In this document: positions 1 through 64,000 of the stretch, one piece after another
Position numbering within the stretch: position 1 is the first letter of the stretch
Layout: every line of letters begins with the position of its first letter
DNA from: Candidatus Coatesiibacteriota bacterium
GTDB taxonomy: Bacteria; RBG-13-66-14; B26-G2; JAUVZD01
Length of the DNA stretch: 64,000 nucleotides
Assembly (NCBI GenBank): GCA_030602715.1
Contig: JAUVZD010000002.1
Span: forward strand, 124,001 to 188,000
Direction of reading: 5' to 3'
Made by a program: the position numbers and the translations under genes
Notes under the pieces: generated by a model
Seen by the model: the letters and a program-made list of their open reading frames with translations, nothing else
What the model was told of the DNA's origin: nothing
The model's database searches: none

Positions 1-1193
1 CGGTAAAGATAAGCGAGCATGTCCACTGGGTGGGAGCGATAGACTGGAGCATTACCGACTTCCACGGCTATTCCACCGACCGAGGAACCACCTACAACGC
101 CTATCTGCTCATCGCCGATGAGCCAATCCTGATAGACACGGTCAAAGCCCCCTTCAAAGGGGAGCTACTCTCCCGCATCGCCTCGGTAATCAACCCCCAA
201 GACATCAGCTACATCATCTCCAATCACTCCGAGATGGACCACTCCGGATGCCTTGCCGAACTGATTGAGCTGGTCAAGCCCAAGAAGGTATTCGCCTCCG
301 TAAACGGGAAAAAAGCCCTTAACGGACATTTTCAGCTGGGGGAAAAGATAACTGCGGTCAAGGACGGCGAGAGCATCGGTCTGGGTTCTGCAAAACTCAC
401 ATTTATGGAGACCCGCATGCTCCACTGGCCGGACAGCATGTTCACCTACTTTGCAAATGACAGTCTTCTCTTCTCCCAGGATGCCTTCGGGATGCACCTG
501 GCAACGAGTGAGAGGTTCGCCGACCAGCTTGACGAGGGAGTGCTGGAATATGAGGCGACCAAATACTACGCCAACATCCTAATGCCCTACTCCCCTCTGG
601 TGAGCAAACTTCTGGAGAAGGTGGGTGGACTGAACATAGACATCAAGACCATAGCACCGGACCACGGACCCATCTGGCGAAAGAGGTTAGATCGCATAAT
701 GGAGCTCTATTCCAAGTGGGCGGAGCAGAAACCGACCATGAAGGCTGTGGTCGCCTACGACACCATGTGGCAGAGCACGGCCATTATGGCTCAAGCCATC
801 GGCGAGGGGCTTTGCGCCGGCGGTGCGGAGGTCAAACTTATGTCCCTCTCCTCTCGCCACCGCAGTGATGTCGCCACCGAGCTCTTAGATGCCGGCGCAC
901 TCCTGGTAGGCTCCCCCACCATAAACAATCAAATCTTCCCCACCGTTGCCGACCTCCTGTTTTATCTCAAGGGTTTGAAGCCCAAAAACCTAATCGGGGG
1001 CGCCTTCGGCTCCTACGGCTGGAGCGGTGAGGCGGTGAAACAGATTGTGGAGGTCTTGGGAGAGATGAAGGTTGAGCAAGTGGGCGAGGGAATAAGGGTC
1101 AAGTATGTCCCCGACAGAGATGCCCTGGAGCAGTGTTACTCTCTGGGCGTGCTTACCTCGGAAAAATTGAAGGAGGTCTGCAATCAAGGGTAA
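1..1193 (+). CDS. fprA: Flavodiiron protein (O2/NO reductase), 5' end cut by window edge
   Basis: Reduces O2 to water and/or NO to N2O in the cytoplasm of anaerobes, using electrons from rubredoxin. The N-terminal metallo-beta-lactamase-like domain shows the diiron ligand motif HSEMDH (about residue 66 counted from the first in-window GTG at 30), then LHWPDSM, a D in SQDAFG and APDHGPIW. The C-terminal half is a flavodoxin-like FMN domain beginning near VAYDTMW. The frame stays open upstream of the GTG and encodes VKISEHVHW before VGAIDW, which matches the usual family N-terminus, so the gene begins before base 1. The hrb gene follows immediately, giving the classic fprA-hrb pair of acetogens and other anaerobes. 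Confidence 0.96.
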
Positions 1194-1212
1194 AAAGATA
1201 GACCCCAAGGCG

Positions 1213-1911
1213 TTGTGGAGCCTGAGCTACGGCTTATATGTGGTAACCACCTGTTGTAACGGTAAGTTTAACGGGCAGATAGCCAACACCGTATTTCAGG
1301 TTACCGCCGAGCCGATACGGATAGCGGTCAGCTTAGCCAAGGAGAATCTGACCTGCGAATTTATATCCAAAAGCGGAACCTTCGCCGTCTCAGTGCTGGA
1401 CGAGGAGACCCCGATGAAATTCATCGGTCTCTTCGGCTTCAAGTCCGGTCGGGATGTGGATAAACTCTCCCGGGTTGAGTATAAACTGGGGGTGACCGGC
1501 TGTCCTCTGGTCACCGAGAATGCGGTTTCGGTGCTGGAGGCAGAGGTCATAGACCAGGTTGATGGGGGCACGCACATCATATTTGTCGCCGATGTGGTCA
1601 GCGCCGAGGTGCTGGGGACGGGAAAACCCATGACCTACGCCTTCTACCAAGAGGTCAAGAAGGGGAGAGCCTCCAGGCTGGCACCCACCTACAAGCCCCA
1701 TCCTGAAGAGGATAAAAGAGAGGGAAGGGAGCAAGGTATGAAGAAGTATGTGTGCGATGTATGCGGTTATGTCTACGACCCGGCGGAAGGGGATGCGGAC
1801 GGCGGTATTCCCGCAGGAACCCCATTTGAGGACCTGCCGGACGACTGGGTCTGCCCGGTATGCGGTGCCGGCAAGGAGCAGTTCTCACCCCCCCGCCACA
1901 GGCGGGGTTAG
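1213..1911 (+). CDS. hrb: High-molecular-weight rubredoxin (flavin reductase-rubredoxin fusion)
   Basis: Passes electrons from NAD(P)H via FMN to a rubredoxin centre and on to the flavodiiron protein upstream. Residues 1-150 are a flavin-reductase split barrel ([21 protein letters not shown]). After a charged linker, residues 175-225 are a rubredoxin with two CxxC iron ligands ([10 protein letters not shown] and CPVCGAG). The TTG at 1213 is the only canonical start, but similarity to family members begins a few codons earlier (IDPKAL). In that frame there is no ATG/GTG/TTG after the stop at 1168; an AGGAGG at 1171-1176 precedes an ATC at 1183, and an ATA lies at 1198. The last residues and stop codon are supplied by a copy of the GC palindrome (1888-1907). 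Confidence 0.93.
1888..1907. repeat. GC palindrome, copy 1 (inside the 3' end of hrb)
   Basis: CCCCGCC-aca-GGCGGGG core preceded by three more C. It encodes the proline/arginine tail after the rubredoxin domain and ends two bases before the TAG. Confidence 0.85.
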
Positions 1912-2052
1912 ACCAGGTGAGGGTTTAAAAGTGAGATTCACAATAAGTAGCTTACTAAAAAAAATCATCATTGCAACCCATAAGATATCCTCAATGTAAT
2001 ACCAAGTTGGGGATATCTCTTATCTTTCCATCAAGAAAGCTTAGGATTTACC

Positions 2053-2081
2053 TTGACTTCAGGGGTCACGTTATTTATATT
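2053..2081 (+). promoter_or_regulatory. Promoter of the ACR3 gene
   Basis: TTGACT (2053-2058), a 17-nt spacer, then TATATT (2076-2081); a near-consensus sigma-70-type promoter about 60 nt upstream of the ATG. Confidence 0.65.
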
Positions 2082-2113
2082 TTTGGATTACATTTAAAAG
2101 TGGAATCCAAAAA
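2080..2113. promoter_or_regulatory. Inverted repeat overlapping the ACR3 promoter (probable operator)
   Basis: TTTTTGGATT (2080-2089) and its exact complement AATCCAAAAA (2104-2113) flank 14 nt. The repeat begins in the -10 element and covers the expected transcription start, the typical place for an ArsR-type repressor site. No arsR gene lies beside it, so the regulator would act from elsewhere. Confidence 0.6.
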
Positions 2114-2143
2114 ATGACATTCTAAGATTTACAGATGTAGCAA

Positions 2144-3220
2144 ATGGAAAAGTCCAAGAAAAAACTCTCCGTCTTTAACAGATTTTTAACCCTGTGGATA
2201 TTCCTGGCCATGGCTGTGGGGATAGGATTAGGGTATCTCTCGCCAGAGATAACGGAGTTCATCGCCGGGCTTCAAATTGGAACCACTTCAATTCCCATCG
2301 CCGTCGGGTTAATATTGATGATGTATCCTCCACTGGCTAAAGTAAAATACGAGGAGATGGGAAGGATATTTAAAAATAAGAAGCTGATTATTATCTCCTT
2401 GCTCCAGAACCTGGTCATCGGACCTCTGCTCATGTTTGTATTAGCAATCATCTTCCTCTATGGACATCCCGAATATATGATAGGCATTATTATTATGGGA
2501 CTTGCTCGATGTATCGCTATGGTAATCGTATGGAGCGAACTCGCCGAGGGTGACCGGGAACTGACGGTGGGACTAGTGGCATTTAATACCATCTTCAAAG
2601 TTCTATTCTATTCCGTCTATTTCTACTTTTTCGTATCAGTTCTCCCCAAAGTTCTCGGGTTGGTCAAAGGATTAGATGCGAGCGTTTCCATCCTGGAGGT
2701 AGCCAAATCCGTATTTATATACCTGGGAGTTCCGTTCATCGCCGGTATAACCACCAGATTCACTCTGATAAAGTTGAAGGGAAAGGAATGGTTTGAAGGT
2801 GTTTTCATCCCCAAGATAAGCCCCATCACAATGATTGCATTACTATTTACAATAGTCACTATGTTCTCCTTGAAAGGAGAATTTATTATTAGACAGCCCT
2901 GGGATGTAGTTACAATTGCAATTCCTCTCACCTGCTACTTCTTGATAATGTGGTTGGTGTCATTCTTCATGATGCATAGGATCAGGGCAAATTATGCGCA
3001 AGCCACTGCGGTCTCCTTCACCGCGGCAAGCAACGATTTTGAGCTGGCGATCGCCGTGGCAATAGCCATCTTCGGGATTGAATCCAAGCAAGCATTCGCC
3101 ACAGTAATCGGACCTCTTATTGAGGTCCCGGTGCTGATAGGCCTGGTAAATGTTGCCCTGAGATTCAGAATGAAGTTTTTTAAAAACGTCGGCAAGGAGC
3201 AGTCCTCGCCGGTGGATTAA
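2144..3220 (+). CDS. acr3: ACR3-family arsenite efflux permease
   Basis: Inner-membrane exporter of arsenite, and possibly antimonite. About ten hydrophobic segments fill the 358 residues, the normal ACR3 length. The family signature [10 protein letters not shown] is present with its conserved cysteine at about residue 123, and the conserved glutamate lies in [11 protein letters not shown] near the C-terminus. The ATG at 2144 has no strong ribosome-binding site but fits the expected N-terminus. The gene stands alone: no arsR, arsC or arsM is adjacent. Its promoter carries a 10-bp inverted repeat, suggesting repressor control, and a hairpin terminator follows. Confidence 0.92.
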
Positions 3221-3248
3221 ATATAGGGCTATTCAAAAACTTATAAAT

Positions 3249-3285
3249 ATCCCCGGCTGAATTCATTGCCGGGGATGGCTTTTTT
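3249..3285 (+). terminator. Rho-independent terminator after ACR3
   Basis: ATCCCCGGC/GCCGGGGAT stem (3249-3257, 3268-3276) followed by a short spacer and a T-run. Confidence 0.75.
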
Positions 3286-3307
3286 AAGGATTAGCCTACG
3301 CCATCAT

Positions 3308-6300
3308 CTATACTTTCGCCAACCTTCTCCCGCCTCTCCTAAACTTCAAAGTGATATCATCAAGAAGGGTATAAAAGACCGGCACCACAACCAGGGTAAG
3401 GAAGGTGGAGGTGAGCAGTCCACCGATGACCGCAATTGCCATAAACTTGCGTATCTCTGAGCCGGCGCCTAGTCCGACGGCTATGGGGAGCATGCCCATA
3501 ATCATCGCCGCGGTGGTCATAAGAATGGGTCGCAGACGATTGGGTCCCGCCTTAAGAATTGCATCCCTTCTCTCCATCCCGCTTTTCGTATATTGAATGA
3601 TAAAATCAACCAAGAGAATGGAGTTTTTGTTCACGATTCCCATAAGAAGTATAAGCCCGATCATAGTCATCATATCCAGATAGCCGCCGAAGAGGAAAAT
3701 GAATAGGAAAGCTCCAACGATGGACAGCGGGAGGGCTAGCATAATGGTAAAGGGGTGCAGGAAGGAGTTGTATTGCACCGCAAGGACGATATAGATAAAT
3801 ACGACGGATATTAACATGGCTAAGACCATATCCTTGAACATATTCTCCATACCCTCGGTTTCCCCCTTCATCACCACATCGTAGCCATAGGGTAGCTTCT
3901 CTTGAAACTGGTCTAAGAAACTGGCTATCTCGCCAGATACCTCTCCAAAGGCATAATCGGCGCTGAAGTCGGCGGTGATGGAGACCAGACGCTGACGGTT
4001 TTCCCGCTTAATCTCTGTGGGTCCCACCTCCTCCTCAATCTCCGCCACCGCCTTCAAGGGGATCTTATCCCCCTCGGGGGACAGAATTATTATCCCCTCA
4101 AGCTTCTCCTTCTGGTCCACATCAGTCGGCTCCAACATCACCCTAATATCCGTCTCCGTCTCTCCACTGCGAAACTGGCTGGCGACTACACCGTCCACCA
4201 TAGCCCTTATGGTCATAGCCACATCTGCGGTGGAAAGCCCCACCGCATTTATGCGGTTTCTGTTGAGCACTACCCTATACTCCGGTCCACCCAACTGCAC
4301 GCTGGTGGTGGGATCCACCACTCCGGGTATGGTCTTAATTTTGGCGCTTATCTCCTTGGATAGTTCATTTAATACATCCTGATTAGGACCATAAAGCCGA
4401 ATTTCTATGGGACGTTCCATCTCCTCCCCCTCAAACATCCCTATGGGCATTACTTCGGTCTGCAGTCCGGGGATTTCATCCAACCACTCACGGAGATAGT
4501 CCTTGTATTCCTCAGTGGTAAAGTCCCTCTCCTCTTTAGGAACTATCTTTACTCTCATTCTTGCGATGGTGGGATTCCCCAGCCTGCTTCCAATGGTTGA
4601 GAAGATGGAGACCACATTTTCATCCCGACTCAATTCCTCCTCAATCTGGGAAACGACCTGTGAAGTCTGTTCTATAGTCCAGCCCTGGGGGGTTTCAATA
4701 TGGATGTTGAACTCGCCTTTATCCACCGAGGGCATAAATTGAGTTCCAATAAAGACCATACCCAGCACCAGGCTAACCGCAAAGACACTTACCCCACCAA
4801 TGAGAATAGTCTTACGGTGGTCCAGCGCCCAAGCCAGGACAACTTTATATACACCGTTGAGCCAGAGAACAGCCCTTTCAAAGGGAAGGAACAGCTTCTC
4901 AAACCAACTCCTCTTTCTGACATCCGCCTTCCTTTTTCCCAAGAAGTGGGCGGATAACATCGGCGCCATGGTAAGAGCGTCCCACAGGGAATAGAGAACC
5001 GCAACCGCAACGGTAATGCCGAAAGAGGTGAAGAACTGTCCCACCATGCCGGTCATAAAAGCCATAGGGACGAAGACCGCCACAATGGTCATAGTGGTGG
5101 CGATAACCGCCGGGGCGACCTCTCTGGTGCCCTCGTAAGCGGCTTTTTGGGGGGTCTTGCCGGTCTCCAAATGCCTCCAGATGTTCTCCCGCACTACTAT
5201 AGCATCGTCAATCAATATCCCAACGGCCAGCGAGAGAGCCATGAGAGTTACCATATTTATCGTATATCCGAAGGCATACATCATAATGAATGTGAAGATG
5301 ATAGATGTAGGGATGGCAAGTGCACTTATGACGGTTGAACGCAAATCGCCTATGAAGAACATTATCACCACAACCGCCAGGACAGCCCCTAAGATCAGCG
5401 CCTCTTTGGTTTCGGCGACAGATTCTTCAATGAATTCCGACTGGTCGGAGGATACATCCAGGTCAAACCCCGCCGGCAGGTCCCCCTCTATCTTCTGCAA
5501 CTCCTTCTTTATTCTACTTGCAACCTCAACCGTATTGGTGCCGGACTGCTTATGCAGTTGAAAGGTTACTGAGGGTATTCTATTCACACGAGTGATATTC
5601 TTTATCTCCTTGAAACCGTCGGGGTCAACATATCCCAGATCCCTTATGCGTATTAAAGTTCCCCCTCTATTTATTACTATGATATTCTCAATCTCCTCTA
5701 TATAATTAAACTCGCCAACGGTGCGCAAAACCACCTGTCTCTTCTCCTGCTTGATAATCCCCCCGGGAATATCTATATTTTCCGCCTTTATCGCCCCCAC
5801 CACCATCTGAATGGGAATTTGATATTCCGCCAGCCTGCCGCTGTCCAGATAGACCTTGATCTCCCTCTCCCTTCCGCCGAAAACATCCACCCCGGCAACG
5901 CCCTTTATCTTCTCCAATTGGGGTCCTATCCGCTCCTCGGCAATCTCCCTGATCTCCTCCAGGGGGACATCTCCGGATAAGGAAAATGACATTATAGGCA
6001 GAGCGGATATATCAAAACGTTCAATTATCGGCTCTTCAATATCGCTTGGCAGGTCATTCCTTACCTTGTCCAGTTTACTGCGTATCTCGTCTTCCGCTCG
6101 CTGGGAGTCAACCTCCATCTCCAACTCCAGCCATATCATTGAGTATCCCTCGCCGGAGAAGGAGGTCATAGTGTCCAAGCCCTCAACCGAGGAGAATTCA
6201 TCCTCCAGTATCTTGGTCACATTTTCCTCTATCTCCTCCGCACCGGCCCCAGGATAAATGGTGGTGACGGAGATAAAGGGCATATCAACTTCCGGCATCA

Positions 6301-6406
6301 GGTCCACGCCCAGACGGTTATAAAAGATTACCCCCAGGACCAGGACCGCCAGAACCTGCATGACGATAAAGACCGGTCTCTTGATGGAAATTTCTGCAAT
6401 CTTCAT
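3308..6406 (-). CDS. RND-family (HAE1/AcrB-like) multidrug efflux pump
   Basis: Proton-driven inner-membrane pump exporting hydrophobic drugs through an adaptor and an outer-membrane channel. The 1032 residues have the normal HAE1 layout: N-terminal TM helix (KRPVFIVMQVLAVLVLG), first periplasmic porter loop, TM2-6 with the proton-relay motif GILIDDAIVV in TM4, a second loop, and a second TM bundle with GIVNKNSILLVDF. The gene starts 1 nt after the stop of the adaptor gene and is cotranscribed with it. No TolC-type outer-membrane factor is nearby, so it probably shares one encoded elsewhere. Confidence 0.96.
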   Translation of the reverse strand: MKIAEISIKRPVFIVMQVLAVLVLGVIFYNRLGVDLMPEVDMPFISVTTIYPGAGAEEIEENVTKILEDEFSSVEGLDTMTSFSGEGYSMIWLELEMEVDSQRAEDEIRSKLDKVRNDLPSDIEEPIIERFDISALPIMSFSLSGDVPLEEIREIAEERIGPQLEKIKGVAGVDVFGGREREIKVYLDSGRLAEYQIPIQMVVGAIKAENIDIPGGIIKQEKRQVVLRTVGEFNYIEEIENIIVINRGGTLIRIRDLGYVDPDGFKEIKNITRVNRIPSVTFQLHKQSGTNTVEVASRIKKELQKIEGDLPAGFDLDVSSDQSEFIEESVAETKEALILGAVLAVVVIMFFIGDLRSTVISALAIPTSIIFTFIMMYAFGYTINMVTLMALSLAVGILIDDAIVVRENIWRHLETGKTPQKAAYEGTREVAPAVIATTMTIVAVFVPMAFMTGMVGQFFTSFGITVAVAVLYSLWDALTMAPMLSAHFLGKRKADVRKRSWFEKLFLPFERAVLWLNGVYKVVLAWALDHRKTILIGGVSVFAVSLVLGMVFIGTQFMPSVDKGEFNIHIETPQGWTIEQTSQVVSQIEEELSRDENVVSIFSTIGSRLGNPTIARMRVKIVPKEERDFTTEEYKDYLREWLDEIPGLQTEVMPIGMFEGEEMERPIEIRLYGPNQDVLNELSKEISAKIKTIPGVVDPTTSVQLGGPEYRVVLNRNRINAVGLSTADVAMTIRAMVDGVVASQFRSGETETDIRVMLEPTDVDQKEKLEGIIILSPEGDKIPLKAVAEIEEEVGPTEIKRENRQRLVSITADFSADYAFGEVSGEIASFLDQFQEKLPYGYDVVMKGETEGMENMFKDMVLAMLISVVFIYIVLAVQYNSFLHPFTIMLALPLSIVGAFLFIFLFGGYLDMMTMIGLILLMGIVNKNSILLVDFIIQYTKSGMERRDAILKAGPNRLRPILMTTAAMIMGMLPIAVGLGAGSEIRKFMAIAVIGGLLTSTFLTLVVVPVFYTLLDDITLKFRRGGRRLAKV

Positions 6407-6407
6407 A

Positions 6408-7307
6408 CTAGCTTCCCTCGGCGATAACCTTTACCTCGCTTCCATCCTCAACATCACCCACCCCCACCACTACAACTTTATCCCCCAGTGTAAGACCATC
6501 CTTGACCTCCACTATATCTTTTTCCCTCAATCCCACCTCAACAGGAGTCAATTTAACCTTATCGTTGACTACAACATACACATTTATTGTTCCCTTTTTG
6601 TGGACAAGCGCTTCTTTGGGGACGGTGAGCACATCCTTATGCACCTGCAGGGAAACTTCTATGTCAACGAAAGTGCCGGGGATGAGATTTACCTTACTTT
6701 CGCCTTCCATAGGCTTTATCTCCACCTCGGAAGAATAGGTATAAGTATCAATCACGCCGGAAACACGGGTAACCTTTCCAGAGATGGTCTCATCGTTTAT
6801 GCGGATTCTTACCTCCCCGCCTTTTTGCAGATAGGGCAGGTCCTTTTCGGTCACATTACACACTATCTTGGTGCTCCCCATCTTGACCACCATCGCTATG
6901 GGCATACCCGGGCTGACATAATCGCCTACATCCTGCATAATCATTGCCACATAGCCACTGATGGGAGATTCGGCGACATAATTCTTAAAACCCAAGCCGG
7001 GTTCGTCACGGTCTATCACCGCGATGGTGCTTCCCGCCCAGACATACGAGCCGATGGAGACCGGGATGGAGACAATCTTTCCGGGAATCTTGCTCACCAC
7101 CTCCACCTGATTGGTGGATTGCACGACGCCGGATATGAACAGGGAATTCTCTACATTGCCCAGGGAAACCTCCGCCACCTCCACCGGCACCGCCTTTACC
7201 TCCTGCCCTGCAGGCGCCTTCATCATCCTGAAGACGGTGATGACCACCCTCACCGCCACAACTGCGATGATGAGGACGATTATTATGATGATTATTCTCT
7301 TCTTCAT
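6408..7307 (-). CDS. RND efflux periplasmic adaptor (HlyD/MFP family)
   Basis: Bridges the RND pump to an outer-membrane channel. Residues 5-28 form an N-terminal membrane anchor (IIIIIIVLIIAVVAVRVVI). The chain then shows the split lipoyl-like hairpin (VEVVSKIPGKIVSI and later ESPISGYVAMIMQDVGDYV), a beta-barrel domain, and a membrane-proximal domain near the C-terminus. The lipoyl halves are joined by a very short linker (about 30 residues), so the alpha-helical hairpin is essentially absent, as in short MFPs. It is first gene of a two-gene operon; a TetR-type palindrome lies about 100 nt upstream of its start. Confidence 0.92.
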   Translation of the reverse strand: MKKRIIIIIIVLIIAVVAVRVVITVFRMMKAPAGQEVKAVPVEVAEVSLGNVENSLFISGVVQSTNQVEVVSKIPGKIVSIPVSIGSYVWAGSTIAVIDRDEPGLGFKNYVAESPISGYVAMIMQDVGDYVSPGMPIAMVVKMGSTKIVCNVTEKDLPYLQKGGEVRIRINDETISGKVTRVSGVIDTYTYSSEVEIKPMEGESKVNLIPGTFVDIEVSLQVHKDVLTVPKEALVHKKGTINVYVVVNDKVKLTPVEVGLREKDIVEVKDGLTLGDKVVVVGVGDVEDGSEVKVIAEGS

Positions 7308-7407
7308 CTTTCTACTCCGCTCAAACCCATACTTTTGTCAAACTACCCTGATTTTGTAGATGCTTTATACACTTAAAAGCGCACAAAAAGATGAACGCTC
7401 AGTCACT

Positions 7408-7427
7408 TTCTGACCGATTGGTCAGAA
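7408..7427. promoter_or_regulatory. TetR-type operator upstream of the RND operon
   Basis: Perfect palindrome TTCTGACC-gatt-GGTCAGAA. Such TGACC/GGTCA dyads are typical of TetR-family repressors of RND pumps. No tetR gene is in the window, so regulation in trans is inferred. Confidence 0.65.
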
Positions 7428-7485
7428 TCATAACAATGGGAAAACCCCCTGTCAAGCCCTTATTATGAAAAATAGAGGTATCCAT

Positions 7486-7511
7486 TAAAAAAGCCGGGGC
7501 ATACCCCGGCT
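7486..7511 (-). terminator. Terminator of the leftward gene at 7550-7894
   Basis: AGCCGGGG-cata-CCCCGGCT stem (7492-7511), followed in the leftward direction by a run of six T. Confidence 0.8.
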
Positions 7512-7549
7512 CAGACAGCTTAAACAACGCCCGGAAGATGCCGGTCAAT

Positions 7550-7894
7550 CTAGTAACTCTGAACCACCGCCGACCAGGCTCCCTGACCCCGTTCGCTGTG
7601 TACCACCAGGGTGAAGCGACCCCCGCCTGAAAGGCTCACCACCTCGCCCTCGGAGAGGGGGAAATCCCCCAGCACCTCGCCATACATCCCCACCACCCTG
7701 ACCCAGAAGTCGGCATCCTCGGGCCAGGAGAACTCTATATCCACATTCCTCTGGTCGCAGTAAACGGTGAAGGACTCCTCGTCGGAGCGGTCGCAAAGAT
7801 AACCGTTTATCTCCTCAAGCTCCACCTGCGCCAAAGAAGACGCAGGCAACATTAGAACTGCCAGGGACATAACTAGAATGAGCCTTGCCATCAT
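7550..7894 (-). CDS. Small secreted protein of unknown function
   Basis: 114 residues with a clear N-terminal signal peptide (charged start, LILVMSLAVLMLPASS, cleavage near SLAQ). The mature ~90 residues are acidic, contain a possible disulphide pair (CDRSDEE...YCDQ) and end in a predicted beta-rich stretch (GRFTLVVHSERGQGAW). I do not recognise a family; the pattern resembles short secreted beta-sandwich domains. An ATG with a purine-rich site precedes it and a strong terminator follows, so it is probably monocistronic or last in the unit with the TPR gene at 7974-8639. Confidence 0.65.
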   Translation of the reverse strand: MMARLILVMSLAVLMLPASSLAQVELEEINGYLCDRSDEESFTVYCDQRNVDIEFSWPEDADFWVRVVGMYGEVLGDFPLSEGEVVSLSGGGRFTLVVHSERGQGAWSAVVQSY

Positions 7895-7973
7895 CCCTCC
7901 TCAACTGAAAAATACAGAAGATGCCCGATATATCTCATAATCAATCGCTCAACGACCTCCCATCCCACCGAAC

Positions 7974-8639
7974 TTATTCCCCCAGCATAGCCACCGCCTG
8001 GGCAACCAACTCCCCATCCGGGCATTTATCTCGGATGAAGATGAGGTCGTCGTCAGCCATGGAATAATTCCCCATCTCCAGATGGAGGTTCGCCCGCAGA
8101 AGATATGCCCGAAAGCAGTTGGGGTCCAGAGTGATAGCCTCATTCAGGTCCACCAGCGCCCACTCCATCAACCCGTATCCGGCTCTCGCCTCCCCCCGAC
8201 GGAAGTATGCCTCCGGTCGGGAACCGTCTATAAAGATGGCTCGGCTGAAGTCCCAGATGGCGGACTTAAACTGACCATACTCCAGCATGATACAACCCCG
8301 CTGTAGATAGGCATCGTATAATTCGGGGTCCATATCCACTGCCGAGGTAAAGTCGTCGTAGGCGCAGGAGTTCAGCCCCAGCTCAATAAACACTAACCCC
8401 CGCAGAAAATAAGCCTCGGCGTAGTATGGCTCCAGGTTGATGGCCATATCAAAATAACTGCGAGCCCCCTCATACTCGCCGTCCTCCATCTCATCCAGTG
8501 CCATCTGGAAATAGAACTGTGCCTTGGTCTCCTCCGGCTCGGACTCCTCGTCAATCTCTTGAGCGGAGGATACGCCGATAAAAAGCGCCACCGTTAAAAG
8601 TATTGCTCTCCCAGTGAATGTATAAAATAAGCTACGCAT
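7974..8639 (-). CDS. Secreted tetratricopeptide-repeat protein
   Basis: 221 residues: N-terminal signal sequence (FYTFTGRAILLTVALFIGVSSA), an acidic linker, then about five TPR units from residue 40 to the end, with the usual pattern (AEAYFLRGLVFIELG, YDAYLQRGCIMLEYG, PEAYFRRGEARAGYG, FRAYLLRANLHLEMG). TPRs provide protein-binding surfaces, so this is likely a periplasmic scaffold. Two other secreted TPR proteins of similar design lie at 11920-12708 and 20778-21506. Confidence 0.85.
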   Translation of the reverse strand: MRSLFYTFTGRAILLTVALFIGVSSAQEIDEESEPEETKAQFYFQMALDEMEDGEYEGARSYFDMAINLEPYYAEAYFLRGLVFIELGLNSCAYDDFTSAVDMDPELYDAYLQRGCIMLEYGQFKSAIWDFSRAIFIDGSRPEAYFRRGEARAGYGLMEWALVDLNEAITLDPNCFRAYLLRANLHLEMGNYSMADDDLIFIRDKCPDGELVAQAVAMLGE

Positions 8640-8773
8640 TATACCCCCAAAGAATACCCCCCTACATGCGACTATTCAACCATTTAGAAAAATATGCTTA
8701 GATAGGTTATCAGAAGGCGCGGGGAAAATCAAGGGGGGAGTACTAGATAACTGAGTAACATATAGAAATAACA

Positions 8774-8801
8774 TTGAAATAATGCAAAAATATGTTATTA
8801 T
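8774..8801 (+). promoter_or_regulatory. Putative promoter of the DUF4209 gene
   Basis: TTGAAA (8774-8779), 16 nt, TATTAT (8796-8801), in the AT-rich leader about 100 nt before the ATG. Confidence 0.4.
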
Positions 8802-8898
8802 ACACAGGGGAAAAAATCGAAAGAGTAAATGTAAAAAATTATAATTAAAAATATCTTAATTCTTGACAACAACTGCTAATGCAGGAGGAAAATAAGCT

Positions 8899-10674
8899 AT
8901 GGAAAAACCAAATGAAATATACAAATATATAGACAGCAATAAAATTTTAAACCATAACGAGATCTCCGATCTTCTAAGGAAAGCTCATGAATATCTTCAA
9001 GAAAATAATAAGACAGAAGAAGCAAAAAAATGTAAATGGGATAGAATGATAACTGACTTAGTTATAGACCCAGCATATAAAAATAAAGAATTTGCTGCTC
9101 AACCGTTCAGTCCAATGTTGGTAGGTGCAGATGGATGTATATATCCAAATATCGAGTCATTTACAGATGAATCACTAGCATACTTTGAAAGCAGAGCAGA
9201 AACAACAAGGAATCTTTTTTTGCAAACCAGGTATAATGATTTTTTATGGTTTAAAAAGAAAGATCATAAGCGCGCAAAAATAGCAGTAGAAAAGTACCTA
9301 GAACTAGGCAACATCTTATTTGCTAAAAAGGAATATTTAGATAGTTTTCAGTATTTTAATCGTGCTTTATCATTATCAATTACACTAAATAACGAACAAT
9401 TAATAACACAAAGTGTGTCCACAATATTTAATTTGATTGACCAAAATATAAGAAATAAAGAAAATAGGTGGGTTATAGAACTAGCTGAAATGTTAATAGA
9501 ACATAAAAAATTCTTGAGCTCAAAAGAATTAGAAGGCTTGGCTAATAAGATCTTGACCGCAGCTAAATCTTATAAATCAGGACAACCAAATAACCTACAT
9601 ATTTTTAGAAAAATAATATCTTTAGCTGAAAGAATATATAGGAGATTAGACAAAACAGAAAAAGCAAATAGCATTAGCTTAGAAATTGCCAATTCATTTG
9701 AAGAAGACGCCAAAAATAAAACAGAGGGATACACTATAAAATCAGCCGTTGCAGTTCACTATATAAAACAAGCATTAGATGTTTATCAAAGACTACCTGG
9801 TTATAATGACAAAAAGAAAAAACTACTTCTTAAAATTAAGGAGCTTAACGAAAAAACCATAAATAACATGAAAAAATTTGAAGAGAGAATTGAAATACCA
9901 AATGAAGAAATCGAAAAAATGTTAGAACCAATTCGCGTTGCAAGTGTTGATCAGATCATAAACTACTTGATATTCGAAGATAATTTCCTACCAAGTTTTG
10001 AAGAAGCGTTAGAAAGGGCAAAAGGGCTTTCAGAAAAATTTGTGTTTTCTCATATATTTTCACCAGAAGTACTTGACCACCAAAATAACATTATCTACAG
10101 AGCTGTAACTGAAGAAGAAAAATTAGAATTTCAAGCAATAAGAAATGACCTTCTTTTACATTATCGTCTTATTTATAGTATTTATTTTAGGGAAGTTATA
10201 AACATATTAAATAACAAAGGTTTAAAAGATAAAGATATTATTAAACATTTTGATGGATCGCCAATCATTTCGGATGATAGAGTTTATATTTTATCCGTAG
10301 CTATAGAAAGATTCTTAAGCAATGACTATATAAGTTTCATTCATATAGGAGCCCTTCAAATAGAAGGAATAATAAGAGATTTATTATCAATTATGGGAAT
10401 CCCTACCTCTAGAGTTAACGAAAAGGGATTTTTTGGGGAAAGAACTTACAACTCTATTTTAGGAGAAGATGAATTAAAAGACCTTTTAGGAGACAGGTTA
10501 TATCCCTTCATAAAATTTACTCAATCAGATATTCGTGGTTTTAATTTCAGAAATTATTTAGCTCATGGCCTAATGAAATACGATTTTTTTGACGAATTTG
10601 CCGCTTGTGTCATACTTTTAATACTATTGAAGCTTTGTAGATTCAAAATCCAAAAAAGAGAAGAAAATGAATGA
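8899..10674 (+). CDS. DUF4209-like protein with HEPN-type RN-x-LAH motif
   Basis: 591 residues with a helical, lysine-rich N-terminal two thirds without a recognisable domain. The C-terminal ~120 residues resemble DUF4209: HIGALQIEGIIRDLL, then FNFRNYLAHGLMKYDFF. The R-x4-H motif inside RNYLAH is what HEPN ribonuclease-type folds use, so an RNA-targeting or defence role is possible, but this is inference. AGGAGG sits just before the ATG. Base composition is strikingly AT-rich compared with the rest of the window, which together with the following toxin-antitoxin pair and the adjacent ssrA gene suggests horizontal acquisition. Confidence 0.75.
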   Translation: MEKPNEIYKYIDSNKILNHNEISDLLRKAHEYLQENNKTEEAKKCKWDRMITDLVIDPAYKNKEFAAQPFSPMLVGADGCIYPNIESFTDESLAYFESRAETTRNLFLQTRYNDFLWFKKKDHKRAKIAVEKYLELGNILFAKKEYLDSFQYFNRALSLSITLNNEQLITQSVSTIFNLIDQNIRNKENRWVIELAEMLIEHKKFLSSKELEGLANKILTAAKSYKSGQPNNLHIFRKIISLAERIYRRLDKTEKANSISLEIANSFEEDAKNKTEGYTIKSAVAVHYIKQALDVYQRLPGYNDKKKKLLLKIKELNEKTINNMKKFEERIEIPNEEIEKMLEPIRVASVDQIINYLIFEDNFLPSFEEALERAKGLSEKFVFSHIFSPEVLDHQNNIIYRAVTEEEKLEFQAIRNDLLLHYRLIYSIYFREVINILNNKGLKDKDIIKHFDGSPIISDDRVYILSVAIERFLSNDYISFIHIGALQIEGIIRDLLSIMGIPTSRVNEKGFFGERTYNSILGEDELKDLLGDRLYPFIKFTQSDIRGFNFRNYLAHGLMKYDFFDEFAACVILLILLKLCRFKIQKREENE

Positions 10675-10756
10675 AATAACAAAAGGAGTTAGTATAACAT
10701 TTATTCTTTAACCAAGATTAAATCTTTGACTTAAATTAAATTTTAGGAGTTATCTC

Positions 10757-11098
10757 ATGGAATATATACCCCATTTTTTAAACTCCGAAATTCTCGAAGA
10801 GAATTTCTTAAATGTTATTAAAAATATTCGTGAACTTATAAGTACTTATACGCCAAGTCTTAAAGAGAATTTTGGTAAAGAAAAAAAATATGAGTTAATA
10901 AAATACCCATATATATTAACGCAAGTCAACAGGTTCGGAATGTTTACTAACACTATTGATTATTTTTGGTGGTTGATTGAATTTGGTGACATAGATACCC
11001 AGATTAAAGAAGCAAAAGAAGATTATAAAAAGGGGAATATTGTTTCTTTATCAGAAGCAAAAAAGAACTTAAATTATAATGGACATAAAAATCCCTAA
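10757..11098 (+). CDS. Putative antitoxin of a RelE/ParE-type pair
   Basis: 113 residues, no recognised DNA-binding domain at the N-terminus. The C-terminus (EAKEDYKKGNIVSLSEAKKNL) has the look of the short toxin-wrapping tails of type II antitoxins. The coding region overlaps the toxin gene by 20 nt, the arrangement expected for coupled antitoxin-toxin expression. Preceded by TTAGGAGTT ten bases before the ATG. AT-rich like its neighbours. The antitoxin call rests mainly on context. Confidence 0.6.
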   Translation: MEYIPHFLNSEILEENFLNVIKNIRELISTYTPSLKENFGKEKKYELIKYPYILTQVNRFGMFTNTIDYFWWLIEFGDIDTQIKEAKEDYKKGNIVSLSEAKKNLNYNGHKNP

Positions 11099-11339
11099 TC
11101 GTCATCTTAGAAGGATAAGAAAATTACCCCCAAAAATACAGTCTAAAATTTTTGAGAACCTTGAAGAGTTAAAGGAAAATCCTTTTAACCCAATTTTGGA
11201 TATAGATCCTCTGAAAGGAAAATACAAAAGTTTTTATCGTCTTAGAATAGGCGAAATGAGGATTATTTACTATATCGAAGAAGGTGATATCGTAGTCTCT
11301 GCTTTTGATTTCCGAGGTGATATCTACAAAAAGAATTAA
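11079..11339 (+). CDS. RelE/ParE-family toxin
   Basis: 86 residues, the usual length for the family. The core pattern is visible: KLPPKIQSKIFENLEELKENPF, then LKGKYKSFYRLRIGEMRIIYYIEEGDIVV and the terminal VSAFDFRGDIYKK. The R-x-R-x-G-x-x-R-I-x-Y segment matches mRNA-interferase RelE-type folds. It overlaps the putative antitoxin gene by 20 nt. Whether it cuts mRNA (RelE) or inhibits gyrase (ParE) cannot be decided from the sequence. Confidence 0.85.
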   Translation: MDIKIPNRHLRRIRKLPPKIQSKIFENLEELKENPFNPILDIDPLKGKYKSFYRLRIGEMRIIYYIEEGDIVVSAFDFRGDIYKKN

Positions 11340-11384
11340 ACAGAAGAGTCCATTAAAATTTACCTTAACCCGATTCTTTTCATT

Positions 11385-11419
11385 AACCCCCCTCACCCAA
11401 AAAGTAGATGAGGGGGGTT
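11385..11419. terminator. Bidirectional terminator between relE-like gene and ssrA
   Basis: AACCCCCCTCA (11385-11395) pairs exactly with TGAGGGGGGTT (11409-11419). It lies 9 nt past the 3' end of ssrA and 45 nt past the toxin stop codon, so it can serve both convergent transcripts. Confidence 0.75.
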
Positions 11420-11427
11420 TATCATTC

Positions 11428-11783
11428 TGGTGGAGGCGGGGGGAATCGAACCCCCGTCCGAGGAAGGTTCACATTGGGGTTTAGCGCAAATAGCCGAGAT
11501 TTTTTTCCTCGCCGGGCTCGCCATCTTCGGCGGGGCTTACCCAGCCAACCCCACTAAGATTTTCGTCGCCGGCGCCAGGGGCTTGCGTCAACGCTTATCC
11601 CGCTATTTCGGCGGTAACTTGAGACGCCGCGGGAGGGCTCCTCAAGCACCGTTGCGACCTTAAGCCGCAAATGCTAATTCGTGATTAGCGTTTGTGTTTT
11701 CCCGGTTTGTTCAGCGATGCCCGGGAAGCACCGCTTGCGCAGCCCAAAGCTACTTACATCCCCGTCGAACCCACTTCGCCCCC
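11428..11783 (-). ncRNA. ssrA: tmRNA (transfer-messenger RNA)
   Basis: Rescues stalled ribosomes by trans-translation. On the minus strand the 5' end GGGGGCG (11783-11777) pairs with CGCCTCC just before an encoded ACCA 3' end (11428). The TΨC arm with GGTTCGATTCC precedes it, and the conserved 5' segment GGGTTCGACGGGGAT is present. The in-frame tag-coding region ends NTNANHELAFAA followed by TAA (11660-11662); the resume codon is not certain. Pseudoknot-like GC-rich segments follow. Total length 356 nt is typical for one-piece tmRNA. Confidence 0.96.
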
Positions 11784-11919
11784 ATAGATACAACGAACAA
11801 CCATATATTTTTGTTTCCAAAAACCTCCGAGCCATTAGAATAATACCATAACTTTGCCCAAATTACAAGAAAATTTTCTAAAAACGCTCCTTAATTTAAT
11901 GAAGCATTATTTTATACCT

Positions 11920-12708
11920 CTACTCCCCTCCACCCTCCATAACATCACGATATATACGCTCGTCTATCAACGCATCCAGATGGACATGCGCTTTGGGGAC
12001 ATACAGCCGTTCGCTCATCAGCCCCTCTACAGCGTCCAGGTATTCCCGCCACAGCTCAATCGCCAGGTCCAGGTCCTTCCCTTCAGTAATGAGCGCCAGA
12101 TTGTATAAACTCTGCGGATGGTCGGGGATGCTCTCCAGAGCCAGCCAATACTGCTCCTCAGCCCCCTCCCAATCATCCTGATAACCCAGAACCACCCCCA
12201 AATTGTAGTGCAAGTTGCCGTTGTGGGCAAAGAGCTCAACCCCCCTGCGTAAGACCTCTGTCGCCTTCTCCACCTCTCCCAGGGCAATGTAACAGAGCCC
12301 CAGGTCGTAGTATGCGGGCTCAAAGCGCTCGCTGAGCTCAAAGACCTCAAGCCAGCGGTCCCTCGCCTCCTCCAGGTCCACCTTATGGGTGGAGCAGAGC
12401 GCCAGGTAGTGATAGCCCAGGTAGAAATCGGGGAATTCCAGGACCACCCCCAGAAGCAGCTCCTCCGCCCGCTGGTAGTCTCGCTCAATAAAGGCGCCCA
12501 TCGCCTCAATAAACTCCCCTCCGGTGCAGGCGGGATGCATTAGCATATCATTGGGCCAGGCGCCAGCCTCCCCCTTGCTGACCTCGGTGAGCTCCTGCGG
12601 ACCCTGGGGTAGGTCGGGAGTTGGGGGGTGCTCCTCACCTGCCGCCGATATGCCGACAATCAGCGGAAGCAAACTCAAAGCAATCAGCTTAATGCAGGTT
12701 TTTTCCAT
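11920..12708 (-). CDS. Secreted tetratricopeptide-repeat protein
   Basis: 262 residues with an N-terminal signal peptide (CIKLIALSLLPLIVGISAAG). After a proline-rich linker and a spacer, TPR units run from about residue 70 to 235 (DFYLGYHYLALCSTH, EPAYYDLGLCYIALG, GNLHYNLGVVLGYQD, PQSLYNLALITEG). Probably a periplasmic interaction scaffold. It lies 8 nt downstream of the broken methyltransferase gene and is likely transcribed with it. The final ~25 residues are not TPR. Confidence 0.85.
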   Translation of the reverse strand: MEKTCIKLIALSLLPLIVGISAAGEEHPPTPDLPQGPQELTEVSKGEAGAWPNDMLMHPACTGGEFIEAMGAFIERDYQRAEELLLGVVLEFPDFYLGYHYLALCSTHKVDLEEARDRWLEVFELSERFEPAYYDLGLCYIALGEVEKATEVLRRGVELFAHNGNLHYNLGVVLGYQDDWEGAEEQYWLALESIPDHPQSLYNLALITEGKDLDLAIELWREYLDAVEGLMSERLYVPKAHVHLDALIDERIYRDVMEGGGE

Positions 12709-12716
12709 CTCTCCGA

Positions 12717-13067
12717 CTACCCCCTCTTCGCCCGTGGTTTTCTGCCGAAGACTATCTGAAGCCTGGTCTTCTCGGTGGCTGGTTGGTCGGTCTCCATATC
12801 CAGACAGATCACATCCACAAAGCCCACCTGCCGAAAGATGGAGAGCAGTTCATGGGGGGAATAGACCCGCATGTCGGTCTGCTTGGTGGTGCTACCCTCA
12901 TCCAGAATGAAGGTCCAACTGGCGGTTACCCGGCTGGTATCATAATGCATATCCCGCTCCTCAAAGAGGACTCCCCCCCCGCCTTTGGCGGGGCGGGGGG
13001 GCTCCATCTCCTCCAGACCACCCTTTAGAAATTCCTCATCGAAGAAATCATCGGTCCAATGAGCCAT
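12717..13067 (-). pseudogene. Class I SAM methyltransferase with the catalytic core deleted at a GC palindrome
   Basis: From the ATG at 13067 (good GGAGG-type site upstream) the protein starts WTDDFFDEEFLK, which resembles the N-terminus of a family of SAM methyltransferases. The C-terminal 70 residues (ASWTFI, VYSPHELLSIFRQVGFVDV, TRLQIVFGRKP) resemble the end of the same family. The ~100-residue Rossmann core with the glycine-rich SAM loop is absent; in its place is PPRPAKGGGG, encoded by a GC palindrome copy (12973-13001). The frame is intact, so a short product could be made, but methyltransferase activity is not expected. Confidence 0.7.
12973..13001. repeat. GC palindrome copy inside the methyltransferase remnant
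   Basis: C8-GCC-ttt-GGCGGGG followed by CGGGGGGG; it occupies the junction between the N- and C-terminal remnants of the methyltransferase. Confidence 0.85.
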
Positions 13068-13194
13068 ATCCCCCTTCCTCCTTTCAGACGGTCTTATTCG
13101 GCTCAAGGCACACTGCTGGAAACAGGTGACCTCTTTTTCGTTTGGTTTCTGGGGACGGGGATGTTATCATTGTGGAGTTAATGCGAGGTCAGCG

Positions 13195-14031
13195 ATGAAG
13201 AAGATAACATCTTTTCTCTTGATTGTCATCACAATTCTGCCCGCCGTGGTCTCGGCTCAGGTGCAGGTGAGAAACCCGGACTATGTCCCCGATGCAATGA
13301 GGGACTACATCGCCTGTCCCGCCTGCGGAGAGCTGGTCGCCCCCACACTGGAGGTATGCCCCCACTGCGGAAAGATACTTTACTATCGCCGGCTGATAAT
13401 CATCCCGGGCGTGGGAATGACCCACTACAACCCGCCAAGTGAAAACATCCCGGTAAGTTTGGAGAGGAACCTCTTCTCCTTCGGCGGGGGGATGCTCTCC
13501 TTCAACAGAATGATGTTGACAAAATCGGAGATAGCCATGGCACTGGCGAGCGAGGGCGCAAAAGACCCCACCGACCTCTTCATGCTCAAGGGGAAATACG
13601 AACTCAGCTTCTTTCTCAACCGGGGGAGAAGGCAGTTCTTCCTGGGCGGTGGTCTCTATGCCCACCTCTCCCGGGTATCAAACCTGACCGAGGAAGGGGC
13701 GCCGGAAGACAAGACCAGCGACACCTGGACCAGGCTATATCTCTATCCCACATTCGGCTTGAAGGTGTCCCTGCCCAAACAGGCTTCCTTCATCAACCTC
13801 TTCGTAAGCTACCTCCTTGCCGGGTTCAGCTTCGGGGGAGGGGAGGAAAGCCTTGCCTTCTTCGGCAATACTTTAGAAGCAGGAGGAATGTTATACATTG
13901 AGTTCTTCCGACACTGGGGGCTGAGCGCCCGGGGGGAGATAATGAGCGACTTCTCCAGCAGAATGGACCCGGATAGTGAAGGAACCGACTTTGATTATCT
14001 GATCATGGGAGGTCCAGCAATTCACTTTTAA
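13195..14031 (+). CDS. Secreted/outer-membrane protein with a zinc-ribbon-like insert
   Basis: Starting at the ATG at 13195 (GAGGT upstream) there is a signal peptide (KKITSFLLIVITILPAVVSA). Residues ~40-65 contain two CxxC pairs (CPACGELVAPTLEVCPHCG), a double-zinc-ribbon pattern that is unusual in an exported protein. The remaining ~200 residues alternate short aromatic beta strands and glycine turns (FFLGGGLYAHLSRV, RLYLYPTFGLKVSL, YLLAGFSFGGGEE), like small outer-membrane barrels. Function unknown; the ribbon may bind metal or be disulphide-linked outside the cytoplasm. Confidence 0.75.
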   Translation: MKKITSFLLIVITILPAVVSAQVQVRNPDYVPDAMRDYIACPACGELVAPTLEVCPHCGKILYYRRLIIIPGVGMTHYNPPSENIPVSLERNLFSFGGGMLSFNRMMLTKSEIAMALASEGAKDPTDLFMLKGKYELSFFLNRGRRQFFLGGGLYAHLSRVSNLTEEGAPEDKTSDTWTRLYLYPTFGLKVSLPKQASFINLFVSYLLAGFSFGGGEESLAFFGNTLEAGGMLYIEFFRHWGLSARGEIMSDFSSRMDPDSEGTDFDYLIMGGPAIHF

Positions 14032-14219
14032 TAAGGACATTCCCACCTACTTTGGTAATTCCAAGGCTATATATCAGTAATCCACCACAAATCCTGGTTA
14101 TAAAAACACGCCCTTCGCTGGGTATTTTTTTTAATTATATCAACGCTTTTTTCCCTCCAACTATTTGAACCCTGTGGTATATTAACCGCAAGCATCCAAA
14201 AATAGAAGTGGGGAAAAGC

Positions 14220-14840
14220 ATGCGTCTTTTTACCTTAGCTTTTGCATTACTCTTATTCTTGCCCTTTGCGGCAAACGCCGACATCGTCTTCCACGAGGAG
14301 TTTGACGACCCTGAAGGCTGGATGGGCTCCGGCAACCCGCCGGACGGATGGACCATCTATGACGACGACCCGGGCACCAGCGACTGGCACCAAGGAACCT
14401 ACGGCAGCGATAACGCCGCCTACATTACCCGGACTCCCATTGAGTACGCCATGGGTGACTCCCTCATCAAGTACGACATCGTCACCCTTGACTACTGGAA
14501 CCTGGAACTGAGCTACTTTGTGGACATCCATTGGAACACCTCGGATTATTACTCGGGTATCTTCTATGTTTACGGCTCCAACGACCAATTCAGTATGGAT
14601 TGGCACTCCCTTCTGTGGGTCCCTTGGCCCGACCAAACCTACTCTGGGGGCGCTACCGTAACCCACCACATCAGCTCCTGGGGGGATGACCAGGATACAG
14701 TAGGCGTCTGGTTCGGACTTTACTGTAACAACTCCTGGGCTATCTGGGATATCTATCTGGATGAGGTGCACATTGAGGGCGACTACGATACCGTCATCCA
14801 GCCCACCTCCCTGGGTAAGATCAAAGCAATGTATGAGTAG
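14220..14840 (+). CDS. Secreted W/D/G-rich protein, tandem family member 1, with conserved C-terminal tag
   Basis: Signal peptide MRLFTLAFALLLFLPFAANA supports the ATG at 14220. The mature ~185 residues begin FHEEFDDPEGWMGSGNPPDGW, then DWHQ, GSNDQFSMDWHSLL and ISSWGDD, a pattern resembling cleaved-adhesin/choice-of-anchor-J-type jelly rolls. The last residues VIQPTSLGKIKAMYE match the C-terminal signature shared by six proteins in this island. Its closest relative is the next gene (15056-15673), nearly identical around the signal peptide, the PPDGWTIYDD segment and the tail. A palindromic terminator follows. Role unknown; surface attachment is inferred. Confidence 0.85.
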   Translation: MRLFTLAFALLLFLPFAANADIVFHEEFDDPEGWMGSGNPPDGWTIYDDDPGTSDWHQGTYGSDNAAYITRTPIEYAMGDSLIKYDIVTLDYWNLELSYFVDIHWNTSDYYSGIFYVYGSNDQFSMDWHSLLWVPWPDQTYSGGATVTHHISSWGDDQDTVGVWFGLYCNNSWAIWDIYLDEVHIEGDYDTVIQPTSLGKIKAMYE

Positions 14841-14862
14841 TAATATTTTTTCACCACCTCTT

Positions 14863-14906
14863 AAAAGCCCCCCCGCCGCCAAAGGCGGGGTGGCGGGGGG
14901 GCTTTT
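14863..14906. terminator. Terminator built on a nested GC palindrome
   Basis: AAAAGCCCCCCCGCC (14863-14877) pairs with GGCGGGGGGGCTTTT (14892-14906), enclosing a second GCC-aaa-GGC hairpin. Follows the stop of family member 1. Confidence 0.85.
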
Positions 14907-14991
14907 CTTTTATGACCCTCGTCCTCTTAGGACTAAAAGTTACCCACCTCCCCTCTCGAAAGGAAAACTTTTGGGCAAGTGGATTTTTTTC

Positions 14992-15020
14992 TTGCATTTA
15001 TTATAGTTTTATGTTATTTT
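14992..15020 (+). promoter_or_regulatory. Promoter of tandem family member 2
   Basis: TTGCAT (14992-14997), 17 nt, TATTTT (15015-15020). The same TTGCAT-17 arrangement recurs before the gene at 18877. Confidence 0.5.
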
Positions 15021-15055
15021 TTCCCACACTATCACTACACTAAAGGAGGCAGATT

Positions 15056-15673
15056 ATGCGTTACATGACCATGATTTTTGCTCTACTGATGGTCTTACCC
15101 TTTGCGGCAAGCGCCGACGAGATCTTTGACGAGGAGTTTGACAGCCCCTCAGGCTGGATGGGCTCCGGCAACCCGCCGGACGGATGGACCATCTATGACG
15201 ACGGCAACCCTGGCAACAGCGACTGGCACCAATACTCTTACGGCGGCGGCAACATCGCCAGAATCTACTACTCTCCCGTGGAGTATTACAACTCGGATGT
15301 CCTGATTAAGTACGGCGTTGACTGCGGCAACTACTACGACATAGAACTCAGCTACTGGCTAGAAGTTGACTGGTACTGCTACGGTGGCTATTACGGTTAC
15401 TTCTACGTCATCGGCTCTACCGACTCATTCTCCTATGATTGGAACTACCTGCTTTCAAACTCCTGGTCCTCTCCAATCTACTCCACCACTATGTCTCACA
15501 ACATCGGTGACTGGGCAGACTACGAGGATAGCGTCAGCATTGGTTATTGGTTCGGCATGGACGACACCTACGGACTCTGGTGGATCTATCTGGACGAGGT
15601 GCACCTTGAGGGCGACTTAGATACCGTCATCCAGCCCACCTCGCTGGGTAAGATCAAGGCAATGTATCAGTAG
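15056..15673 (+). CDS. Secreted W/D/G-rich protein, tandem family member 2, with conserved C-terminal tag
   Basis: AAAGGAGG before the ATG and signal peptide MRYMTMIFALLMVLPFAASA define the start. The mature chain follows the family pattern (FDEEFDSPSGWMGSGNPPDGW, DWHQ, GSTDSFSYDWNYLL, NIGDWADYED) and has an unusually high tyrosine content in the middle. It ends VIQPTSLGKIKAMYQ. Member 1 upstream is clearly a recent duplicate: the 3' flanks also share CACCACCTCTTAAAAGCCCC before their terminators. Confidence 0.85.
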   Translation: MRYMTMIFALLMVLPFAASADEIFDEEFDSPSGWMGSGNPPDGWTIYDDGNPGNSDWHQYSYGGGNIARIYYSPVEYYNSDVLIKYGVDCGNYYDIELSYWLEVDWYCYGGYYGYFYVIGSTDSFSYDWNYLLSNSWSSPIYSTTMSHNIGDWADYEDSVSIGYWFGMDDTYGLWWIYLDEVHLEGDLDTVIQPTSLGKIKAMYQ

Positions 15674-15695
15674 AAAGATTTATTCACCACCTCTT

Positions 15696-15721
15696 AAAAG
15701 CCCCGCCTTGGCGGGGCTTTT
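15696..15721. terminator. Terminator/GC palindrome after family member 2
   Basis: AAAAGCCCCGCC-tt-GGCGGGGCTTTT; shared by the convergent GNAT gene. Confidence 0.85.
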
Positions 15722-15745
15722 CTTATCATCCCCATCCTCTCACTC

Positions 15746-16192
15746 CTAAACGCTCTGGTCCTCCCTCTTGGAGAGATAGTAGATGTCCCTGCTCAGTCTA
15801 TAACCCTCTTTCTGGAATAGTGCAAGCGAGGGCTCATTTAAGTCCTCAATCAGACAACAGATTATCCTCGCTCCCATGGCCTTAAGCGCTCCCTCCGCTA
15901 GGACGATCATCCTGGCTCCAAGCCCCTGTCTTCGCCAGTCCGGGTGCACCGCCAGCCGGTTTATCCATCCCTTGCGCCCCTCCCAGCTTGCCAGCACCAT
16001 CGCCACCATTCTATTACCGTCAAAGGCACCGATAAAGACGATGTGGTCATCCTCCATCTGCCGGGCAAGCTCATGCGGGGAATCCCTCCCCTCCGGGCGA
16101 TGGTCAAGCTCCGCATCCCGAAAGAGCAGACAAATATCATCAATGTCCTCTCTTGACAATCTCCTCGTGGAATATCTTTCCCTGACCATCAT
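15746..16192 (-). CDS. GNAT-family N-acetyltransferase
   Basis: 148 residues with a single GNAT domain transferring acetyl from acetyl-CoA to an unknown amine. Motif A is plain: INRLAVHPDWRRQGLGARMI, with the RRQGLG pyrophosphate loop; the end shows the family's EPSLALFQKEGYRLSRDIYYL. Overall like RimI-type or small-molecule acetyltransferases; the substrate cannot be told. Convergent with the tandem secreted gene upstream. Confidence 0.88.
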   Translation of the reverse strand: MMVRERYSTRRLSREDIDDICLLFRDAELDHRPEGRDSPHELARQMEDDHIVFIGAFDGNRMVAMVLASWEGRKGWINRLAVHPDWRRQGLGARMIVLAEGALKAMGARIICCLIEDLNEPSLALFQKEGYRLSRDIYYLSKREDQSV

Positions 16193-16220
16193 CCTCCTTG
16201 AAAGAACACAGTCAAACTTC

Positions 16221-16249
16221 AGCCCCCCCCCGCCTTGGCGGGGGGGGCT
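16221..16249. terminator. GC-palindrome hairpin between tRNA-Ile and the GNAT gene
   Basis: AGCCCCCCCCCGCC-tt-GGCGGGGGGGGCT, eight bases from the tRNA 3' end; positioned to terminate the leftward tRNA transcript. Confidence 0.7.
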
Positions 16250-16256
16250 TTGAATT

Positions 16257-16332
<76 letters not shown>

Positions 16333-16577
16333 CAGCGCTAAAAATTCTACCAAAAGGGGAAAACCTTGTCAAGCGGTATATGAGTGAAAAACAAAATCAA
16401 GCTCATCAATTGGCAGAATACATCCGGAGCTACAGAAAGTGTAAAATTAAAAGGAAAAACCTGCCTAAAATTTGCTCATTATTTCTCCCCATTTCAGTCT
16501 GATTTATGATATAATTACATTGTCGGTAGAAACATTGGTCAAAAAGAATTTTTTGAAACCACAAAAAGGGGTTTGCC

Positions 16578-17189
16578 ATGGAAAAAACAGTCCCCCTTTT
16601 GGTTTCCCTTTTGCTCCTGTCCAGCCTATCCTCAGCAGATGTCATCTGGGTGGAGGAATTCAACAACCCCAGCGGGTGGTGGGGCTCCTCAAATCCCCCC
16701 ACCGACTGGACTATCTATGGTTCCGACCCCGATGACGAAAACGACTGGCATCAACATAGCACCGGTCCCTACGGCAATGCCGCCTACATCTATTACTCCC
16801 CGATTGAATCCCCCATGAACGACAAGATGTACGGTCCCTATGTGAACTGCTCCGGTTATGAGGATGTTCATATTGATTTCTGGCTCTCCTTGAAATGGAA
16901 TCCCTCGGGAGTGTATTATGGTTATTTCTATCTCTGTGGATTTGACGGCGCCTCAAATCATGACATATATGAGGTTTTCTGGCCCAACATGGTCTATCCC
17001 GGCACACTTCTCAGTTTTGACATCAGCTCCTGGGCGGACGGGCACTATCCGGTGGCTATCTTCTTCAAAATCTACCTGAGCAACAGCCAGGGCTTATGGG
17101 AAGCCGCCGTTGACCACATCGTCATACACGAAAGCGGTGTTGCGGTAAGACCAAACTCCATCGGGAGGCTCAGGGCTATTTATAATTGA
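16578..17189 (+). CDS. Secreted W/D/G-rich protein, tandem family member 3, with conserved C-terminal tag
   Basis: Signal peptide (MEKTVPLLVSLLLLSSLSSA). The mature domain repeats the family pattern: VEEFNNPSGWWGSSNPPTDW, ENDWHQ, YYSPIESPMNDKMYG, ISSWADG. It ends VRPNSIGRLRAIYN, the most divergent version of the C-terminal signature. A TATAAT-like -10 lies near 16509. No terminator is visible before member 4, 127 nt downstream. Confidence 0.83.
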   Translation: MEKTVPLLVSLLLLSSLSSADVIWVEEFNNPSGWWGSSNPPTDWTIYGSDPDDENDWHQHSTGPYGNAAYIYYSPIESPMNDKMYGPYVNCSGYEDVHIDFWLSLKWNPSGVYYGYFYLCGFDGASNHDIYEVFWPNMVYPGTLLSFDISSWADGHYPVAIFFKIYLSNSQGLWEAAVDHIVIHESGVAVRPNSIGRLRAIYN

Positions 17190-17315
17190 AGAAGGCTGTC
17201 TATTTTAATTGTGGCCTGAGGACAACCGGTGAGGAAAACCTTTTTCCTGCAAGGCTAAGGACGGGGCGATTGGTGGGTTAATGCACCTATCTCTTCTCAT
17301 TAAAAGGAGGAAGAG

Positions 17316-17936
17316 ATGAGAGCTTCTTTGTCAATCATGCTTTTTCTGGTTTTGCCCTCTTTGACATTTGGGGTAACCATCTTCTCCGAGGAGTTCAGCA
17401 ATCCGGATGGATGGTGGGGCAGTGAAACGCCCCCCACCGGCTGGGTGATAATTGACGACGGGGGTTACCAGGAGGAAAACGACTGGCACCAGGAGTCCTT
17501 CGGTTCCGATGACCTCGCTTCCATCGGTTACTTTCCAGAAGAGGAACCCATGTCCGATGTGTTATATCGCATCGGGATGGACTGCAGTTCAGTTGAAGAG
17601 TGCACTCTGGACTACTGGTTCTCGCTTGACTGGTATAATAACCCACCCTTCACATACGCAGGGAGTTTCTGCATCTTCGGTTCAACCGACAGCTTCAATC
17701 TTGATTGGCATACCATCCTGCAGGTGGACTGGCCCGACGATATCCCCTCCGGCGTCTATGCCCAGGATATAAGTTCATGGGCTGACCTGAACCCCAATGT
17801 CGGCATCAGGTTCCAACTCAGTCTCAACAATTCCTGGGGGCTGAACTTCGCACATCTGGACAGCGTCCAGATAAAAGGTGAGAACGTCGCCGTACAGCCT
17901 GCATCCCTGGGCAAACTGAAGGCAATCTACCATTAG
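17316..17936 (+). CDS. Secreted W/D/G-rich protein, tandem family member 4, with conserved C-terminal tag
   Basis: AAAAGGAGGAAG before the ATG and a signal peptide (MRASLSIMLFLVLPSLTFG). The domain pattern FSEEFSNPDGWWGSETPPTGW, ENDWHQ, PEEEPMSDVLY, GSTDSFNLDWHTIL, ISSWADLN is collinear with member 3. Ends VQPASLGKLKAIYH. It is followed at once by a long palindromic terminator. Confidence 0.85.
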   Translation: MRASLSIMLFLVLPSLTFGVTIFSEEFSNPDGWWGSETPPTGWVIIDDGGYQEENDWHQESFGSDDLASIGYFPEEEPMSDVLYRIGMDCSSVEECTLDYWFSLDWYNNPPFTYAGSFCIFGSTDSFNLDWHTILQVDWPDDIPSGVYAQDISSWADLNPNVGIRFQLSLNNSWGLNFAHLDSVQIKGENVAVQPASLGKLKAIYH

Positions 17937-17958
17937 GCTGTAAGACTGCGCAGACATT

Positions 17959-18001
17959 AAAAAGCCCCCCCGCCCCGCCGATGGCGGGGGGGGGCTTTTT
18001 T
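17959..18001. terminator. GC-palindrome terminator after family member 4
   Basis: AAAAAGCCCCCCCGCC stem with GGCGGGGGGGGGCTTTTT, T-run to the right and A-run to the left, so usable by both convergent genes. Confidence 0.85.
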
Positions 18002-18023
18002 GCGTTAGTTAGATAATTCCCTA

Positions 18024-18590
18024 TTATGCTGAGGCGGAAAAGTCGGGTCTTATCTCGCTTATGCAGGTGTCCTCCCACTTCTCCCCCCGAAAGACCTGGT
18101 CTATGGTGAACTTGACCCAACTCACTCCTTTGCCGTCCAGGGGGTGAAATTGGGTGGTCTCCTGGTCGTTGAGCTCTAAATTTGCCTTCCCTCCATTGGA
18201 GAATTCCACCGCCAGCATCTTGACCGCAGCGTTATCATAATAGCGTTCCTCATCAATGGCGAAGCCGTTGATGATATCCACCCCAGTGATATCCACCGGC
18301 ACATTGAAGGTGAACTTCACCCATTCACCCTGCCCCCAGCCTTTGGCTCCCTCCGCCCAGCAGGTGCTGGCAAGCCCGTCGTTGACCTTTTCCGGGGCGA
18401 AGCGGTCCGGTTCCTTGGGATGCTCCATCAGAACGCTGGAAGCTTCAATCTTCTCTATCCTCGCCTGCACCTCCGCCTCCGTCGGCTCAACCTCCTCCGT
18501 TGGCTCAACCTCTTCCTTCTTACAACCCAGATACAACAGCAAGAAGAAGGCGATAAAGACGGCAATTAACAGGACTAATGCCCGGTTCAT
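18024..18590 (-). CDS. Lipoprotein with a discoidin/NADase-type glycan-binding domain
   Basis: 188 residues. N-terminal hydrophobic segment ends in the lipobox LYLGC (Cys ~23), so the protein is probably lipid-anchored. A Glu/Pro/Thr-rich tether with a duplicated EEVEPTE motif follows. The domain from ~residue 45 (SSVLMEHPKEPDRFAPEKVNDG, TCWAEGAKGWGQGEWVKFTF, GVDIINGFA) matches the F5/8-type-C-like beta sandwich often called NADase-type glycan-binding. Role: probably surface sugar binding. Convergent with the secreted tandem array. Confidence 0.8.
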   Translation of the reverse strand: MNRALVLLIAVFIAFFLLLYLGCKKEEVEPTEEVEPTEAEVQARIEKIEASSVLMEHPKEPDRFAPEKVNDGLASTCWAEGAKGWGQGEWVKFTFNVPVDITGVDIINGFAIDEERYYDNAAVKMLAVEFSNGGKANLELNDQETTQFHPLDGKGVSWVKFTIDQVFRGEKWEDTCISEIRPDFSASA

Positions 18591-18731
18591 AATCCATCCT
18601 TTTCCTTTGGGCGTTTATTTATGGCGATATTAACACCCTTTGCCAGCAACAGTCAATAGAAAGTCTCTCAAAGGTGGATTTTGCGGAATAATGTGGCGAA
18701 AAGATATTCTGCAAATTATCGTTTTTTTAAC

Positions 18732-18760
18732 TTGACAATAGAAATCTGTTTACTTAAAAT
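18732..18760 (+). promoter_or_regulatory. Strong promoter upstream of the gene at 18877
   Basis: TTGACA (18732-18737), 17 nt, TAAAAT (18755-18760). Confidence 0.65.
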
Positions 18761-18794
18761 ACGAGGTGAAAATCCGCTTTTTTTCAGATTTTTC

Positions 18795-18823
18795 TTGCAT
18801 CTTTTTGGAATATGTGCTATCTT
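18795..18823 (+). promoter_or_regulatory. Second promoter upstream of the gene at 18877
   Basis: TTGCAT (18795-18800), 17 nt, TATCTT (18818-18823). Same TTGCAT -35 as at 14992. Confidence 0.45.
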
Positions 18824-18876
18824 ATCTCCACATTGGAGCTAACCTTAAACCACTAAACCAAACGAAGGAGTGAAAG

Positions 18877-19557
18877 ATGGGAAAGTTACCTATCTTTCTG
18901 GTTGCGGTTATATTGGTAGTTGCGTTAGCAGCTACAGCAGACCAGATGAAGCCAACCAAGCTCAACAGTTCATCGGCTTCCCATCCCTTCCCCGGCTCCG
19001 GCGATGTTGAGATGTACTACTATGGAAACCCCATGTATTACTCTACCATGTACATTGAACATCTGTTAGCGGTCAACTACGACCCGGATGACGCCTACAC
19101 CTTTGGCTGGGAATTTCACCATGACTACGAAATCGTTGAGATTGACACCATGTGGTATAACCCCGGCGGAGCTGACGGAAGCGCTGCCTTCTGGATCTGC
19201 CCCGACGATGGTGGGGTGCCCGACTTGAGCAACCCCTGGGTAGAGGGCACGCTCAACTACGCCGGTGTCTACTATCCCGCCTATTACGAGTATGACATTG
19301 ACGACCCGGTATGCGTGCCAGCGCTCACCATCAGCTGGCTCGTCGTTGAGGTCAATGCCTTTTCCGACTACCCCTTTACCGACGGTGGCGGTAACAGCGG
19401 CCACTCCTGGTACAGCCAAGACGGCGGCACCACCTGGCATCTCGCCTTCAGTTCTGAGCTGATTGACTTTGTCTGGAGTGCCTGGGCTGACGAGTGCGAC
19501 GACCCTGTCGCAGTCCAAAGCACCTCTCTGGGAAGCGTAAAGGCTCTGTTCAACTAA
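18877..19557 (+). CDS. Secreted protein of unknown fold with the conserved C-terminal tag
   Basis: GAAGGAGTG before the ATG; signal peptide (MGKLPIFLVAVILVVALAATA). The mature ~205 residues differ from the four tandem paralogues: FGWEFHHDYEIVEIDTMWYN, ADGSAAFWICPDDGG, GHSWYSQDGGTTWH, and a probable beta-sandwich. The end VQSTSLGSVKALFN nevertheless carries the shared signature, showing that the tail travels independently of the domain. Two promoters precede it and a palindrome terminator follows. Confidence 0.85.
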   Translation: MGKLPIFLVAVILVVALAATADQMKPTKLNSSSASHPFPGSGDVEMYYYGNPMYYSTMYIEHLLAVNYDPDDAYTFGWEFHHDYEIVEIDTMWYNPGGADGSAAFWICPDDGGVPDLSNPWVEGTLNYAGVYYPAYYEYDIDDPVCVPALTISWLVVEVNAFSDYPFTDGGGNSGHSWYSQDGGTTWHLAFSSELIDFVWSAWADECDDPVAVQSTSLGSVKALFN

Positions 19558-19574
19558 TCACACTCAACGACCAC

Positions 19575-19604
19575 ACCACCCCCGCCGTGGCGGGGGGGGG
19601 GTTT
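19575..19604. terminator. GC-palindrome terminator
   Basis: CCACCCCCGCC-gt-GGCGGGGGGGGGG followed by TTTATTTAT, after the gene at 18877. Confidence 0.75.
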
Positions 19605-19667
19605 ATTTATCAGTTTCTATTAACCTGCGCCAGGTGATTATTGCAGATGAAACGATAGGATTTAAGG

Positions 19668-19696
19668 AAAGGGGCGACCGTATCGGTCGCCCCTTT
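19668..19696 (-). terminator. Terminator of the gene at 19727-20431
   Basis: Perfect 13-bp arms AAAGGGGCGACCG/CGGTCGCCCCTTT around a 3-nt loop, 30 nt past the stop codon. Confidence 0.75.
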
Positions 19697-19726
19697 ACAT
19701 TTAAGTGGGGGTCTTAGCCAGAATGC

Positions 19727-20431
19727 TTAGTGAAACAGGCTCTTAATTTCGCCGACCGAGGACGGTTGTACGGCACTTGGTACTTCGTACCCGGTAATGA
19801 TGTAAGACAATTCGGAATATTCGAAGAAGTAGTCCGGGGCAGAGTACCAAATACCATCATCTGCTTTGAACCAACAATAGTCCTCTACAATGGAGTCTTC
19901 TCTAACCATGAAGAACACATTACTGGAGGTATCACATTGGACAGCGATCCAGTAGTACTCGCCACCGGTTAGCATCACGCATTCGAATTCGAATTCGACA
20001 TTATACACGGTATAGCCGAAGGCCGTCATCCCACTATCGGTTATGTCTACGTCGCCAAGGTCTACACTGAAGGAGATTAAGATATCACCGCCTGGAATGT
20101 CTTCATAGAATATGACATTCATATCGCCTTGGCCCCCAGTAAAGATCGCATGCATGTGCAAGTCCTCAACATTCCAGTCACTACCTTCAGGTGCGGTGTA
20201 GTCAAAGGCTACCCAGCGGTCATAGCTACCACCGCCGGTAAAGGCGGAATAACCGTTGCTGAATTGACCGGAGGAGGTGACCAAGTTGTCAACAAGAACG
20301 TCTTTGAGGCCGTAGTCATAAGCTTCACCAGAACCGTTGCTAGGACCTGTAAAATGGGTATCGGTGTTGATACCGAAGGTCACGCTCGTTAGAGCTAATA
20401 CACTAACGACGATTAAAAAATACTTGAACAT
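19727..20431 (-). CDS. Secreted protein on the opposite strand with the conserved C-terminal tag
   Basis: AAAGGAGG site, then a signal peptide (MFKYFLIVVSVLALTSVTFG). The mature 215 residues are Asp/Tyr/Gly-rich (YDRWVAFDYTAPEGSDWNVEDLHMHAIF, GEYYWIAVQCDTSS) and look like a beta-sandwich extracellular domain; no family recognised. It ends VQPSSVGEIKSLFH, the sixth copy of the signature. The gene has its own consensus promoter and a palindrome just downstream of it, so it is separately regulated. Confidence 0.85.
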   Translation of the reverse strand: MFKYFLIVVSVLALTSVTFGINTDTHFTGPSNGSGEAYDYGLKDVLVDNLVTSSGQFSNGYSAFTGGGSYDRWVAFDYTAPEGSDWNVEDLHMHAIFTGGQGDMNVIFYEDIPGGDILISFSVDLGDVDITDSGMTAFGYTVYNVEFEFECVMLTGGEYYWIAVQCDTSSNVFFMVREDSIVEDYCWFKADDGIWYSAPDYFFEYSELSYIITGYEVPSAVQPSSVGEIKSLFH

Positions 20432-20477
20432 TTCCTTTCCTCCTTTGGTTTGTGTGAGTTTTCAAACACTCCACCTT

Positions 20478-20489
20478 AGAAGCGCTTCT
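20478..20489. promoter_or_regulatory. Palindrome in the 5' leader of the gene at 19727-20431 (possible operator)
   Basis: AGAAGCGCTTCT, a perfect 12-bp palindrome about 20 nt downstream of the -10 element. Confidence 0.4.
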
Positions 20490-20509
20490 CACGCTTCCTA
20501 ACTACTTAT

Positions 20510-20537
20510 ATTATAACGATTTCTAGATGAAAGTCAA
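20510..20537 (-). promoter_or_regulatory. Promoter of the gene at 19727-20431
   Basis: On the minus strand TTGACT (20537-20532), 16 nt, TATAAT (20515-20510). Confidence 0.7.
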
Positions 20538-20718
20538 GTCTTTTTTTACTCTGAGGAACTTTTTTTTCAGCATATTTTCACTTTTCCCATAGATAAACCT
20601 GACAAATTACCCCAATAAACCCGCCAACTCCCCATTTAAACCCTACACTCCTTCCCAATGTATATATTATTAGAGAAGCAAGGATTGAATCCTTACCCAC
20701 AACCAATCCTATAATTAC

Positions 20719-20747
20719 TTGCACCAGGTCCAATTATGCCCTATAAT
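20719..20747 (+). promoter_or_regulatory. Promoter of the TPR gene at 20778
   Basis: TTGCAC (20719-20724), 17 nt, TATAAT (20742-20747). Because it covers the ATG at 20736, translation must start downstream, at 20778. Confidence 0.65.
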
Positions 20748-20777
20748 CTAAGCACCGACGACCGGGACGGAGAGAAG

Positions 20778-21506
20778 ATGCGCTTTCTTAGAGTTGCCAT
20801 CATAACCATATCAGTTTTATTGAGCGGGATTCTGGGGTTAATCCTTGCAGAGCAGAGCGACGCCTACTTGTTTGAATTTGATGAGGAGCTCACCTCCGAT
20901 GACTATCTTGAGCGGGGGAATCAGCTCCTTGCTCTGGGGGAATACAGCTCCGCCCTCACCGAGTTTGATATCGCCCTGGTCCTGGACCCTCAAAATGCCG
21001 ACGCCTATCGTCAGCGGGGCTACGCCCGTTTCCTGCTCAGCCACTACACCGCCGCCGAGATAGACACCACCATCGCTCTACAGCTCAATCCCTACGATAC
21101 CCTGGCCCTCAACAACAGAGCCAACATATACCAGGCGCAGGAGCTATTTGAGCAAGCCCTAGCCGACCTGGACCGGCTGATTGACCTGGACCGGGAGTTC
21201 GCCCCCGCTTTCAACACCCGGGGGTTGATACTCTTCCAGCAGAGCGACTGGGCGGAGGCGGTCTTCAACTTCACCCGTGCTCTGGAAATTGACCCCACCA
21301 TGCTGGAGGCTCATTATAACCGGGGGTTGGTGCTGTTTATGGACTACGACTGGGCCGGCGCCAGCTCCGATTTCAAAGCGGTAATAAATAAGGGTGCGGA
21401 CGACCCCCTGGCGGGAAGCGCACAGCATTATCTGGACTACATGAACACCTTGAAGAGAGTGCCCGATTTTCTGAAATATATGCCATACGACGAAAAACTG
21501 CAATAG
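20778..21506 (+). CDS. Secreted tetratricopeptide-repeat protein
   Basis: Translation from the ATG at 20778 (GGAGAG upstream) gives a signal/anchor sequence (MRFLRVAIITISVLLSGILGLILA) and an acidic spacer. Four or five TPR units follow (DYLERGNQLLALGEYSSALTEF is the first; later ADAYRQRGYARFLLSHY, PAFNTRGLILFQQSDW, LEAHYNRGLVLFMDYDW). Likely a periplasmic binding scaffold. Same design as the proteins at 7974-8639 and 11920-12708 but not adjacent to either. Confidence 0.87.
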   Translation: MRFLRVAIITISVLLSGILGLILAEQSDAYLFEFDEELTSDDYLERGNQLLALGEYSSALTEFDIALVLDPQNADAYRQRGYARFLLSHYTAAEIDTTIALQLNPYDTLALNNRANIYQAQELFEQALADLDRLIDLDREFAPAFNTRGLILFQQSDWAEAVFNFTRALEIDPTMLEAHYNRGLVLFMDYDWAGASSDFKAVINKGADDPLAGSAQHYLDYMNTLKRVPDFLKYMPYDEKLQ

Positions 21507-21672
21507 AATTTTCGCCACAGACCTTTGAGCGAACACACCACACCGCAAAAATCCCCGTAGTCCTCCGTCATTCCGTCTTTGCCGGAAAACCTGCGGACAA
21601 GCAACCAAATTTATATTACAATCTATATATATTTTGCCCCTAAGCTCACATTTTGAGAAAGGAGGGAGATAG

Positions 21673-22347
21673 ATGTTCGCTAAAAAACAGACCATAATCC
21701 ATTGTGCTCTACTACCGATATTGCTGATGACCTGCGCCACCGCCTTTGCTCTATCCTACGGCGACGGCTACTTTTATGTCGGCGGTATGCTGAATCTATA
21801 CAATCCACGGGAGAGCTTTTATCTTGGTGATTACTACTACTATGATGATTTTGAGGTCGCTACCGGTATGGGTCCCGGGATAAATATGGGACTAAACCTC
21901 ACCTCCCATCTGTCCTTCCCGGACATCAGCGCGGATATGATAATCCATAATCTTAAATATCCCTATCGGGGTTATATGGAAAATTTTGATGCCCAAATGG
22001 AACTGCGCATCTACAACATCATGCTGGGTGGAAAGTATAAGTTCGGATACTGGAGAGTTGAACCCTATGTTCGGGCGGGGATACTCTTCCAGGACATCCG
22101 TCTCAAGGAAAGTATAGACTATGTTGACTCTGACGAATATAATTATACCGAAACCAGTTTTTACTGGGGTTTCGCACCTTACATAGGCGGGGGAATAAGC
22201 TACTACATCACACCCAAGATATACATGTCCATTGAAACCCTCTATTCCAACGGGACGGGAAGCTACAAGTCGGTCTATGAAGAATATCACACCATCCGTA
22301 TTGGTGGAAACCATATCAACTTCGCCATGGGATTTATGCCCTTTTAA
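21673..22347 (+). CDS. Small outer-membrane beta-barrel protein, duplicate A
   Basis: AAAGGAGGGAG before the ATG. Signal peptide (CALLPILLMTCATAFA). The mature ~195 residues consist of amphipathic strands with aromatic ends (GYFYVGGMLNLYNP, MGLNLTSHLSFP, GGKYKFGYWRVEPYVRAGILF, FAPYIGGGISYYITPKIYMSIETLYS) and a terminal NFAMGFMPF, i.e. an OmpW/OmpA-like 8-strand barrel with C-terminal Phe. Function unknown. 224 residues, same length as duplicate B. Confidence 0.82.
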   Translation: MFAKKQTIIHCALLPILLMTCATAFALSYGDGYFYVGGMLNLYNPRESFYLGDYYYYDDFEVATGMGPGINMGLNLTSHLSFPDISADMIIHNLKYPYRGYMENFDAQMELRIYNIMLGGKYKFGYWRVEPYVRAGILFQDIRLKESIDYVDSDEYNYTETSFYWGFAPYIGGGISYYITPKIYMSIETLYSNGTGSYKSVYEEYHTIRIGGNHINFAMGFMPF

Positions 22348-22496
22348 GCTCAGCGAAGGGAATTACATTAAAAATCCCCGAAGGTCTCCTTCATTCCGTC
22401 TTTGCCGGAAAACCTGTGGACAAGCAACCAAATTTATATTACAACCTATATGTATTTTTGCCCCTAAGCTCACATTTTGAGAAAGGAGGGAGATAG

Positions 22497-23171
22497 ATGT
22501 TCGCTAAAAAGCAGACCATAATCCGTTGTGCTCTACTGCCGATATTGCTGATGACCTGCGCCACCGCCTTTGCTCTATCCTACAGCGACGGCTACTTTTA
22601 TGTCGGTTCTATGCTGAATCTATACAATCCACGGGAGAGTTTTGAAATCCGTTTTGGTTATAGTGATTCAATGGATGTCGCTACTGGTATGGGTCCCGGG
22701 ATAAATATGGGACTGAACCTCACCTCCCATCTGTCCTTCCCGGATATCAGCGCGGACGTGATAATGCATATGTTGAAGGGCCGCACTTGGATCTACCCTG
22801 AAGGCGATGTTGACTTCAGTAAACAAATGCGTATCTACAACATCATGTTGGGTGGAAAGTATAGATTCGGACATTGGCGTATTGAACCATATGTTCGGGC
22901 GGGGATACTCTTCCAGGATATTCGCCTGCAGGAGAAAGTTAGTCCCCTAAACCCAGATTTTAACGACCATGCCAAAACCGAATTCTACTGGGGTTTTGCA
23001 CCCTACATAGGCGGGGGAATAAGCTACTACATCACACCCAAGATATACATGTCCATTGAAACCCTCTACTCCAACGGGACGGGAAGCTACAAGTCGCCCT
23101 ATGAAGAATATCACACCATACGCATTGGTGGAAACCATATCAACTTCGCATTTGGGGTGCTTCCCTTCTAG
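22497..23171 (+). CDS. Small outer-membrane beta-barrel protein, duplicate B
   Basis: Identical Shine-Dalgarno region and signal peptide to duplicate A; strand segments are nearly identical, while two presumed extracellular loops differ completely (after NPRESF, and after LKG). Ends INFAFGVLPF. Loop-only divergence is what surface exposure and variable selection would produce. A small hairpin follows. Confidence 0.82.
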   Translation: MFAKKQTIIRCALLPILLMTCATAFALSYSDGYFYVGSMLNLYNPRESFEIRFGYSDSMDVATGMGPGINMGLNLTSHLSFPDISADVIMHMLKGRTWIYPEGDVDFSKQMRIYNIMLGGKYRFGHWRIEPYVRAGILFQDIRLQEKVSPLNPDFNDHAKTEFYWGFAPYIGGGISYYITPKIYMSIETLYSNGTGSYKSPYEEYHTIRIGGNHINFAFGVLPF

Positions 23172-23202
23172 TATTCTTTTCCGAATAAGCGATGATAGCT
23201 TA

Positions 23203-23223
23203 GGGCGGGTAAAAGACCCGCCC
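23203..23223 (+). terminator. Hairpin after the barrel duplicates
   Basis: GGGCGGGT-aaaag-ACCCGCCC then CTTATC; weak T-tract. Confidence 0.5.
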
Positions 23224-23243
23224 CTTATCATCTCAATCTCCAC

Positions 23244-23272
23244 TTGACATATCTCCCCCACACCCATAAAAT
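23244..23272 (+). promoter_or_regulatory. Promoter of the barrel gene at 23314
   Basis: TTGACA (23244-23249), 17 nt, TAAAAT (23267-23272). Confidence 0.7.
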
Positions 23273-23313
23273 AGTCCCGAAGAATTTAAAATCTTTCATT
23301 ACCCGGAGGTTCC

Positions 23314-23940
23314 ATGAAAGCACTCCTGATGGCCTGGGCGATAATCGTCATCTCCTGCGCCCTGGCTTCAGCCCTGGAGACGGCGGTGACCGCCGACTTC
23401 GGGGCAGCCCTCCCCACCGGCAAGATGGCTGACCCCTACGGTCCCCCCGAATACGGATGGAACCAGGGGAGAGCGTTCTTTGCCACACTGCTCCTAAACA
23501 TAGGTTTAACCGACCACCTCAGCGCCGAGGGCGGAGCCTTCTACAGCCTGAACCATCTTTACCAAGGCGAGTGGAGCGACCCCAAGTATGTGATTCCCTA
23601 CTCCAAGGTCTTCCTCCTGGTCGCCGGAGCCCGCTTCAACCTCCTCCCCGACTCCAAGTATAATCCCTATCTGCACGGCGGTGGGGGGCTGGGCGCCATA
23701 AGCTATAATATCGCCGACAATTGGGGGAAGGAGCTCTCGCGGCGATATATTGACCCGGCGCTCTATTTCGGTGCCGGGCTGGAGCTGGAAGCCACCGAGA
23801 CCCTCTCCATTGATTTTCCCGTCCGCTACGGGATAATCTTCTGGAAGCCGGACGGAGACGAGGAGTTCATGGTTGACTGGACGAAGGCCACCATCAGGCT
23901 GCTGTATATCGGCACCGGATTCATCTACTGGGCGATGTAG
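23314..23940 (+). CDS. Outer-membrane beta-barrel protein
   Basis: Signal peptide (MKALLMAWAIIVISCALASA), then alternating strands (TADFGAALPTGKM, FFATLLLNIGLTDHLSAEGGAFYSL, VFLLVAGARFNLLPDSKYNPYLHGGGGLGAISY, PALYFGAGLELEATETLSIDFPVRYG) and a terminal LLYIGTGFIYWAM. The GTG-rich pattern is that of OprF/OmpW-like small barrels annotated as outer membrane beta-barrel proteins. Monocistronic with its own consensus promoter. Function unknown. Confidence 0.82.
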   Translation: MKALLMAWAIIVISCALASALETAVTADFGAALPTGKMADPYGPPEYGWNQGRAFFATLLLNIGLTDHLSAEGGAFYSLNHLYQGEWSDPKYVIPYSKVFLLVAGARFNLLPDSKYNPYLHGGGGLGAISYNIADNWGKELSRRYIDPALYFGAGLELEATETLSIDFPVRYGIIFWKPDGDEEFMVDWTKATIRLLYIGTGFIYWAM

Positions 23941-24009
23941 AAACCCTTGTCGGCTTATATCCTTCCTCAGCCAAAACGCCATTTCCGACCCCTCCCCTAT
24001 AAAATCATC

Positions 24010-24477
24010 TCACCTAAGCCCCAGCTCAAAGAACCTCGCCCCCTCTATGGGGTTGTGGCGGTAGGGGGGAATCTCCCGAAAGCCCAGAGACAGGTATAGG
24101 GCTGTGGCGACATCCATCGTGGGGAGGGTGTCCAGGCGCATGCGCTGATAGCCAACTTTGCGCCCCTCCTCTATGACCGCCTCCGCCAGGGTACTTCCTA
24201 TTCCCCTCCGCCTAAATCGGGGACGCACATAGAGCCGTTTCATCTCGCATATCCCCTCGCCGAAGCTCCGCAAAGCCGCCATGCCGGTGACCTCCTCCCC
24301 CCAAAAAGCCAAAAAAAGCCGCCCCTGTGGCGGGGCGTAATCTCCGGGAAGCCCTTCCAGCTCCCCATCAAAATCCTGAAAGGAAAGGTCAATCCCCAGA
24401 TAGTCGACGTATTCGGCAAAAAGCTCCCGCACAAGGGTTAGAGGTTCCCCCGAGCCGGCGGGGACCACCTTAATCAT
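24010..24477 (-). CDS. GNAT-family N-acetyltransferase
   Basis: Start placed at the internal Met at 24477 (MIKVVPAGSGEPL), typical of this family; an in-frame upstream start at 24501 is also possible. Motif A: CEMKRLYVRPRFRRRGIGSTLAEAVIEEG, with RRRGIG binding acetyl-CoA; end pattern TALYLSLGFREIPPYRHNPIEGARFFEL resembles small GNATs acting on small molecules. Substrate unknown. Confidence 0.88.
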   Translation of the reverse strand: MIKVVPAGSGEPLTLVRELFAEYVDYLGIDLSFQDFDGELEGLPGDYAPPQGRLFLAFWGEEVTGMAALRSFGEGICEMKRLYVRPRFRRRGIGSTLAEAVIEEGRKVGYQRMRLDTLPTMDVATALYLSLGFREIPPYRHNPIEGARFFELGLR

Positions 24478-24552
24478 ATTGATTCCTCTCCCATAACCCA
24501 CCCGGTTACACCCGGTAAGTCCCCGGCTGGGGCAGGAATCGCAGCTGACGGG

Positions 24553-24951
24553 CTACTCCTCCGTCTTCACCGTGAAGCTGATAGTGAGGTCCAGCCAGGA
24601 GCCGACCGGCTCCCCGCCGGAGATTGCCGCACTGAACTCATATTCGGATACGGCGGCTATGGCGGCTTCGTTGAAGGCGGCAATCTCCATCGGCTTGCTT
24701 ATCTGAATCTCGCCGATAGAGCCGTCCTCGCTCACCCACACCATCAGTTCCACCGTCCCTTCAATGGCTTTCTCCGCATACTGCGGGGGATAGACCACCT
24801 GGGCGACGGAGAGCACCATAGGGGGAGCATCCTCCACAGGGAAACTAACGCCCCCGGAAATCTCCTCCTCCTCCTGAGCGAGGGTGATAACCTCCACACA
24901 TAACATTATGATGGAGAGGAATATAAAAATCACGGCAACTTTTCGCCTCAT
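24553..24951 (-). CDS. TonB C-terminal-domain (energy-transducer-like) protein
   Basis: From the ATG at 24951 (AGGAGG ten bases upstream) there is a signal-anchor (KVAVIFIFLSIIMLCVEVITLA) followed by a short acidic linker and a TonB-C-like domain (VVYPPQYAEKAIEGTVELMVWVSEDGSIGEIQISKP, FNEAAIAAVSEYEFSAA, LDLTISFTVK). The proline-rich spacer of true TonB is missing, so it may be a periplasmic relative rather than a full energy transducer; no exbBD nearby. Own promoter upstream. Confidence 0.8.
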   Translation of the reverse strand: MRRKVAVIFIFLSIIMLCVEVITLAQEEEEISGGVSFPVEDAPPMVLSVAQVVYPPQYAEKAIEGTVELMVWVSEDGSIGEIQISKPMEIAAFNEAAIAAVSEYEFSAAISGGEPVGSWLDLTISFTVKTEE

Positions 24952-24993
24952 CGCTCTACCTCCTGAAGATATCGGTAAACCCATCCAGAGGAG

Positions 24994-25022
24994 ATTTTAC
25001 GACAAAATGGCACATAAAGCAA
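24994..25022 (-). promoter_or_regulatory. Promoter of the TonB-like gene
   Basis: Minus strand TTGCTT (25022-25017), 17 nt, TAAAAT (24999-24994). Confidence 0.6.
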
Positions 25023-25032
25023 TAAAAAATTA

Positions 25033-25054
25033 AGGCGAGGAAACATATCCTCGC
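25033..25054 (-). terminator. Terminator of the MNT/HEPN unit
   Basis: GGCGAGG-aaacatat-CCTCGCC stem; in the leftward direction followed by TTAATTTTTT. Similar stems with an internal CATAT occur at 25863-25888 and near 26951. Confidence 0.7.
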
Positions 25055-25087
25055 CGCAAAATAAATATATGCCTTCATTAATTATTT

Positions 25088-25815
<728 letters not shown>

Positions 25816-25862
25816 ATCGCCAGAATTGTAACATTCGTGGGTGACATATCAAGTATAATAAA

Positions 25863-25888
25863 AAGGCGGGGATTCATATCCCCGCCGA
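25863..25888 (-). terminator. Terminator of the gene at 25896-26174
   Basis: GGCGGGGA-ttcata-TCCCCGCC stem with AAAAA to its left (T-run on the minus strand). Confidence 0.75.
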
Positions 25889-25895
25889 CAGGTCA

Positions 25896-26174
25896 TCACT
25901 GACCCACACTATCTATCCTGTATATTTTCTTCTCCCTTGAAGCCATCAGGAATTCCTGAAGGACTTCAAAGATCAGCCCTTCAATCTCCTCAACATTCTC
26001 CTCGTGAACATTTTCAAAAAATTCGGCTAAAAACCTCTTGTCAAATCCGTCCGGTTCGGGAATTCCAAGCCTTTTCAGAAGAACCTTTGAAGTTATCAGA
26101 CCGGTTACCGCTGCGTTTCGTGCAAATTGACCTGCAAATAATAAGACTGATTCCTTGATCTCTTCCCTTTCCAT
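25896..26174 (-). CDS. Small helical protein of unknown function
   Basis: 92 residues with AAGGAGATG just before the ATG and a terminator after the stop, so probably a genuine monocistronic gene. Predicted mostly alpha-helical (EIKESVLLFAGQFARNAAVTGLITSKVLL, VEEIEGLIFEVLQEFLM). No signal peptide or recognised family. Confidence 0.6.
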   Translation of the reverse strand: MEREEIKESVLLFAGQFARNAAVTGLITSKVLLKRLGIPEPDGFDKRFLAEFFENVHEENVEEIEGLIFEVLQEFLMASREKKIYRIDSVGQ

Positions 26175-26503
26175 TATTCATCTCCTTTATATTTCGCTAA
26201 TAGTTGCCCTGATATTCTGCTAACGGTTACCCTAAACCCCTCCTGCATCGTTAAACTTATCATTTTCAAAATTATACACTAAATAAACCGATTTGTCAAT
26301 AGCCTTAACGGGTTTAATCGTCAATAGCCCCATGCGTCACTGACCCCGCCAATAGGCGGGGCGACTCCTGCTTCTTCAGCCCCGCCAATAGGCGGGGGAT
26401 GGGCGAGGAGCCCCCTGTCGCCCTCACTGACCCCGCCAAAGGCGGGGCCCTAGTAGCTGGTGGAGACCTCATTAAAGTGATGGTGAGACTTACTCCCTCT
26501 GGG
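26175..26503. repeat. Intergenic repeat cluster: three GC palindromes
   Basis: No convincing gene. Contains CCCCGCC-aata-GGCGGGG at 26344-26361 and 26380-26397 and CCCCGCC-aaa-GGCGGGG at 26431-26447; the first and third follow CACTGA. This is the densest cluster of the repeat in the window. The part next to 26175 is AT-rich and probably holds the promoter of the leftward small gene. Confidence 0.8.
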
Positions 26504-26812
26504 TTACTTCTTTGACGCCATCATCTGTTTAGTGCTCTCTAGAGCATGCTCGTAAGCAACCAGGGGAACAATCTTAATTTTGCTGAAAGGAAACATTGGC
26601 ATTTGACTTATTAACTTATGGAGTTCCTCAATAGAGTCCACATCCCAGATGGCATAGCTCCCCTTTCCACCGGCCACTATTCCCCCTGCCAGGATCTTTC
26701 CCTGCTTCTTATAGTTTGCAAGGATCTCAACCTGTTTCACCGCAAGTTCAAAGAATTGCTCGGGCGGCACTGGAGCCGGACTTTTCACCTTACCCTTGAA
26801 GAAGAACAACAT
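26504..26812 (-). CDS. Muconolactone-isomerase-like (dimeric alpha/beta barrel) protein
   Basis: Start chosen at the Met at 26812, nine bases from AAAGGAG (the Met at 26821 touches the site). About 102 residues with the pattern MLFFFKGKVKSPAPVPPEQF, ILAGGIVAGGKGSYAIWDVDS and SQMPMFPFSKIKIVPL, as in the muconolactone delta-isomerase/YCII-like superfamily. No aromatic catabolism genes nearby, so the true reaction is unknown. Confidence 0.75.
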   Translation of the reverse strand: MLFFFKGKVKSPAPVPPEQFFELAVKQVEILANYKKQGKILAGGIVAGGKGSYAIWDVDSIEELHKLISQMPMFPFSKIKIVPLVAYEHALESTKQMMASKK

Positions 26813-26928
26813 ATCAATCATCTCCTTTAATTGAAGTATAACTCATCATGCCAATTCCACCTCAACCACCGCCACCTCCTCCTCACTCAAATTATACAAC
26901 TCATACACCAGTCTGTCAATTGCCTTGT

Positions 26929-26946
26929 CCCCCGCCATAGGCGGGG
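26929..26946. repeat. GC palindrome, intergenic copy
   Basis: CCCCCGCC-ata-GGCGGGG in the 250-nt gap between the isomerase-like gene and the Doc gene. Confidence 0.8.
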
Positions 26947-27025
26947 CAAGGGCGAAGAGGCGGAGATACATATCCTCGCCCCCCTCGCCCTAGGACCGTG
27001 CCTGGGCTGACTGCTCAAAAAAAGA

Positions 27026-27053
27026 AGGCGGGGACGGAGGTCCTCGCCTTGAG
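27026..27053 (-). terminator. Terminator of the Doc operon
   Basis: AAGGCGGGGAC...GTCCTCGCCTT stem (27026-27053) with AAAAAAAG to its left, giving a T-run on the minus strand. Confidence 0.7.
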
Positions 27054-27071
27054 GGGCACTTAAAATTACAC

Positions 27072-27467
27072 CTATTTAGAATATGTATTTAACATAAACC
27101 AGCCGGAAATATCGTCGTGGTCAAATTCACCAGACTCTGTTTTCAATACTAGGTCAATAACCATGTCGTTATCAACATGGTCGCTCAAGAAAAAACAGTT
27201 TTTCTCAAGAAAAATCCTGGCGGCTTGAAATCCAGTTCTCTTGTTACCATCACAAAAAATATGGTTCTTTATTATTTGAAACAAATACTTGGCGGCTATA
27301 TCAAATATACTTACATCTTCTTGTTTTGAAAACCACTCCACAGAACTAATTAAGTATTCAAATGAATTCCTATTGAAAACATTATCTTGCTTATTATGAT
27401 AGCCTCCAAAGGAGGCTATCTGGTTTTCATTCAGAGCTATTAACTCTTCCCTGGTAATAAATTTCAT
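27072..27467 (-). CDS. doc: Doc-family (Fic fold) toxin
   Basis: 131 residues. The Fic-type active site reads HIFCDGNKRTGF, matching Doc proteins (H-x-F-x-D-x-N-K-R-T), which phosphorylate elongation factor Tu rather than AMPylate. The N-terminal FITREELIALNENQI segment is also Doc-like. It overlaps the upstream putative antitoxin gene by 4 nt (ATGA). Located at the downstream end of the phage cassette, but in the same orientation. Confidence 0.88.
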   Translation of the reverse strand: MKFITREELIALNENQIASFGGYHNKQDNVFNRNSFEYLISSVEWFSKQEDVSIFDIAAKYLFQIIKNHIFCDGNKRTGFQAARIFLEKNCFFLSDHVDNDMVIDLVLKTESGEFDHDDISGWFMLNTYSK

Positions 27468-27745
27468 AGGTCGGCTAGCTTTTTCATTGCTTTTTCAAAA
27501 CGTTTATTTCCTTCTTCAACAGATTTTTCAAAGTCAAAGGGTTCCTCATCCTTCAAAACTTGTTTAACCAGGAAAGGCTTCCTACCAAACCTGGTATTAC
27601 CCTCCTGAAAAGCATCCTTTTGCGAGTCAAAAACCGCTATAACCTCTTCCCCTTTAATAAGGACATACTTACCCTCATGCCTTCCAACCAGGTCGGCTTT
27701 ATTCTTCTCGTATGTCTTCATCTCAAGCTCTAATACATTACTCAT
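27464..27745 (-). CDS. Putative antitoxin of the Doc toxin (DUF5678-like)
   Basis: ATG at 27745 with CAAGGAG upstream. About 93 residues: LVGRHEGKYVLIKGEEVIAVFDSQKDAFQEG is similar to DUF5678-type small proteins, and the C-terminus (EEGNKRFEKAMKKLADL) is a helix that could fold onto the toxin. It is not a classical Phd; the antitoxin role is inferred from the 4-nt overlap with doc. Confidence 0.65.
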   Translation of the reverse strand: MSNVLELEMKTYEKNKADLVGRHEGKYVLIKGEEVIAVFDSQKDAFQEGNTRFGRKPFLVKQVLKDEEPFDFEKSVEEGNKRFEKAMKKLADL

Positions 27746-27808
27746 CTCTTGCTCCTTGCACATTCTGTATATTATTATACAATCCCATAATACTCAAGTC
27801 AACCCCCC

Positions 27809-28507
27809 TCACCACTCCTTCCCCACCAATACACCCCGATAGTCCTCGCCCGCCTGAAACTGCACTCCCCAGCCGGAGTAGGAGAGACCCAAGCCCACTA
27901 TGGGGTTCAGCTTGCCGGAGTGGCTTCCCGCGCCGGCATAGAGACCGAAGCCCAGCTTGCTCCAGAACCCCCCCGCCTTTTGGCGGGGCTCCACCACCTC
28001 CACCTCGCCGATGGTGACACCGATAGAGCTGGTCCCCAGCCATACGCCCTCATCGGTCTTATATACCTGAAGGTCTATCGGCGGGAGATGGTAGTCTATG
28101 GAGTAAGTGGCGGATGCGCCGTCGGTCCAGGTCTCGCCGTCGCTCCACTCCTCGCTCCAGTTAACCGTGTAGCCCTCATCCCCCGCCATAGGCGGGGTGA
28201 CCTGGCCCTCCCCCTCAACCAACCGCCTCTCCAGCTCCGCCGAATACTCTGCATACCACTCTATCTCCTGGTGTAGATCGGCTATCTCCTCCGCCGCCTC
28301 CCGGTTTACCAGTGCCTGATAATCTATTTTATCAACCACAGTGGGGCTGACCTCCACCAACTGCGGGGAGTGTCTGCGCACCTCCCCCATCTTGAGCCGG
28401 GAGGATTGTTTGCGCCCCTGCCACCAGGCTGAGACCTGCCATACAGCATAGAGCAGGAGAATGATGACCACCACTGCTATTGCTATGCGGATAGCACGTG
28501 ATAACAT
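27809..28507 (-). CDS. Phage-cassette membrane protein with coiled coil
   Basis: 232 residues: N-terminal TM helix (IRIAIAVVVIILLLYAVWQV), a coiled-coil stretch (AAEEIADLHQEIEWYAEYSAELERRL), then a beta-rich C-terminus (GLYAGAGSHSGKLNPIVGLGLSYSGWG). It resembles small membrane proteins of phage lysis/tail-end modules. Two GC-palindrome copies lie inside the reading frame (27968-27988 and 28180-28197) and encode the PRQKAGG and TPPMAGD segments. Confidence 0.65.
   Translation of the reverse strand: MLSRAIRIAIAVVVIILLLYAVWQVSAWWQGRKQSSRLKMGEVRRHSPQLVEVSPTVVDKIDYQALVNREAAEEIADLHQEIEWYAEYSAELERRLVEGEGQVTPPMAGDEGYTVNWSEEWSDGETWTDGASATYSIDYHLPPIDLQVYKTDEGVWLGTSSIGVTIGEVEVVEPRQKAGGFWSKLGFGLYAGAGSHSGKLNPIVGLGLSYSGWGVQFQAGEDYRGVLVGKEW
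27968..27988. repeat. GC palindrome inside the membrane-protein gene (copy a)
   Basis: CCCCCCCGCC-ttt-tGGCGGGG, in frame. Confidence 0.8.
28180..28197. repeat. GC palindrome inside the membrane-protein gene (copy b)
   Basis: CCCCCGCC-ata-GGCGGGG, in frame. Confidence 0.8.
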
Positions 28508-28593
28508 ATATACCTCCTTGCCTGACCCCTCCTAAATAAATACAGGTAACATGGAATGCCTATTCGGGCGGCACAGAATGCCGCCCCTACAGG

Positions 28594-29106
28594 TCATTCA
28601 CCCAACAATATCGTCTTCTTGGGGCGGAAGTGCCACCACTCCCCGCCAAAGGGGCGCACCAAACCGGCTCTCTTTGCCGCCAGACGGCACTCACCGATGG
28701 ACAGCACCGGAAAGAAGCTCTCCCGGGTGTAGCGGGTGGGGCAGTCTATAGTCCATCCGCTCCAGTGACCGAAATCGTCGTGGGTGTCCAGGGCGCCGCA
28801 GCAGTCCCGGTAGGCACCGGAGCCTGCGGTGGTGCCGATGGGGCGAAAGGCGGATGTTAGATAGATGAGCCCGAAGGTGGGGGTCAAGTTCCTGGCGTCC
28901 GCCTTTGTCCGGCATATCTTTTCCATCTCCTCTATCCAGGTTTGCATGCAGGCGAACATACCGGGTTGAACCCGCATATCCATCTCAATCAACGGCTTGG
29001 CGATCTCCGGGGGTATCTCCACCAACCGCTCGCTCACATCCTCCCGGTCCAGGAGGCGGAGACGACCCATTCTTGTGGGGTAGCGCTTACCGACGACGCA
29101 GACCAT
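28594..29106 (-). CDS. M15-type peptidase, probable phage endolysin
   Basis: 170 residues. Zinc-peptidase signatures: GHWSGWTID (H-x2-G-x3-D) and EWWHF (E-x2-H) fit the D-Ala-D-Ala carboxypeptidase/L-Ala-D-Glu endopeptidase fold. A preceding LTSAFRP matches the S-x-F/Y-R segment of the family. No signal peptide, so release would need the adjacent membrane (holin-like) proteins. An imperfect GC palindrome (near 28641) encodes RPFGGEWW next to the last zinc ligand. Confidence 0.82.
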   Translation of the reverse strand: MVCVVGKRYPTRMGRLRLLDREDVSERLVEIPPEIAKPLIEMDMRVQPGMFACMQTWIEEMEKICRTKADARNLTPTFGLIYLTSAFRPIGTTAGSGAYRDCCGALDTHDDFGHWSGWTIDCPTRYTRESFFPVLSIGECRLAAKRAGLVRPFGGEWWHFRPKKTILLGE

Positions 29107-29108
29107 CG

Positions 29109-29378
29109 CTACTCCTCAAGTAAATCATCCCCGCCCCCGCCAAAGGCGGGGCGGGGGGCATCCGGACTTTGGTTATCCTGCAAGAGTTTACGCTTCTGCC
29201 AGGCGTTCGTCCCCAGATAGGCGATGACAAGCCCGCAGAGTGCGGCGAAGATGGTCGGCGTGTGCTCCCCAAGCCACCGGAAAGGTGACCAGGCGGGCAG
29301 GATGAAGGCGGCAAAGAGACCGACTAAAGTCATGATTAAGGTGATGATGAACTTTCGTGATAGGAATCTGGAACCCAT
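29109..29378 (-). CDS. Holin-like two-TM membrane protein
   Basis: Start at the ATG at 29378 (GAGGT upstream; the frame is open further up). About 89 residues with two TM helices (FIITLIMTLVGLFAAFILPAW and PTIFAALCGLVIAYLG), then a charged tail. Position directly before the endolysin gene suggests a holin. The tail APRPAFGGGGDD is encoded by a long GC palindrome (29129-29158). Confidence 0.65.
   Translation of the reverse strand: MGSRFLSRKFIITLIMTLVGLFAAFILPAWSPFRWLGEHTPTIFAALCGLVIAYLGTNAWQKRKLLQDNQSPDAPRPAFGGGGDDLLEE
29129..29158. repeat. GC palindrome inside the holin-like gene
   Basis: CCCCGCCCCCGCC-aaa-GGCGGGGCGGGGGG; nested double version. Confidence 0.85.
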
Positions 29379-29413
29379 GGTTATACCTCGCTTCAAATTA
29401 ATTGGAACTCTAA

Positions 29414-29659
29414 TTACATCCACTTGACCAGCAGGGCGGAAAGGAGGCTTGCCAAGAAGGACAAGACGGTCACAATAACCGTCAGGCGCACCTCGGCGGC
29501 TCTTATTCGCTCCCGAATTTTCCCCATCTCACCGCCTATCCTCACCAGCGCCTCCTGGAAACGGTCATGGTCCCGCTGGTCGGCGGCGCAGTGCGCATTC
29601 AGCCTTGCCTCTACCACCTTGGCGGTAACTCTGGCGTTATTACTCTTGTTCACTCTCAC
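29414..29659 (-). CDS. XhlA-like coiled-coil plus C-terminal TM protein
   Basis: 81 residues: an N-terminal amphipathic coiled coil (RIGGEMGKIRERIRAAEVRL) followed by one C-terminal TM helix (VIVTVLSFLASLLSALLV). This is the layout of XhlA-type haemolysin/holin-associated proteins of phage lysis cassettes. Sits between the fibre gene and the holin-like gene. Confidence 0.65.
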   Translation of the reverse strand: MRVNKSNNARVTAKVVEARLNAHCAADQRDHDRFQEALVRIGGEMGKIRERIRAAEVRLTVIVTVLSFLASLLSALLVKWM

Positions 29660-29673
29660 TTCACCTCCCCGGG

Positions 29674-31689
29674 TTATATGTAATAGAGGAAGGTAGCTGT
29701 AGCCCTCAGACTGCTAAATGCTCCGTCTTGGTGAGAGAAATATACGGAGATGAGGTCTTCAATATTGAAGAATACGACCTCCGAAAGCTGTCCGATGGCA
29801 TCCTGATTGAATACCAAAGTTTCATCCAGGGAGACCTCCAGTGCGGTATCTATACCGTTTTTCCTGGCTGTTACCTTTCCTTCGGCGCCCAGACCAGCAT
29901 CGCCACAGGCGGTCAGCCGCCAGATATAGCCCCGCTTTCCCAGGGGAAAGCCATCGCCGGCAAAACCTCCCGGACCGTTCAGATAGGTATCGGAGCTCAC
30001 CATTGTGGCCGAAAACATCACCGGTTGATAACCGAAGCCGTCGGCAAGGCGCCCCCGGGTGGCTTTATCCCCCAAGTAAAACTGAAGTCCGTCCATATAG
30101 AACTTGGAGAAGTCCGAGCCGCCAATATTCTCTATATAGACCCCGGTTATCTCTCCAGTTCCCCTCACAACCACCAAAGTCCAATCGTCAAAGTCGGCGG
30201 GACAGACGGTCTCATAGACCGCACCGTCCCCCAGAGTGCCTATGCGAATGGTGTCGTCGGTTCCCGGAGCGGAGTATCTCTTCATCCAGCAGGAGAGCAC
30301 CCAATCCTTACCCACGGTCAACTGCTGGGCTTCTTCCGCCAGGAGGTGTTGGATGCCCTGACCGTTCTCCAGCTCCAGAAGGCAACTGTAGCGGCTGAAG
30401 TATCTTTCAGCGTCAACCTGAGCAATGGAGTCCGGGGGGTTGCCCCTGCTCATCCAACCGTCAGGCATGGCATCATCCCCCCGACTGAAATCATCAAAGG
30501 CGGGATTGGGAAGGAGGTTTAAGGGGGAGGAGAGCATTGAATCTTCAGCCATCTTCTCCTCATCGTTCTCCACATAAGCCCAGGGCATCTCGCCGGCGCT
30601 GACCATTACGCCGTCGTAATATTGGGTGTCTGCGGCGGTGGACTCCAGGCGGACGGAAAGCTCGCTTGCGGAACCGTCCACGGTGCAGGTGAAAGTTCCT
30701 CGCACCCAACTACCGGGCGAGCCGATCTCTGCGGAGGAGTAGGTGGACACACCGTCATAAACCTTGATGCGGGCACTCTGGGAGGTAACCCGAATCCAAG
30801 CCGCCACCGATATCTTCTGCCCCCGAAGCATCTCATAGTCAGCGATGTTAAACTTGATACCCACTCCAGCGGTGGAAGAGGTGACCTTCTGGCTTGAGGC
30901 TCCTATCTTCTTGACGGCGGTATCCAGTTCATACTCCCCGGAACCACCGTTCAGCTTCTCCACCCCGTCAGCGACGCCGTCCCGGTTGCCGTCCTGATGA
31001 AAACCGCCCATCACCAGGTTCTTGGTGCCGGTGTATTTGAAACCATTGGGGTCAATGGCTGTAGAGGAGATCACATCGCCCTTCAATCCACCTCCGGCTT
31101 CTATGACCGAATCCACCCGCTCCTTCAGCGAGGAGGCGAAGCTGGCTATCTTGGTCTCATCAGAACTGCTCAGGGCAATATCCTCCGCAGTCAGACCGCT
31201 CAGGGAGTCATGGCGCAGGTTGAGTTGGCTCTTTCCCACAAAGATGGGAAATTTACTGACCAGCAGGACAAGGCTGTTTATGAAGGCGGGGGAGGAGTAA
31301 TCATCGGGACCTTCTCCGGAGAGGAGATTGTCGTCACAGAAGCTGACCTCATCGTTGTCGCTTACCGCAGGTGCATCCCCGGTTGATTTTCCCCAGACAT
31401 TTACCCCGTCAGTTATGTAAACCCAGTCACCGACATCTATTATTCCATCGTTGCCCTGGTCGTTTTTCAGGGTCAGGTTACACTGGGTGGCGGTGGAGAG
31501 ACCGTTGTCGTTGCCGTTAACCGCATCATTTCCTTGCGCCTTCACCAGCCCCAGCGCCCGAAAGACGGAATCAAAATTCTCCAATAGCTTATCGGCATCA
31601 ACCCGCTTGCCCGCCGGTGGCGGCTCCCCCGGCACCAGGTTAGTCGGTCTATTCTTATAGAATGTCTCCGGTCTACTGCTTGCCATCAT
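29674..31689 (-). CDS. Phage tail fibre/receptor-binding-like structural protein
   Basis: 671 residues without signal peptide. The N-terminal ~200 residues carry the usual fibre-head pattern; ~310-400 and ~430-600 look like two carbohydrate-binding jelly rolls (VAAWIRVTSQSARIKVYDG, NLLPNPAFDDFSRGDDAMPDGW, KDWVLSCWMKRYSAPGTDDT). The C-terminus is beta-rich. Probably the receptor-binding tip. It is located immediately upstream of the lysis genes in the leftward unit. Confidence 0.7.
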   Translation of the reverse strand: MMASSRPETFYKNRPTNLVPGEPPPAGKRVDADKLLENFDSVFRALGLVKAQGNDAVNGNDNGLSTATQCNLTLKNDQGNDGIIDVGDWVYITDGVNVWGKSTGDAPAVSDNDEVSFCDDNLLSGEGPDDYSSPAFINSLVLLVSKFPIFVGKSQLNLRHDSLSGLTAEDIALSSSDETKIASFASSLKERVDSVIEAGGGLKGDVISSTAIDPNGFKYTGTKNLVMGGFHQDGNRDGVADGVEKLNGGSGEYELDTAVKKIGASSQKVTSSTAGVGIKFNIADYEMLRGQKISVAAWIRVTSQSARIKVYDGVSTYSSAEIGSPGSWVRGTFTCTVDGSASELSVRLESTAADTQYYDGVMVSAGEMPWAYVENDEEKMAEDSMLSSPLNLLPNPAFDDFSRGDDAMPDGWMSRGNPPDSIAQVDAERYFSRYSCLLELENGQGIQHLLAEEAQQLTVGKDWVLSCWMKRYSAPGTDDTIRIGTLGDGAVYETVCPADFDDWTLVVVRGTGEITGVYIENIGGSDFSKFYMDGLQFYLGDKATRGRLADGFGYQPVMFSATMVSSDTYLNGPGGFAGDGFPLGKRGYIWRLTACGDAGLGAEGKVTARKNGIDTALEVSLDETLVFNQDAIGQLSEVVFFNIEDLISVYFSHQDGAFSSLRATATFLYYI

Positions 31690-31882
31690 CTCCTCCTGTT
31701 GTTCTGTTCCAGACTAAATCCTCCGTCTTATCCTCTTTGGCTGTAATCTTCTCCCGGATGACCAACCCCAGAAGCTCCCCCTGCTCCAGGTGGAGTTCTA
31801 TCTCCCCGCAGAAGCCCTCCTCAATGAGGGAGAGGAAAAGCTCCTCAAGTTCCCCCAAAGTCTCTTTCTTACCTTCGCTCAT
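31673..31882 (-). CDS. Small phage-cassette protein
   Basis: 69 residues, acidic and helical (ETLGELEELFLSLIEEG), overlapping the genes on both sides (4 nt with the LamG gene as ATGA, 17 nt with the fibre gene). No family recognised; overlap pattern supports translation. Confidence 0.6.
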   Translation of the reverse strand: MSEGKKETLGELEELFLSLIEEGFCGEIELHLEQGELLGLVIREKITAKEDKTEDLVWNRTTGGDDGKQ

Positions 31883-33132
31883 CCGGTCACCATCACATCA
31901 AGTGTGGAATTGTAATAAGTGAGCCTGTCCTGTCCACCGTAGCCCCCCTCATCAACCAAGCTGTAGTGGCAAAGCTCTGTATCCGAGTAGTCGCCATCCG
32001 CGGTCCAGAACTGAAAATCGCGCCACCATACCGGTTTGCTCCCCCCCTCTCGGACGCCGTCATTGCCATAGGAACCGGCATCGTGGAGGTCATCGCCGTC
32101 GTATTCGTCAAAATGAAAGAGCACCGTGCTCCTTCCAAAGGGGCGCAAGCGACTATAACCCTTATATAGGGTTGCAGGATGACAGCCGTCGGAGATATAA
32201 AGAACGGAGTGGGTTCGGCGATACTCGTCAAGTTTGCCGTCGTGGACATTACCGTTGCCGGCATCGCACCCCAGCTTGATAGGGCTCTCGTTGGTGGTGA
32301 GGTCTCCGCTGGCAGGTGCCTCCCCCATCTTGACCCCGTCAACGAAAATGTAGGCTTTCTCGCTATCCTCGCCGTCATAGACTGCGCTCAGAAGATAAGG
32401 CGTCGCCGACTGCAGGGGTTGGGCGGTGGTGACGCTCACCCCGGCTCTGGGGGAAAAGGTCAGATAGCCGTCCGAATCCACCGAAAGTTCTTCTATCCCC
32501 TCACCTTTGCTGTGCAGGAAGAAGTGCTCACCTGAGGAGGGCAGGCTATCCAGCATCACCCACATATCTAGGGTCAGGGCGTCCTTCGTGTTCAAGCTAT
32601 CGTGGTGGGCAATCTCCACCCTAGAACCTCCGCCTCCGCCGAAATCCAGCGAAGCTGAACCTCCCAGAAAGTGATAGTTTTCCCCGAACACGGGAATGTG
32701 GGCGAGAAGCTCGCATCCTTCCAGAATCACCTCGCCCTCATAGCCGTGCATCTTCCCCCGGGCATATTCAAAGCGGAAGTCACTTTTGGGCAAGACCCAG
32801 TAAGCGATGTTCCGGCAGTCGCTGTGGGGAAAGAAACGCAGGCGCCCCCTACCGGATGCGCTCCAGGAGAAGATGCGAACCAGCTTCTTATAGTCCCCCA
32901 GGAGGAGATACTTGTAGGGCAGGATGACTCTGTAGCGGAATCCGTGCACCCAGGAGACCACCTTACCGGAGATGGTAGTTACCTCATCCCCCTCACGTAT
33001 GAACCCCTCCTTTATCGCACCGCCGGCATCCTGGGGCAGGGTAATCTCTTCTATGGTCTTTCCATCCCAATCCAGCAGGGTCAGCTTTGGAGGACCGGTG
33101 CCCCCACTTACATAGTCATTCCAATCAATCAC
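31879..33132 (-). CDS. LamG-domain tail protein
   Basis: 417 residues; GTG start overlaps the preceding stop by 4 nt. The N-terminal ~150 residues are an unknown structural domain; ~165-330 is a concanavalin-like LamG fold (LTLDMWVMLDSLPSSGEHFFLHSKG, PYLLSAVYDGEDSEKAYIFVDG, IKLGCDAGNGNVHDGKLDEYR). Likely binds cell-surface polysaccharide as part of the tail tip. Confidence 0.72.
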   Translation of the reverse strand: MIDWNDYVSGGTGPPKLTLLDWDGKTIEEITLPQDAGGAIKEGFIREGDEVTTISGKVVSWVHGFRYRVILPYKYLLLGDYKKLVRIFSWSASGRGRLRFFPHSDCRNIAYWVLPKSDFRFEYARGKMHGYEGEVILEGCELLAHIPVFGENYHFLGGSASLDFGGGGGSRVEIAHHDSLNTKDALTLDMWVMLDSLPSSGEHFFLHSKGEGIEELSVDSDGYLTFSPRAGVSVTTAQPLQSATPYLLSAVYDGEDSEKAYIFVDGVKMGEAPASGDLTTNESPIKLGCDAGNGNVHDGKLDEYRRTHSVLYISDGCHPATLYKGYSRLRPFGRSTVLFHFDEYDGDDLHDAGSYGNDGVREGGSKPVWWRDFQFWTADGDYSDTELCHYSLVDEGGYGGQDRLTYYNSTLDVMVTG

Positions 33133-34118
33133 GGGTAGTTCACCTCCACTCTCTTTTCCATGTCATCATCGCAGGCAAGTGATCTGCCGGCGGAAATTGC
33201 GGCGATATTCCAGGCTACCAAGGCACTTCTGCCGCCGGCATTGGCTGGGCTCAACCTTATGCGCTTCCTTCCTTGCAGAGATATGGCCCTCCCACAGGCG
33301 GCGGCAAGCGAGGCGCTGGCGCAGTCGGCGCTGTCATATCCCAGGGAGGAAAGCTCCACCAGAAGCTCCTCGGCGCCGATGCCGAAGGCGTGGAGGGAGA
33401 AGCGACGGGGGACAACCTCCCGGCAGATGCGGGCAATTCCCAAAACATCCTCCCTTCTCCTCCCCCTGAGGGAGCCCACAGCAAAGCCGACCTTTGCCTC
33501 ATGGTGGGTAAATAAGCCCATACTCTCATAATCCCTCGCCATACGCTCATAGTCGGCGGGGCTTCTTCCCTGCAGGACGAAGAGCTTCTTCTGCGGAGTC
33601 CAGCAAGAGAGGAAAACGCCAGCGTTTTTGGCGGTAATCTCACACGCCTCCTCCACAGAAAGTCCTGAAGTAGAGAGCAGATGGGGATTGGTGGGAATAT
33701 CCATAGCGACCACAGCCTCAAAGGGAAAAGCCCGAGCCAGACGGACCAACTGTTCGGTCCGCTCCATCCATGAAAGTTCGCCGGCTCTCATGGCGGAGAC
33801 CATTCCAGAATCAAGCATAACCCTGCGGGCGCCCTTGATAAGTTCTCTGCATGCCACCTGCATCCCGGGGTATCTCACCAGATAGTAAGCGGAGATCAGG
33901 TAGCTTACCCTGTCGGGGGGAAGGCAGGCAACGCCCCTGACGGCGTCATTGCTGGCTAGTGAATGGTATAGGCGCATGCAATCATCCGTAGAATAAAACG
34001 CAGTCCAGCGGGAGACCGACGACCCGACAATGAAGACAGGCTGGCGATGAAATGAATCAGGGGGGAGGGAACTCTGTCCGCTGGCGGTCTCACAACTGCC
34101 CTCTCCCTTCTCCTTCAA
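33129..34118 (-). CDS. tRNA-guanine-transglycosylase/DpdA-like enzyme in a phage tail operon
   Basis: 329 residues resembling the TGT superfamily TIM barrel. VMLDSGMVSAM corresponds to the D-S-G loop with the base-binding aspartate; VGFAVGSLRGRR to the substrate-pocket G-x-G-S/L segment; FSLHAFGIGAEELLVELSSLG to the H-x-F/L-G strand; DSADCAS to the catalytic nucleophile region. No CxCxxC zinc site is present. Phage and island DpdA proteins exchange guanine for 7-deazaguanines in DNA; whether this acts on DNA or tRNA is not decidable here. It overlaps the hub gene by 29 nt and the LamG gene by 4 nt, so it is cotranscribed with tail genes. TTG start. Confidence 0.75.
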   Translation of the reverse strand: MKEKGEGSCETASGQSSLPPDSFHRQPVFIVGSSVSRWTAFYSTDDCMRLYHSLASNDAVRGVACLPPDRVSYLISAYYLVRYPGMQVACRELIKGARRVMLDSGMVSAMRAGELSWMERTEQLVRLARAFPFEAVVAMDIPTNPHLLSTSGLSVEEACEITAKNAGVFLSCWTPQKKLFVLQGRSPADYERMARDYESMGLFTHHEAKVGFAVGSLRGRRREDVLGIARICREVVPRRFSLHAFGIGAEELLVELSSLGYDSADCASASLAAACGRAISLQGRKRIRLSPANAGGRSALVAWNIAAISAGRSLACDDDMEKRVEVNYP

Positions 34119-37100
34119 GCTGATACCCCTCCAGGGTCATCATCCCCCGCCTGATGTCGTAGGTTATTCCGCTTACCACCAAAGTGACCCTTCTGCCGTC
34201 GCTGGAGGATAGGCACACCTCGTCCAGCAGTTCCACACGATAGTCTATGGGCATCTCAGCCCTGAGGTGGCGTCCGGAGAGCAAAGCGCTGTGGAAGCGC
34301 TCAGCCAGCCACTCCGCCAAAGCCTTGCTTGCGGTGAAGGGCGCTTCTACCACCAGGAGTTCTGCGCCCGCTCCCCGCTCCACTCGCCCCCTGGGATAAT
34401 CCACCCGCACCCGCAAACCGCATCGGTATCTCTCCTCCTCCAGCAGACACAACCGCTCCACATCATAGACAGGGAGAGCGGAGGAACCTACCCTGCCCCG
34501 GCGGTTGGCGACGATTCCATAAGTGGGGCTTGGGGCAAAAACCACCATGTCGGCGCTTTTTGCCAGGGCACAGAGGGAGGAATATACGCCACCGTCCAGT
34601 TCAACCCGGGGGAGGTAACCGGTCCCCTGTGGAGCGAAGCGGGCAAGATTTCCCGCAGGGGATATAATTGCGTGCGGGCGACCCCCCTCCGCCAGGAGCA
34701 GTTGCCGGGCACCTTCCTGACCCACCATCAATTTTCCCAGGTCCACAACCTCCTCGCCATCATAGCGGAGCCATCTGCCACTGCCCTGTTCCAGCGCATA
34801 GACACAGCCGCCGAAGGACAGAAAATGGTCTATGTATAAAGAGCTATGGTAATAGCGATAGGTAAAGCGAAACTCCTCACCGAGATAGCGGGAGTCAAAG
34901 TAGAGCCAAGCCTGGTCAAATTCCTCGCCACGGTCAACGGCTAGATATGCTCTCCCCACGCCCGGAGAGGACCTCACCGGCTCCGCACCCACTTCCTCCA
35001 CCACAAACTCGCTAAAGCCGAGATACAGGCGCAAACTTCCACTGAGGAGGTCACCGTGCGCCAGTGGAACCACCGGCAGGGATTCGCCTTCCTCCAGGTA
35101 GCGAACTGTTCCCCTTTCTCCCACCTGGGTATCCAGAAGCCCTCGTCCCTCCTCCACCTCGCCGGTGTCCGCCGAGCATTCCCAGATGAGGTTTTGAGTT
35201 TCGTCCCCGGAAAGCTTCATCCACCGTCCGCCGTCAGCGAGATAACCCTGCCGTTTCCAGATTGTTTTGCCCAACAGCTCATCCTCCAGCCAATCTTGAA
35301 GCTTCCGCTTGATGTCATCACCCATATACAAAAGGTCCAGATAATCCCGCCACTCATCCTCGGTCATCGTCGGTGGGAAAAGTTCCCCCGGATGGTCCTG
35401 AGCCCAGCGGTGGATCATCCCCCACTGAACCTTCGCCTGTATGCCCACCAGGAAGCAGGTGGTCAGATAACCGGAATAGGGCTCATCCAGGAGAGCTAGA
35501 TTTTTATCCTCCACATAGAGCGTCGCTACCTCACTGACCACATAATCCCGGGGCAGAGGTTCCCCTTCCCCGGCGGCGAGAAGCTCATCACCGAACGGTG
35601 AGAGGCGCAACATATCGCCACCCGAGAGACGGTCGGAGACATCGCCCAGAAAATAGATTCGGGCTGCTTGCCGGTTGCAGGCGAAATAGCCTTCGGGAAC
35701 ATCGCCGGGCTCACTGTCCGTCTCCTCCTTGGGATACTCCACCCCCACAATGCGAAGATTGAGATTTACATAATTTTCGCGGATGCGGCGCAGACTGAGG
35801 TGAAAATCGCCGCCGGATTTGAGCACTTTAGCGCAGAATTCATAGACGCCGTCCTCATCAACCCACAACTCCTTGGTCACCCTTGCAGAAGCAATGTCTA
35901 TCTCCACCAGGCGAGCTTTGCGGTAGATACCACTTATTCCCTGGTTGTCCTCCCTTTCAAAGCTATCTATCGCCGCATAGACATGCTCTCCATGGTGAGA
36001 GAGATAGACGGGTGCATAAGCGGTCAACACCTCCTCTTCTCCTATCCGCAGTATATTCTCAAGAACATCCAGGTCCCAGTGGCAGAAATCCTCCCCTGCC
36101 CCAGGAAACCCCTCACCTTCTGAGAGCATTTGGGGATGATTACAGACGAACGCATCGGCGGAGGGCAGTTCCTGCAGGCAAAACTTCGCTTCTAATGTCA
36201 GCCAGAAGGGACAGGGATTCGGGTTGTGTCTTCCGTCGTCGCCGAAAGGAAGGAGCGAACGGAAGGCATAGAAACCGACATCCAACTCCATCCCGGAGTC
36301 CTCGGTGATCTCCCCAATTTTGCAGGCGATGTAGTCATCCGGCGCCCCCTCAAGCTCATTACGGCGGAAGACCTCCAGCGGGGCTCTGCGCTCATAGCTG
36401 TCGGGGTCATACTCCACCCGCACGGTCATTCGGTGGGGGATAAAGATGTTGGGGGTGAAGTCGGGCTGTCTTACCACATAGACGAAGTATATTGTGTGAG
36501 CAGGAATTTCATGTCTCAGTCCACGGAGTTCTTCAAAATAGATACGGCTTTCGGACTCATCTATGCGGGTGATGGGTCCGACATCGCTTACTTTTATGGG
36601 ATAGACCTCATCTCCGACCACCTTTTTGGTCGCCACCTGCACCCAGTCCCCCACCCTGAACTTGCTCAAATCCTCTGAGTCAACCCTCACATACTTCGTC
36701 CCAACATAAAAGACGGAGCCGATGTTGTGTTCAACAAAGGCAATCGGATGGCAGAAGCCCATGCCGTGCTCCTTATCCCAACAGGGGGAGACGGCACCTA
36801 TCGCCTCAACCACCTGGCGAAGCTGGTTCTCCTCGGTGACGGCGTTGGCGAAGACCAGTTGCTTGCTTTTGACCTTCACCCCCTTATCGTAGAGATGATA
36901 GACATCCATACAGGGGGTGGTAGTCAAAACATAGTCCAGGTTATCAATTATGAAGTGACCGTGGGCGTTGGCTCGGTGAGTAGCTATATCCACATCCGTA
37001 TTGCGGGCACACCCCAAAAGACGGTCACCTGCCGGGTCATAGCGCAGATGAACGATACGGGTCTGTTCATAGTCCTCATAACCCTGAATGGTAGTGAGCA

Positions 37101-37869
37101 AGCCCCAGCGGTTGGTCCCGGCGTTAAAGCTGAGCAGATGGTCATCCACACCGAAGTAGAAAACCCCCCGCTTCTCGTCCCAGGCAAAAGCCTGCGGGCG
37201 CTCACCCTGGTCCCACTCTTTGCCGACCATACCCATTCTGGGGACCGGGTAGTAGTCCCAGAAGGGCTCATCGGTCTCAATCTTCGGGCTATCTATCTCC
37301 CGGTGGGAGATCTTTGCCTGCCTCATCAGGGTATCAGCCAGATCGGCAAAGGGGGTGAAATCGGGAGGACGAACCTCCCCAAAAGCAGTGGAGAAAGCCT
37401 TCGCCGAATCCTCCTCCTCCCAAGCCTTGGCGGCACCGACCAGATGGAGCAGATAGCGCTCAGCACCTGCGCTTGTGTGCTTCTCAATTGAGGTGCTTAT
37501 GCCGGAGAAGAGGACCACCCCCTCACCCCTTCCTCCCGTTAAAGGAGCATCAACGGGGACGCCCACATAGCTTCCCACTAATACCGCCTCCACGCCCCCG
37601 ACTGCGGAAGCGAGAAAATCACCAAGCGATTCCTCCTCATCGCCGATGCGTCCGCAAAGCTCGGCAACTAAGGACCCCACTCCAGCCCTCCCCCGCTCAA
37701 TCTCAAAGCAGAGCTTCACCTCGGAGATAGCAGACAGATAGTGGTGGGCAGGAAACCAGTTGCCGTCCCCCTCTGATGAACCTCGGCGAGCAAGCCACAG
37801 GGTAAAAAGCGGTGCCGGTCGCTGGGGCTTTTTGAAAATCTCCTGCATCTTCTGGGAGAGGATGCGCAT
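34090..37869 (-). CDS. Large phage tail hub/tip protein
   Basis: 1259 residues, the largest gene of the cassette, following the tape measure by 3 nt. No catalytic motif recognised. The N-terminal 250 residues look like a tail-associated structural domain; the middle alternates beta-rich stretches (FYFGVDDHLLSFNAGTNRWG has a propeller-like look); the last ~100 residues (LRVRVDYPRG, LLVVEAPFTASKALAEWLAERF, VSGITYDIRRGMMTLEGYQL) resemble hub proteins. Assigned by order and size. Confidence 0.65.
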   Translation of the reverse strand: MRILSQKMQEIFKKPQRPAPLFTLWLARRGSSEGDGNWFPAHHYLSAISEVKLCFEIERGRAGVGSLVAELCGRIGDEEESLGDFLASAVGGVEAVLVGSYVGVPVDAPLTGGRGEGVVLFSGISTSIEKHTSAGAERYLLHLVGAAKAWEEEDSAKAFSTAFGEVRPPDFTPFADLADTLMRQAKISHREIDSPKIETDEPFWDYYPVPRMGMVGKEWDQGERPQAFAWDEKRGVFYFGVDDHLLSFNAGTNRWGLLTTIQGYEDYEQTRIVHLRYDPAGDRLLGCARNTDVDIATHRANAHGHFIIDNLDYVLTTTPCMDVYHLYDKGVKVKSKQLVFANAVTEENQLRQVVEAIGAVSPCWDKEHGMGFCHPIAFVEHNIGSVFYVGTKYVRVDSEDLSKFRVGDWVQVATKKVVGDEVYPIKVSDVGPITRIDESESRIYFEELRGLRHEIPAHTIYFVYVVRQPDFTPNIFIPHRMTVRVEYDPDSYERRAPLEVFRRNELEGAPDDYIACKIGEITEDSGMELDVGFYAFRSLLPFGDDGRHNPNPCPFWLTLEAKFCLQELPSADAFVCNHPQMLSEGEGFPGAGEDFCHWDLDVLENILRIGEEEVLTAYAPVYLSHHGEHVYAAIDSFEREDNQGISGIYRKARLVEIDIASARVTKELWVDEDGVYEFCAKVLKSGGDFHLSLRRIRENYVNLNLRIVGVEYPKEETDSEPGDVPEGYFACNRQAARIYFLGDVSDRLSGGDMLRLSPFGDELLAAGEGEPLPRDYVVSEVATLYVEDKNLALLDEPYSGYLTTCFLVGIQAKVQWGMIHRWAQDHPGELFPPTMTEDEWRDYLDLLYMGDDIKRKLQDWLEDELLGKTIWKRQGYLADGGRWMKLSGDETQNLIWECSADTGEVEEGRGLLDTQVGERGTVRYLEEGESLPVVPLAHGDLLSGSLRLYLGFSEFVVEEVGAEPVRSSPGVGRAYLAVDRGEEFDQAWLYFDSRYLGEEFRFTYRYYHSSLYIDHFLSFGGCVYALEQGSGRWLRYDGEEVVDLGKLMVGQEGARQLLLAEGGRPHAIISPAGNLARFAPQGTGYLPRVELDGGVYSSLCALAKSADMVVFAPSPTYGIVANRRGRVGSSALPVYDVERLCLLEEERYRCGLRVRVDYPRGRVERGAGAELLVVEAPFTASKALAEWLAERFHSALLSGRHLRAEMPIDYRVELLDEVCLSSSDGRRVTLVVSGITYDIRRGMMTLEGYQLEGEGRGQL

Positions 37870-37872
37870 GGT

Positions 37873-38550
37873 CTAGTCCCCGCCTCCAGACGGAATAATC
37901 TCCGCCAAGCGCTTCAGGCTGTGTCGGCGCCCCCGCTCGGCGGCTTCATAGACCACCCGGTCCAGGTCGGCGCCACCGACCAGACTGCGGGTCATATCAA
38001 TATGAATAGGACTCTCATTGATTACAATCTGGCTTGGTGAGGTTTGCATCATACGCTCGGGGAGTCTATCAAGAGGAATGATAAGTTCGTCGGTGAACCT
38101 CTCGCCGATGACGGCGGGAAGACCTCTCTCCGTTCCCCGCACCAGTCCCCCCTCCTGCAAGAAGGGCAGGAAGGAAAAAAGTCCACCGAGAAAACCCCAG
38201 AAACCTCCACCTCCGCCACCAAATGCGGACATGATAGTGGAGATCATATTGTTGACCAGGTCCATCGCCTGGTTCAATAGATGGCTTGAAAAACCCTCAA
38301 AGTGGCGAGTTAGTGCCTGCATGCGAGAGAGAACGCCTCCGGTCAGGTCGGAGACCTGGTGGTCCATTTTACTGATAGCTCTGAAAGCCTCACTTATCTG
38401 AGTGCTTACCGCTCGCTGGCTGCGGGATGCGGTGCTGGAGAGGGATTCAAAACTCCGCTCCACTTGCCTGAGCAAGCGAAGCTCCTCCAACAACTGCCGT
38501 CGGTGGTCTCTGCCCATTCCTCCGGAACTACTGCCCTTTTTCCCAGCCAT
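37873..38550 (-). CDS. Very short tape-measure-like tail protein
   Basis: 225 residues. An N-terminal coiled coil (RQLLEELRLLRQVERSFESL), a central amphipathic/hydrophobic segment (GGGGGGFWGFLGGLFSFLPFL), then the sequence pattern found at the C-terminus of many tape measures (LQEGGLVRGTERGLPAVIGERFTDELIIPL). It lies directly after the tail-assembly chaperone frames, the standard place. At ~0.15 nm per residue the tail would be only about 30 nm. Confidence 0.7.
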   Translation of the reverse strand: MAGKKGSSSGGMGRDHRRQLLEELRLLRQVERSFESLSSTASRSQRAVSTQISEAFRAISKMDHQVSDLTGGVLSRMQALTRHFEGFSSHLLNQAMDLVNNMISTIMSAFGGGGGGFWGFLGGLFSFLPFLQEGGLVRGTERGLPAVIGERFTDELIIPLDRLPERMMQTSPSQIVINESPIHIDMTRSLVGGADLDRVVYEAAERGRRHSLKRLAEIIPSGGGD

Positions 38551-38561
38551 CTTATCTCCCT

Positions 38562-39186
38562 TTATCTGCCACTGAATTTACCCGCTTGGTCAAAAGAATC
38601 CCTCTGACCGACCGTTCGCCCCTCCCTCAAGCGCCGCTCATCCGCCACCCTCTCGCTCAGGGCGATACGAGCCCGGATGAGGGTATGGAGGTTAATCACA
38701 TTCATCGTTTTAGTTACCTCGTTGAAGGTCAGCCCTGGAAAGAGGGAGAGGGCAAGCGCCGCCACCTCCGCCTCAGTGAGCATCCCGCCCGGCTTTGAAG
38801 CCCTGTGCCCCGGCTTCTGCCGGGGTTTGTCGGAACCGGGCTCATTTTTTTCCCCCCAGCAGGGAGAACATCTCCTGCAGACAAGCGACATATTTGGGCA
38901 GGTCATCTGCGGAAATCTCCCTCCCCAGTTCAGCCAGCTCCTGCGGTGAGGGTGGGTTATCCGCCACCTGCAGGATACAGTCCTCCTCCTGATGGCGCAG
39001 GACCCAGATGGTGGTGAGCAGAGAGTAAAGCTCATCGTCCTCCCCCCCTAGAGTGAGCACCTTGATCGCCGAGAGGGCGTTCAGGTTGGGCAGGGGAAGG
39101 GAGACGCCTTCTACGGTCACCGTCTTGCGGGAGAGGTTGAGGGCACTTCGGGAGTGTTTTCTCCTGCCCTTGTTAAAAAGTCCCAT
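38562..39186 (-). CDS. Tail assembly chaperones, with probable -2 programmed frameshift (G and G-T)
   Basis: Frame 1 runs 39186-38842 (114 residues, ends SLLGGKK). Frame 2 is open from 39035 to 38562 and its unique part (KNEPGSDKPRQKPGHR, then LTEAEVAALALSLFPGLTFNEV) continues past frame 1's stop. The frames join at GGGGGGAAAAAAATGA (minus strand, 38857-38842): frame 1 reads GGA AAA AAA TGA, frame 2 reads GAA AAA AAT GAG, which needs a -2 (or +1) shift. Tail chaperones upstream of tape measures are classically expressed this way; phage Mu is the known -2 case. Fused product is about 208 residues. Confidence 0.78.
38845..38857 (-). promoter_or_regulatory. Slippery sequence of the tail chaperone genes
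   Basis: G6-A7 on the minus strand, immediately before TGA of the short frame. A -2 slip lets tRNA-Lys re-pair perfectly with AAA. Confidence 0.7.
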
Positions 39187-39206
39187 ACGAACTCACCTCA
39201 GAACGC

Positions 39207-39923
39207 CTAAGGCATATAAAGGGTGATGTCCCCGGCGGTGATGTTTTCCAGGGCGAAATCAAAGCCGAAGCGACCGTATTCCCCGACAGAAGCCCCGAGG
39301 TTGAGGGGGCTGGTGCGCACACAACGCTCGGCGACCAGGACCAGATCACCACTCTCCTCTTCAGCAATATCGTAGAGATTGAGGGAGCCAACCAGCTTAA
39401 AACGGCTGGGCAAACCCTGGGGAGCCAGCACTATCTTTGAGCCGGAGGAGGGGTCGCTGTAGAAGTAACTGACATAGATAGTCTTACCGCCGTCCTCAGA
39501 GCTGAAGGTGAGGGTGTAGTCGGTGATGGAATATTCAGCGGACGAGGGCGAGGTGGCGACCCGCCGGAATTTCGTTCCGTCAGAGCCCATGACCACCTCG
39601 GTGGCGCCTAAATTGGCTTGATGGTCCAGGTCAACGGTATATGGCGACTCATCGGGGATGGTGTGGGATTCACTGACCACCCTGCGCACGGTGCCCTGTT
39701 CAGCCCCCGCACCCAGAAGCGATGCCAAGAGTTCAGCGGATAGGTCAAACCAGGTCAACCTTCCAGTTACCGGCATACCTACGGGGACATAGTATCTGCC
39801 GGCGATATCACCCCGGGGTATGCTGAGCACATCCAAGCCGAAAATTATTTGAAGCTCGCCGTAGTCCAGAAAGGGCAGACCCCCGCTGGCGTCAAGAATT
39901 ACGCCCTTACCTATCAGTTTCAT
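39207..39923 (-). CDS. Phage major-tail/tube-like protein
   Basis: 238 residues, predicted all-beta (EYSITDYTLTFSSEDGGKTIYVSYFY, SRFKLVGSLNLYDIAEEESGDLVLVAERCV, GRFGFDFALENITAGDITLY). The FKLxGxLxLYD...GxFGFDFxLEN pattern is like siphovirus tail-tube proteins. Lies between the gp36-like connector and the chaperone genes, the standard tube position. No tail-sheath gene is present, so a non-contractile tail is inferred. Confidence 0.65.
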   Translation of the reverse strand: MKLIGKGVILDASGGLPFLDYGELQIIFGLDVLSIPRGDIAGRYYVPVGMPVTGRLTWFDLSAELLASLLGAGAEQGTVRRVVSESHTIPDESPYTVDLDHQANLGATEVVMGSDGTKFRRVATSPSSAEYSITDYTLTFSSEDGGKTIYVSYFYSDPSSGSKIVLAPQGLPSRFKLVGSLNLYDIAEEESGDLVLVAERCVRTSPLNLGASVGEYGRFGFDFALENITAGDITLYMP

Positions 39924-39976
39924 AGATTCTCCTTATAATCTCAGAACCAACACACATATCATAATTGCAAACCAGC

Positions 39977-40420
39977 TCACTCATCGTCCTTTGGGAGCAG
40001 GACCTCTTCCGGGGCAAAGAACTGGCTTCTGGAGATCTCCCCCCGGTGCAAGGACTGGCGGCGGACCTCAATGGGAATGAGCGCCTGACCGTCTGCTCCG
40101 GGGATGAGGATTCTTCCGGCGGAAAGCTCTCCTAAAAGCTCCATCGCCCGGCTGACTAAAACGCCAGCCAGCTCACTTACCACGGGGACATCGCTACCAT
40201 AAACATTCTCCAGAAGAAGACCGCAAGCAAGGTCCATACAGATATACTGGATAAGGTTCCCGGCTTCCTCCGGCAGGGGAACTTTAAAGCGGGAGGCGAC
40301 CTCGCCGTCAATCAGCGATACCGCCTGGGCGATGAAGCCGGCGACCACATCGTCGTCGCGCACCTCGGCGGTTATGAGGGGAAGCCTTTCACGAACCTGA
40401 GCGACGGTGCAATATGCCAT
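39977..40420 (-). CDS. Mu gp36-like (DUF1320) head-tail connector
   Basis: 147 residues beginning MAYCTVAQVRERLPL, the typical DUF1320 start, followed by QAVSLIDGEVASRFKVPLPEEAGNLIQYICMDLACGLLLENVYG. In Mu-like phages it follows gp35 and forms part of the head-tail interface. Order here is the same. Confidence 0.85.
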   Translation of the reverse strand: MAYCTVAQVRERLPLITAEVRDDDVVAGFIAQAVSLIDGEVASRFKVPLPEEAGNLIQYICMDLACGLLLENVYGSDVPVVSELAGVLVSRAMELLGELSAGRILIPGADGQALIPIEVRRQSLHRGEISRSQFFAPEEVLLPKDDE

Positions 40421-40681
40421 CTAGGATTCCTCCCGGTCTTTGTATTCCGGTTTAGCAGAAAAAGCTTCGGCTTTAGAGGAGGTAGTGCGCACACTCCGCT
40501 TTCTGGCAGCGGACTTCTTTCGCGACACGCGCTCGGCGACCTCCTCAACCACTATCCACTCATCCTTTCTAAGTTCTTCGGAAACCTCCTCCACCACCTG
40601 GGGATGATGACTTACAATGATTCCGCCGCGCCTGCGCTGTCTATAGGGAAAGCGGGGATGGAGATAGACCTTGTAGGGCAT
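40421..40681 (-). CDS. Mu gp35-like small head protein
   Basis: 86 residues, basic and arginine-rich (PYRQRRRGGIIVSHHPQVV, LRKDEWIVVEEV). Directly abuts the gp36-like gene and lies between capsid and gp36, exactly gp35's place in Mu. The R-R-x-G-I ... L-x-x-D-x-x-I-V-V-E pattern supports homology with HI1506/gp35 but identity is moderate. The 185 nt upstream of it contain no gene. Confidence 0.6.
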   Translation of the reverse strand: MPYKVYLHPRFPYRQRRRGGIIVSHHPQVVEEVSEELRKDEWIVVEEVAERVSRKKSAARKRSVRTTSSKAEAFSAKPEYKDREES

Positions 40682-40866
40682 CGCATTCTCCTAGTCTGGG
40701 ATTTCTGTGGGGACGGGGCAGAGCGCTCACCTACAGCCTGGCATCAACGATGTATTTTGTAAGCCGCCTGGGAGTGCCTTTTCAGGGGAGCATCCACCTG
40801 GTGGGTCTGCATCCACCCTACTCCCCGCCCCTCACAATAATAAAGAGCAAAGGTCAGCCCGAGTAA

Positions 40867-41766
40867 CTACTCGGAGACCTGATTGCCGTAGGCAAACTGC
40901 CACATACCCAAGCCCACATTGTAGCGGGCATCGGCGCCGTAGATGAACTCCCGGCGCATAAAACCGCGCTCGGAGTTATCCTCCAGGGCGGAGAAAGTAA
41001 CCTCCTTGCGCATCTGCAGTATCACCGGCTTGACCGCCCGCTTGGTGCATATCAGGAACCAGTTGCTGGATGAGCCGAGATAGGGACTGACGATGAGCTC
41101 GGCGGAGCCCTTCCAGGGGTTTGCTGCGTTACCCTCACCGAAGGCGGGATAGAAGTCGGAGTTCAGAATCTGGCGTGCGGTCTCCTCCAGCTCCGGAGGA
41201 ACGAGCAAGGTGTCGGGGACGATGCCCATAACCTTACCCCGGTCGTCGTTGAAGTTCATCATAGACGCCCGGGCGGCGCCGTAATTCTCTGCGGAGAGGA
41301 CAGCGGTTCCCTTATTGGATTGGGTTCCCCCGCCTCCGGCGGGGTGGTCGGTGTCAAAGAAGTTCTGTCCGTCATAGCAGAGGGTGGTGAATCCCGCCCC
41401 GAGAAGACTGAAGACCAACTGGTCAATGTGGCGGGCTCCCTCCTCGCCCATAGCTGTTACCCGAGCCTTGATCTGTCCATACTGGTCGTCATCCAGGGCG
41501 TTGCGGTCCACGCTGATGGAGAGCTCCCAGTTCTTGTTCTCAATGGTGAAGTCGTGCTCTATCAAGCCCCGGGGCAATCTCTCATCCTCCCACTCACGCA
41601 TAGCCGGCAGAGCGCCGAGCCAACCGTAGGTCTCCTTATCCTTGACCGAGGGGACAATGGTGGCAACCTGCTGGTAGTAGGTGGGGGCGTTCTTGTAAGC
41701 CTCAAAGAAGATGGTCTTCAAGCCGGCTTCCAAAAGAGTGCTGATGTCGCTGGCAACGATAGTCAT
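40867..41766 (-). CDS. Mu gpT-like major capsid protein
   Basis: 299 residues, standard length for Mu-like T. Family landmarks: an N-terminal FFEAYKNAPTYYQQVATIVPS-type segment (split here by reading), LPRGLIEHDFTIENKNWELSISVDRNALDDDQ, NFFDTDHP, TLLVPPELEETARQIL and a terminal RREFIYGADARYNVGLGMWQFAYG. A GC palindrome (41327-41344) sits exactly after NFFDTDHP and encodes AGGGGTQ. Confidence 0.9.
   Translation of the reverse strand: MTIVASDISTLLEAGLKTIFFEAYKNAPTYYQQVATIVPSVKDKETYGWLGALPAMREWEDERLPRGLIEHDFTIENKNWELSISVDRNALDDDQYGQIKARVTAMGEEGARHIDQLVFSLLGAGFTTLCYDGQNFFDTDHPAGGGGTQSNKGTAVLSAENYGAARASMMNFNDDRGKVMGIVPDTLLVPPELEETARQILNSDFYPAFGEGNAANPWKGSAELIVSPYLGSSSNWFLICTKRAVKPVILQMRKEVTFSALEDNSERGFMRREFIYGADARYNVGLGMWQFAYGNQVSE
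41327..41344. repeat. GC palindrome inside the capsid gene
   Basis: CCCCCGCC-tc-cGGCGGGG, in frame. Confidence 0.8.
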
Positions 41767-41777
41767 CGTATCTCACC

Positions 41778-42188
41778 TCACTTTACCTGGGTGTCTATGC
41801 GGGTGCGGACATGGGATGAATCCGGGACCTCAACCACATAACCAGCGGGGATGGAGTTGGTGGTGGAGGAAGCGACGGTCTGGTCGTCGGAGATATACAT
41901 AATGTCGCCGACATCCCCCTGAGCTGAGGAGTCCTTGGCGTAGAGGAAACTTCCCGTTTTGAGCACCCGGACCCTACGGTCGCCGTCACTTCCGGTGGAG
42001 TTATTGCACTCCTCATAGGCTACACCGACGAATATATAGTCGGCGGTATCAGCGCCGGGGACGGCGTAGCCGGAGCTGTTGACGCAGACCAGGGCACCCT
42101 TGTAGATGTGGGTGGATGAAGCCACCGGATAGCTGACCAGAGCGCCGGCTTTTCCCTGGGCGTCATAGTTTTCAGTCAGTGCACTCAT
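41778..42188 (-). CDS. DUF2190-like capsid decoration protein
   Basis: 136 residues: SALTENYDAQGKAGALVSYPVASSTHIYKGALV, then the beta-rich FVGVAYEECNNSTGSDGDRRVRV and VEVPDSSHVRTRI. This is the DUF2190 pattern of head fibre/decoration proteins near the capsid gene. Confidence 0.75.
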   Translation of the reverse strand: MSALTENYDAQGKAGALVSYPVASSTHIYKGALVCVNSSGYAVPGADTADYIFVGVAYEECNNSTGSDGDRRVRVLKTGSFLYAKDSSAQGDVGDIMYISDDQTVASSTTNSIPAGYVVEVPDSSHVRTRIDTQVK

Positions 42189-42330
42189 CTATCACCTCTT
42201 TGAGTTGAACTGTGTGCAAAAAAACCTCCTTCAATATATTCTAATTTGCAAGACATTTGTTTAGCAAAATGCTGACAACTTACCCAAAAAGAAGCCCGTA
42301 TGCAAAGATCGGGGTTGTAAAAATACCGGG

Positions 42331-43563
42331 CTAATCGGTGGTGCGGTAGCGGAGGTATGCCTCCTCCTCAATTCCCAGCTTGGCGAGCATCTCCCGCTCC
42401 AGGTCGGTCATTTCGCCCCCGATTGGGGGCAGGTGGCTTTCACCCAAGCGGGTGTGGCGGGAAAAATCCACAATGCGGGGTAGCTCCTCCAAAGCCTCCA
42501 GGACCGCCGAAACCGCATCGCTTCCGCCAGCTTCCAACTGCAAACTGGGCAAAGAGAATCCCTCCAGCAAGGGATATAGCTTCCTTGCGGTCGCCGGGGT
42601 GATTCGCCCCTCAGCGAGGAGTGCCTCCAGACGTGCCTGCCAATCCGCTAAAGAGCGGCGGGTCATCTCGGTAGCCTCGTCTATCTTATCGCCGGGTTCC
42701 TCCTCCGGCTTCTCCCCCGCCTTGGCGGGGGGGAGCTCGCCTGCCTCCCATAGAGCGGACAGCAGGGCAAGTTTGATATCCTTCGCCAACTGCTCGCCCA
42801 GACCCAACTTGGGCAGGGTCTCCAGAGCCTCAATTACCTCGTCTATCAAAAGGTTACCCTGCTCATCATAGATGATGAAATAGCCGATTCCGCTCTCCTC
42901 ATCCCAATAAGCGTAGCGGGCTTTATCTACCTTCCCCGCCCCGCCAGAGGCGGGGGCGGGGTCCTCACCTATGCCGACCTCGTCGCGCCCGTTCTCATTC
43001 TCTAAATTCATAATCACCTCCCTATGGGAAAGTTCTATAAACGGTCCTTGCCCGGCGATGTGGGGGTCAACGGTGAGGGCAACATGGCGGATGAACTCCG
43101 GCCAGGTGCGCCCCTCGCTGTCGGTGAAGTCAAACTCTATGCCCAGGGAGACATCGGCGATGGTTCCCTGGCGGATGCGCTCGGCGGTCTCCGCATCGGT
43201 GATGCGCAACACAGCACACAAAGCGTCATCCTCTATGAAGAGCTCCTCCACCCAGCCGGCGTTGTCCCTGGTGTCCATACTGTGCCGATGGGGCACCCAC
43301 ACCTTGGTTCCACTGTGGCGAAATGCGGACACCCAGCCCTCCAGACGGGTGCGATCAACTACGAAAGTGCGCTCCGCCCCGCCATCGGCGGGGGTGGGAT
43401 GGGGGTAGGTGCCGGTGCGTATCAGCTCCTTCCTGAAGCGAGTCGGTCTCTTAGAGAGTTCAAAGAATCCGTTCCTTCCACTCGCTTGGTCCTGACTGGG
43501 GGATCTCTCTTTCATAATCCTTCCGGGTTTGGTTTCCATTTCCATGATTGGACCAATATACAA
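42331..43563 (-). CDS. Mu I-like prohead protease/scaffold protein
   Basis: 410 residues. N-terminal half: GWVSAFRHSGTKVWVPHRHSMDTRDNAGWVEELFIEDDALCAVLRI and a later DVSLGIEFDF, EFIRHVALTVDPHIAGQGPFI, the pattern of Mu-like I proteases. C-terminal half is acidic and helical, probably the scaffold. An additional in-frame ATG lies a few codons into the gene. Two GC palindromes (42714-42733 and 42934-42961) encode LPPAKAGEKP and PAPASGGAG between the halves, i.e. in flexible linkers. Confidence 0.82.
   Translation of the reverse strand: MYIGPIMEMETKPGRIMKERSPSQDQASGRNGFFELSKRPTRFRKELIRTGTYPHPTPADGGAERTFVVDRTRLEGWVSAFRHSGTKVWVPHRHSMDTRDNAGWVEELFIEDDALCAVLRITDAETAERIRQGTIADVSLGIEFDFTDSEGRTWPEFIRHVALTVDPHIAGQGPFIELSHREVIMNLENENGRDEVGIGEDPAPASGGAGKVDKARYAYWDEESGIGYFIIYDEQGNLLIDEVIEALETLPKLGLGEQLAKDIKLALLSALWEAGELPPAKAGEKPEEEPGDKIDEATEMTRRSLADWQARLEALLAEGRITPATARKLYPLLEGFSLPSLQLEAGGSDAVSAVLEALEELPRIVDFSRHTRLGESHLPPIGGEMTDLEREMLAKLGIEEEAYLRYRTTD
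42714..42733. repeat. GC palindrome inside the protease/scaffold gene (copy a)
   Basis: CCCCCGCC-tt-GGCGGGGGGG, in frame. Confidence 0.8.
42934..42961. repeat. GC palindrome inside the protease/scaffold gene (copy b)
   Basis: CCCCGCCCCGCC-aga-GGCGGGGGCGGGG, nested version, in frame. Confidence 0.8.
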
Positions 43564-43578
43564 TCACATATCTTAAAA

Positions 43579-44799
43579 TCATTCAGCCAGGGGTATCCCC
43601 AGCTTGTCTGCCAGAAGCTTCGCCGAAGGGACCGCCTTGCCGGACCTGACCATATCCATAAAGACCTCGCCGAGCAGTTCCTTGCTCTCCCGGGAGAGCC
43701 GGGCGATGCGCAGTCTGGGAGAATCCGTCCCGAAGCCGAAGTTATAGACCACCATCTTGGGAATCAGGTGGAGGTTGATGTGGTCCTCAATATCGGCGAT
43801 GAGACCGTCCTCGGAGAGCAGGAATATATCCAGGTGGGCACGGGCAAGGGCGTAGCTTCCCGCCTCCCCCTGCTGGGTGAGGGTGCGCTCGGGGACGAAG
43901 AGCGCCCTGAGAAGCATGGTATTCAGATGCTCAATGTAATTGATGAACATGGAGCCCCGGGCGTCGTCCTGCAGGTAGTCCACCTCCCACAGGGGGTTAC
44001 CGTCGTCGTCCCGGCTTGAGGGCATGGCGATGACCGCATTCTCCAGGAGCTCCTCCCCGGCTTTGAGGGCATAGGAGAGCATGGGGTCGGAGGTCAGCTT
44101 GCCCTCCAGGTTGAGGTTGTGGCTGGGTGGATAGCGGACCAGGGTGGCCGGGTTCCCCCTCCGTTCGTAGTAGCGGTTGCAGAAGGTGTATATCAGTTCA
44201 CGCACCCGCCACAGGGAATAGGCGGGACGGAGTCGGGAGATACCGTAGAAGTTGCCGTGCTCCAGGCGGTGGGTGAAGAGCAGGGTCTTCTCCGCCGGCA
44301 CATCCGTCTCATGCTGGCGGAAGCCGTCATAATCGCCGTCCTCAGCGGTAATAATAGTGACCGTGGTGGGGTCCGGGTCACGGGCTTCCACCAGATGGAT
44401 GGAGCCGTCATCGCCCAGCGCCCAGACCAGCTCCAGGGGGGCGAAGCCGTAGTCCACGGCGGAGAGCATGGAGCGCAGAAGCCCCCGATAATTTCCCCCA
44501 AGCTCCCGGTGGATGAAGTCCTGCACCTGGTCCTCTCCCCCCTCAAGGGACCACTCGGCGGCGAGGACTGGGAGTTTGATTACCGCAAGCCCGGCGGCAA
44601 GTTGAGCGTCGTGACGCATTCTGGAGTAGGTGGAGAGGGGAACGGAGTCCGGATTGGGGAGCCCGAAGCCCCCCCCGCCACCGGCGGGGAAGAAGCTCCT
44701 GCGGGTGAGTGCGCCTCGGACGGGGCGGGAGCTATGCTCCAGGATTAAATTCTGTGCTTTCTTTCCCTTGGGGAGCAGTTTTTTGAGGAATTGGAGCAA
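43579..44799 (-). CDS. Mu gp29-like portal protein (DUF935)
   Basis: About 406 residues from the TTG at 44799, which has GGAGG nine bases upstream; another in-frame TTG lies at 44838. DUF935 features: STYSRMRHDAQLAAGLAVIKLPVLAAEW, SAVDYGFAPLELVW, FYGISRLRPAYSLWRVRELI, GEAGSYALARAHLDIF, MVVYNFG. It forms the portal ring for DNA entry into the head. It is the first gene of the leftward cassette: no terminase or gpF-type minor head gene precedes it. A GC palindrome (44669-44689) encodes FFPAGGGGG near the N-terminus. Confidence 0.9.
   Translation of the reverse strand: MLQFLKKLLPKGKKAQNLILEHSSRPVRGALTRRSFFPAGGGGGFGLPNPDSVPLSTYSRMRHDAQLAAGLAVIKLPVLAAEWSLEGGEDQVQDFIHRELGGNYRGLLRSMLSAVDYGFAPLELVWALGDDGSIHLVEARDPDPTTVTIITAEDGDYDGFRQHETDVPAEKTLLFTHRLEHGNFYGISRLRPAYSLWRVRELIYTFCNRYYERRGNPATLVRYPPSHNLNLEGKLTSDPMLSYALKAGEELLENAVIAMPSSRDDDGNPLWEVDYLQDDARGSMFINYIEHLNTMLLRALFVPERTLTQQGEAGSYALARAHLDIFLLSEDGLIADIEDHINLHLIPKMVVYNFGFGTDSPRLRIARLSRESKELLGEVFMDMVRSGKAVPSAKLLADKLGIPLAE
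44669..44689. repeat. GC palindrome inside the portal gene
   Basis: CCCCCCCCGCC-ac-cGGCGGGG, in frame. Confidence 0.8.
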
Positions 44800-44929
44800 G
44801 GGGGAGCCTCCAGATATTTGGCAGAAGATTGCCGACAAAAGTATATCAACATATTGCTACATATTTTAACATATGTGAGCTGATGTGTCAAGGGTTTTTG
44901 GGGGAATTTGGGGGTTTTATATTATTCCT

Positions 44930-44963
44930 AAATTGCAAGAAGGTTTTGGGAATTTTGCAATTT
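44930..44963. promoter_or_regulatory. Inverted repeat upstream of the gene at 45065
   Basis: AAATTGCAA (44930-44938) and TTGCAATTT (44955-44963), perfect 9-bp arms, ending 5 nt before the -35 element. Possible regulator site. Confidence 0.45.
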
Positions 44964-44968
44964 TTCGC

Positions 44969-44997
44969 TTGACAAGTGGGGGGGTAAAATGAATAAT
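44969..44997 (+). promoter_or_regulatory. Promoter of the gene at 45065
   Basis: TTGACA (44969-44974), 17 nt, AATAAT (44992-44997). Confidence 0.6.
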
Positions 44998-45064
44998 GAT
45001 TATTAACTTCTAAATAAAGAGAAAAGCATGAAAATGAAAATATCCAAGGATTTAAGGAGGATTG

Positions 45065-45586
45065 ATGGAATCAAAGTCGCCCGGAAATAGCTTTAAGCAG
45101 GTTTCCTTTGGAATTGTCGCGCTTCTTATACTCGCTATATCATTTTCTACAACTGCATATGCAGAAGAGTCTATGGCTACGCATCAACTGGAGCTTTACC
45201 TCATACTGGGGGTGGATGAGGATAACATCCTGTGGGTGGATAGAATGCCCTCAACGGAGCCTGCGCAGGAGCAGAACCTGGAGCTCACCCTGCTAGTGCA
45301 GTGGTCCTATAAGAGCATTTGGCAGGGGGAATGCCCCACCTCCCAGACCTACGACTTCTTCATCGAGCGGGAGGGAAACATCATCTGGCAGTGGAGCGCA
45401 GATAAGGTCTTCAACCCGGTGATTACCTCGGTCAACATTCCCGGCGGTGACCCCATAGAGTTCGCCACCGTGAGTTGGTCCTTCTCCCCCGAGGAGATAG
45501 AGGAGGGAGAATACAGTGCGCAGGCGCTGTTCATCGCCACAAATCAGACTGCGTCGCAGGAGTTTGAGATAATGTTTGCTTATTAA
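45065..45586 (+). CDS. Secreted BsuPI-like (proteinase-inhibitor fold) protein
   Basis: AAGGAGG before the ATG at 45065. Signal peptide (FGIVALLILAISFSTTAYA). The ~140-residue mature part fits the BsuPI pattern: LTLLVQW, SQTYDFFIEREGNIIWQWSADKVF, VSWSFSPEEIEEGEYSAQALFIATNQTAS, a seven-strand sandwich related to intracellular proteinase inhibitor BsuPI. Here exported, so protease inhibition or adhesion outside the cell are both possible. Followed by a good terminator. Confidence 0.78.
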   Translation: MESKSPGNSFKQVSFGIVALLILAISFSTTAYAEESMATHQLELYLILGVDEDNILWVDRMPSTEPAQEQNLELTLLVQWSYKSIWQGECPTSQTYDFFIEREGNIIWQWSADKVFNPVITSVNIPGGDPIEFATVSWSFSPEEIEEGEYSAQALFIATNQTASQEFEIMFAY

Positions 45587-45646
45587 CCAATAATGCCCGA
45601 AATTGCAACCAGCAAAATAAACATCTTCCAGCTCAGTTTAAGAAAT

Positions 45647-45671
45647 AAAGCCCCACTTTTAGTGGGGCTTT
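45647..45671 (+). terminator. Terminator after the BsuPI-like gene
   Basis: AAAGCCCCAC-tttta-GTGGGGCTTT. Confidence 0.85.
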
Positions 45672-45793
45672 GCACACGCTAAAAACGAGTCATTGTGCTA
45701 TTTCGCTTTGAAAAGGGGGACAGTATTTGGTATAAATATAGAGGGTTTTGGGGTAGAGTAAGTCAATTCCCACTCATAAATAAAGGAAAACCA

Positions 45794-46183
45794 ATGAAAG
45801 TTGCTATAATCCATAACAATGATTTGACCGGCGTATTCAACATACTCGGCATGCAGAACAAGGAGATATACAGCCCGGAGACCCTGGCCACCACACAAGC
45901 CACCGCCGGACTACCACCAGCCTCCTTCGCCATCCTAGCCCTCTATCCCAATCCCGCCTCCGACTATCTGACCTGCCTGTTGGCGTTACCCCAGGCAGGC
46001 ACTGTGGAATTAGCCCTCTACGACCTATCCGGGCGGCTGGTGCTCAACCAACAACTTGAGGTAAGCGAGCCGACCGAGCTGGAGGCGATACTGGATGTCT
46101 CCGGTCTGGCGAGCGGGGTTTATACACTTCAGGCGAGCGGCTTCGGCACAACCACAGAAGGACGGGCGGTAATCGCAAGATAG
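45794..46183 (+). CDS. Orphan FlgD-like/T9SS-type C-terminal sorting domain
   Basis: ATG at 45794 with AAAGG upstream, 130 codons. No signal peptide (MKVAIIHNNDLTGVFNILG). Residues ~50-130 are a complete FlgD-like sorting domain: LYPNPASDYLTCLLAL, VELALYDLSGRLV, DVSGLASGVYTLQASG. Such domains normally sit at the end of large exported proteins (compare 47698-49308). Probably the 3' remnant of a deleted secreted gene, or a fused fragment with a new start. Confidence 0.6.
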   Translation: MKVAIIHNNDLTGVFNILGMQNKEIYSPETLATTQATAGLPPASFAILALYPNPASDYLTCLLALPQAGTVELALYDLSGRLVLNQQLEVSEPTELEAILDVSGLASGVYTLQASGFGTTTEGRAVIAR

Positions 46184-46204
46184 AACTTCAACTCAAGGCA
46201 TCCT

Positions 46205-46239
46205 GCGGACGGTGTAGTTTTGCCCCGTCCGCTTTTTTT
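46205..46239 (+). terminator. Terminator after the sorting-domain fragment
   Basis: GCGGACGG/CCGTCCGC stem (46205-46212, 46225-46232) followed by seven T. Confidence 0.85.
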
Positions 46240-46599
46240 ACTTTCAAATCGCCAAAATTCCTCACACAGCCCCTTATTAAATTCAACACTTGACAGATGG
46301 GGCGAAGATGTATCAAATGATAAATGTTGAACAACAGGTTGGACTGAAACGGGTGAGGAACCCAGACCATAAAATGAATAAGGACTGTGGTCCGTTTTGA
46401 TATTAATTCCTCAAAAAGGAGGATTTTTTTTAGCCCGATTGATGTTAATAGATAGTAATGAGGAGACATCCAAAAAATCATCGCTCCCTCAACAACATAC
46501 CTGAAAATCCCAATCATATGGTATAATTTAATAATGAATACTTAGGATTTCTCGGCCCTTTTCATTCTTTTGAATCAGCTCAGCGAGAGGAGATTAACA
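46240..46599. other. 360-nt intergenic region with promoter and small hairpin
   Basis: No gene seen. A short TCCTC-aaaaa-GGAGGA stem followed by eight T lies near 46408-46430 (terminator-like). An extended -10 (TGGTATAAT, 46519-46527) probably drives the gene at 46600. Confidence 0.5.
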
Positions 46600-47664
46600 A
46601 TGAAGAAAATCGTTCGGTGGGCACTGCTCACCATGGTGGTAACCATACCCCTCCTGGGTAGTGGATTCGCCTTGGATATTCCCGGGCATCCTCTAAACTT
46701 GAGTTACGACCGGGACTCGGGTGGACTCACCCTGGTGAGCGATGAGGCGGTGGTGCTGGCAGACCAGACGGGCAGTGTTCTCACCACCCTCCAACTATCC
46801 GATGGGGAATATGCCTATTCCTCCCCCAGCGGGAAGTTCATACTCATCGCCCGCTTTCATCTGGATGAGTTCCCCCCGGTAGCCGACCTGAGGATGATGA
46901 ACCGTTCAGGCGGGGAGTTGTGGAGCAAGTCCGGCGTCTCCTTTGCCAGCGCCCGGGTGAGCGATGGGGGAGAGGTGATGACCGTAGCCTTCCTAGGCGA
47001 GGGACCCCAGGCGCCGGCTGTGGTCAGCCTGCTCAACCCCGAAGGCGATCCGGTCGCCTCCTGGGACTTTCCCCGTCTGGGAGAGGCTCGCTTCTCCAGG
47101 GATGGTAGCTTGTTTGTTTTTAATGTGCCCCAAGAGTCGCTACTTGCAGTCTCCACCACAACCGGCCAGGAGATAGCGCAACTGCCCTCAAATCAGGTCT
47201 TTGCCCCAAGCGGGGACGGTTCGCTTATCGTATCCGCCACCACCGACCAGGCTGTGTGCCACTTCCTGGATGACGGCAGAACCCTCTTCTACGAAACGGG
47301 CGTTGAGGTCCCCCGCTACATCCTGATCAGCGATGATGCCCAACTCGTATTGATAGCCGGCAAAGATGAGCTGGCAGTGCTCCCTGCAGAGGGGGGCTCC
47401 CCTGCTTATTGCCGACTTCCCCAGGAGGGTTTCTCCATATCCTCAATAGATGCAAATGAAGATTTCTCCCTGATTGCAGTGGGCGCTTACCACCAGCGGG
47501 AGTTGGGGGCGGTCTGGCTCTATGACGGCACCCTGAAGCTAATGGGGGAACGCTTCATCACCATGGCAAAAGGCGGAGCAGACACTCCACAGGTGGTCCT
47601 CCTTCCCGATGGTGATGCGTGGGTGCGCACCCCGCAGGGGATTTCTTTCCTAAAGCTCCAGTAG
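46600..47664 (+). CDS. Secreted beta-propeller-like protein
   Basis: GAGAGGAGA before the ATG at 46600. Signal peptide (KKIVRWALLTMVVTIPLLGSGFA). The mature ~330 residues comprise WD40/YncE-like blades (GEYAYSSPSGKFILIARF, PVASWDFPRLGEARFSRDGSLFVFNV, QVFAPSGDGSLIVSATT, RYILISDDAQLVLIAG). No C-terminal sorting tail. Followed 34 nt later by an M23-like protein, probably cotranscribed. Confidence 0.75.
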   Translation: MKKIVRWALLTMVVTIPLLGSGFALDIPGHPLNLSYDRDSGGLTLVSDEAVVLADQTGSVLTTLQLSDGEYAYSSPSGKFILIARFHLDEFPPVADLRMMNRSGGELWSKSGVSFASARVSDGGEVMTVAFLGEGPQAPAVVSLLNPEGDPVASWDFPRLGEARFSRDGSLFVFNVPQESLLAVSTTTGQEIAQLPSNQVFAPSGDGSLIVSATTDQAVCHFLDDGRTLFYETGVEVPRYILISDDAQLVLIAGKDELAVLPAEGGSPAYCRLPQEGFSISSIDANEDFSLIAVGAYHQRELGAVWLYDGTLKLMGERFITMAKGGADTPQVVLLPDGDAWVRTPQGISFLKLQ

Positions 47665-47697
47665 GGATGGGAAACCGGTGAGAAAGGAGTTTATGTG

Positions 47698-49308
47698 ATG
47701 AAACGCTTTGCAATTCCGCTATTGGTGGGATTATGCGCCCTTTTTGTGGCAGTTGCCTGGGGTGAACGCTGGCCCATGGGACCGGGAGACGAACCCAATC
47801 CCCTGGGGAACAACTACGGGGAGTATCAGGACTATGGAAAGGCACCCTACTACCACGATGGGCTGGACACCATGGGCGAAGGCGGGGACGACACATTCTC
47901 GGTGAGCGACGGCTATGTAGTCTACAAACAGAGCTACGAGCCCTACTATTCGGGAATTATGATCGCAGATACCTATGGAAACGATGACGGCTGGCTTTAC
48001 TGGCACATCACCTACTCCACCATGCCCCATAATTTGGGGGACTATGTGGAGATTGACGACTACATCGGCGACATCGCCACCTGGATGACCTCGGAATTTC
48101 ACCACTGCCACTTCACCAGGATGTATTTCAACGGCAGCTGGTATGATGCCATAGGCAACCCTCAAGAATTTATGGAACCAGACACCGATGATGACCCGCC
48201 CACCTTTGCCGACGCTTATGAGAGCGACATCTTCGCCTTTCGGGAGAACACCCTGAGCAACCCCGATTATTACGACCCCCAAAACCTCTCGGGGGAGGTG
48301 GACATAGTCGCCCTAATTCGGGACAAGGTAGGGCATCCCACCTGGGACTTAGTCCCCTACGAAATAGAGTATTGGATTGAAGGTGATGGGGGTAGTGTTC
48401 CTCTCACCACCACAGTCCTCTTCACCGGGGATATTCCCCTTGAAAGCACCGTCACCACCATCTTCTCCGACGACTCCACCTGTGATTCCCACGGGGACTA
48501 CACCAACCGTGACTTCTACTTCATCATAACCAACACCGACGGCGATGGCGTGGTGGAAACCTCGGATGGTTCCTACTCATGGGATACCACCCTTCTCCCC
48601 GACGGTGAATACACGGTGTATGTCCAAGCCTACGACGAATATGGCAACCAGACCACCGAGCAGATGGATGTTACCGTTGCCAACGACACCACAGATGTAG
48701 TGATAACCCAGTTCTGGTGTCAGGATTCAGAAGGAGCCATCCTGGTATCCTGGACCACGGAGGAGGAAGACCTCTCCTTCAACCTCTACCGCAGACTGGC
48801 AAGGAGTGAGGCGCCCACCTCAATTCAAGGCTCATCCCACAACTCCCCTGCCGGCTCCGCCCCCTCAAAATTTGAGGGATACAAATTGGTAAACCCCATC
48901 CCCATTGTGGGCAACTCCCCCTACCACTATCTGGATGAGGAGATTGAGGTCGGGGTTAGGTATGAATACCTTCTGGAGGCGATTGAGGAGGGCAGGAGTA
49001 GCTATGCGGGACCGACGACGGGGATGACCGAGGGCGTAATTCCCCATGACTTTTCCCTGGCGCCCAACTATCCCAATCCCTTCACAGATTTCACCACCCT
49101 GGTCTTCACCCTGCCCCGGGCGAGCAAAGTGGAGCTAGCCCTCTACGACCTCTCGGGCAGATTGGTCAGGAGGGTGCTGGAGGGAGAGTTCTCCGCCGGC
49201 GAATATCACCTCCCTGTGGATGCCTCGGATATGTCCAGCGGAATCTATATACTCACTATGAAAGCGGGTGATTTCAACTCCTACCGCAGAATCGTTAAGG
49301 CTGAATGA
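47698..49308 (+). CDS. Secreted M23/LytM-like protein with FlgD-like C-terminal sorting domain
   Basis: AAAGGAG before the ATG at 47698; signal peptide (FAIPLLVGLCALFVAVAWG). Residues ~25-150: degenerate LytM fold with YYHDGLD (H-x-G-x-D) and HHCHF (H-x-H), as in peptidoglycan M23 peptidases. The middle contains Ig/fibronectin-like domains (YEIEYWIEGDGG, LPDGEYTVYVQAYDEYGNQT). The last ~80 residues are a FlgD-like tail: APNYPNPFTDFTTLVFTLP, VELALYDLSGRLVRRVLEG, SSGIYILTMKAG. This tail is the signature of type IX-type or related secretion in FCB bacteria. Confidence 0.85.
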   Translation: MKRFAIPLLVGLCALFVAVAWGERWPMGPGDEPNPLGNNYGEYQDYGKAPYYHDGLDTMGEGGDDTFSVSDGYVVYKQSYEPYYSGIMIADTYGNDDGWLYWHITYSTMPHNLGDYVEIDDYIGDIATWMTSEFHHCHFTRMYFNGSWYDAIGNPQEFMEPDTDDDPPTFADAYESDIFAFRENTLSNPDYYDPQNLSGEVDIVALIRDKVGHPTWDLVPYEIEYWIEGDGGSVPLTTTVLFTGDIPLESTVTTIFSDDSTCDSHGDYTNRDFYFIITNTDGDGVVETSDGSYSWDTTLLPDGEYTVYVQAYDEYGNQTTEQMDVTVANDTTDVVITQFWCQDSEGAILVSWTTEEEDLSFNLYRRLARSEAPTSIQGSSHNSPAGSAPSKFEGYKLVNPIPIVGNSPYHYLDEEIEVGVRYEYLLEAIEEGRSSYAGPTTGMTEGVIPHDFSLAPNYPNPFTDFTTLVFTLPRASKVELALYDLSGRLVRRVLEGEFSAGEYHLPVDASDMSSGIYILTMKAGDFNSYRRIVKAE

Positions 49309-49669
49309 GATATCGTTTGGTTCTGCGCCGAGGTAAGTATTCGGGCGATGATAGAGGGATAAAGACCCGAACCAAGTCATTAAGCGGATGGGAATACCCC
49401 ATCCGCTTTTTTTCTGCCCTTATAAGGAGAAGGATGTGGTAGAATTCGGTGTTCGGCATCGCTAAATACATTGTGGTTTTGAAGCAAGGAAAGACACAAA
49501 AGTCCGTATCTATTCTCACTGGCTCTTGGCACCAACCCCTTAGACCGCTCCGCCTCGCCGATGCTAGTGTGGAAGGGGAGGTTATTCTTAGTAGGTGGAT
49601 ATGGGTTCACTTCTCCAGGCGCATCTCAAATATGGGAAACGATAAGCAGAAAAGTAAAAAGGGGTTAAA
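49309..49669. other. Intergenic region with terminator
   Basis: The first part holds the terminator of the M23-like gene (49382-49413). From 49440 to 49650 no gene, hairpin or RNA is recognised. Confidence 0.5.
49382..49413 (+). terminator. Terminator after the M23-like gene
   Basis: AAGCGGATGGG/CCCATCCGCTT stem (49382-49392, 49398-49408) plus T-run. Confidence 0.85.
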
Positions 49670-50014
49670 ATGAAAGTGCGCAGCCCCACCACTATGATAT
49701 TAGGTCTAGTACTTTCCGGGTTCGGTATATTCCTAATAGTAATTGGCGCAAGCATCTGGGCATTAGTCCCCCTGCTCATCGGGGTCTCACTCTTTTATCT
49801 GGGCTGGCGTGGCGGTCGTGTCGCCCTTCTCGTTTTCGGACACATCTGTATCGCCCTGGGTTGCTTTATGATTACCTGGGGGATATACCTTCTACCATAC
49901 TCCGAACCGATACTATCACATATCTTCGCCCGCCCCCTCTTCTGGGGTCTAATCTCGCTATTCGGCGGGATATGTGCAAACTATCATGGGTTCTGCAAAT
50001 GCATCAAGAAGTAA
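49670..50014 (+). CDS. Small four-TM membrane protein
   Basis: 114 residues consisting almost entirely of TM helices (MILGLVLSGFGIFLIVIGASIWALVPLLIG is split over two; then VALLVFGHICIALGCFMITWGIYLL and LFWGLISLFGG). No family recognised. A purine-rich AAAAAGGGG lies just before the ATG. Confidence 0.6.
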   Translation: MKVRSPTTMILGLVLSGFGIFLIVIGASIWALVPLLIGVSLFYLGWRGGRVALLVFGHICIALGCFMITWGIYLLPYSEPILSHIFARPLFWGLISLFGGICANYHGFCKCIKK

Positions 50015-50063
50015 GAGACGACTGACGCTCAATAGCGACGAAAAGTGAAAGGAGACGGATGTT

Positions 50064-50252
50064 ATGCCAATGATAACTGTAGAAGGTCCGAAGATTGCCG
50101 ACATTGAGCAGAAAAGGAAGCTGGTGAAGGGGCTTACCGATGTAGCCTATGAAGTTTATCAGATAGAGCACATCACCGTGCTCATACGAGAGAACGCTCC
50201 GGAGAATGTGGGAGTGGGAGGGGAACTGATAGCCGACAGGCATAAGAAATAA
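50064..50252 (+). CDS. 4-oxalocrotonate tautomerase-family enzyme
   Basis: 62 residues, standard for 4-OT; the second residue is the catalytic N-terminal proline after removal of Met (MPMITVEGPKIADIEQKRKL). The conserved Arg positions appear in VLIRENAPENVGVGG. AAAGGAGA before the ATG. Acts on an unknown small keto/enol substrate; the next gene starts three bases later. Confidence 0.88.
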   Translation: MPMITVEGPKIADIEQKRKLVKGLTDVAYEVYQIEHITVLIRENAPENVGVGGELIADRHKK

Positions 50253-50255
50253 GCT

Positions 50256-51083
50256 ATGTCTGTTGAAAAGAGTGTATCATTTATGAGAGCGAAATGGCTA
50301 TCCTTTATTCCATTGATTTTAATGCTCACCCAAGCCACCGTCAGCCGGGGCGCACAGGTAACGGATGATGCCGTCGTCGTAGCCCTGTATTCAGACCAGG
50401 GTTGCTGGGATGACTCCGTCCAGGCAGCCGAGAATATGTTTCAATGGATGGGTTATGCGGTTGAGTTGGTGAATGCAGACCGCATAAATAACCAGGGATT
50501 GGATGGCTTCAGAATTCTGTGCATCCCCTGTGGCGACTTGTATCAATATGCCAAGGACATATCCTCAGGAGGTCAGGAGAACATAAAGGATTTCATTGGC
50601 AGTGGCGGTGGTTACATTGGAATCTGTGGTGGAGCCTACTTCGCCAGCGAGAGGATCATCTGGGCAGGGAAGAATATCCCCACCGCACCCCTGGGAATAT
50701 TTCCGGGCACAGCTGAGGGTATAATTGACGAGATTGCCCCTTTTCCCCACTATGCAATGTGCGAAGTCAACATCGTGGACTCCACCCATCCCATAACCCG
50801 ATCCGAGGAGGATTCTGTATGGATCCTATATTACTGGGGTCCAGTGTTAACACCGAATGAAGACACCGATATTGACATTCTGGGGAGATACGAGATTGGA
50901 GACCAGCCGGCAATGGTAGCCTTTGATTACGGTCAAGGCAGGGTATTTCTCATCGGTCCCGCTGCCGAGATTGAGGAGGACAGCAACCGCGATGGAAACG
51001 ACTTCGCCGACGAATTTGATGACCTGGGCTCGGATTGGGAGTTGATGAAGAATGCGACCAAGTGGTGTCTGGGGGAATTATAA
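50256..51083 (+). CDS. Exported BPL-N/glutamine-amidotransferase-like protein
   Basis: 275 residues; hydrophobic signal (KWLSFIPLILMLTQATVS). The mature chain resembles the N-terminal domain of biotin-protein ligase (BPL_N), a class-I glutamine-amidotransferase-like fold: VVALYSDQGCWDDS, GFRILCIPCGDLYQY, GGGYIGICGGAYFA with the nucleophile elbow cysteine, and a late QPAMVAFDYGQGRVFLIGPAAE. Found in many exported copies of unknown activity. Follows the tautomerase at 3 nt. Confidence 0.8.
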   Translation: MSVEKSVSFMRAKWLSFIPLILMLTQATVSRGAQVTDDAVVVALYSDQGCWDDSVQAAENMFQWMGYAVELVNADRINNQGLDGFRILCIPCGDLYQYAKDISSGGQENIKDFIGSGGGYIGICGGAYFASERIIWAGKNIPTAPLGIFPGTAEGIIDEIAPFPHYAMCEVNIVDSTHPITRSEEDSVWILYYWGPVLTPNEDTDIDILGRYEIGDQPAMVAFDYGQGRVFLIGPAAEIEEDSNRDGNDFADEFDDLGSDWELMKNATKWCLGEL

Positions 51084-51234
51084 GAAATCTCATCACATGC
51101 TGTCCTTTTTTGCCAAATACCAATTATTTACGCAAACTATCCATCCCCATCCATTGCTTTCACTTTTTTAAACCATCAACGTACTCCCTCATCAAAAAGC
51201 GTAAACTATAGCAATCAGAACAGGAGGCGAAATC

Positions 51235-51795
51235 TTGGATAAAATTAACATCGGAACTAAAGCCTATGTCTATCCCATGCCCGTGTCCATCGTGGGCGCC
51301 ACGGTGGGCGGCAAACCTAACTTCCTGGCGGTCGCCTGGCTTAATATGGTCAACTTCAACCCGCCCATAGTAATGCTCTCCCTGGGGGGGCGAAAATACA
51401 CCGTGGAGGGGATTGAGGAGCATAAGACCTTCAGCGTGAACTTCCCCGCCATAGACCTGATGGAGAAAACCGATTACTGCGGGTTGGTCTCCGGCAGGAA
51501 GGCGGATAAGTCCCAGCTTTTCGAGGTCTTCTACGGCGAGCTTAAGACCGCGCCAATGGTCAAAGAGTGCCCGCTAAGCCTGGAATGCAAACTACACAGC
51601 ACCCACAGCATGCCCTCCAACACCCTCTACTTTGGCGAAATCGTGGGAGCATATACCGATGAGCGCTATCTCACAGGCGGCAAGCCGGATATGGGCAAGA
51701 TGAATCTCTTCGTGCTCACCATGCCGGACAGCAATTATTGGGCGCTGGACAAGCAACTGGATAAAGCCTGGAAGGTGGGCTTGAAGCTGAAGTAG
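51235..51795 (+). CDS. Flavin reductase-like (FMN split-barrel) protein
   Basis: TTG start with AGGAGG at 51222-51227. 186 residues: INIGTKAYVYPMPVSIVGA, NFLAVAWLNMVNFNPPIVMLSLGGRK, FSVNFPAIDLMEKTDYCGLVSG. This is the flavoredoxin/flavin-reductase-domain pattern, FMN-bound and dimeric, common in anaerobes. No rubredoxin fusion here, unlike hrb at 1213-1911. Confidence 0.9.
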   Translation: MDKINIGTKAYVYPMPVSIVGATVGGKPNFLAVAWLNMVNFNPPIVMLSLGGRKYTVEGIEEHKTFSVNFPAIDLMEKTDYCGLVSGRKADKSQLFEVFYGELKTAPMVKECPLSLECKLHSTHSMPSNTLYFGEIVGAYTDERYLTGGKPDMGKMNLFVLTMPDSNYWALDKQLDKAWKVGLKLK

Positions 51796-51853
51796 GAAGA
51801 GGATAATTCGGTCTTATTGTTTGCAGGAAATAGACCAACCCAAGGAGAGATTG

Positions 51854-52210
51854 ATGGCTATAAATCCAGCGAATCAGAATATGGGAGCTTGTGGATTGAT
51901 CTGCGATGAATGCGATATCTTTCGAGCGACAAGCAACCCCGAGATTGCACAGCGGATTGCAGACCGGTTCAAGCAAGAGAGAGATACAGAAGTGAACCCA
52001 AAAGAGGTTCGCTGTTCGGGCTGTAAGGGCGACAGGACGAAGCACTGGTCTCCGGACTGCTGGATACTCAACTGTTGCGTGGATAAGAATGGGCTGGAAT
52101 CCTGCAACCAATGTGATGATTTCCCCTGCGACAAGCTAAACGAATGGGCGGAAAGCGGCGAAAAATACGGCGAAGCCCTGAACCGACTTAAGGAGATTGA
52201 GAAGGGATGA
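51854..52210 (+). CDS. DUF3795 cysteine-rich protein
   Basis: About 118 residues from the ATG at 51854 (AAGGAGA upstream). Cys pattern GLICDECDIF, RCSGCKGDR, DCWILNCC, SCNQCDDFPCDKL matches DUF3795, a small family presumed to bind zinc or an Fe-S cluster. Function unknown. Confidence 0.88.
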   Translation: MAINPANQNMGACGLICDECDIFRATSNPEIAQRIADRFKQERDTEVNPKEVRCSGCKGDRTKHWSPDCWILNCCVDKNGLESCNQCDDFPCDKLNEWAESGEKYGEALNRLKEIEKG

Positions 52211-52382
52211 AGACTTAAGAGACTATTTGATAGCTTTTTCCCCACAGCACTTCCCCGGACATTTTCGTCATCACTAACCACAGCGATTTCTATGCTAACA
52301 AGCCATAAAGAAGAAGGTAATTCTAACCCCTGGAGCTGAACGACTCATCAAGAGCGGAACCACTCCAATACTTGGAGAGCGG

Positions 52383-53054
52383 ATGAAGACCCCCTATTTC
52401 ACCGACGAAACCATTGATGAAAAATCGCGCGAGATGCTCCAAAGACTGGAGCAGTTGACTGCAATACATAAGGCTGACCTCTCACCCCCACAGTCGGCTC
52501 TGCTGATAATAGACATGCAAAGATATTTTCTGGATGAACGCTCCCATGCGTATGTCACCAACGCCGTTCCCATTATCCCCAGAATAAAACGACTGGCGGA
52601 CGCCTTCAACCGGATGAACCTGCCGGTAATTCTCACCCGCCATATCAATACTAAAGAGGACGCCGCTATGCTTGGTCGGTGGTGGAGCGATATGATAACC
52701 GAGGATGACGAGTTGAGCGAGATTTCCCCGCTGCTGGACTCCCTCAGCTCCACCGTCATTTATAAGACGCAATACGACGCATTCTATAAAACGCCCTTAG
52801 AGGAGACGCTGAGGGGAAAAGGGGTTAATCAGCTGGTGATATGCGGTGTGTTAAGCCATCTCTGCGTGGAGAGCACCATCAGGTCCGCCTTTGTTCACGG
52901 TTTCGCCGTCTTCTTTCCCATTGACGGTAGCGCATCCTACAGCAAAGAACACCATTTCGCCACCTTACTCAATCTCTCTCACGGTTTCGCGGTGCCGGTG
53001 CTCACCGAAGAGCTGTTGAAGATTTTGGAGGTGGGTAAAAACGGTAAACGATGA
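52383..53054 (+). CDS. Isochorismatase/cysteine-hydrolase family protein
   Basis: 223 residues. Catalytic Asp in LLIIDMQRYF, and the nucleophile Cys in GVLSHLCVESTIRSAFVHGF; RHINTKEDAAMLGRWW lies between. Hydrolyses an amide or ether of an unknown substrate. Its 3' end supplies the ribosome-binding site for the next gene. Confidence 0.88.
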   Translation: MKTPYFTDETIDEKSREMLQRLEQLTAIHKADLSPPQSALLIIDMQRYFLDERSHAYVTNAVPIIPRIKRLADAFNRMNLPVILTRHINTKEDAAMLGRWWSDMITEDDELSEISPLLDSLSSTVIYKTQYDAFYKTPLEETLRGKGVNQLVICGVLSHLCVESTIRSAFVHGFAVFFPIDGSASYSKEHHFATLLNLSHGFAVPVLTEELLKILEVGKNGKR

Positions 53055-53934
53055 AGTAATCATAATAGGCGCAGGACCGGCGGGGATAGCCAGTGCAATC
53101 CAATTGAAACGCTACAGAGTTAAGTCCACGCTTTTAGAACAAAAGGAAATCGGGGGGCTATTGATAAACGCCCATCTGGTGGAGAACTACCCCGGCTTTC
53201 CGGAGGGAATAAGCGGACCGGAACTGGTGGAGAGATTCAGAAATCACCTGAAGAACGCCGGCGTTGAAGTTCACTACGAAAAGGTTGAGGAGATGGAATA
53301 TGGGGAGAAACAATTTATTATCAAGACCGACCGTGGAATGTTATCATCCACTATTGCCATAATCGCAACCGGCACCCAGCCAAAAGAGCTGTCAATACCC
53401 ACTATTTCGGAGAATATCAAAGAGCGGGTATTTTACGAAGTCCATCAGATTAGGGGGGTCGGGGAAAAGATAATCGCGGTCATCGGCGGAGGAGATGCGG
53501 CGTTTGACTACGCACTCAACCTATCATTGAACAATAAGGTGATAATACTAAATCGCAGCGAACGAGCCAGGTGCACCCCCGTACTCTGGGAAAGGGCAAT
53601 GAATGTAAAAAACATCTCATATTTAGACAACATCAGTGTAAAAGAAATCTCCGACCACCCACACAAGGTAATATTAAGATGCAAAAAAAGCGACCTGCAA
53701 AACACAACTCAGGTTGAAGCGGACTATGTAATAGTCGCCGTCGGTCGCAAACCCCGTCTGGAGTTCTTGGGGAGCGAGCTAAAAAGGAACTACAATGCAC
53801 TAGCACAAGCAAAAAAGCTCTACCTTATCGGAGATGTGAAGAACGAAACATATCGCCAGACTGCAATCTGTGTCGGTGATGGAGTTCGGGCCGCAATGGA
53901 AATTTATGAGACCATTGGAAGGAAAAGTGAATGA
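53041..53934 (+). CDS. FAD/NAD(P)-dependent thioredoxin-reductase-like oxidoreductase
   Basis: The FAD-binding GAGPAG lies at 53065-53085, upstream of the first canonical start (TTG 53104), so the gene must begin earlier; the frame has no ATG/GTG/TTG after its stop at 53017, and the likely start is ACG 53041 or GTA 53044 with GGAGG at 53027-53031. Later features: VENYPGFPEGISGPEL, IATGTQPKEL, GGGDAAFDYALNL (NAD(P) site) and YLIGDV. The CxxC redox motif of thioredoxin reductase is absent, so it is nearer to ferredoxin-NADP reductase-like enzymes. It overlaps the radical SAM gene by 4 nt, suggesting it supplies electrons to it. Confidence 0.85.
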   Translation, partial: TVNDEVIIIGAGPAGIASAIQLKRYRVKSTLLEQKEIGGLLINAHLVENYPGFPEGISGPELVERFRNHLKNAGVEVHYEKVEEMEYGEKQFIIKTDRGMLSSTIAIIATGTQPKELSIPTISENIKERVFYEVHQIRGVGEKIIAVIGGGDAAFDYALNLSLNNKVIILNRSERARCTPVLWERAMNVKNISYLDNISVKEISDHPHKVILRCKKSDLQNTTQVEADYVIVAVGRKPRLEFLGSELKRNYNALAQAKKLYLIGDVKNETYRQTAICVGDGVRAAMEIYETIGRKSE

Positions 53935-54866
53935 GAATAATCGCTAAAACAGGAAAAGAGGACATCGCCACTGTATATATAGCCGATATGGGCAAAGGCA
54001 GACTGATAGAGTTCGTGGAGTCGCAAACGCCTCAAATTCCCCGCACTGAAAAGTGGGTCTTGAGCATCTCCACCCTGTATGGGTGCCCGGTGGGCTGCCG
54101 CTTTTGCGACGCCGGGAACCACTATCAGGGCAAACTATCCAGAGAAGAGATAATCTCCCAGATAGACTACCTGATAACCAATCGCTATGCGGATGGGCTT
54201 GTCCCCACCAAAAAATTCAAGATACAGTTCTCCAGGATGGGGGAGCCGGCTTTTAATTATAGTGTGCTGGATATAATCGGCGAACTCCCCAAGCTCTATT
54301 CAGCCCGGGGACTGATGCCCTCACTATCCACCGTCGCTCCCGTCGGAAGCGAACGTTTTTTCGGGAGATTACGGGAGATAAAGGAAGATGTTTATAAGGG
54401 CAGGTTTCAACTCCAGTTTTCAATTCATACCACCGACACTGATAAAAGAGACTGGCTTATACCGGTGAAGAAATGGGGTTTTGCCAAGATAGCCGAATAC
54501 GGCGACACTTTTTACAAAGAAGGAGATAGAAAGATAACCCTCAACTTCGCATTGGGGAATGATATGCCGGTTGATGTGCAGGTTCTCCTGGACTATTTCT
54601 CTCCGCAGAAATATTTTATCAAGATGACCCCGGTAAATCCCACATATCAGGCAAGCAGGAACGGAATCTCTTCTCATATACAGCCGTATAAGAAGAACTA
54701 TGAAGTTGTTGATATGCTGAGAGGTGCAGGGTATGAGATGATGGTAAGCATCGGCGAAGTAGAGGAGAACTACATCGGCAGTAACTGCGGTCAGCACATA
54801 ACCAACTATCTTAATGAGAAGGGAAGGGTGAAGGGGGGGTATACATATGCGTTGAAGGAGGTTTGA
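53931..54866 (+). CDS. RlmN/Cfr-like radical SAM protein
   Basis: 311 residues. Radical SAM cluster motif C-x3-C-x2-C in CPVGCRFCDAG; ISTLYG precedes it and FSRMGEPAFNY follows, as in RlmN. A conserved cysteine near the C-terminus appears in GSNCGQHI, corresponding to the methyl-carrying Cys of RlmN (ACGQL). Such enzymes methylate adenine in 23S rRNA or tRNA, but this shorter, divergent paralogue may modify another RNA or substrate. Translationally coupled (ATGA) to the FAD reductase. Confidence 0.85.
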   Translation: MRIIAKTGKEDIATVYIADMGKGRLIEFVESQTPQIPRTEKWVLSISTLYGCPVGCRFCDAGNHYQGKLSREEIISQIDYLITNRYADGLVPTKKFKIQFSRMGEPAFNYSVLDIIGELPKLYSARGLMPSLSTVAPVGSERFFGRLREIKEDVYKGRFQLQFSIHTTDTDKRDWLIPVKKWGFAKIAEYGDTFYKEGDRKITLNFALGNDMPVDVQVLLDYFSPQKYFIKMTPVNPTYQASRNGISSHIQPYKKNYEVVDMLRGAGYEMMVSIGEVEENYIGSNCGQHITNYLNEKGRVKGGYTYALKEV

Positions 54867-54867
54867 A

Positions 54868-54999
54868 ATATACATTAAAAGGATAAATGAAATCGGGGGG
54901 AATGAGGCTCTGCTTGAGAAGGCGGAAAGATTAAAAGAGCGAATCAAGAGGTTTGGCTTTGTGCTGGCGTCGTCGCTATTTGTGGTGGGAATAAAGTAG
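54868..54999 (+). CDS. Small ORF after the radical SAM gene, non-canonical start (low confidence)
   Basis: AAGGAGG (54855-54861) is followed by TTTGAA and ATA; the frame then reads YIKRINEIGGNEALLEKAERL and ends VLASSLFVVGIK (TAG at 54997). Protein-like composition and a perfectly spaced site, but no ATG/GTG/TTG. It may be a 43-codon peptide with an AUA start or a remnant. Confidence 0.3.
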   Translation: MYIKRINEIGGNEALLEKAERLKERIKRFGFVLASSLFVVGIK

Positions 55000-55029
55000 C
55001 TGTCAATTACACTTAATTGAGACCGGAAA

Positions 55030-55725
55030 ATGTTTGATTATTACGACGACAAACTCTCAGCCAAAAAGCTTAAGCATGCGTATGAGCTAGCCCCGCCCCG
55101 CACGCATCAGTATCTACGAGCGGAGGTGGAGCATGTCCTCTCCTGTATCCACCCCGGTGATATGGTGCTGGAACTCGGCTGTGGATACGGGCGCATACTC
55201 CCTGACCTGGCTGGGAAAGCGGGGCTAGTTTTGGGCGTAGATACATCAATTGGAAGTCTACTTCTGGCGCGGGAGATGCTTAGCGGTCTTACCAACTACC
55301 TATTGGCAAATATAGATGCGGTTCAACTCTCCTTCCCTGACCACACTTTTGATTGTGTGGTATGTATTCAAAACGGCATCTCAGCATTCCATGTTGACCA
55401 GGGAGCGCTAATTACAGAAGCGGTTCGGGTGGTAAAGCCCGGCGGAACGGTGCTCTTCTCCAGCTATAGCGACAAATTCTGGAAACATCGTCTGGAGTGG
55501 ATTGAGCTTCAGTCGCGGGAGGGGCTATTGGGTGAGATTGACTACGAGAGGACCGGCGAGGGTTTGATAGTTTGCAAGGACGGCTTCACCGGCACTACTG
55601 TGAGTCCCCAGCGATTCCTTAAGCTGACCGAGGGACTGGATGCCGATGTGCGGATTGTAGAGGTGAATGAATCCAGCATATTTTGCGAGATAACACGCAC
55701 TATACATAAAGAAAACACTGTATAA
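55030..55725 (+). CDS. Class I SAM-dependent methyltransferase
   Basis: 231 residues. SAM motif I: VLELGCGYGRILPDL; motif II DVDTS..., LANIDAVQLSFPDHTFDCVVCIQNGISAF; post-motif VKPGGTVLFSSYSDKFWK. Substrate unknown. Single gene between the radical SAM unit and a barrel gene. Confidence 0.9.
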   Translation: MFDYYDDKLSAKKLKHAYELAPPRTHQYLRAEVEHVLSCIHPGDMVLELGCGYGRILPDLAGKAGLVLGVDTSIGSLLLAREMLSGLTNYLLANIDAVQLSFPDHTFDCVVCIQNGISAFHVDQGALITEAVRVVKPGGTVLFSSYSDKFWKHRLEWIELQSREGLLGEIDYERTGEGLIVCKDGFTGTTVSPQRFLKLTEGLDADVRIVEVNESSIFCEITRTIHKENTV

Positions 55726-55809
55726 TAAACCTCATCAGATTTGAGCAGGTCTAATAGATAGTAGCCTATTCAGCAACCCGAACCATCAATAAATCTTCTG
55801 GGGGGAAAA

Positions 55810-56577
55810 ATGAAAAAGCTTGCCCTTATCCTTATCTTTCTGGCGCTTGCAGCGCCGGCACTGGCGCAGGAAGAGGCGACTACGGAGGAAATCACCACGC
55901 CAGAAGAAGGAACCGCACCAGATGAGGGGGTCATTCCAGATGAGCCTGAAGCCCCTATCACAACTGATGTAACCGGCGAAGAACCGATTATCGGCACTGA
56001 GGTATCCCCGCAGGAGGAGACCATACCCGGTCCCCGGATAGAAACCCTGTTTGACCAGGAGTTACTTGACTTCGGGGGCTTCGGCGGCGCAGTCCTGAAG
56101 GTAACCAGGCTAAAGGACGAATGGACCCTACTGTTGGGGGGGCGCGGCGCCCTGTTAATAAATCATTCCATTTCCTTGGGAGGAGGGGGCTGGGTTTCCG
56201 TCAAAACCCTCAATCAAAACATCACTGACAGCGAATACTCCACTCCGGACCTGCTCTTTATGTATGGCGGACCGATACTGGAGTATATATTCCTCTCCCA
56301 CAAGCTGGTTCACTTCTCGGTTCACACGCTGGTCGGCTACGGTGCATTGGCTGAATATCCCCATCATGACTATTACTGGCGTTATTACGATAGATTGGTT
56401 GACGGATTCTTTGTCGCTGAGCCGGGCGCAGAAGTTGAGATCAATGTGTTGGAGTTTTTCCGCATCAGCCTGGGTGCCAGTTATCGCTATGTTAACGGGG
56501 TTGAATTGGAGAATTTTGTGGACAGCGACCTGAGCGGAATCGGGACATTCGTCAGCTTCAAGTTTGGATACTTCTAA
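55810..56577 (+). CDS. Outer-membrane beta-barrel protein with acidic linker
   Basis: GGGGGGAAAA before the ATG. Signal peptide (KKLALILIFLALAAPALA). Residues ~20-75 are a Glu/Thr/Pro-rich low-complexity segment (TEEITTPEEGTAPDEG, VIPDEPEAPITTD). The rest are strands of a small barrel (LLLGGRGALLINHSISLGGGGWVSV, LLFMYGGPILEYIFL, RISLGASYRYVNG) ending FVSFKFGYF. Possibly binds peptidoglycan or stays flexible in the periplasm through the linker; function unknown. Confidence 0.8.
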   Translation: MKKLALILIFLALAAPALAQEEATTEEITTPEEGTAPDEGVIPDEPEAPITTDVTGEEPIIGTEVSPQEETIPGPRIETLFDQELLDFGGFGGAVLKVTRLKDEWTLLLGGRGALLINHSISLGGGGWVSVKTLNQNITDSEYSTPDLLFMYGGPILEYIFLSHKLVHFSVHTLVGYGALAEYPHHDYYWRYYDRLVDGFFVAEPGAEVEINVLEFFRISLGASYRYVNGVELENFVDSDLSGIGTFVSFKFGYF

Positions 56578-56701
56578 CCGGGTTCTGCTACACATTTAAA
56601 ATTTTTCATAAATTCTTCGCTACTTTTGCAGAATTCAGGAAAGGGAACTTCCCGGCAAGCTACCCTCTTCCAATTCCCCACTTGAAATTTGGGCAGTCAA
56701 T

Positions 56702-56735
56702 GTTAAACTCGTTCCATTAGTGGAGCGAGTTTAAC
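56702..56735 (+). terminator. Long hairpin after the barrel gene
   Basis: 15-bp stem, GTTAAACTCGTTCCA with TGGAGCGAGTTTAAC (one G-T wobble), followed by ATTTT. Confidence 0.6.
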
Positions 56736-56750
56736 ATTTTAAAAGGATGG

Positions 56751-56843
56751 ATGTCAGTCCGCAACGCCAAGGAAGTTGAGCGGGAAAAGGTTGGAGGAGC
56801 ACAGAATGACAGACCGCAATCCCCGACAGAGGGCGTTCTTTGA
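56751..56843 (+). pseudogene. Truncated copy of the cupin gene's 5' end
   Basis: ATG TCA GTC CGC AAC GCC AAG GAA encodes MSVRNAKEVEREKV, matching the start of the cupin at 57480 (LVRNAREARQDNVEEE). It then runs out of homology and stops near 56843, overlapping the methyltransferase start. Probably left by duplication of the cupin's 5' region. Confidence 0.5.
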
Positions 56844-57417
56844 TCAGTTGGCGGATGAATGGAATGAGATAGTCCATCACCACCCGGAGAAACTGGAGCA
56901 TATCGTAAGTCTACTGGGGCTAAAACCGGGTCAGTCGGTGATGGATGTGGGCTGCGGCACCGGGGTGATGTTCCCCTATCTACTCCGCCACATCGGAGAT
57001 GGCGGCACAATCTACGCCGTTGACTTCTCCGAGAGGATGATAGCGGCAGCCCGGCGGGAATTTCCGCCAAAAAATTATCCCAATGTGGAGTTTTCGGTCT
57101 GCGATGTAAAACACGCACCGATGCGAGGCGAATACCACGCCGTCCTGTGTTACTCCTGCTTCCCTCATCTCCTTGACCAGCCGGCAGCCGTCCAACATCT
57201 AGCCCAAGGGTTGTGCAGGGGAGGAAGATTGATGATAGCCCACTGCGAATCCAGAGACGCCATAAACAAAATGCACAGCGAAGCGGGTGCTGAAGTTCGG
57301 GAAGACCACCTTCCGCCGGCGGCTGAAATCGCCGGCATGATGGAAGATGCGGGATTGAGGGTTATCCTGAAGATAGATAATGACCAGATGTTCGTAATCG
57401 CCTCTGAAAAGCGTTAG
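56806..57417 (+). CDS. Class I SAM-dependent methyltransferase (UbiE-like)
   Basis: GGAGGAGC before the ATG at 56806. SAM motif I MDVGCGTGVMFPYLLRHI, acidic VDFSERMIAAARREFP, then VLCYSCFPHLLDQPAAVQHL and GGRLMIAHCESRDAIN. Resembles the small UbiE/COQ5-like enzymes that methylate e.g. metalloid or quinone precursors; substrate unknown. One base separates it from the cupin region. Confidence 0.9.
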   Translation: MTDRNPRQRAFFDQLADEWNEIVHHHPEKLEHIVSLLGLKPGQSVMDVGCGTGVMFPYLLRHIGDGGTIYAVDFSERMIAAARREFPPKNYPNVEFSVCDVKHAPMRGEYHAVLCYSCFPHLLDQPAAVQHLAQGLCRGGRLMIAHCESRDAINKMHSEAGAEVREDHLPPAAEIAGMMEDAGLRVILKIDNDQMFVIASEKR

Positions 57418-57479
57418 TGAGTCTCTTCAAAATCAGACAGCAACGCCAAAGGAGCGAGTTTTTCATTCAAGGAGGGAAG

Positions 57480-57824
57480 ATGTTAGTCCGCAACGCCAGG
57501 GAAGCCAGGCAGGACAATGTTGAGGAGGAAGGTGCCAAAGGTGTTCGTGTCCGCTGGTTAATCTCCAGGGACGACGGCGCGCCCGTCTTCGCCATGCGAG
57601 AGTTTGAGATAGAGCCGGACGGATATACACCCTATCACTCCCACGACTGGGAGCACGAGGTCTATGTGCTTTCCGGCGAAGGCGTGGTAGTCGGGGAAGA
57701 CGGCGAGAAGCCCCTGAAACCGGACACGGTGGCATTCGTCCCCGCAGGTGAGATGCACAACTTCAAGAACAGCGGCGAGGAGACCTTCCGCTTTCTCTGC
57801 CTGGTGCCGCATATTGATCAGTAG
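57480..57824 (+). CDS. Cupin-domain protein
   Basis: Start chosen at the ATG at 57480 (AGGAGGGAAG upstream). A single cupin barrel: FEIEPDGYTPYHSHDWEHEVYVLSGEGVVV with the His/Glu metal ligands HSHDWEHE, then PAGEMHNFKNSGEETFRFL. Family of metal-binding sensors/enzymes. Position right after the methyltransferase suggests joint function. Remnant of its 5' end lies at 56751. Confidence 0.85.
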   Translation: MLVRNAREARQDNVEEEGAKGVRVRWLISRDDGAPVFAMREFEIEPDGYTPYHSHDWEHEVYVLSGEGVVVGEDGEKPLKPDTVAFVPAGEMHNFKNSGEETFRFLCLVPHIDQ

Positions 57825-57937
57825 AAAATGCGACAGCAATCACAAGAATCAGTCCCCTGAGGGCTTTACCACCTCGTAAATACACCGAACATCGTCCGCC
57901 ATTGGATTGTTTATTTAATTTAGAAAGGAGCCACAAT

Positions 57938-58393
57938 ATGAACAAAATCCTCCACCACTCAGTTCGCTTAAACTGCAGTCCCGCAAAAGCCTTTGCGATG
58001 TTCACCGAAAATAAACGTCTGGAGTCCTGGCTGACCCTTAAAGCCGATGTGGAGCCCAAAGTGGGGGGAAAATATGAGCTGTTCTGGAATCCGGAGAACA
58101 GGGAGATTGACTCCACCATCGGCTGTAAGATAACCGCCCTTGAGCCGGACAAGCTTCTCTCTTTTGAATGGAAGGGACCGGCACAATACAAGGACTTTAT
58201 GAACGACGCCGACCCCCTGACCCATGTGGTGGTCCTCTTCCTCCCCTGCGGTGAGGGAAAAGCCCCCGAAACGGAGGTGCATCTGGTTCACTCCGGTTGG
58301 AGGAACTCAGCTGAGTGGGAGGAGGCAAGGCTCTGGTTTGAAAAGATGTGGAGCGTCTGCTTTGAGGAACTGAGTAAACAGGTCAACGGATGA
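57938..58393 (+). CDS. SRPBCC (AHSA1-like) domain protein
   Basis: AAAGGAG before the ATG at 57938. About 151 residues: HHSVRLNCSPAKAFAMFTENKRLESWLT, GGKYELFWNP, ITALEPDKLLSFEWKGP, EVHLVHSGWRNSAEWEEA. The AHSA1/START-like helix-grip fold binds hydrophobic ligands. No partner protein adjacent. Confidence 0.87.
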   Translation: MNKILHHSVRLNCSPAKAFAMFTENKRLESWLTLKADVEPKVGGKYELFWNPENREIDSTIGCKITALEPDKLLSFEWKGPAQYKDFMNDADPLTHVVVLFLPCGEGKAPETEVHLVHSGWRNSAEWEEARLWFEKMWSVCFEELSKQVNG

Positions 58394-58516
58394 CGAGCGA
58401 GGAAGGCTGACAGAGCGTTTACGGTATGCTCCGCCTACTCAAATGACTAAAGTAATATCACGAGGTGTGTGAATATTCTGCATAACGCCTGATGCGAAAG
58501 AGAAGGAGAGGCAGAG

Positions 58517-58915
58517 ATGACCCAGAAGAAAATCCCATACTTCATCAACCCAACAATTGCCACAAAACTGACCCAGATGCCGGGGCTTGAAACAACCGTC
58601 CTTACAGGTCTTCACGGCGAGATGATGATGATGGCTCTCAACACCACCCTACCCGGTCACACAGTGCCCGAGCACTCTCATCCCCACGAGCAAGTTGGAA
58701 TGGTCTTAGCCGGCAAAGCCATTTTGCGCATCGGGGACGAGGAGCGGGTCATGCATAAGGGCGATTTCTACTGTATTCCGTCAGACGTTCCCCACAGTGA
58801 TACCTGCATTGGAGACAAAGCTTTTATAATGCTGGATATCTTCTGCCCGGTGCGGGAGGATTTCATTGAGAAGCTCAAACAAGAAGCAGATGTTGAGAAG
58901 GAGCAGGAGAATTAA
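58517..58915 (+). CDS. Cupin-domain protein
   Basis: 132 residues; AGAGGCAGAG precedes the ATG. Single cupin: LPGHTVPEHSHPHEQVGMVLAGKA with metal-binding HSHPHEQ, then GDFYCIPSDVPHSDTC. More distantly related to the cupin at 57480. Function unknown. Confidence 0.85.
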   Translation: MTQKKIPYFINPTIATKLTQMPGLETTVLTGLHGEMMMMALNTTLPGHTVPEHSHPHEQVGMVLAGKAILRIGDEERVMHKGDFYCIPSDVPHSDTCIGDKAFIMLDIFCPVREDFIEKLKQEADVEKEQEN

Positions 58916-59028
58916 CCGCTCGTTAAGCAGAAGGGGGGGTTGAGTTCACAACACCCTCCCAAAAGTTTTCCGCACTTCTCAGATGTGCAATAATCTAGGC
59001 GAGATTGAGCAAGAAAAGAGGTGTTCCG

Positions 59029-59808
59029 ATGCCGTCAATAGAAATCCGCGACATGACCGCAGACGATGAATACTTCGTCTCCACCTGCTCCCACATCAAC
59101 GAATCGTCGGAGATTGACGCCTGCGGGGAGCGAAGGAAAGCTTGGCTTAGGGAAATGTGTGACCAGGGGCTTATGGTGAAAGTTGCCCTGCTGGACGACA
59201 AACGGGTGGGGATGCTTTATGCCCTGCCCATCGAGGTTTCACCCTGGGGACCTCTGGGACACGACCTGCTGATGATTCCCTGTCTCTTCGTCCTGAATCA
59301 TGGCAAGGGCAAGGGAGCGGGGCGAGCCCTGATAGCCGAAGCGGAGAAGGAGGCGAAGCGCCGGGGAAAGAATGGCATAGTCACTTTGGCATTTCACTGG
59401 GATTTCTGGTTCATGCCCGCCTCATTTTTTGAAAAGATGGGCTTCACCGAAGTAGACCGCAGGGGGGAGGAGGTAATTATCTGGAAAGCATTTGACCCAT
59501 CTGCAGAAGCGCCCAAATTTCTGGAATCAACCTATGAGTTCAAACCCATCTCCGGCAAGGTGGTAATTGATCTCTTCTGGAACCGATTCTGCCAGACTAG
59601 CGAGATAGAGGCGGAGCGTGTGCGGGAGGTGACGGATGAATTCGGCGACAAAGTGGTCCTCAATAAGTATCCCGCTCACGAGAGGGAAACCCTCCTGCGC
59701 TATCAACACCCCCGGGGGATTTTCGTAAACGGCAAGGAGATATTCTGGGGCTACGAAGCGCCCAAAGAGGGAATCCGGGAGGCGGTAGAGAAGGCGCTGG
59801 GGGAGTAG
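59029..59808 (+). CDS. GNAT acetyltransferase with C-terminal YoaP thioredoxin-like domain
   Basis: ATG at 59029. Residues 1-155: GNAT with FVLNHGKGKGAGRALIAEAEKEAKRRG and LAFHWDFWFMPASFFEKMGF. Residues ~180-260: YoaP-like segment (VVIDLFWNRFCQTSEIEAERVREV, YPAHERETLLRYQHPRGIFVNGKEIFWGYEAP), a thioredoxin-fold extension without CxxC. Known architecture of YoaP-type proteins; substrate unknown. Confidence 0.88.
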   Translation: MPSIEIRDMTADDEYFVSTCSHINESSEIDACGERRKAWLREMCDQGLMVKVALLDDKRVGMLYALPIEVSPWGPLGHDLLMIPCLFVLNHGKGKGAGRALIAEAEKEAKRRGKNGIVTLAFHWDFWFMPASFFEKMGFTEVDRRGEEVIIWKAFDPSAEAPKFLESTYEFKPISGKVVIDLFWNRFCQTSEIEAERVREVTDEFGDKVVLNKYPAHERETLLRYQHPRGIFVNGKEIFWGYEAPKEGIREAVEKALGE

Positions 59809-59956
59809 GTTCGGCATATTCCGATTACTTGACTGGAAAATTCCTTTTTGATATATTATCTTAGTCTATATAAAACTTTTTCTTCACCAATGTTCGTCAA
59901 AAAGACTGCAATCTGCTTATGAGCAGGTGAACCAGGAATTAGGGGGAGAGTCTATT

Positions 59957-61285
59957 TTGGAAGTTAAAGATTTAAACGCTTTATTTGATGAATTATTCCC
60001 CATCTGCCGCTCCATTACCGGTCAAGGTTTTCGTGACTCTCTTAATTTACTAAGGCAGTATATTCCTCTGGAGGTAAAATCGGTTTCCAGCGGAACTCAA
60101 GTGTATGACTGGGAGGTGCCGGCAGAATGGGTGATCCGAGAAGCTCGGCTTACTGGAGCGGACGGTAAGACCTATGCTTCGCTTGAAGATTCCAGCCTAG
60201 CGGTGATAAACTATTCCGCGCCCGTTGATAACAAAATCTCTCTCAGTGAGCTTAAGCCGCATCTGCACACCCTCCCTCACCTACCCAATGCCATTCCTTA
60301 TGTTACCAGTTATTATAAGCGGGATTGGGGATTCTGTTTGCCCTACCGGGTTTTCCAATCTATGCCGGATATTGAATACCACGCCTATATTGACAGTGAA
60401 TTTATTGAGGGCGAACTGAATTATGGGGAGCTTCTTCTTCATGGCGAATCTGATCGGGAAATTTTGCTAACTTCTTACCTGTGTCATCCATCGCTGGCTA
60501 ATAATGAATTGAGTGGTCCACTGGTTTTGACCCTGCTTTATCAAAAGCTCTCAGAATGGGAACGCAGGCGTTACAGCTATCGCTTTCTCATCAACCCGGA
60601 GACCATCGGCAGTATTGTCTACTTGTCTCTAAATGGCAACCATCTGATGGAGAAAATGGTATCTGGACTGGTGCTCACTTGTTTGGGCGGACCGAGCACT
60701 CGGTTGAGCTATAAGACCACCCGCCGGAAAGATGCACTTATTGACCAAGTGATAGCCCACCTCAACAAGACCAACTCCCTAAAAATAGATGTTCGTGAAT
60801 TTACACCTCTGAGTGGCTCTGACGAACGTCAGTACTGCTCTCCTGGATTTAACCTGCCTATGGGACAGATGGCGAGAACTGTTTACGGTCAATACGAGGG
60901 CTATCACAACTCTTTGGATAATAAGGAATTTATGGGGATAGATTCCCTATTTAAAAGCGCCAACGAGATAGAACAGATACTTTTCGCCCTTGAATACGCT
61001 GGGTGTTTTTTCAATCTCTTGCCCTTTGGAGAGCCTAGATTAGGGAAGCGGGATCTATATCCAAATATGAACAACTATATGACCCGAGAGTATTCATCAG
61101 ATGATATAGTAGATAACCGCACTCTTCTCAACTATGTCCTGATGATACTGAACTACAGCGACGGCGAACACCCTATGACTTGGATAGCCGAAAAATGTGA
61201 CTGCTCAATATTTGACCTCATTCCCATAATCAATGAACTCAAAGCCAAAGGAGTTCTATCCATAGAAGGGGACCCCAGAGCATGA
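59957..61285 (+). CDS. DUF4910 aminopeptidase-like protein
   Basis: Start set at the TTG at 59957 (AGGGGGAG upstream), which matches the family N-terminus (LNALFDELFPICRSITGQGF); a GTG at 59927 is the alternative. 443 residues: LLLHGESDREILLTSYLCHPS with zinc ligands, NELSGPLVLTLLYQ, LINPETIGSIVYLSL, SGSDERQYCSPGFNLP and a C-terminal winged-helix part (TLLNYVLMILNYSDG). In other bacteria these occur in polysaccharide or N-formyl sugar clusters; here paired with a formyltransferase. Confidence 0.88.
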   Translation: MEVKDLNALFDELFPICRSITGQGFRDSLNLLRQYIPLEVKSVSSGTQVYDWEVPAEWVIREARLTGADGKTYASLEDSSLAVINYSAPVDNKISLSELKPHLHTLPHLPNAIPYVTSYYKRDWGFCLPYRVFQSMPDIEYHAYIDSEFIEGELNYGELLLHGESDREILLTSYLCHPSLANNELSGPLVLTLLYQKLSEWERRRYSYRFLINPETIGSIVYLSLNGNHLMEKMVSGLVLTCLGGPSTRLSYKTTRRKDALIDQVIAHLNKTNSLKIDVREFTPLSGSDERQYCSPGFNLPMGQMARTVYGQYEGYHNSLDNKEFMGIDSLFKSANEIEQILFALEYAGCFFNLLPFGEPRLGKRDLYPNMNNYMTREYSSDDIVDNRTLLNYVLMILNYSDGEHPMTWIAEKCDCSIFDLIPIINELKAKGVLSIEGDPRA

Positions 61286-62079
61286 GAACTCTACTACTTA
61301 CCGGTAATCATCCGCGCCATCACTATATTGCCAAATCCCTCGCTGAAGCAGATTTGCTATCTGCAGTGATAATCGAAAAGCGAGAAGCCTTTGTTCCAGA
61401 GCCACCTACCGACCTTGACCCGCACCTGTCGCAATTGTATGTCAAGCACTTCCGTGAAAGGGAGGCGGCGGAACATTCATTCTTCGGTAATCCGGAAAAA
61501 AATCTGACTGAAATCCCTACAATAGCTGTAACTAAGGACGAACTTAACAGTTCTCGGGTCTGGGAATTCGTGGAGCTTCATCAACCCCAACTTGTCATCT
61601 CTTATGGAGTTCACTTTCTAAAGGAAGAGACACTCGCTCGCTTTCCGCAAGCCCGTTGGAATATCCACGGGGGACTCTCCCCATGGTATAAGGGTTGCAT
61701 CACCATGTTTTGGCCCAGCTATATGTTGGAACCACAGATGACCGGCGTAACTGTGCATCAATTATCAATGGAGCTTGACGGGGGTCCGATAATTCACCAA
61801 TGCTCTGGACCCCTAGTGAGGGGAGACGGCATCCATCAACTCGCCTGCCGATCTATACAGCGCATTGCCAAGGAAATGCCCACGCTTATTGCAAAACACT
61901 TCGCAGGCGACCTGAAACCTCCACAAAGACAGAGAAGCCCCGGCAAGCTATGGACATCCAGGGACTGGCGACCGGAACATCTGCATTTGATATACGATAT
62001 CTATCAAAACCGCATAGTTGACCATTATCTAGATGGGAAGTTCAGACATTTTGAACCGCAGACTGTTCGTCAATTATGA
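61282..62079 (+). CDS. Formyltransferase-family protein
   Basis: Starts within the previous stop (ATGA). 265 residues with the formyltransferase core: WNIHGGLSPWYKGCITMFWPS, including the N-x-H catalytic motif, and TGVTVHQLSMELDGGPIIHQC. Transfers a formyl group from formyl-THF to an amino sugar or amino acid. Cotranscribed with the DUF4910 gene, so both probably act in the same small pathway. Confidence 0.88.
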   Translation: MRTLLLTGNHPRHHYIAKSLAEADLLSAVIIEKREAFVPEPPTDLDPHLSQLYVKHFREREAAEHSFFGNPEKNLTEIPTIAVTKDELNSSRVWEFVELHQPQLVISYGVHFLKEETLARFPQARWNIHGGLSPWYKGCITMFWPSYMLEPQMTGVTVHQLSMELDGGPIIHQCSGPLVRGDGIHQLACRSIQRIAKEMPTLIAKHFAGDLKPPQRQRSPGKLWTSRDWRPEHLHLIYDIYQNRIVDHYLDGKFRHFEPQTVRQL

Positions 62080-62535
62080 TCGTTTAGATTGATTGCTATA
62101 GAACGAGCGAATGTACCTTTTCCTTAGTCTAAATATAAAGATTTTTTGCTAAAATAGCTAAAAAGCCACCCACTCAGCAGTAGATAAGGCGTTGGAGGGG
62201 TGAGTAGCAAGGGAACCACTAATCTACTCAGTTCCCGCCCTCAACCGGGCTCCAACCCTCGTAGAAATCATCATAAACAGCCTCCACCTTCCCGGGCACT
62301 AACTTTTCCTCCTCAACTATTCGGATCAAGAAATCGCGGAAGACCTCCCCGTTTTCGTTGTAGTTCTCTTGCTTCATCACGCTGTATAGGGCTACAGCGA
62401 AGCCATGCATCCCGCCGTCACGCTCCTTCACGCCTGCGGGCGTTGCCGGCGCCAATCTGCGGATGAATAAACCGGGGATGTATCCTATTTGAACATATTT
62501 ATGAAATAAAGCAGGTCTCCCGAAATCCCCATAAA
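62080..62535. other. Intergenic region with one weak ORF
   Basis: 456 nt. The only candidate gene is a 75-codon minus-strand frame at 62228-62455. The centre contains a TGCGGGCG-type GC stem near 62430-62460. Otherwise nothing is recognised. Confidence 0.4.
62228..62455 (-). CDS. Possible small acidic protein (low confidence)
   Basis: 75 codons from a TTG; the second half (GEVFRDFLIRIVEEEKLV, VEAVYDDFYEGWSP) has protein-like composition. No recognisable family or strong ribosome-binding site, so this may be a remnant. Confidence 0.3.
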   Translation of the reverse strand: MAPATPAGVKERDGGMHGFAVALYSVMKQENYNENGEVFRDFLIRIVEEEKLVPGKVEAVYDDFYEGWSPVEGGN

Positions 62536-63339
62536 TTAGAGATAAGTTTTAGCCAAAGTAGCCGCACCCAAAATAACGGTTACGACACCAATGATCATCA
62601 CCAGCCAACGAGCTGGCACTTTACTCACAAACCATGCGCTGGGTAAAGTTGAGATGAAGGCTCCCGCAGCAATAGGCACCGCCAACCCCCAATATATTCC
62701 CCCCTTAATAATTATATACAAGAATAATCCCACGCCACAGGTCAATCCCTCCGCCAGAGAGGTAATCCCAACCGCAGATGTGCCTTCTACTCCTGTTAAA
62801 ATCTGCCCACCCGTAACCAGGGGACCGTAGCCCCCTCCACTAATACCTTTGTTAAATGAAGCCAAAAGCCCCAGTCCAACCATCCTTTTCCAGGAGAATT
62901 TAAATTTTCGTCCCCAGGTAAATAGTATCACCAATCCTATACCAAGAATCAAAATACCGATATAGGTTTTCAAGGCTATTTTAGATATACTTACCGCAAT
63001 AAATACGGCAATCGTCGAACCTACAATACTACACACCGCTATGACCAGGGCTATGCGCAAATGCCTGCTTTTACGGGCTAAATTCACATTTCCGAATCTA
63101 TGATGGAAAACAGCGGCGGATATCCCGGTAATCAGTTCGGAGAAGAGGATTGCAGGAACCACCTCAAGCGGTTCAAAACCTAATAAGAGCAGAACCGGGG
63201 TAAGGGTGGTCCCATAACCCATACCCAAGGAGGAGTCCATCAACTCCAGCAGAAATGCCAAACCTACCAGCCCGAGCAGAATAGCCATACCAGAGAACGA
63301 AAAGGAGAACATATCCATCATCAAAACCTTCTCTCTCAA
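62536..63339 (-). CDS. TSUP (TauE/SafE) sulfite/sulfonate-type permease
   Basis: 267 residues, eight or nine TM helices. Signature pair: ELMDSSLGMGYGTTLTPVLLLLGF and later SFNKGISGGGYGPLVTGGQILTG, typical of TSUP. Exports or imports sulfite/sulfoacetate-type anions. The Rrf2 gene lies 131 nt upstream in the same direction, so the permease is probably its target. Confidence 0.9.
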   Translation of the reverse strand: MREKVLMMDMFSFSFSGMAILLGLVGLAFLLELMDSSLGMGYGTTLTPVLLLLGFEPLEVVPAILFSELITGISAAVFHHRFGNVNLARKSRHLRIALVIAVCSIVGSTIAVFIAVSISKIALKTYIGILILGIGLVILFTWGRKFKFSWKRMVGLGLLASFNKGISGGGYGPLVTGGQILTGVEGTSAVGITSLAEGLTCGVGLFLYIIIKGGIYWGLAVPIAAGAFISTLPSAWFVSKVPARWLVMIIGVVTVILGAATLAKTYL

Positions 63340-63470
63340 AGCAACGATATATGCCTTTACATAGAGCCGCAGATTTTCACTGATTAAAGAACCTTCAGCC
63401 CTGCTTCAAGAAAATCCAATTAAACATAATCATATAGGATAAGTAGTATAACTTTGAAAAATAAAAATGC

Positions 63471-63872
63471 TCATATAATGTCCGCCAGGGTCGTCTCTTC
63501 CAACCTTTCCGCCACGAAGTCACGAATATCCTTAAACACCTTCTTCAGTTTTTTCTCCTTCTCTATGGGTGTGGTATCATAGAAATGTTCGCTCACCGAT
63601 TCGGTGGGCGCCAAAGCACCATCAAAGAGACGGATTACCTTTGCCAGAGTTATCTCTTCCGCCGGCTTTGCCAAGCGATAGCCGCCATGTTGCCCCTTGG
63701 AGCTATATAAAAACCCTGCCCGTTTCAGGGTCAATAATATCTGCTCCAGAAACTTGCGGGGAATACTCTGCGCATTCGCGGTCCTCTGCACGGTAATGTA
63801 ATCGCGAGAATGGTTCCGCGCCAGATAGATCAGCGCAAGTAGTGCGTATTCACTGCGAGCGGTAAGTTTCAT
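63471..63872 (-). CDS. Rrf2-family transcriptional regulator (no Fe-S cysteines)
   Basis: 133 residues: winged-helix MKLTARSEYALLALIYLA, IPRKFLEQILLTLKRAGFLYSSKGQHGGY, then the dimerisation helix. The three cysteines that bind Fe-S in IscR/NsrR are absent, so it belongs with CymR-like members, which sense cysteine/sulfur status by protein contact. Fits the adjacent TSUP sulfur permease. The ATG at 63872 lies in an AT-rich leader. Confidence 0.9.
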   Translation of the reverse strand: MKLTARSEYALLALIYLARNHSRDYITVQRTANAQSIPRKFLEQILLTLKRAGFLYSSKGQHGGYRLAKPAEEITLAKVIRLFDGALAPTESVSEHFYDTTPIEKEKKLKKVFKDIRDFVAERLEETTLADII

Positions 63873-63911
63873 TGGATTTAAAAGAGTGTTAACTCAACTA
63901 ATCCTATAGAA

Positions 63912-63940
63912 TTACTAACATATTAAAAAGCCACTGTCAA
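63912..63940 (-). promoter_or_regulatory. Putative promoter of the Rrf2 gene
   Basis: Minus strand TTGACA (63940-63935), 17 nt, TAGTAA (63917-63912); the -10 is weak. An AT-rich stretch around 63895-63917 could be an autoregulatory site. Confidence 0.4.
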
Positions 63941-63943
63941 GCA

Positions 63944-63978
63944 AAAACTTCACCAGGGTGCAGGTCCGGTGAAGTTTT
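63944..63978. other. Hairpin near the right edge
   Basis: AAAACTTCACC and GGTGAAGTTTT, perfect 11-bp arms around a 13-nt loop. May terminate a leftward gene outside the window; the A/T flanks allow either direction. Confidence 0.5.
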
Positions 63979-64000
63979 CAGGAAATTCCTCTGCCCGCTC

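What the first reader, a model, noticed from the sequence alone, without database searches (positions are those of the whole stretch)
14220..20431. Six secreted proteins of different folds share one C-terminal signature
Proteins at 14220, 15056, 16578, 17316, 18877 and 19727 (minus) end respectively VIQPTSLGKIKAMYE, VIQPTSLGKIKAMYQ, VRPNSIGRLRAIYN, VQPASLGKLKAIYH, VQSTSLGSVKALFN and VQPSSVGEIKSLFH. The pattern sits at the extreme C-terminus, follows a signal peptide in every case, and recurs on at least three unrelated domains (one on the other strand). It has no TM helix or Arg cluster, so it is not PEP-CTERM/LPXTG-like, and it differs from the FlgD-like tails in the same window. It may be a sorting or anchoring signal for an undescribed export/attachment machinery.
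Basis: partly seen in the sequence, partly recalled or inferred. Interest (0 to 1): 0.85.

Follow-up and report, generated by a model that had tools for sequence, protein, structure and literature searches.

The report
Helical C-terminal sorting tail on secreted proteins
Many unrelated secreted proteins of this Coatesbacteria-type bacterium, and of bacteria in at least ten related phyla, end in the same short helix-like tail, which behaves like an undescribed address label and occurs only in genomes that also carry the type IX secretion translocon.

Summary
Six window proteins end in V-x-P-x-S-[LIV]-G-x-[IVL]-[KR]-[AS]-[ILM]-[FY]-x-stop; shuffling expects none. Four of the six are one paralogous family, so the window shows three families, not six folds. 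The tail is genome-wide: 25 hits here against 1 in the reversed control, and 106-165 per genome in the sister family. In 800 kb of a Coatesbacteria relative it sits exactly one residue before the stop in 39 of 41 cases, after a Sec signal peptide. It recurs on 50 sequence families. A deeper form, TWGSIKAMFR, ends a conserved one-domain FN3-like protein in Ignavibacteria, Calditrichia, KSB1, Marinimicrobia and others. All 48 tail-carrying genomes of 386 have the T9SS translocon SprA and C25 peptidases. The same domains carry either this tail or a T9SS type A domain, even in one gene array. No Pfam or NCBIfam model covers the tail; literature searches found no description. Best reading: a new, helical, T9SS-linked C-terminal sorting signal. 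That it is a sorting tail is well supported; that the T9SS reads it is inferred (about 50%).

The parts
14208..14840 (+). secreted choice-of-anchor-J/cleaved-adhesin-like protein with tail VIQPTSLGKIKAMYE (ATG at 14220 is the likelier start)
14796..14837 (+). C-terminal tail, last 14 codons before stop
15056..15673 (+). paralog, tail VIQPTSLGKIKAMYQ; AF2 model is a jelly-roll similar to gingipain Kgp adhesin domains; residues 190-205 (linker and tail) detached, pLDDT below 50
15629..15670 (+). C-terminal tail
16578..17189 (+). paralog, tail VRPNSIGRLRAIYN
17145..17186 (+). C-terminal tail
17316..17936 (+). paralog, tail VQPASLGKLKAIYH
17892..17933 (+). C-terminal tail
18877..19557 (+). secreted protein of a second family, tail VQSTSLGSVKALFN
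19513..19554 (+). C-terminal tail
19727..20431 (-). secreted protein of a third family, tail VQPSSVGEIKSLFH
19730..19771 (-). C-terminal tail
45941..46153 (+). classical T9SS type A sorting domain (PF18962) on ORF 45695-46183: the contrasting signal in the same window
   Evidence: residues 83-153, E 5e-11
49069..49299 (+). classical T9SS type A sorting domain (TIGR04183) on ORF 47695-49308
   Evidence: residues 459-535, E 1.2e-11

Best explanation
The tail is a strictly C-terminal sorting signal of about 14 residues: a short V-x-P linker followed by a ten-residue amphipathic helix, [ST]-[LW]-G-x-[IV]-K-[AS]-[LMI]-[FY]-x-COOH. It is used by many secreted proteins of FCB-group bacteria as an alternative to the T9SS type A C-terminal domain. 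Proposed route: (1) Sec signal peptide to the periplasm (inferred from sequence); (2) the body folds as an independent, mostly beta domain while linker and helix stay free (predicted by AF2 for two families); (3) a dedicated protein groove binds the helix through the constrained Gly, Lys, Ala/Ser and hydrophobic positions next to the C-terminus (inferred from conservation); (4) the receptor is part of the T9SS, most plausibly one of the many PorV-family shuttles working with SprA, which exports the small protein to the cell surface or holds it there (inferred from co-occurrence and exchange with type A domains; not shown).
For: Strict position: 39 of 41 motif copies exactly one residue before stop, shuffles none. 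50 families including beta-helix, NHL and PD40 propellers, CBM96, Temptin_C, Omp28, pectate lyase. Signal peptides on 34 of 39 tail proteins against 247 of 704 others by a crude rule. Codons at conserved positions vary freely, so the protein sequence is what is kept. All 48 tail-positive genomes, in 29 families, have SprA, against 62 of 338 tail-negative ones, plus C25 peptidases and PorV-family proteins (those tested). Exchange: in G352 contig 30 (L300) two adjacent choice_anch_J proteins end in the tail and a J protein further along the same array ends in a T9SS type A domain; the same choice is seen in G005 and G223. The FN3 body of the conserved tail protein also precedes type A domains. 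The window family's fold matches Kgp adhesin domains K1/K3, parts of a known T9SS substrate. AF2: the tail of the FN3 protein is a helix after a beta domain.
Against: Co-occurrence with SprA may only reflect shared FCB ancestry. Genomes with the strongest SprA matches (G216, G346) have no tail. Known T9SS signals are beta structures; this is a helix with none of their motifs. Many carriers have just one strict tail protein next to dozens of type A domains. No gene neighbour or protein partner was identified. Tail proteins are short (median 270 aa against 820 for type A proteins), so the two signals may mean different destinations.
Confidence: 0.5

Rival explanations
1. The tail is a docking peptide for a separate, undescribed envelope receptor or export/attachment machine that is merely inherited together with the T9SS in FCB bacteria.
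For: Helical signal unlike any T9SS signal; conservation on nearly the whole helix points to a protein groove; one tail protein ending TWGSIKAMFR is kept in many phyla, often as the only strict tail in the genome; the genomes with the strongest SprA matches lack the tail.
Against: No such machine was found beside the tail genes; neighbours of the conserved protein in Ignavibacteria are housekeeping genes. Exchange with T9SS domains on the same bodies would need another reason.
Confidence: 0.27
2. The tail is a peripheral membrane anchor: an amphipathic helix lying in a periplasm-facing leaflet, as described for the C-terminus of penicillin-binding protein 5.
For: Predicted C-terminal helix; hydrophobic and basic residues, mean hydrophobic moment 0.23-0.46; C-terminal amphipathic anchors exist in PBP5 (general knowledge; papers located, not read).
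Against: Only about ten residues; Gly at -8, a small residue at -4 and Lys at -5 are conserved, which a lipid surface would not need (though the search motif fixed part of this); exact spacing to the stop; net charge can be near neutral (SLGKIKAMYE). The bodies are typical extracellular domains.
Confidence: 0.15
3. The tail is a recognition mark for a periplasmic protease or quality-control factor.
For: C-terminal hydrophobic-aromatic ends are read by some periplasmic proteases (general knowledge, not tested).
Against: The final residue is variable and polar, the aromatic is at -2; carried by 5% of the genes in the sampled 800 kb, unlikely for a degradation mark.
Confidence: 0.04
4. The tail is only the end of one diverged domain family, or chance.
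For: Four of six window proteins are paralogs.
Against: 50 families with clearly different Pfam domains; no control hits in 386 genomes.
Confidence: 0.02

Closest known systems
T9SS type A C-terminal domain (TIGR04183, PF18962)
   Same: C-terminal, follows a Sec signal peptide, on many unrelated secreted bodies, same bodies used (choice_anch_J, FN3), same genomes
   Different: 70-80 residue Ig-like beta-sandwich with motifs A-E (PMC10202324); this is a helix of about ten residues with no such motif and no HMM match
Short T9SS CTDs of Prevotella intermedia (PMC11969387)
   Same: shortened C-terminal T9SS signal
   Different: 40-51 residues, three beta-strands, keep motifs B, D, E; the tail keeps none
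T9SS type B (TIGR04131) and type C signals (PMC10202324, PMC12618676)
   Same: show that the T9SS reads several unrelated signals through specialised shuttles
   Different: much longer (type B about 100 residues or more, beta); different sequence
PEP-CTERM, GlyGly-CTERM, LPXTG and similar tails
   Same: short C-terminal tail on many unrelated exported proteins
   Different: tripartite with TM helix and basic cluster; absent here
PBP5-type C-terminal amphipathic membrane anchor
   Same: C-terminal amphipathic helix on an exported protein
   Different: one protein family; longer; no exact-position consensus shared by unrelated proteins

Membership tests
T9SS C-terminal sorting domain (type A) | match to TIGR04183/PF18962, beta-sandwich with motifs A-E | tested here: not met
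   no hit on any tail protein scanned; AF2 gives helix or disorder
T9SS C-terminal sorting domain (type A) | located at extreme C-terminus | tested here: met
   39 of 41 exactly one residue before stop
T9SS cargo in general | N-terminal Sec signal peptide | tested here: met
   34 of 39 against 247 of 704 by heuristic
T9SS cargo in general | genome encodes SprA, PorV-family and C25/PorU-like proteins | tested here: met
   SprA and C25 in 48 of 48 carriers; PorV-family in the carriers tested
T9SS cargo in general | export depends on SprA and a shuttle, and on the C-terminal signal | not testable with these tools
   needs mutants and reporter fusions
PEP-CTERM/LPXTG-type tails | motif, TM helix, basic cluster | tested here: not met
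   by inspection no TM-length hydrophobic stretch in or just before the tail
C-terminal amphipathic membrane anchor | C-terminal amphipathic helix | tested here: inconclusive
   helix predicted at pLDDT 74-78 in the FN3 family, disordered in the window family
C-terminal amphipathic membrane anchor | binds membrane | not testable with these tools
   needs liposome or fractionation assay

The most novel reading that the evidence does not exclude
The tail is the address label of an export or surface-attachment machine distinct from the T9SS, ancestral to the FCB superphylum, with one conserved FN3-like client (ending TWGSIKAMFR) in many lineages and an expansion to more than 100 clients in part of the Coatesbacteria and to tens in some other lineages.
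Probability: 0.27. Interest if true: 0.9.

Novelty: new variant of a known kind. Interest (0 to 1): 0.72.

Why it matters
In the richest genomes more than a hundred secreted proteins, in largely uncultured phyla, carry a localisation signal that current family libraries do not recognise. If the T9SS reads it, the system accepts a short helical peptide, which would change the view that its signals are beta domains and give a very small export tag. If not, a surface-sorting machine shared by at least ten phyla is still unknown. Either way the signal can be tested directly with a short fusion, and it improves annotation of secretomes in FCB phyla.

Tried and rejected
One paralogous family: rejected by clustering and Pfam. 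Internal motif: rejected. LPXTG/PEP-CTERM-like: rejected. Lipoproteins: 9 of 143 matched a loose lipobox, mostly inside ordinary signal peptides; not pursued. Conserved operon next to the FN3 tail protein: none beyond housekeeping synteny in Ignavibacteria; a PorV-like gene near it in L074 is a single case. The SprA profile missed G005 and G006; a class-specific query found both. My first reading of the single GSIKAMFR hits as an unrelated housekeeping protein was wrong: it is the FN3 protein. Literature: searches gave no description of the tail.

Full report
WHAT IS THERE. All six quoted C-termini are correct. Within the window six of 101 ORFs of at least 120 aa end with the motif and shuffled ends give none. 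A DNA pattern for G-x-hydrophobic-[KR]-[AS]-hydrophobic-[FY]-x-stop finds 25 sites in the 2.31 Mb genome against one for the reversed pattern. With a second pattern, 27 distinct ORFs were listed, nearly all with a signal peptide unless cut short; 24 of at least 60 aa fall into 17 families.

HOST. The window genome is in the same class as G006. G006 is the single-contig record CP070633.1, Candidatus Coatesbacteria bacterium bin961, judged by near-identical length and the same encoded tail proteins. The window is therefore from a Coatesbacteria-type genome.

SHAPE OF THE SIGNAL. In 800 kb of G006 (743 called genes) the motif occurs 41 times, 39 of them exactly one residue before the stop; 20 whole-set shuffles give no C-terminal and seven internal matches. 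One protein per family (50 families) gives V at -14, E/Q at -13, P at -12, S/T at -10, L or W at -9, G at -8, no strong choice at -7, I/V at -6, K at -5, A/S at -4, L/M at -3, F/Y at -2, mostly R at -1. The regular expression used to collect tails fixed part of positions -10 to -2. The strong preferences inside those classes, and those at -14 to -12 and -1, were not imposed. Synonymous codons vary freely at the conserved positions, so this is not a recent DNA repeat. On a helical wheel only -7 is weakly constrained, which suggests a helix buried in a groove more than one lying on a lipid surface.

PROTEINS THAT CARRY IT. 143 collected tail proteins form 50 sequence families after the tail is removed. 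Pfam and NCBIfam matches include beta-helices, NHL and PD40 propellers, CBM96/DNRLRE, Temptin_C, Omp28, pectate lyase and P-domain: typical extracellular or surface domains. By a crude rule 34 of 39 G006 tail proteins have signal peptides against 247 of 704 other genes.

SPREAD. Exact-pattern counts are 106-165 per genome in the sister family f3. Over 386 genomes the strict pattern hits 48 genomes in 29 families with no control hit anywhere. In many of these genomes the strict tail occurs once, on a roughly 130-residue secreted FN3-like protein that ends almost invariantly in TWGSIKAMFR (the collecting pattern fixed several of these letters). AF2 models it confidently (mean pLDDT 90) as a beta domain plus a C-terminal helix 120-131, and Foldseek matches FN3 modules. 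The sister class f5 carries a variant, [TS]FGxIKATFR, which the patterns undercount.

LINK TO THE T9SS. SprA (PF14349) is found in 46 of the 48 tail-positive genomes; the other two, G005 and G006, have it by a class-specific query. Among 338 tail-negative genomes 62 have SprA (61 by the profile, one more, G012, by the class query; Fisher p 7e-31). Shared ancestry makes this p-value too optimistic, and most tail-negative genomes were tested with the profile alone. All 48 also have C25 peptidases. PorV-family proteins are numerous in the carriers tested, 11 in this genome. This genome also has 36 type A sorting domains, two of them in the window.

EXCHANGE WITH TYPE A DOMAINS. The choice_anch_J / cleaved-adhesin body ends in the tail in some proteins and in a T9SS type A domain in others of the same genome (G005, G223, G352). 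In G352 contig 30 (L300) two adjacent J proteins with tails (532-1632, 1643-2809) lie beside two type A proteins, of which 4355-7432 has the same J domain. The FN3 body of the conserved tail protein also precedes type A domains (L177, L065, L236). In the G006 sample no protein has both signals (0 of 8 type A proteins). The window's own J family models as a jelly-roll whose better PDB matches include the K1 and K3 adhesin domains of Lys-gingipain, part of a known T9SS substrate; its linker and tail are detached and disordered in the model.

INTERPRETATION. Shown here: a real, strictly C-terminal tail conserved at the protein level on many unrelated exported proteins; nesting within SprA-bearing genomes; exchange with T9SS domains. 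Inferred: function as a sorting signal, recognition by a protein groove, use by the T9SS. Not shown: any binding partner, cleavage, or location of the proteins. Known T9SS signals are beta structures of 40 or more residues (PMC10202324, PMC11969387), and specialised shuttles read different classes (PMC12618676), so a further class with its own shuttle is plausible. A separate machine or a membrane anchor remains open.

NOVELTY. No Pfam or NCBIfam model covers the tail in any protein scanned, and searches of the open-access library found no account of it (subscription papers are not held). I rate it a new variant of a known kind (C-terminal sorting tails), with a categorically new machine as the open alternative.

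Noticed in passing
window 18024-18590 (-): Lipoprotein-like gene with an NADase-type discoidin/glycan-binding domain (NF047619, E 2e-36) lies among the tail genes but lacks the tail.
   Followed up: partly
window about 27800-44900, mostly minus strand: Run of large and mid-sized ORFs that reads like a prophage structural module (capsid-like protein at 40867-41766, large proteins at 34090-37869 and 29674-31689); judged by eye only.
   Followed up: no
window 21673-23171: Tandem pair of closely similar outer-membrane-barrel-like proteins (224 aa each).
   Followed up: no
L074, L075, L076 and about 45 named loci: Conserved secreted FN3-like protein ending TWGSIKAMFR across many FCB lineages, with no Pfam or NCBIfam family above threshold.
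   Followed up: yes
L304, L306, L307 (G010, G007, G013): Variant tail [TS]FGxIKATFR on choice_anch_J-like proteins in the sister class, undercounted by the search patterns.
   Followed up: partly
L074 6365-7336 (-): PorV-like outer membrane protein gene about 600 bases from the FN3 tail gene (judged by eye); not seen at the other loci.
   Followed up: partly
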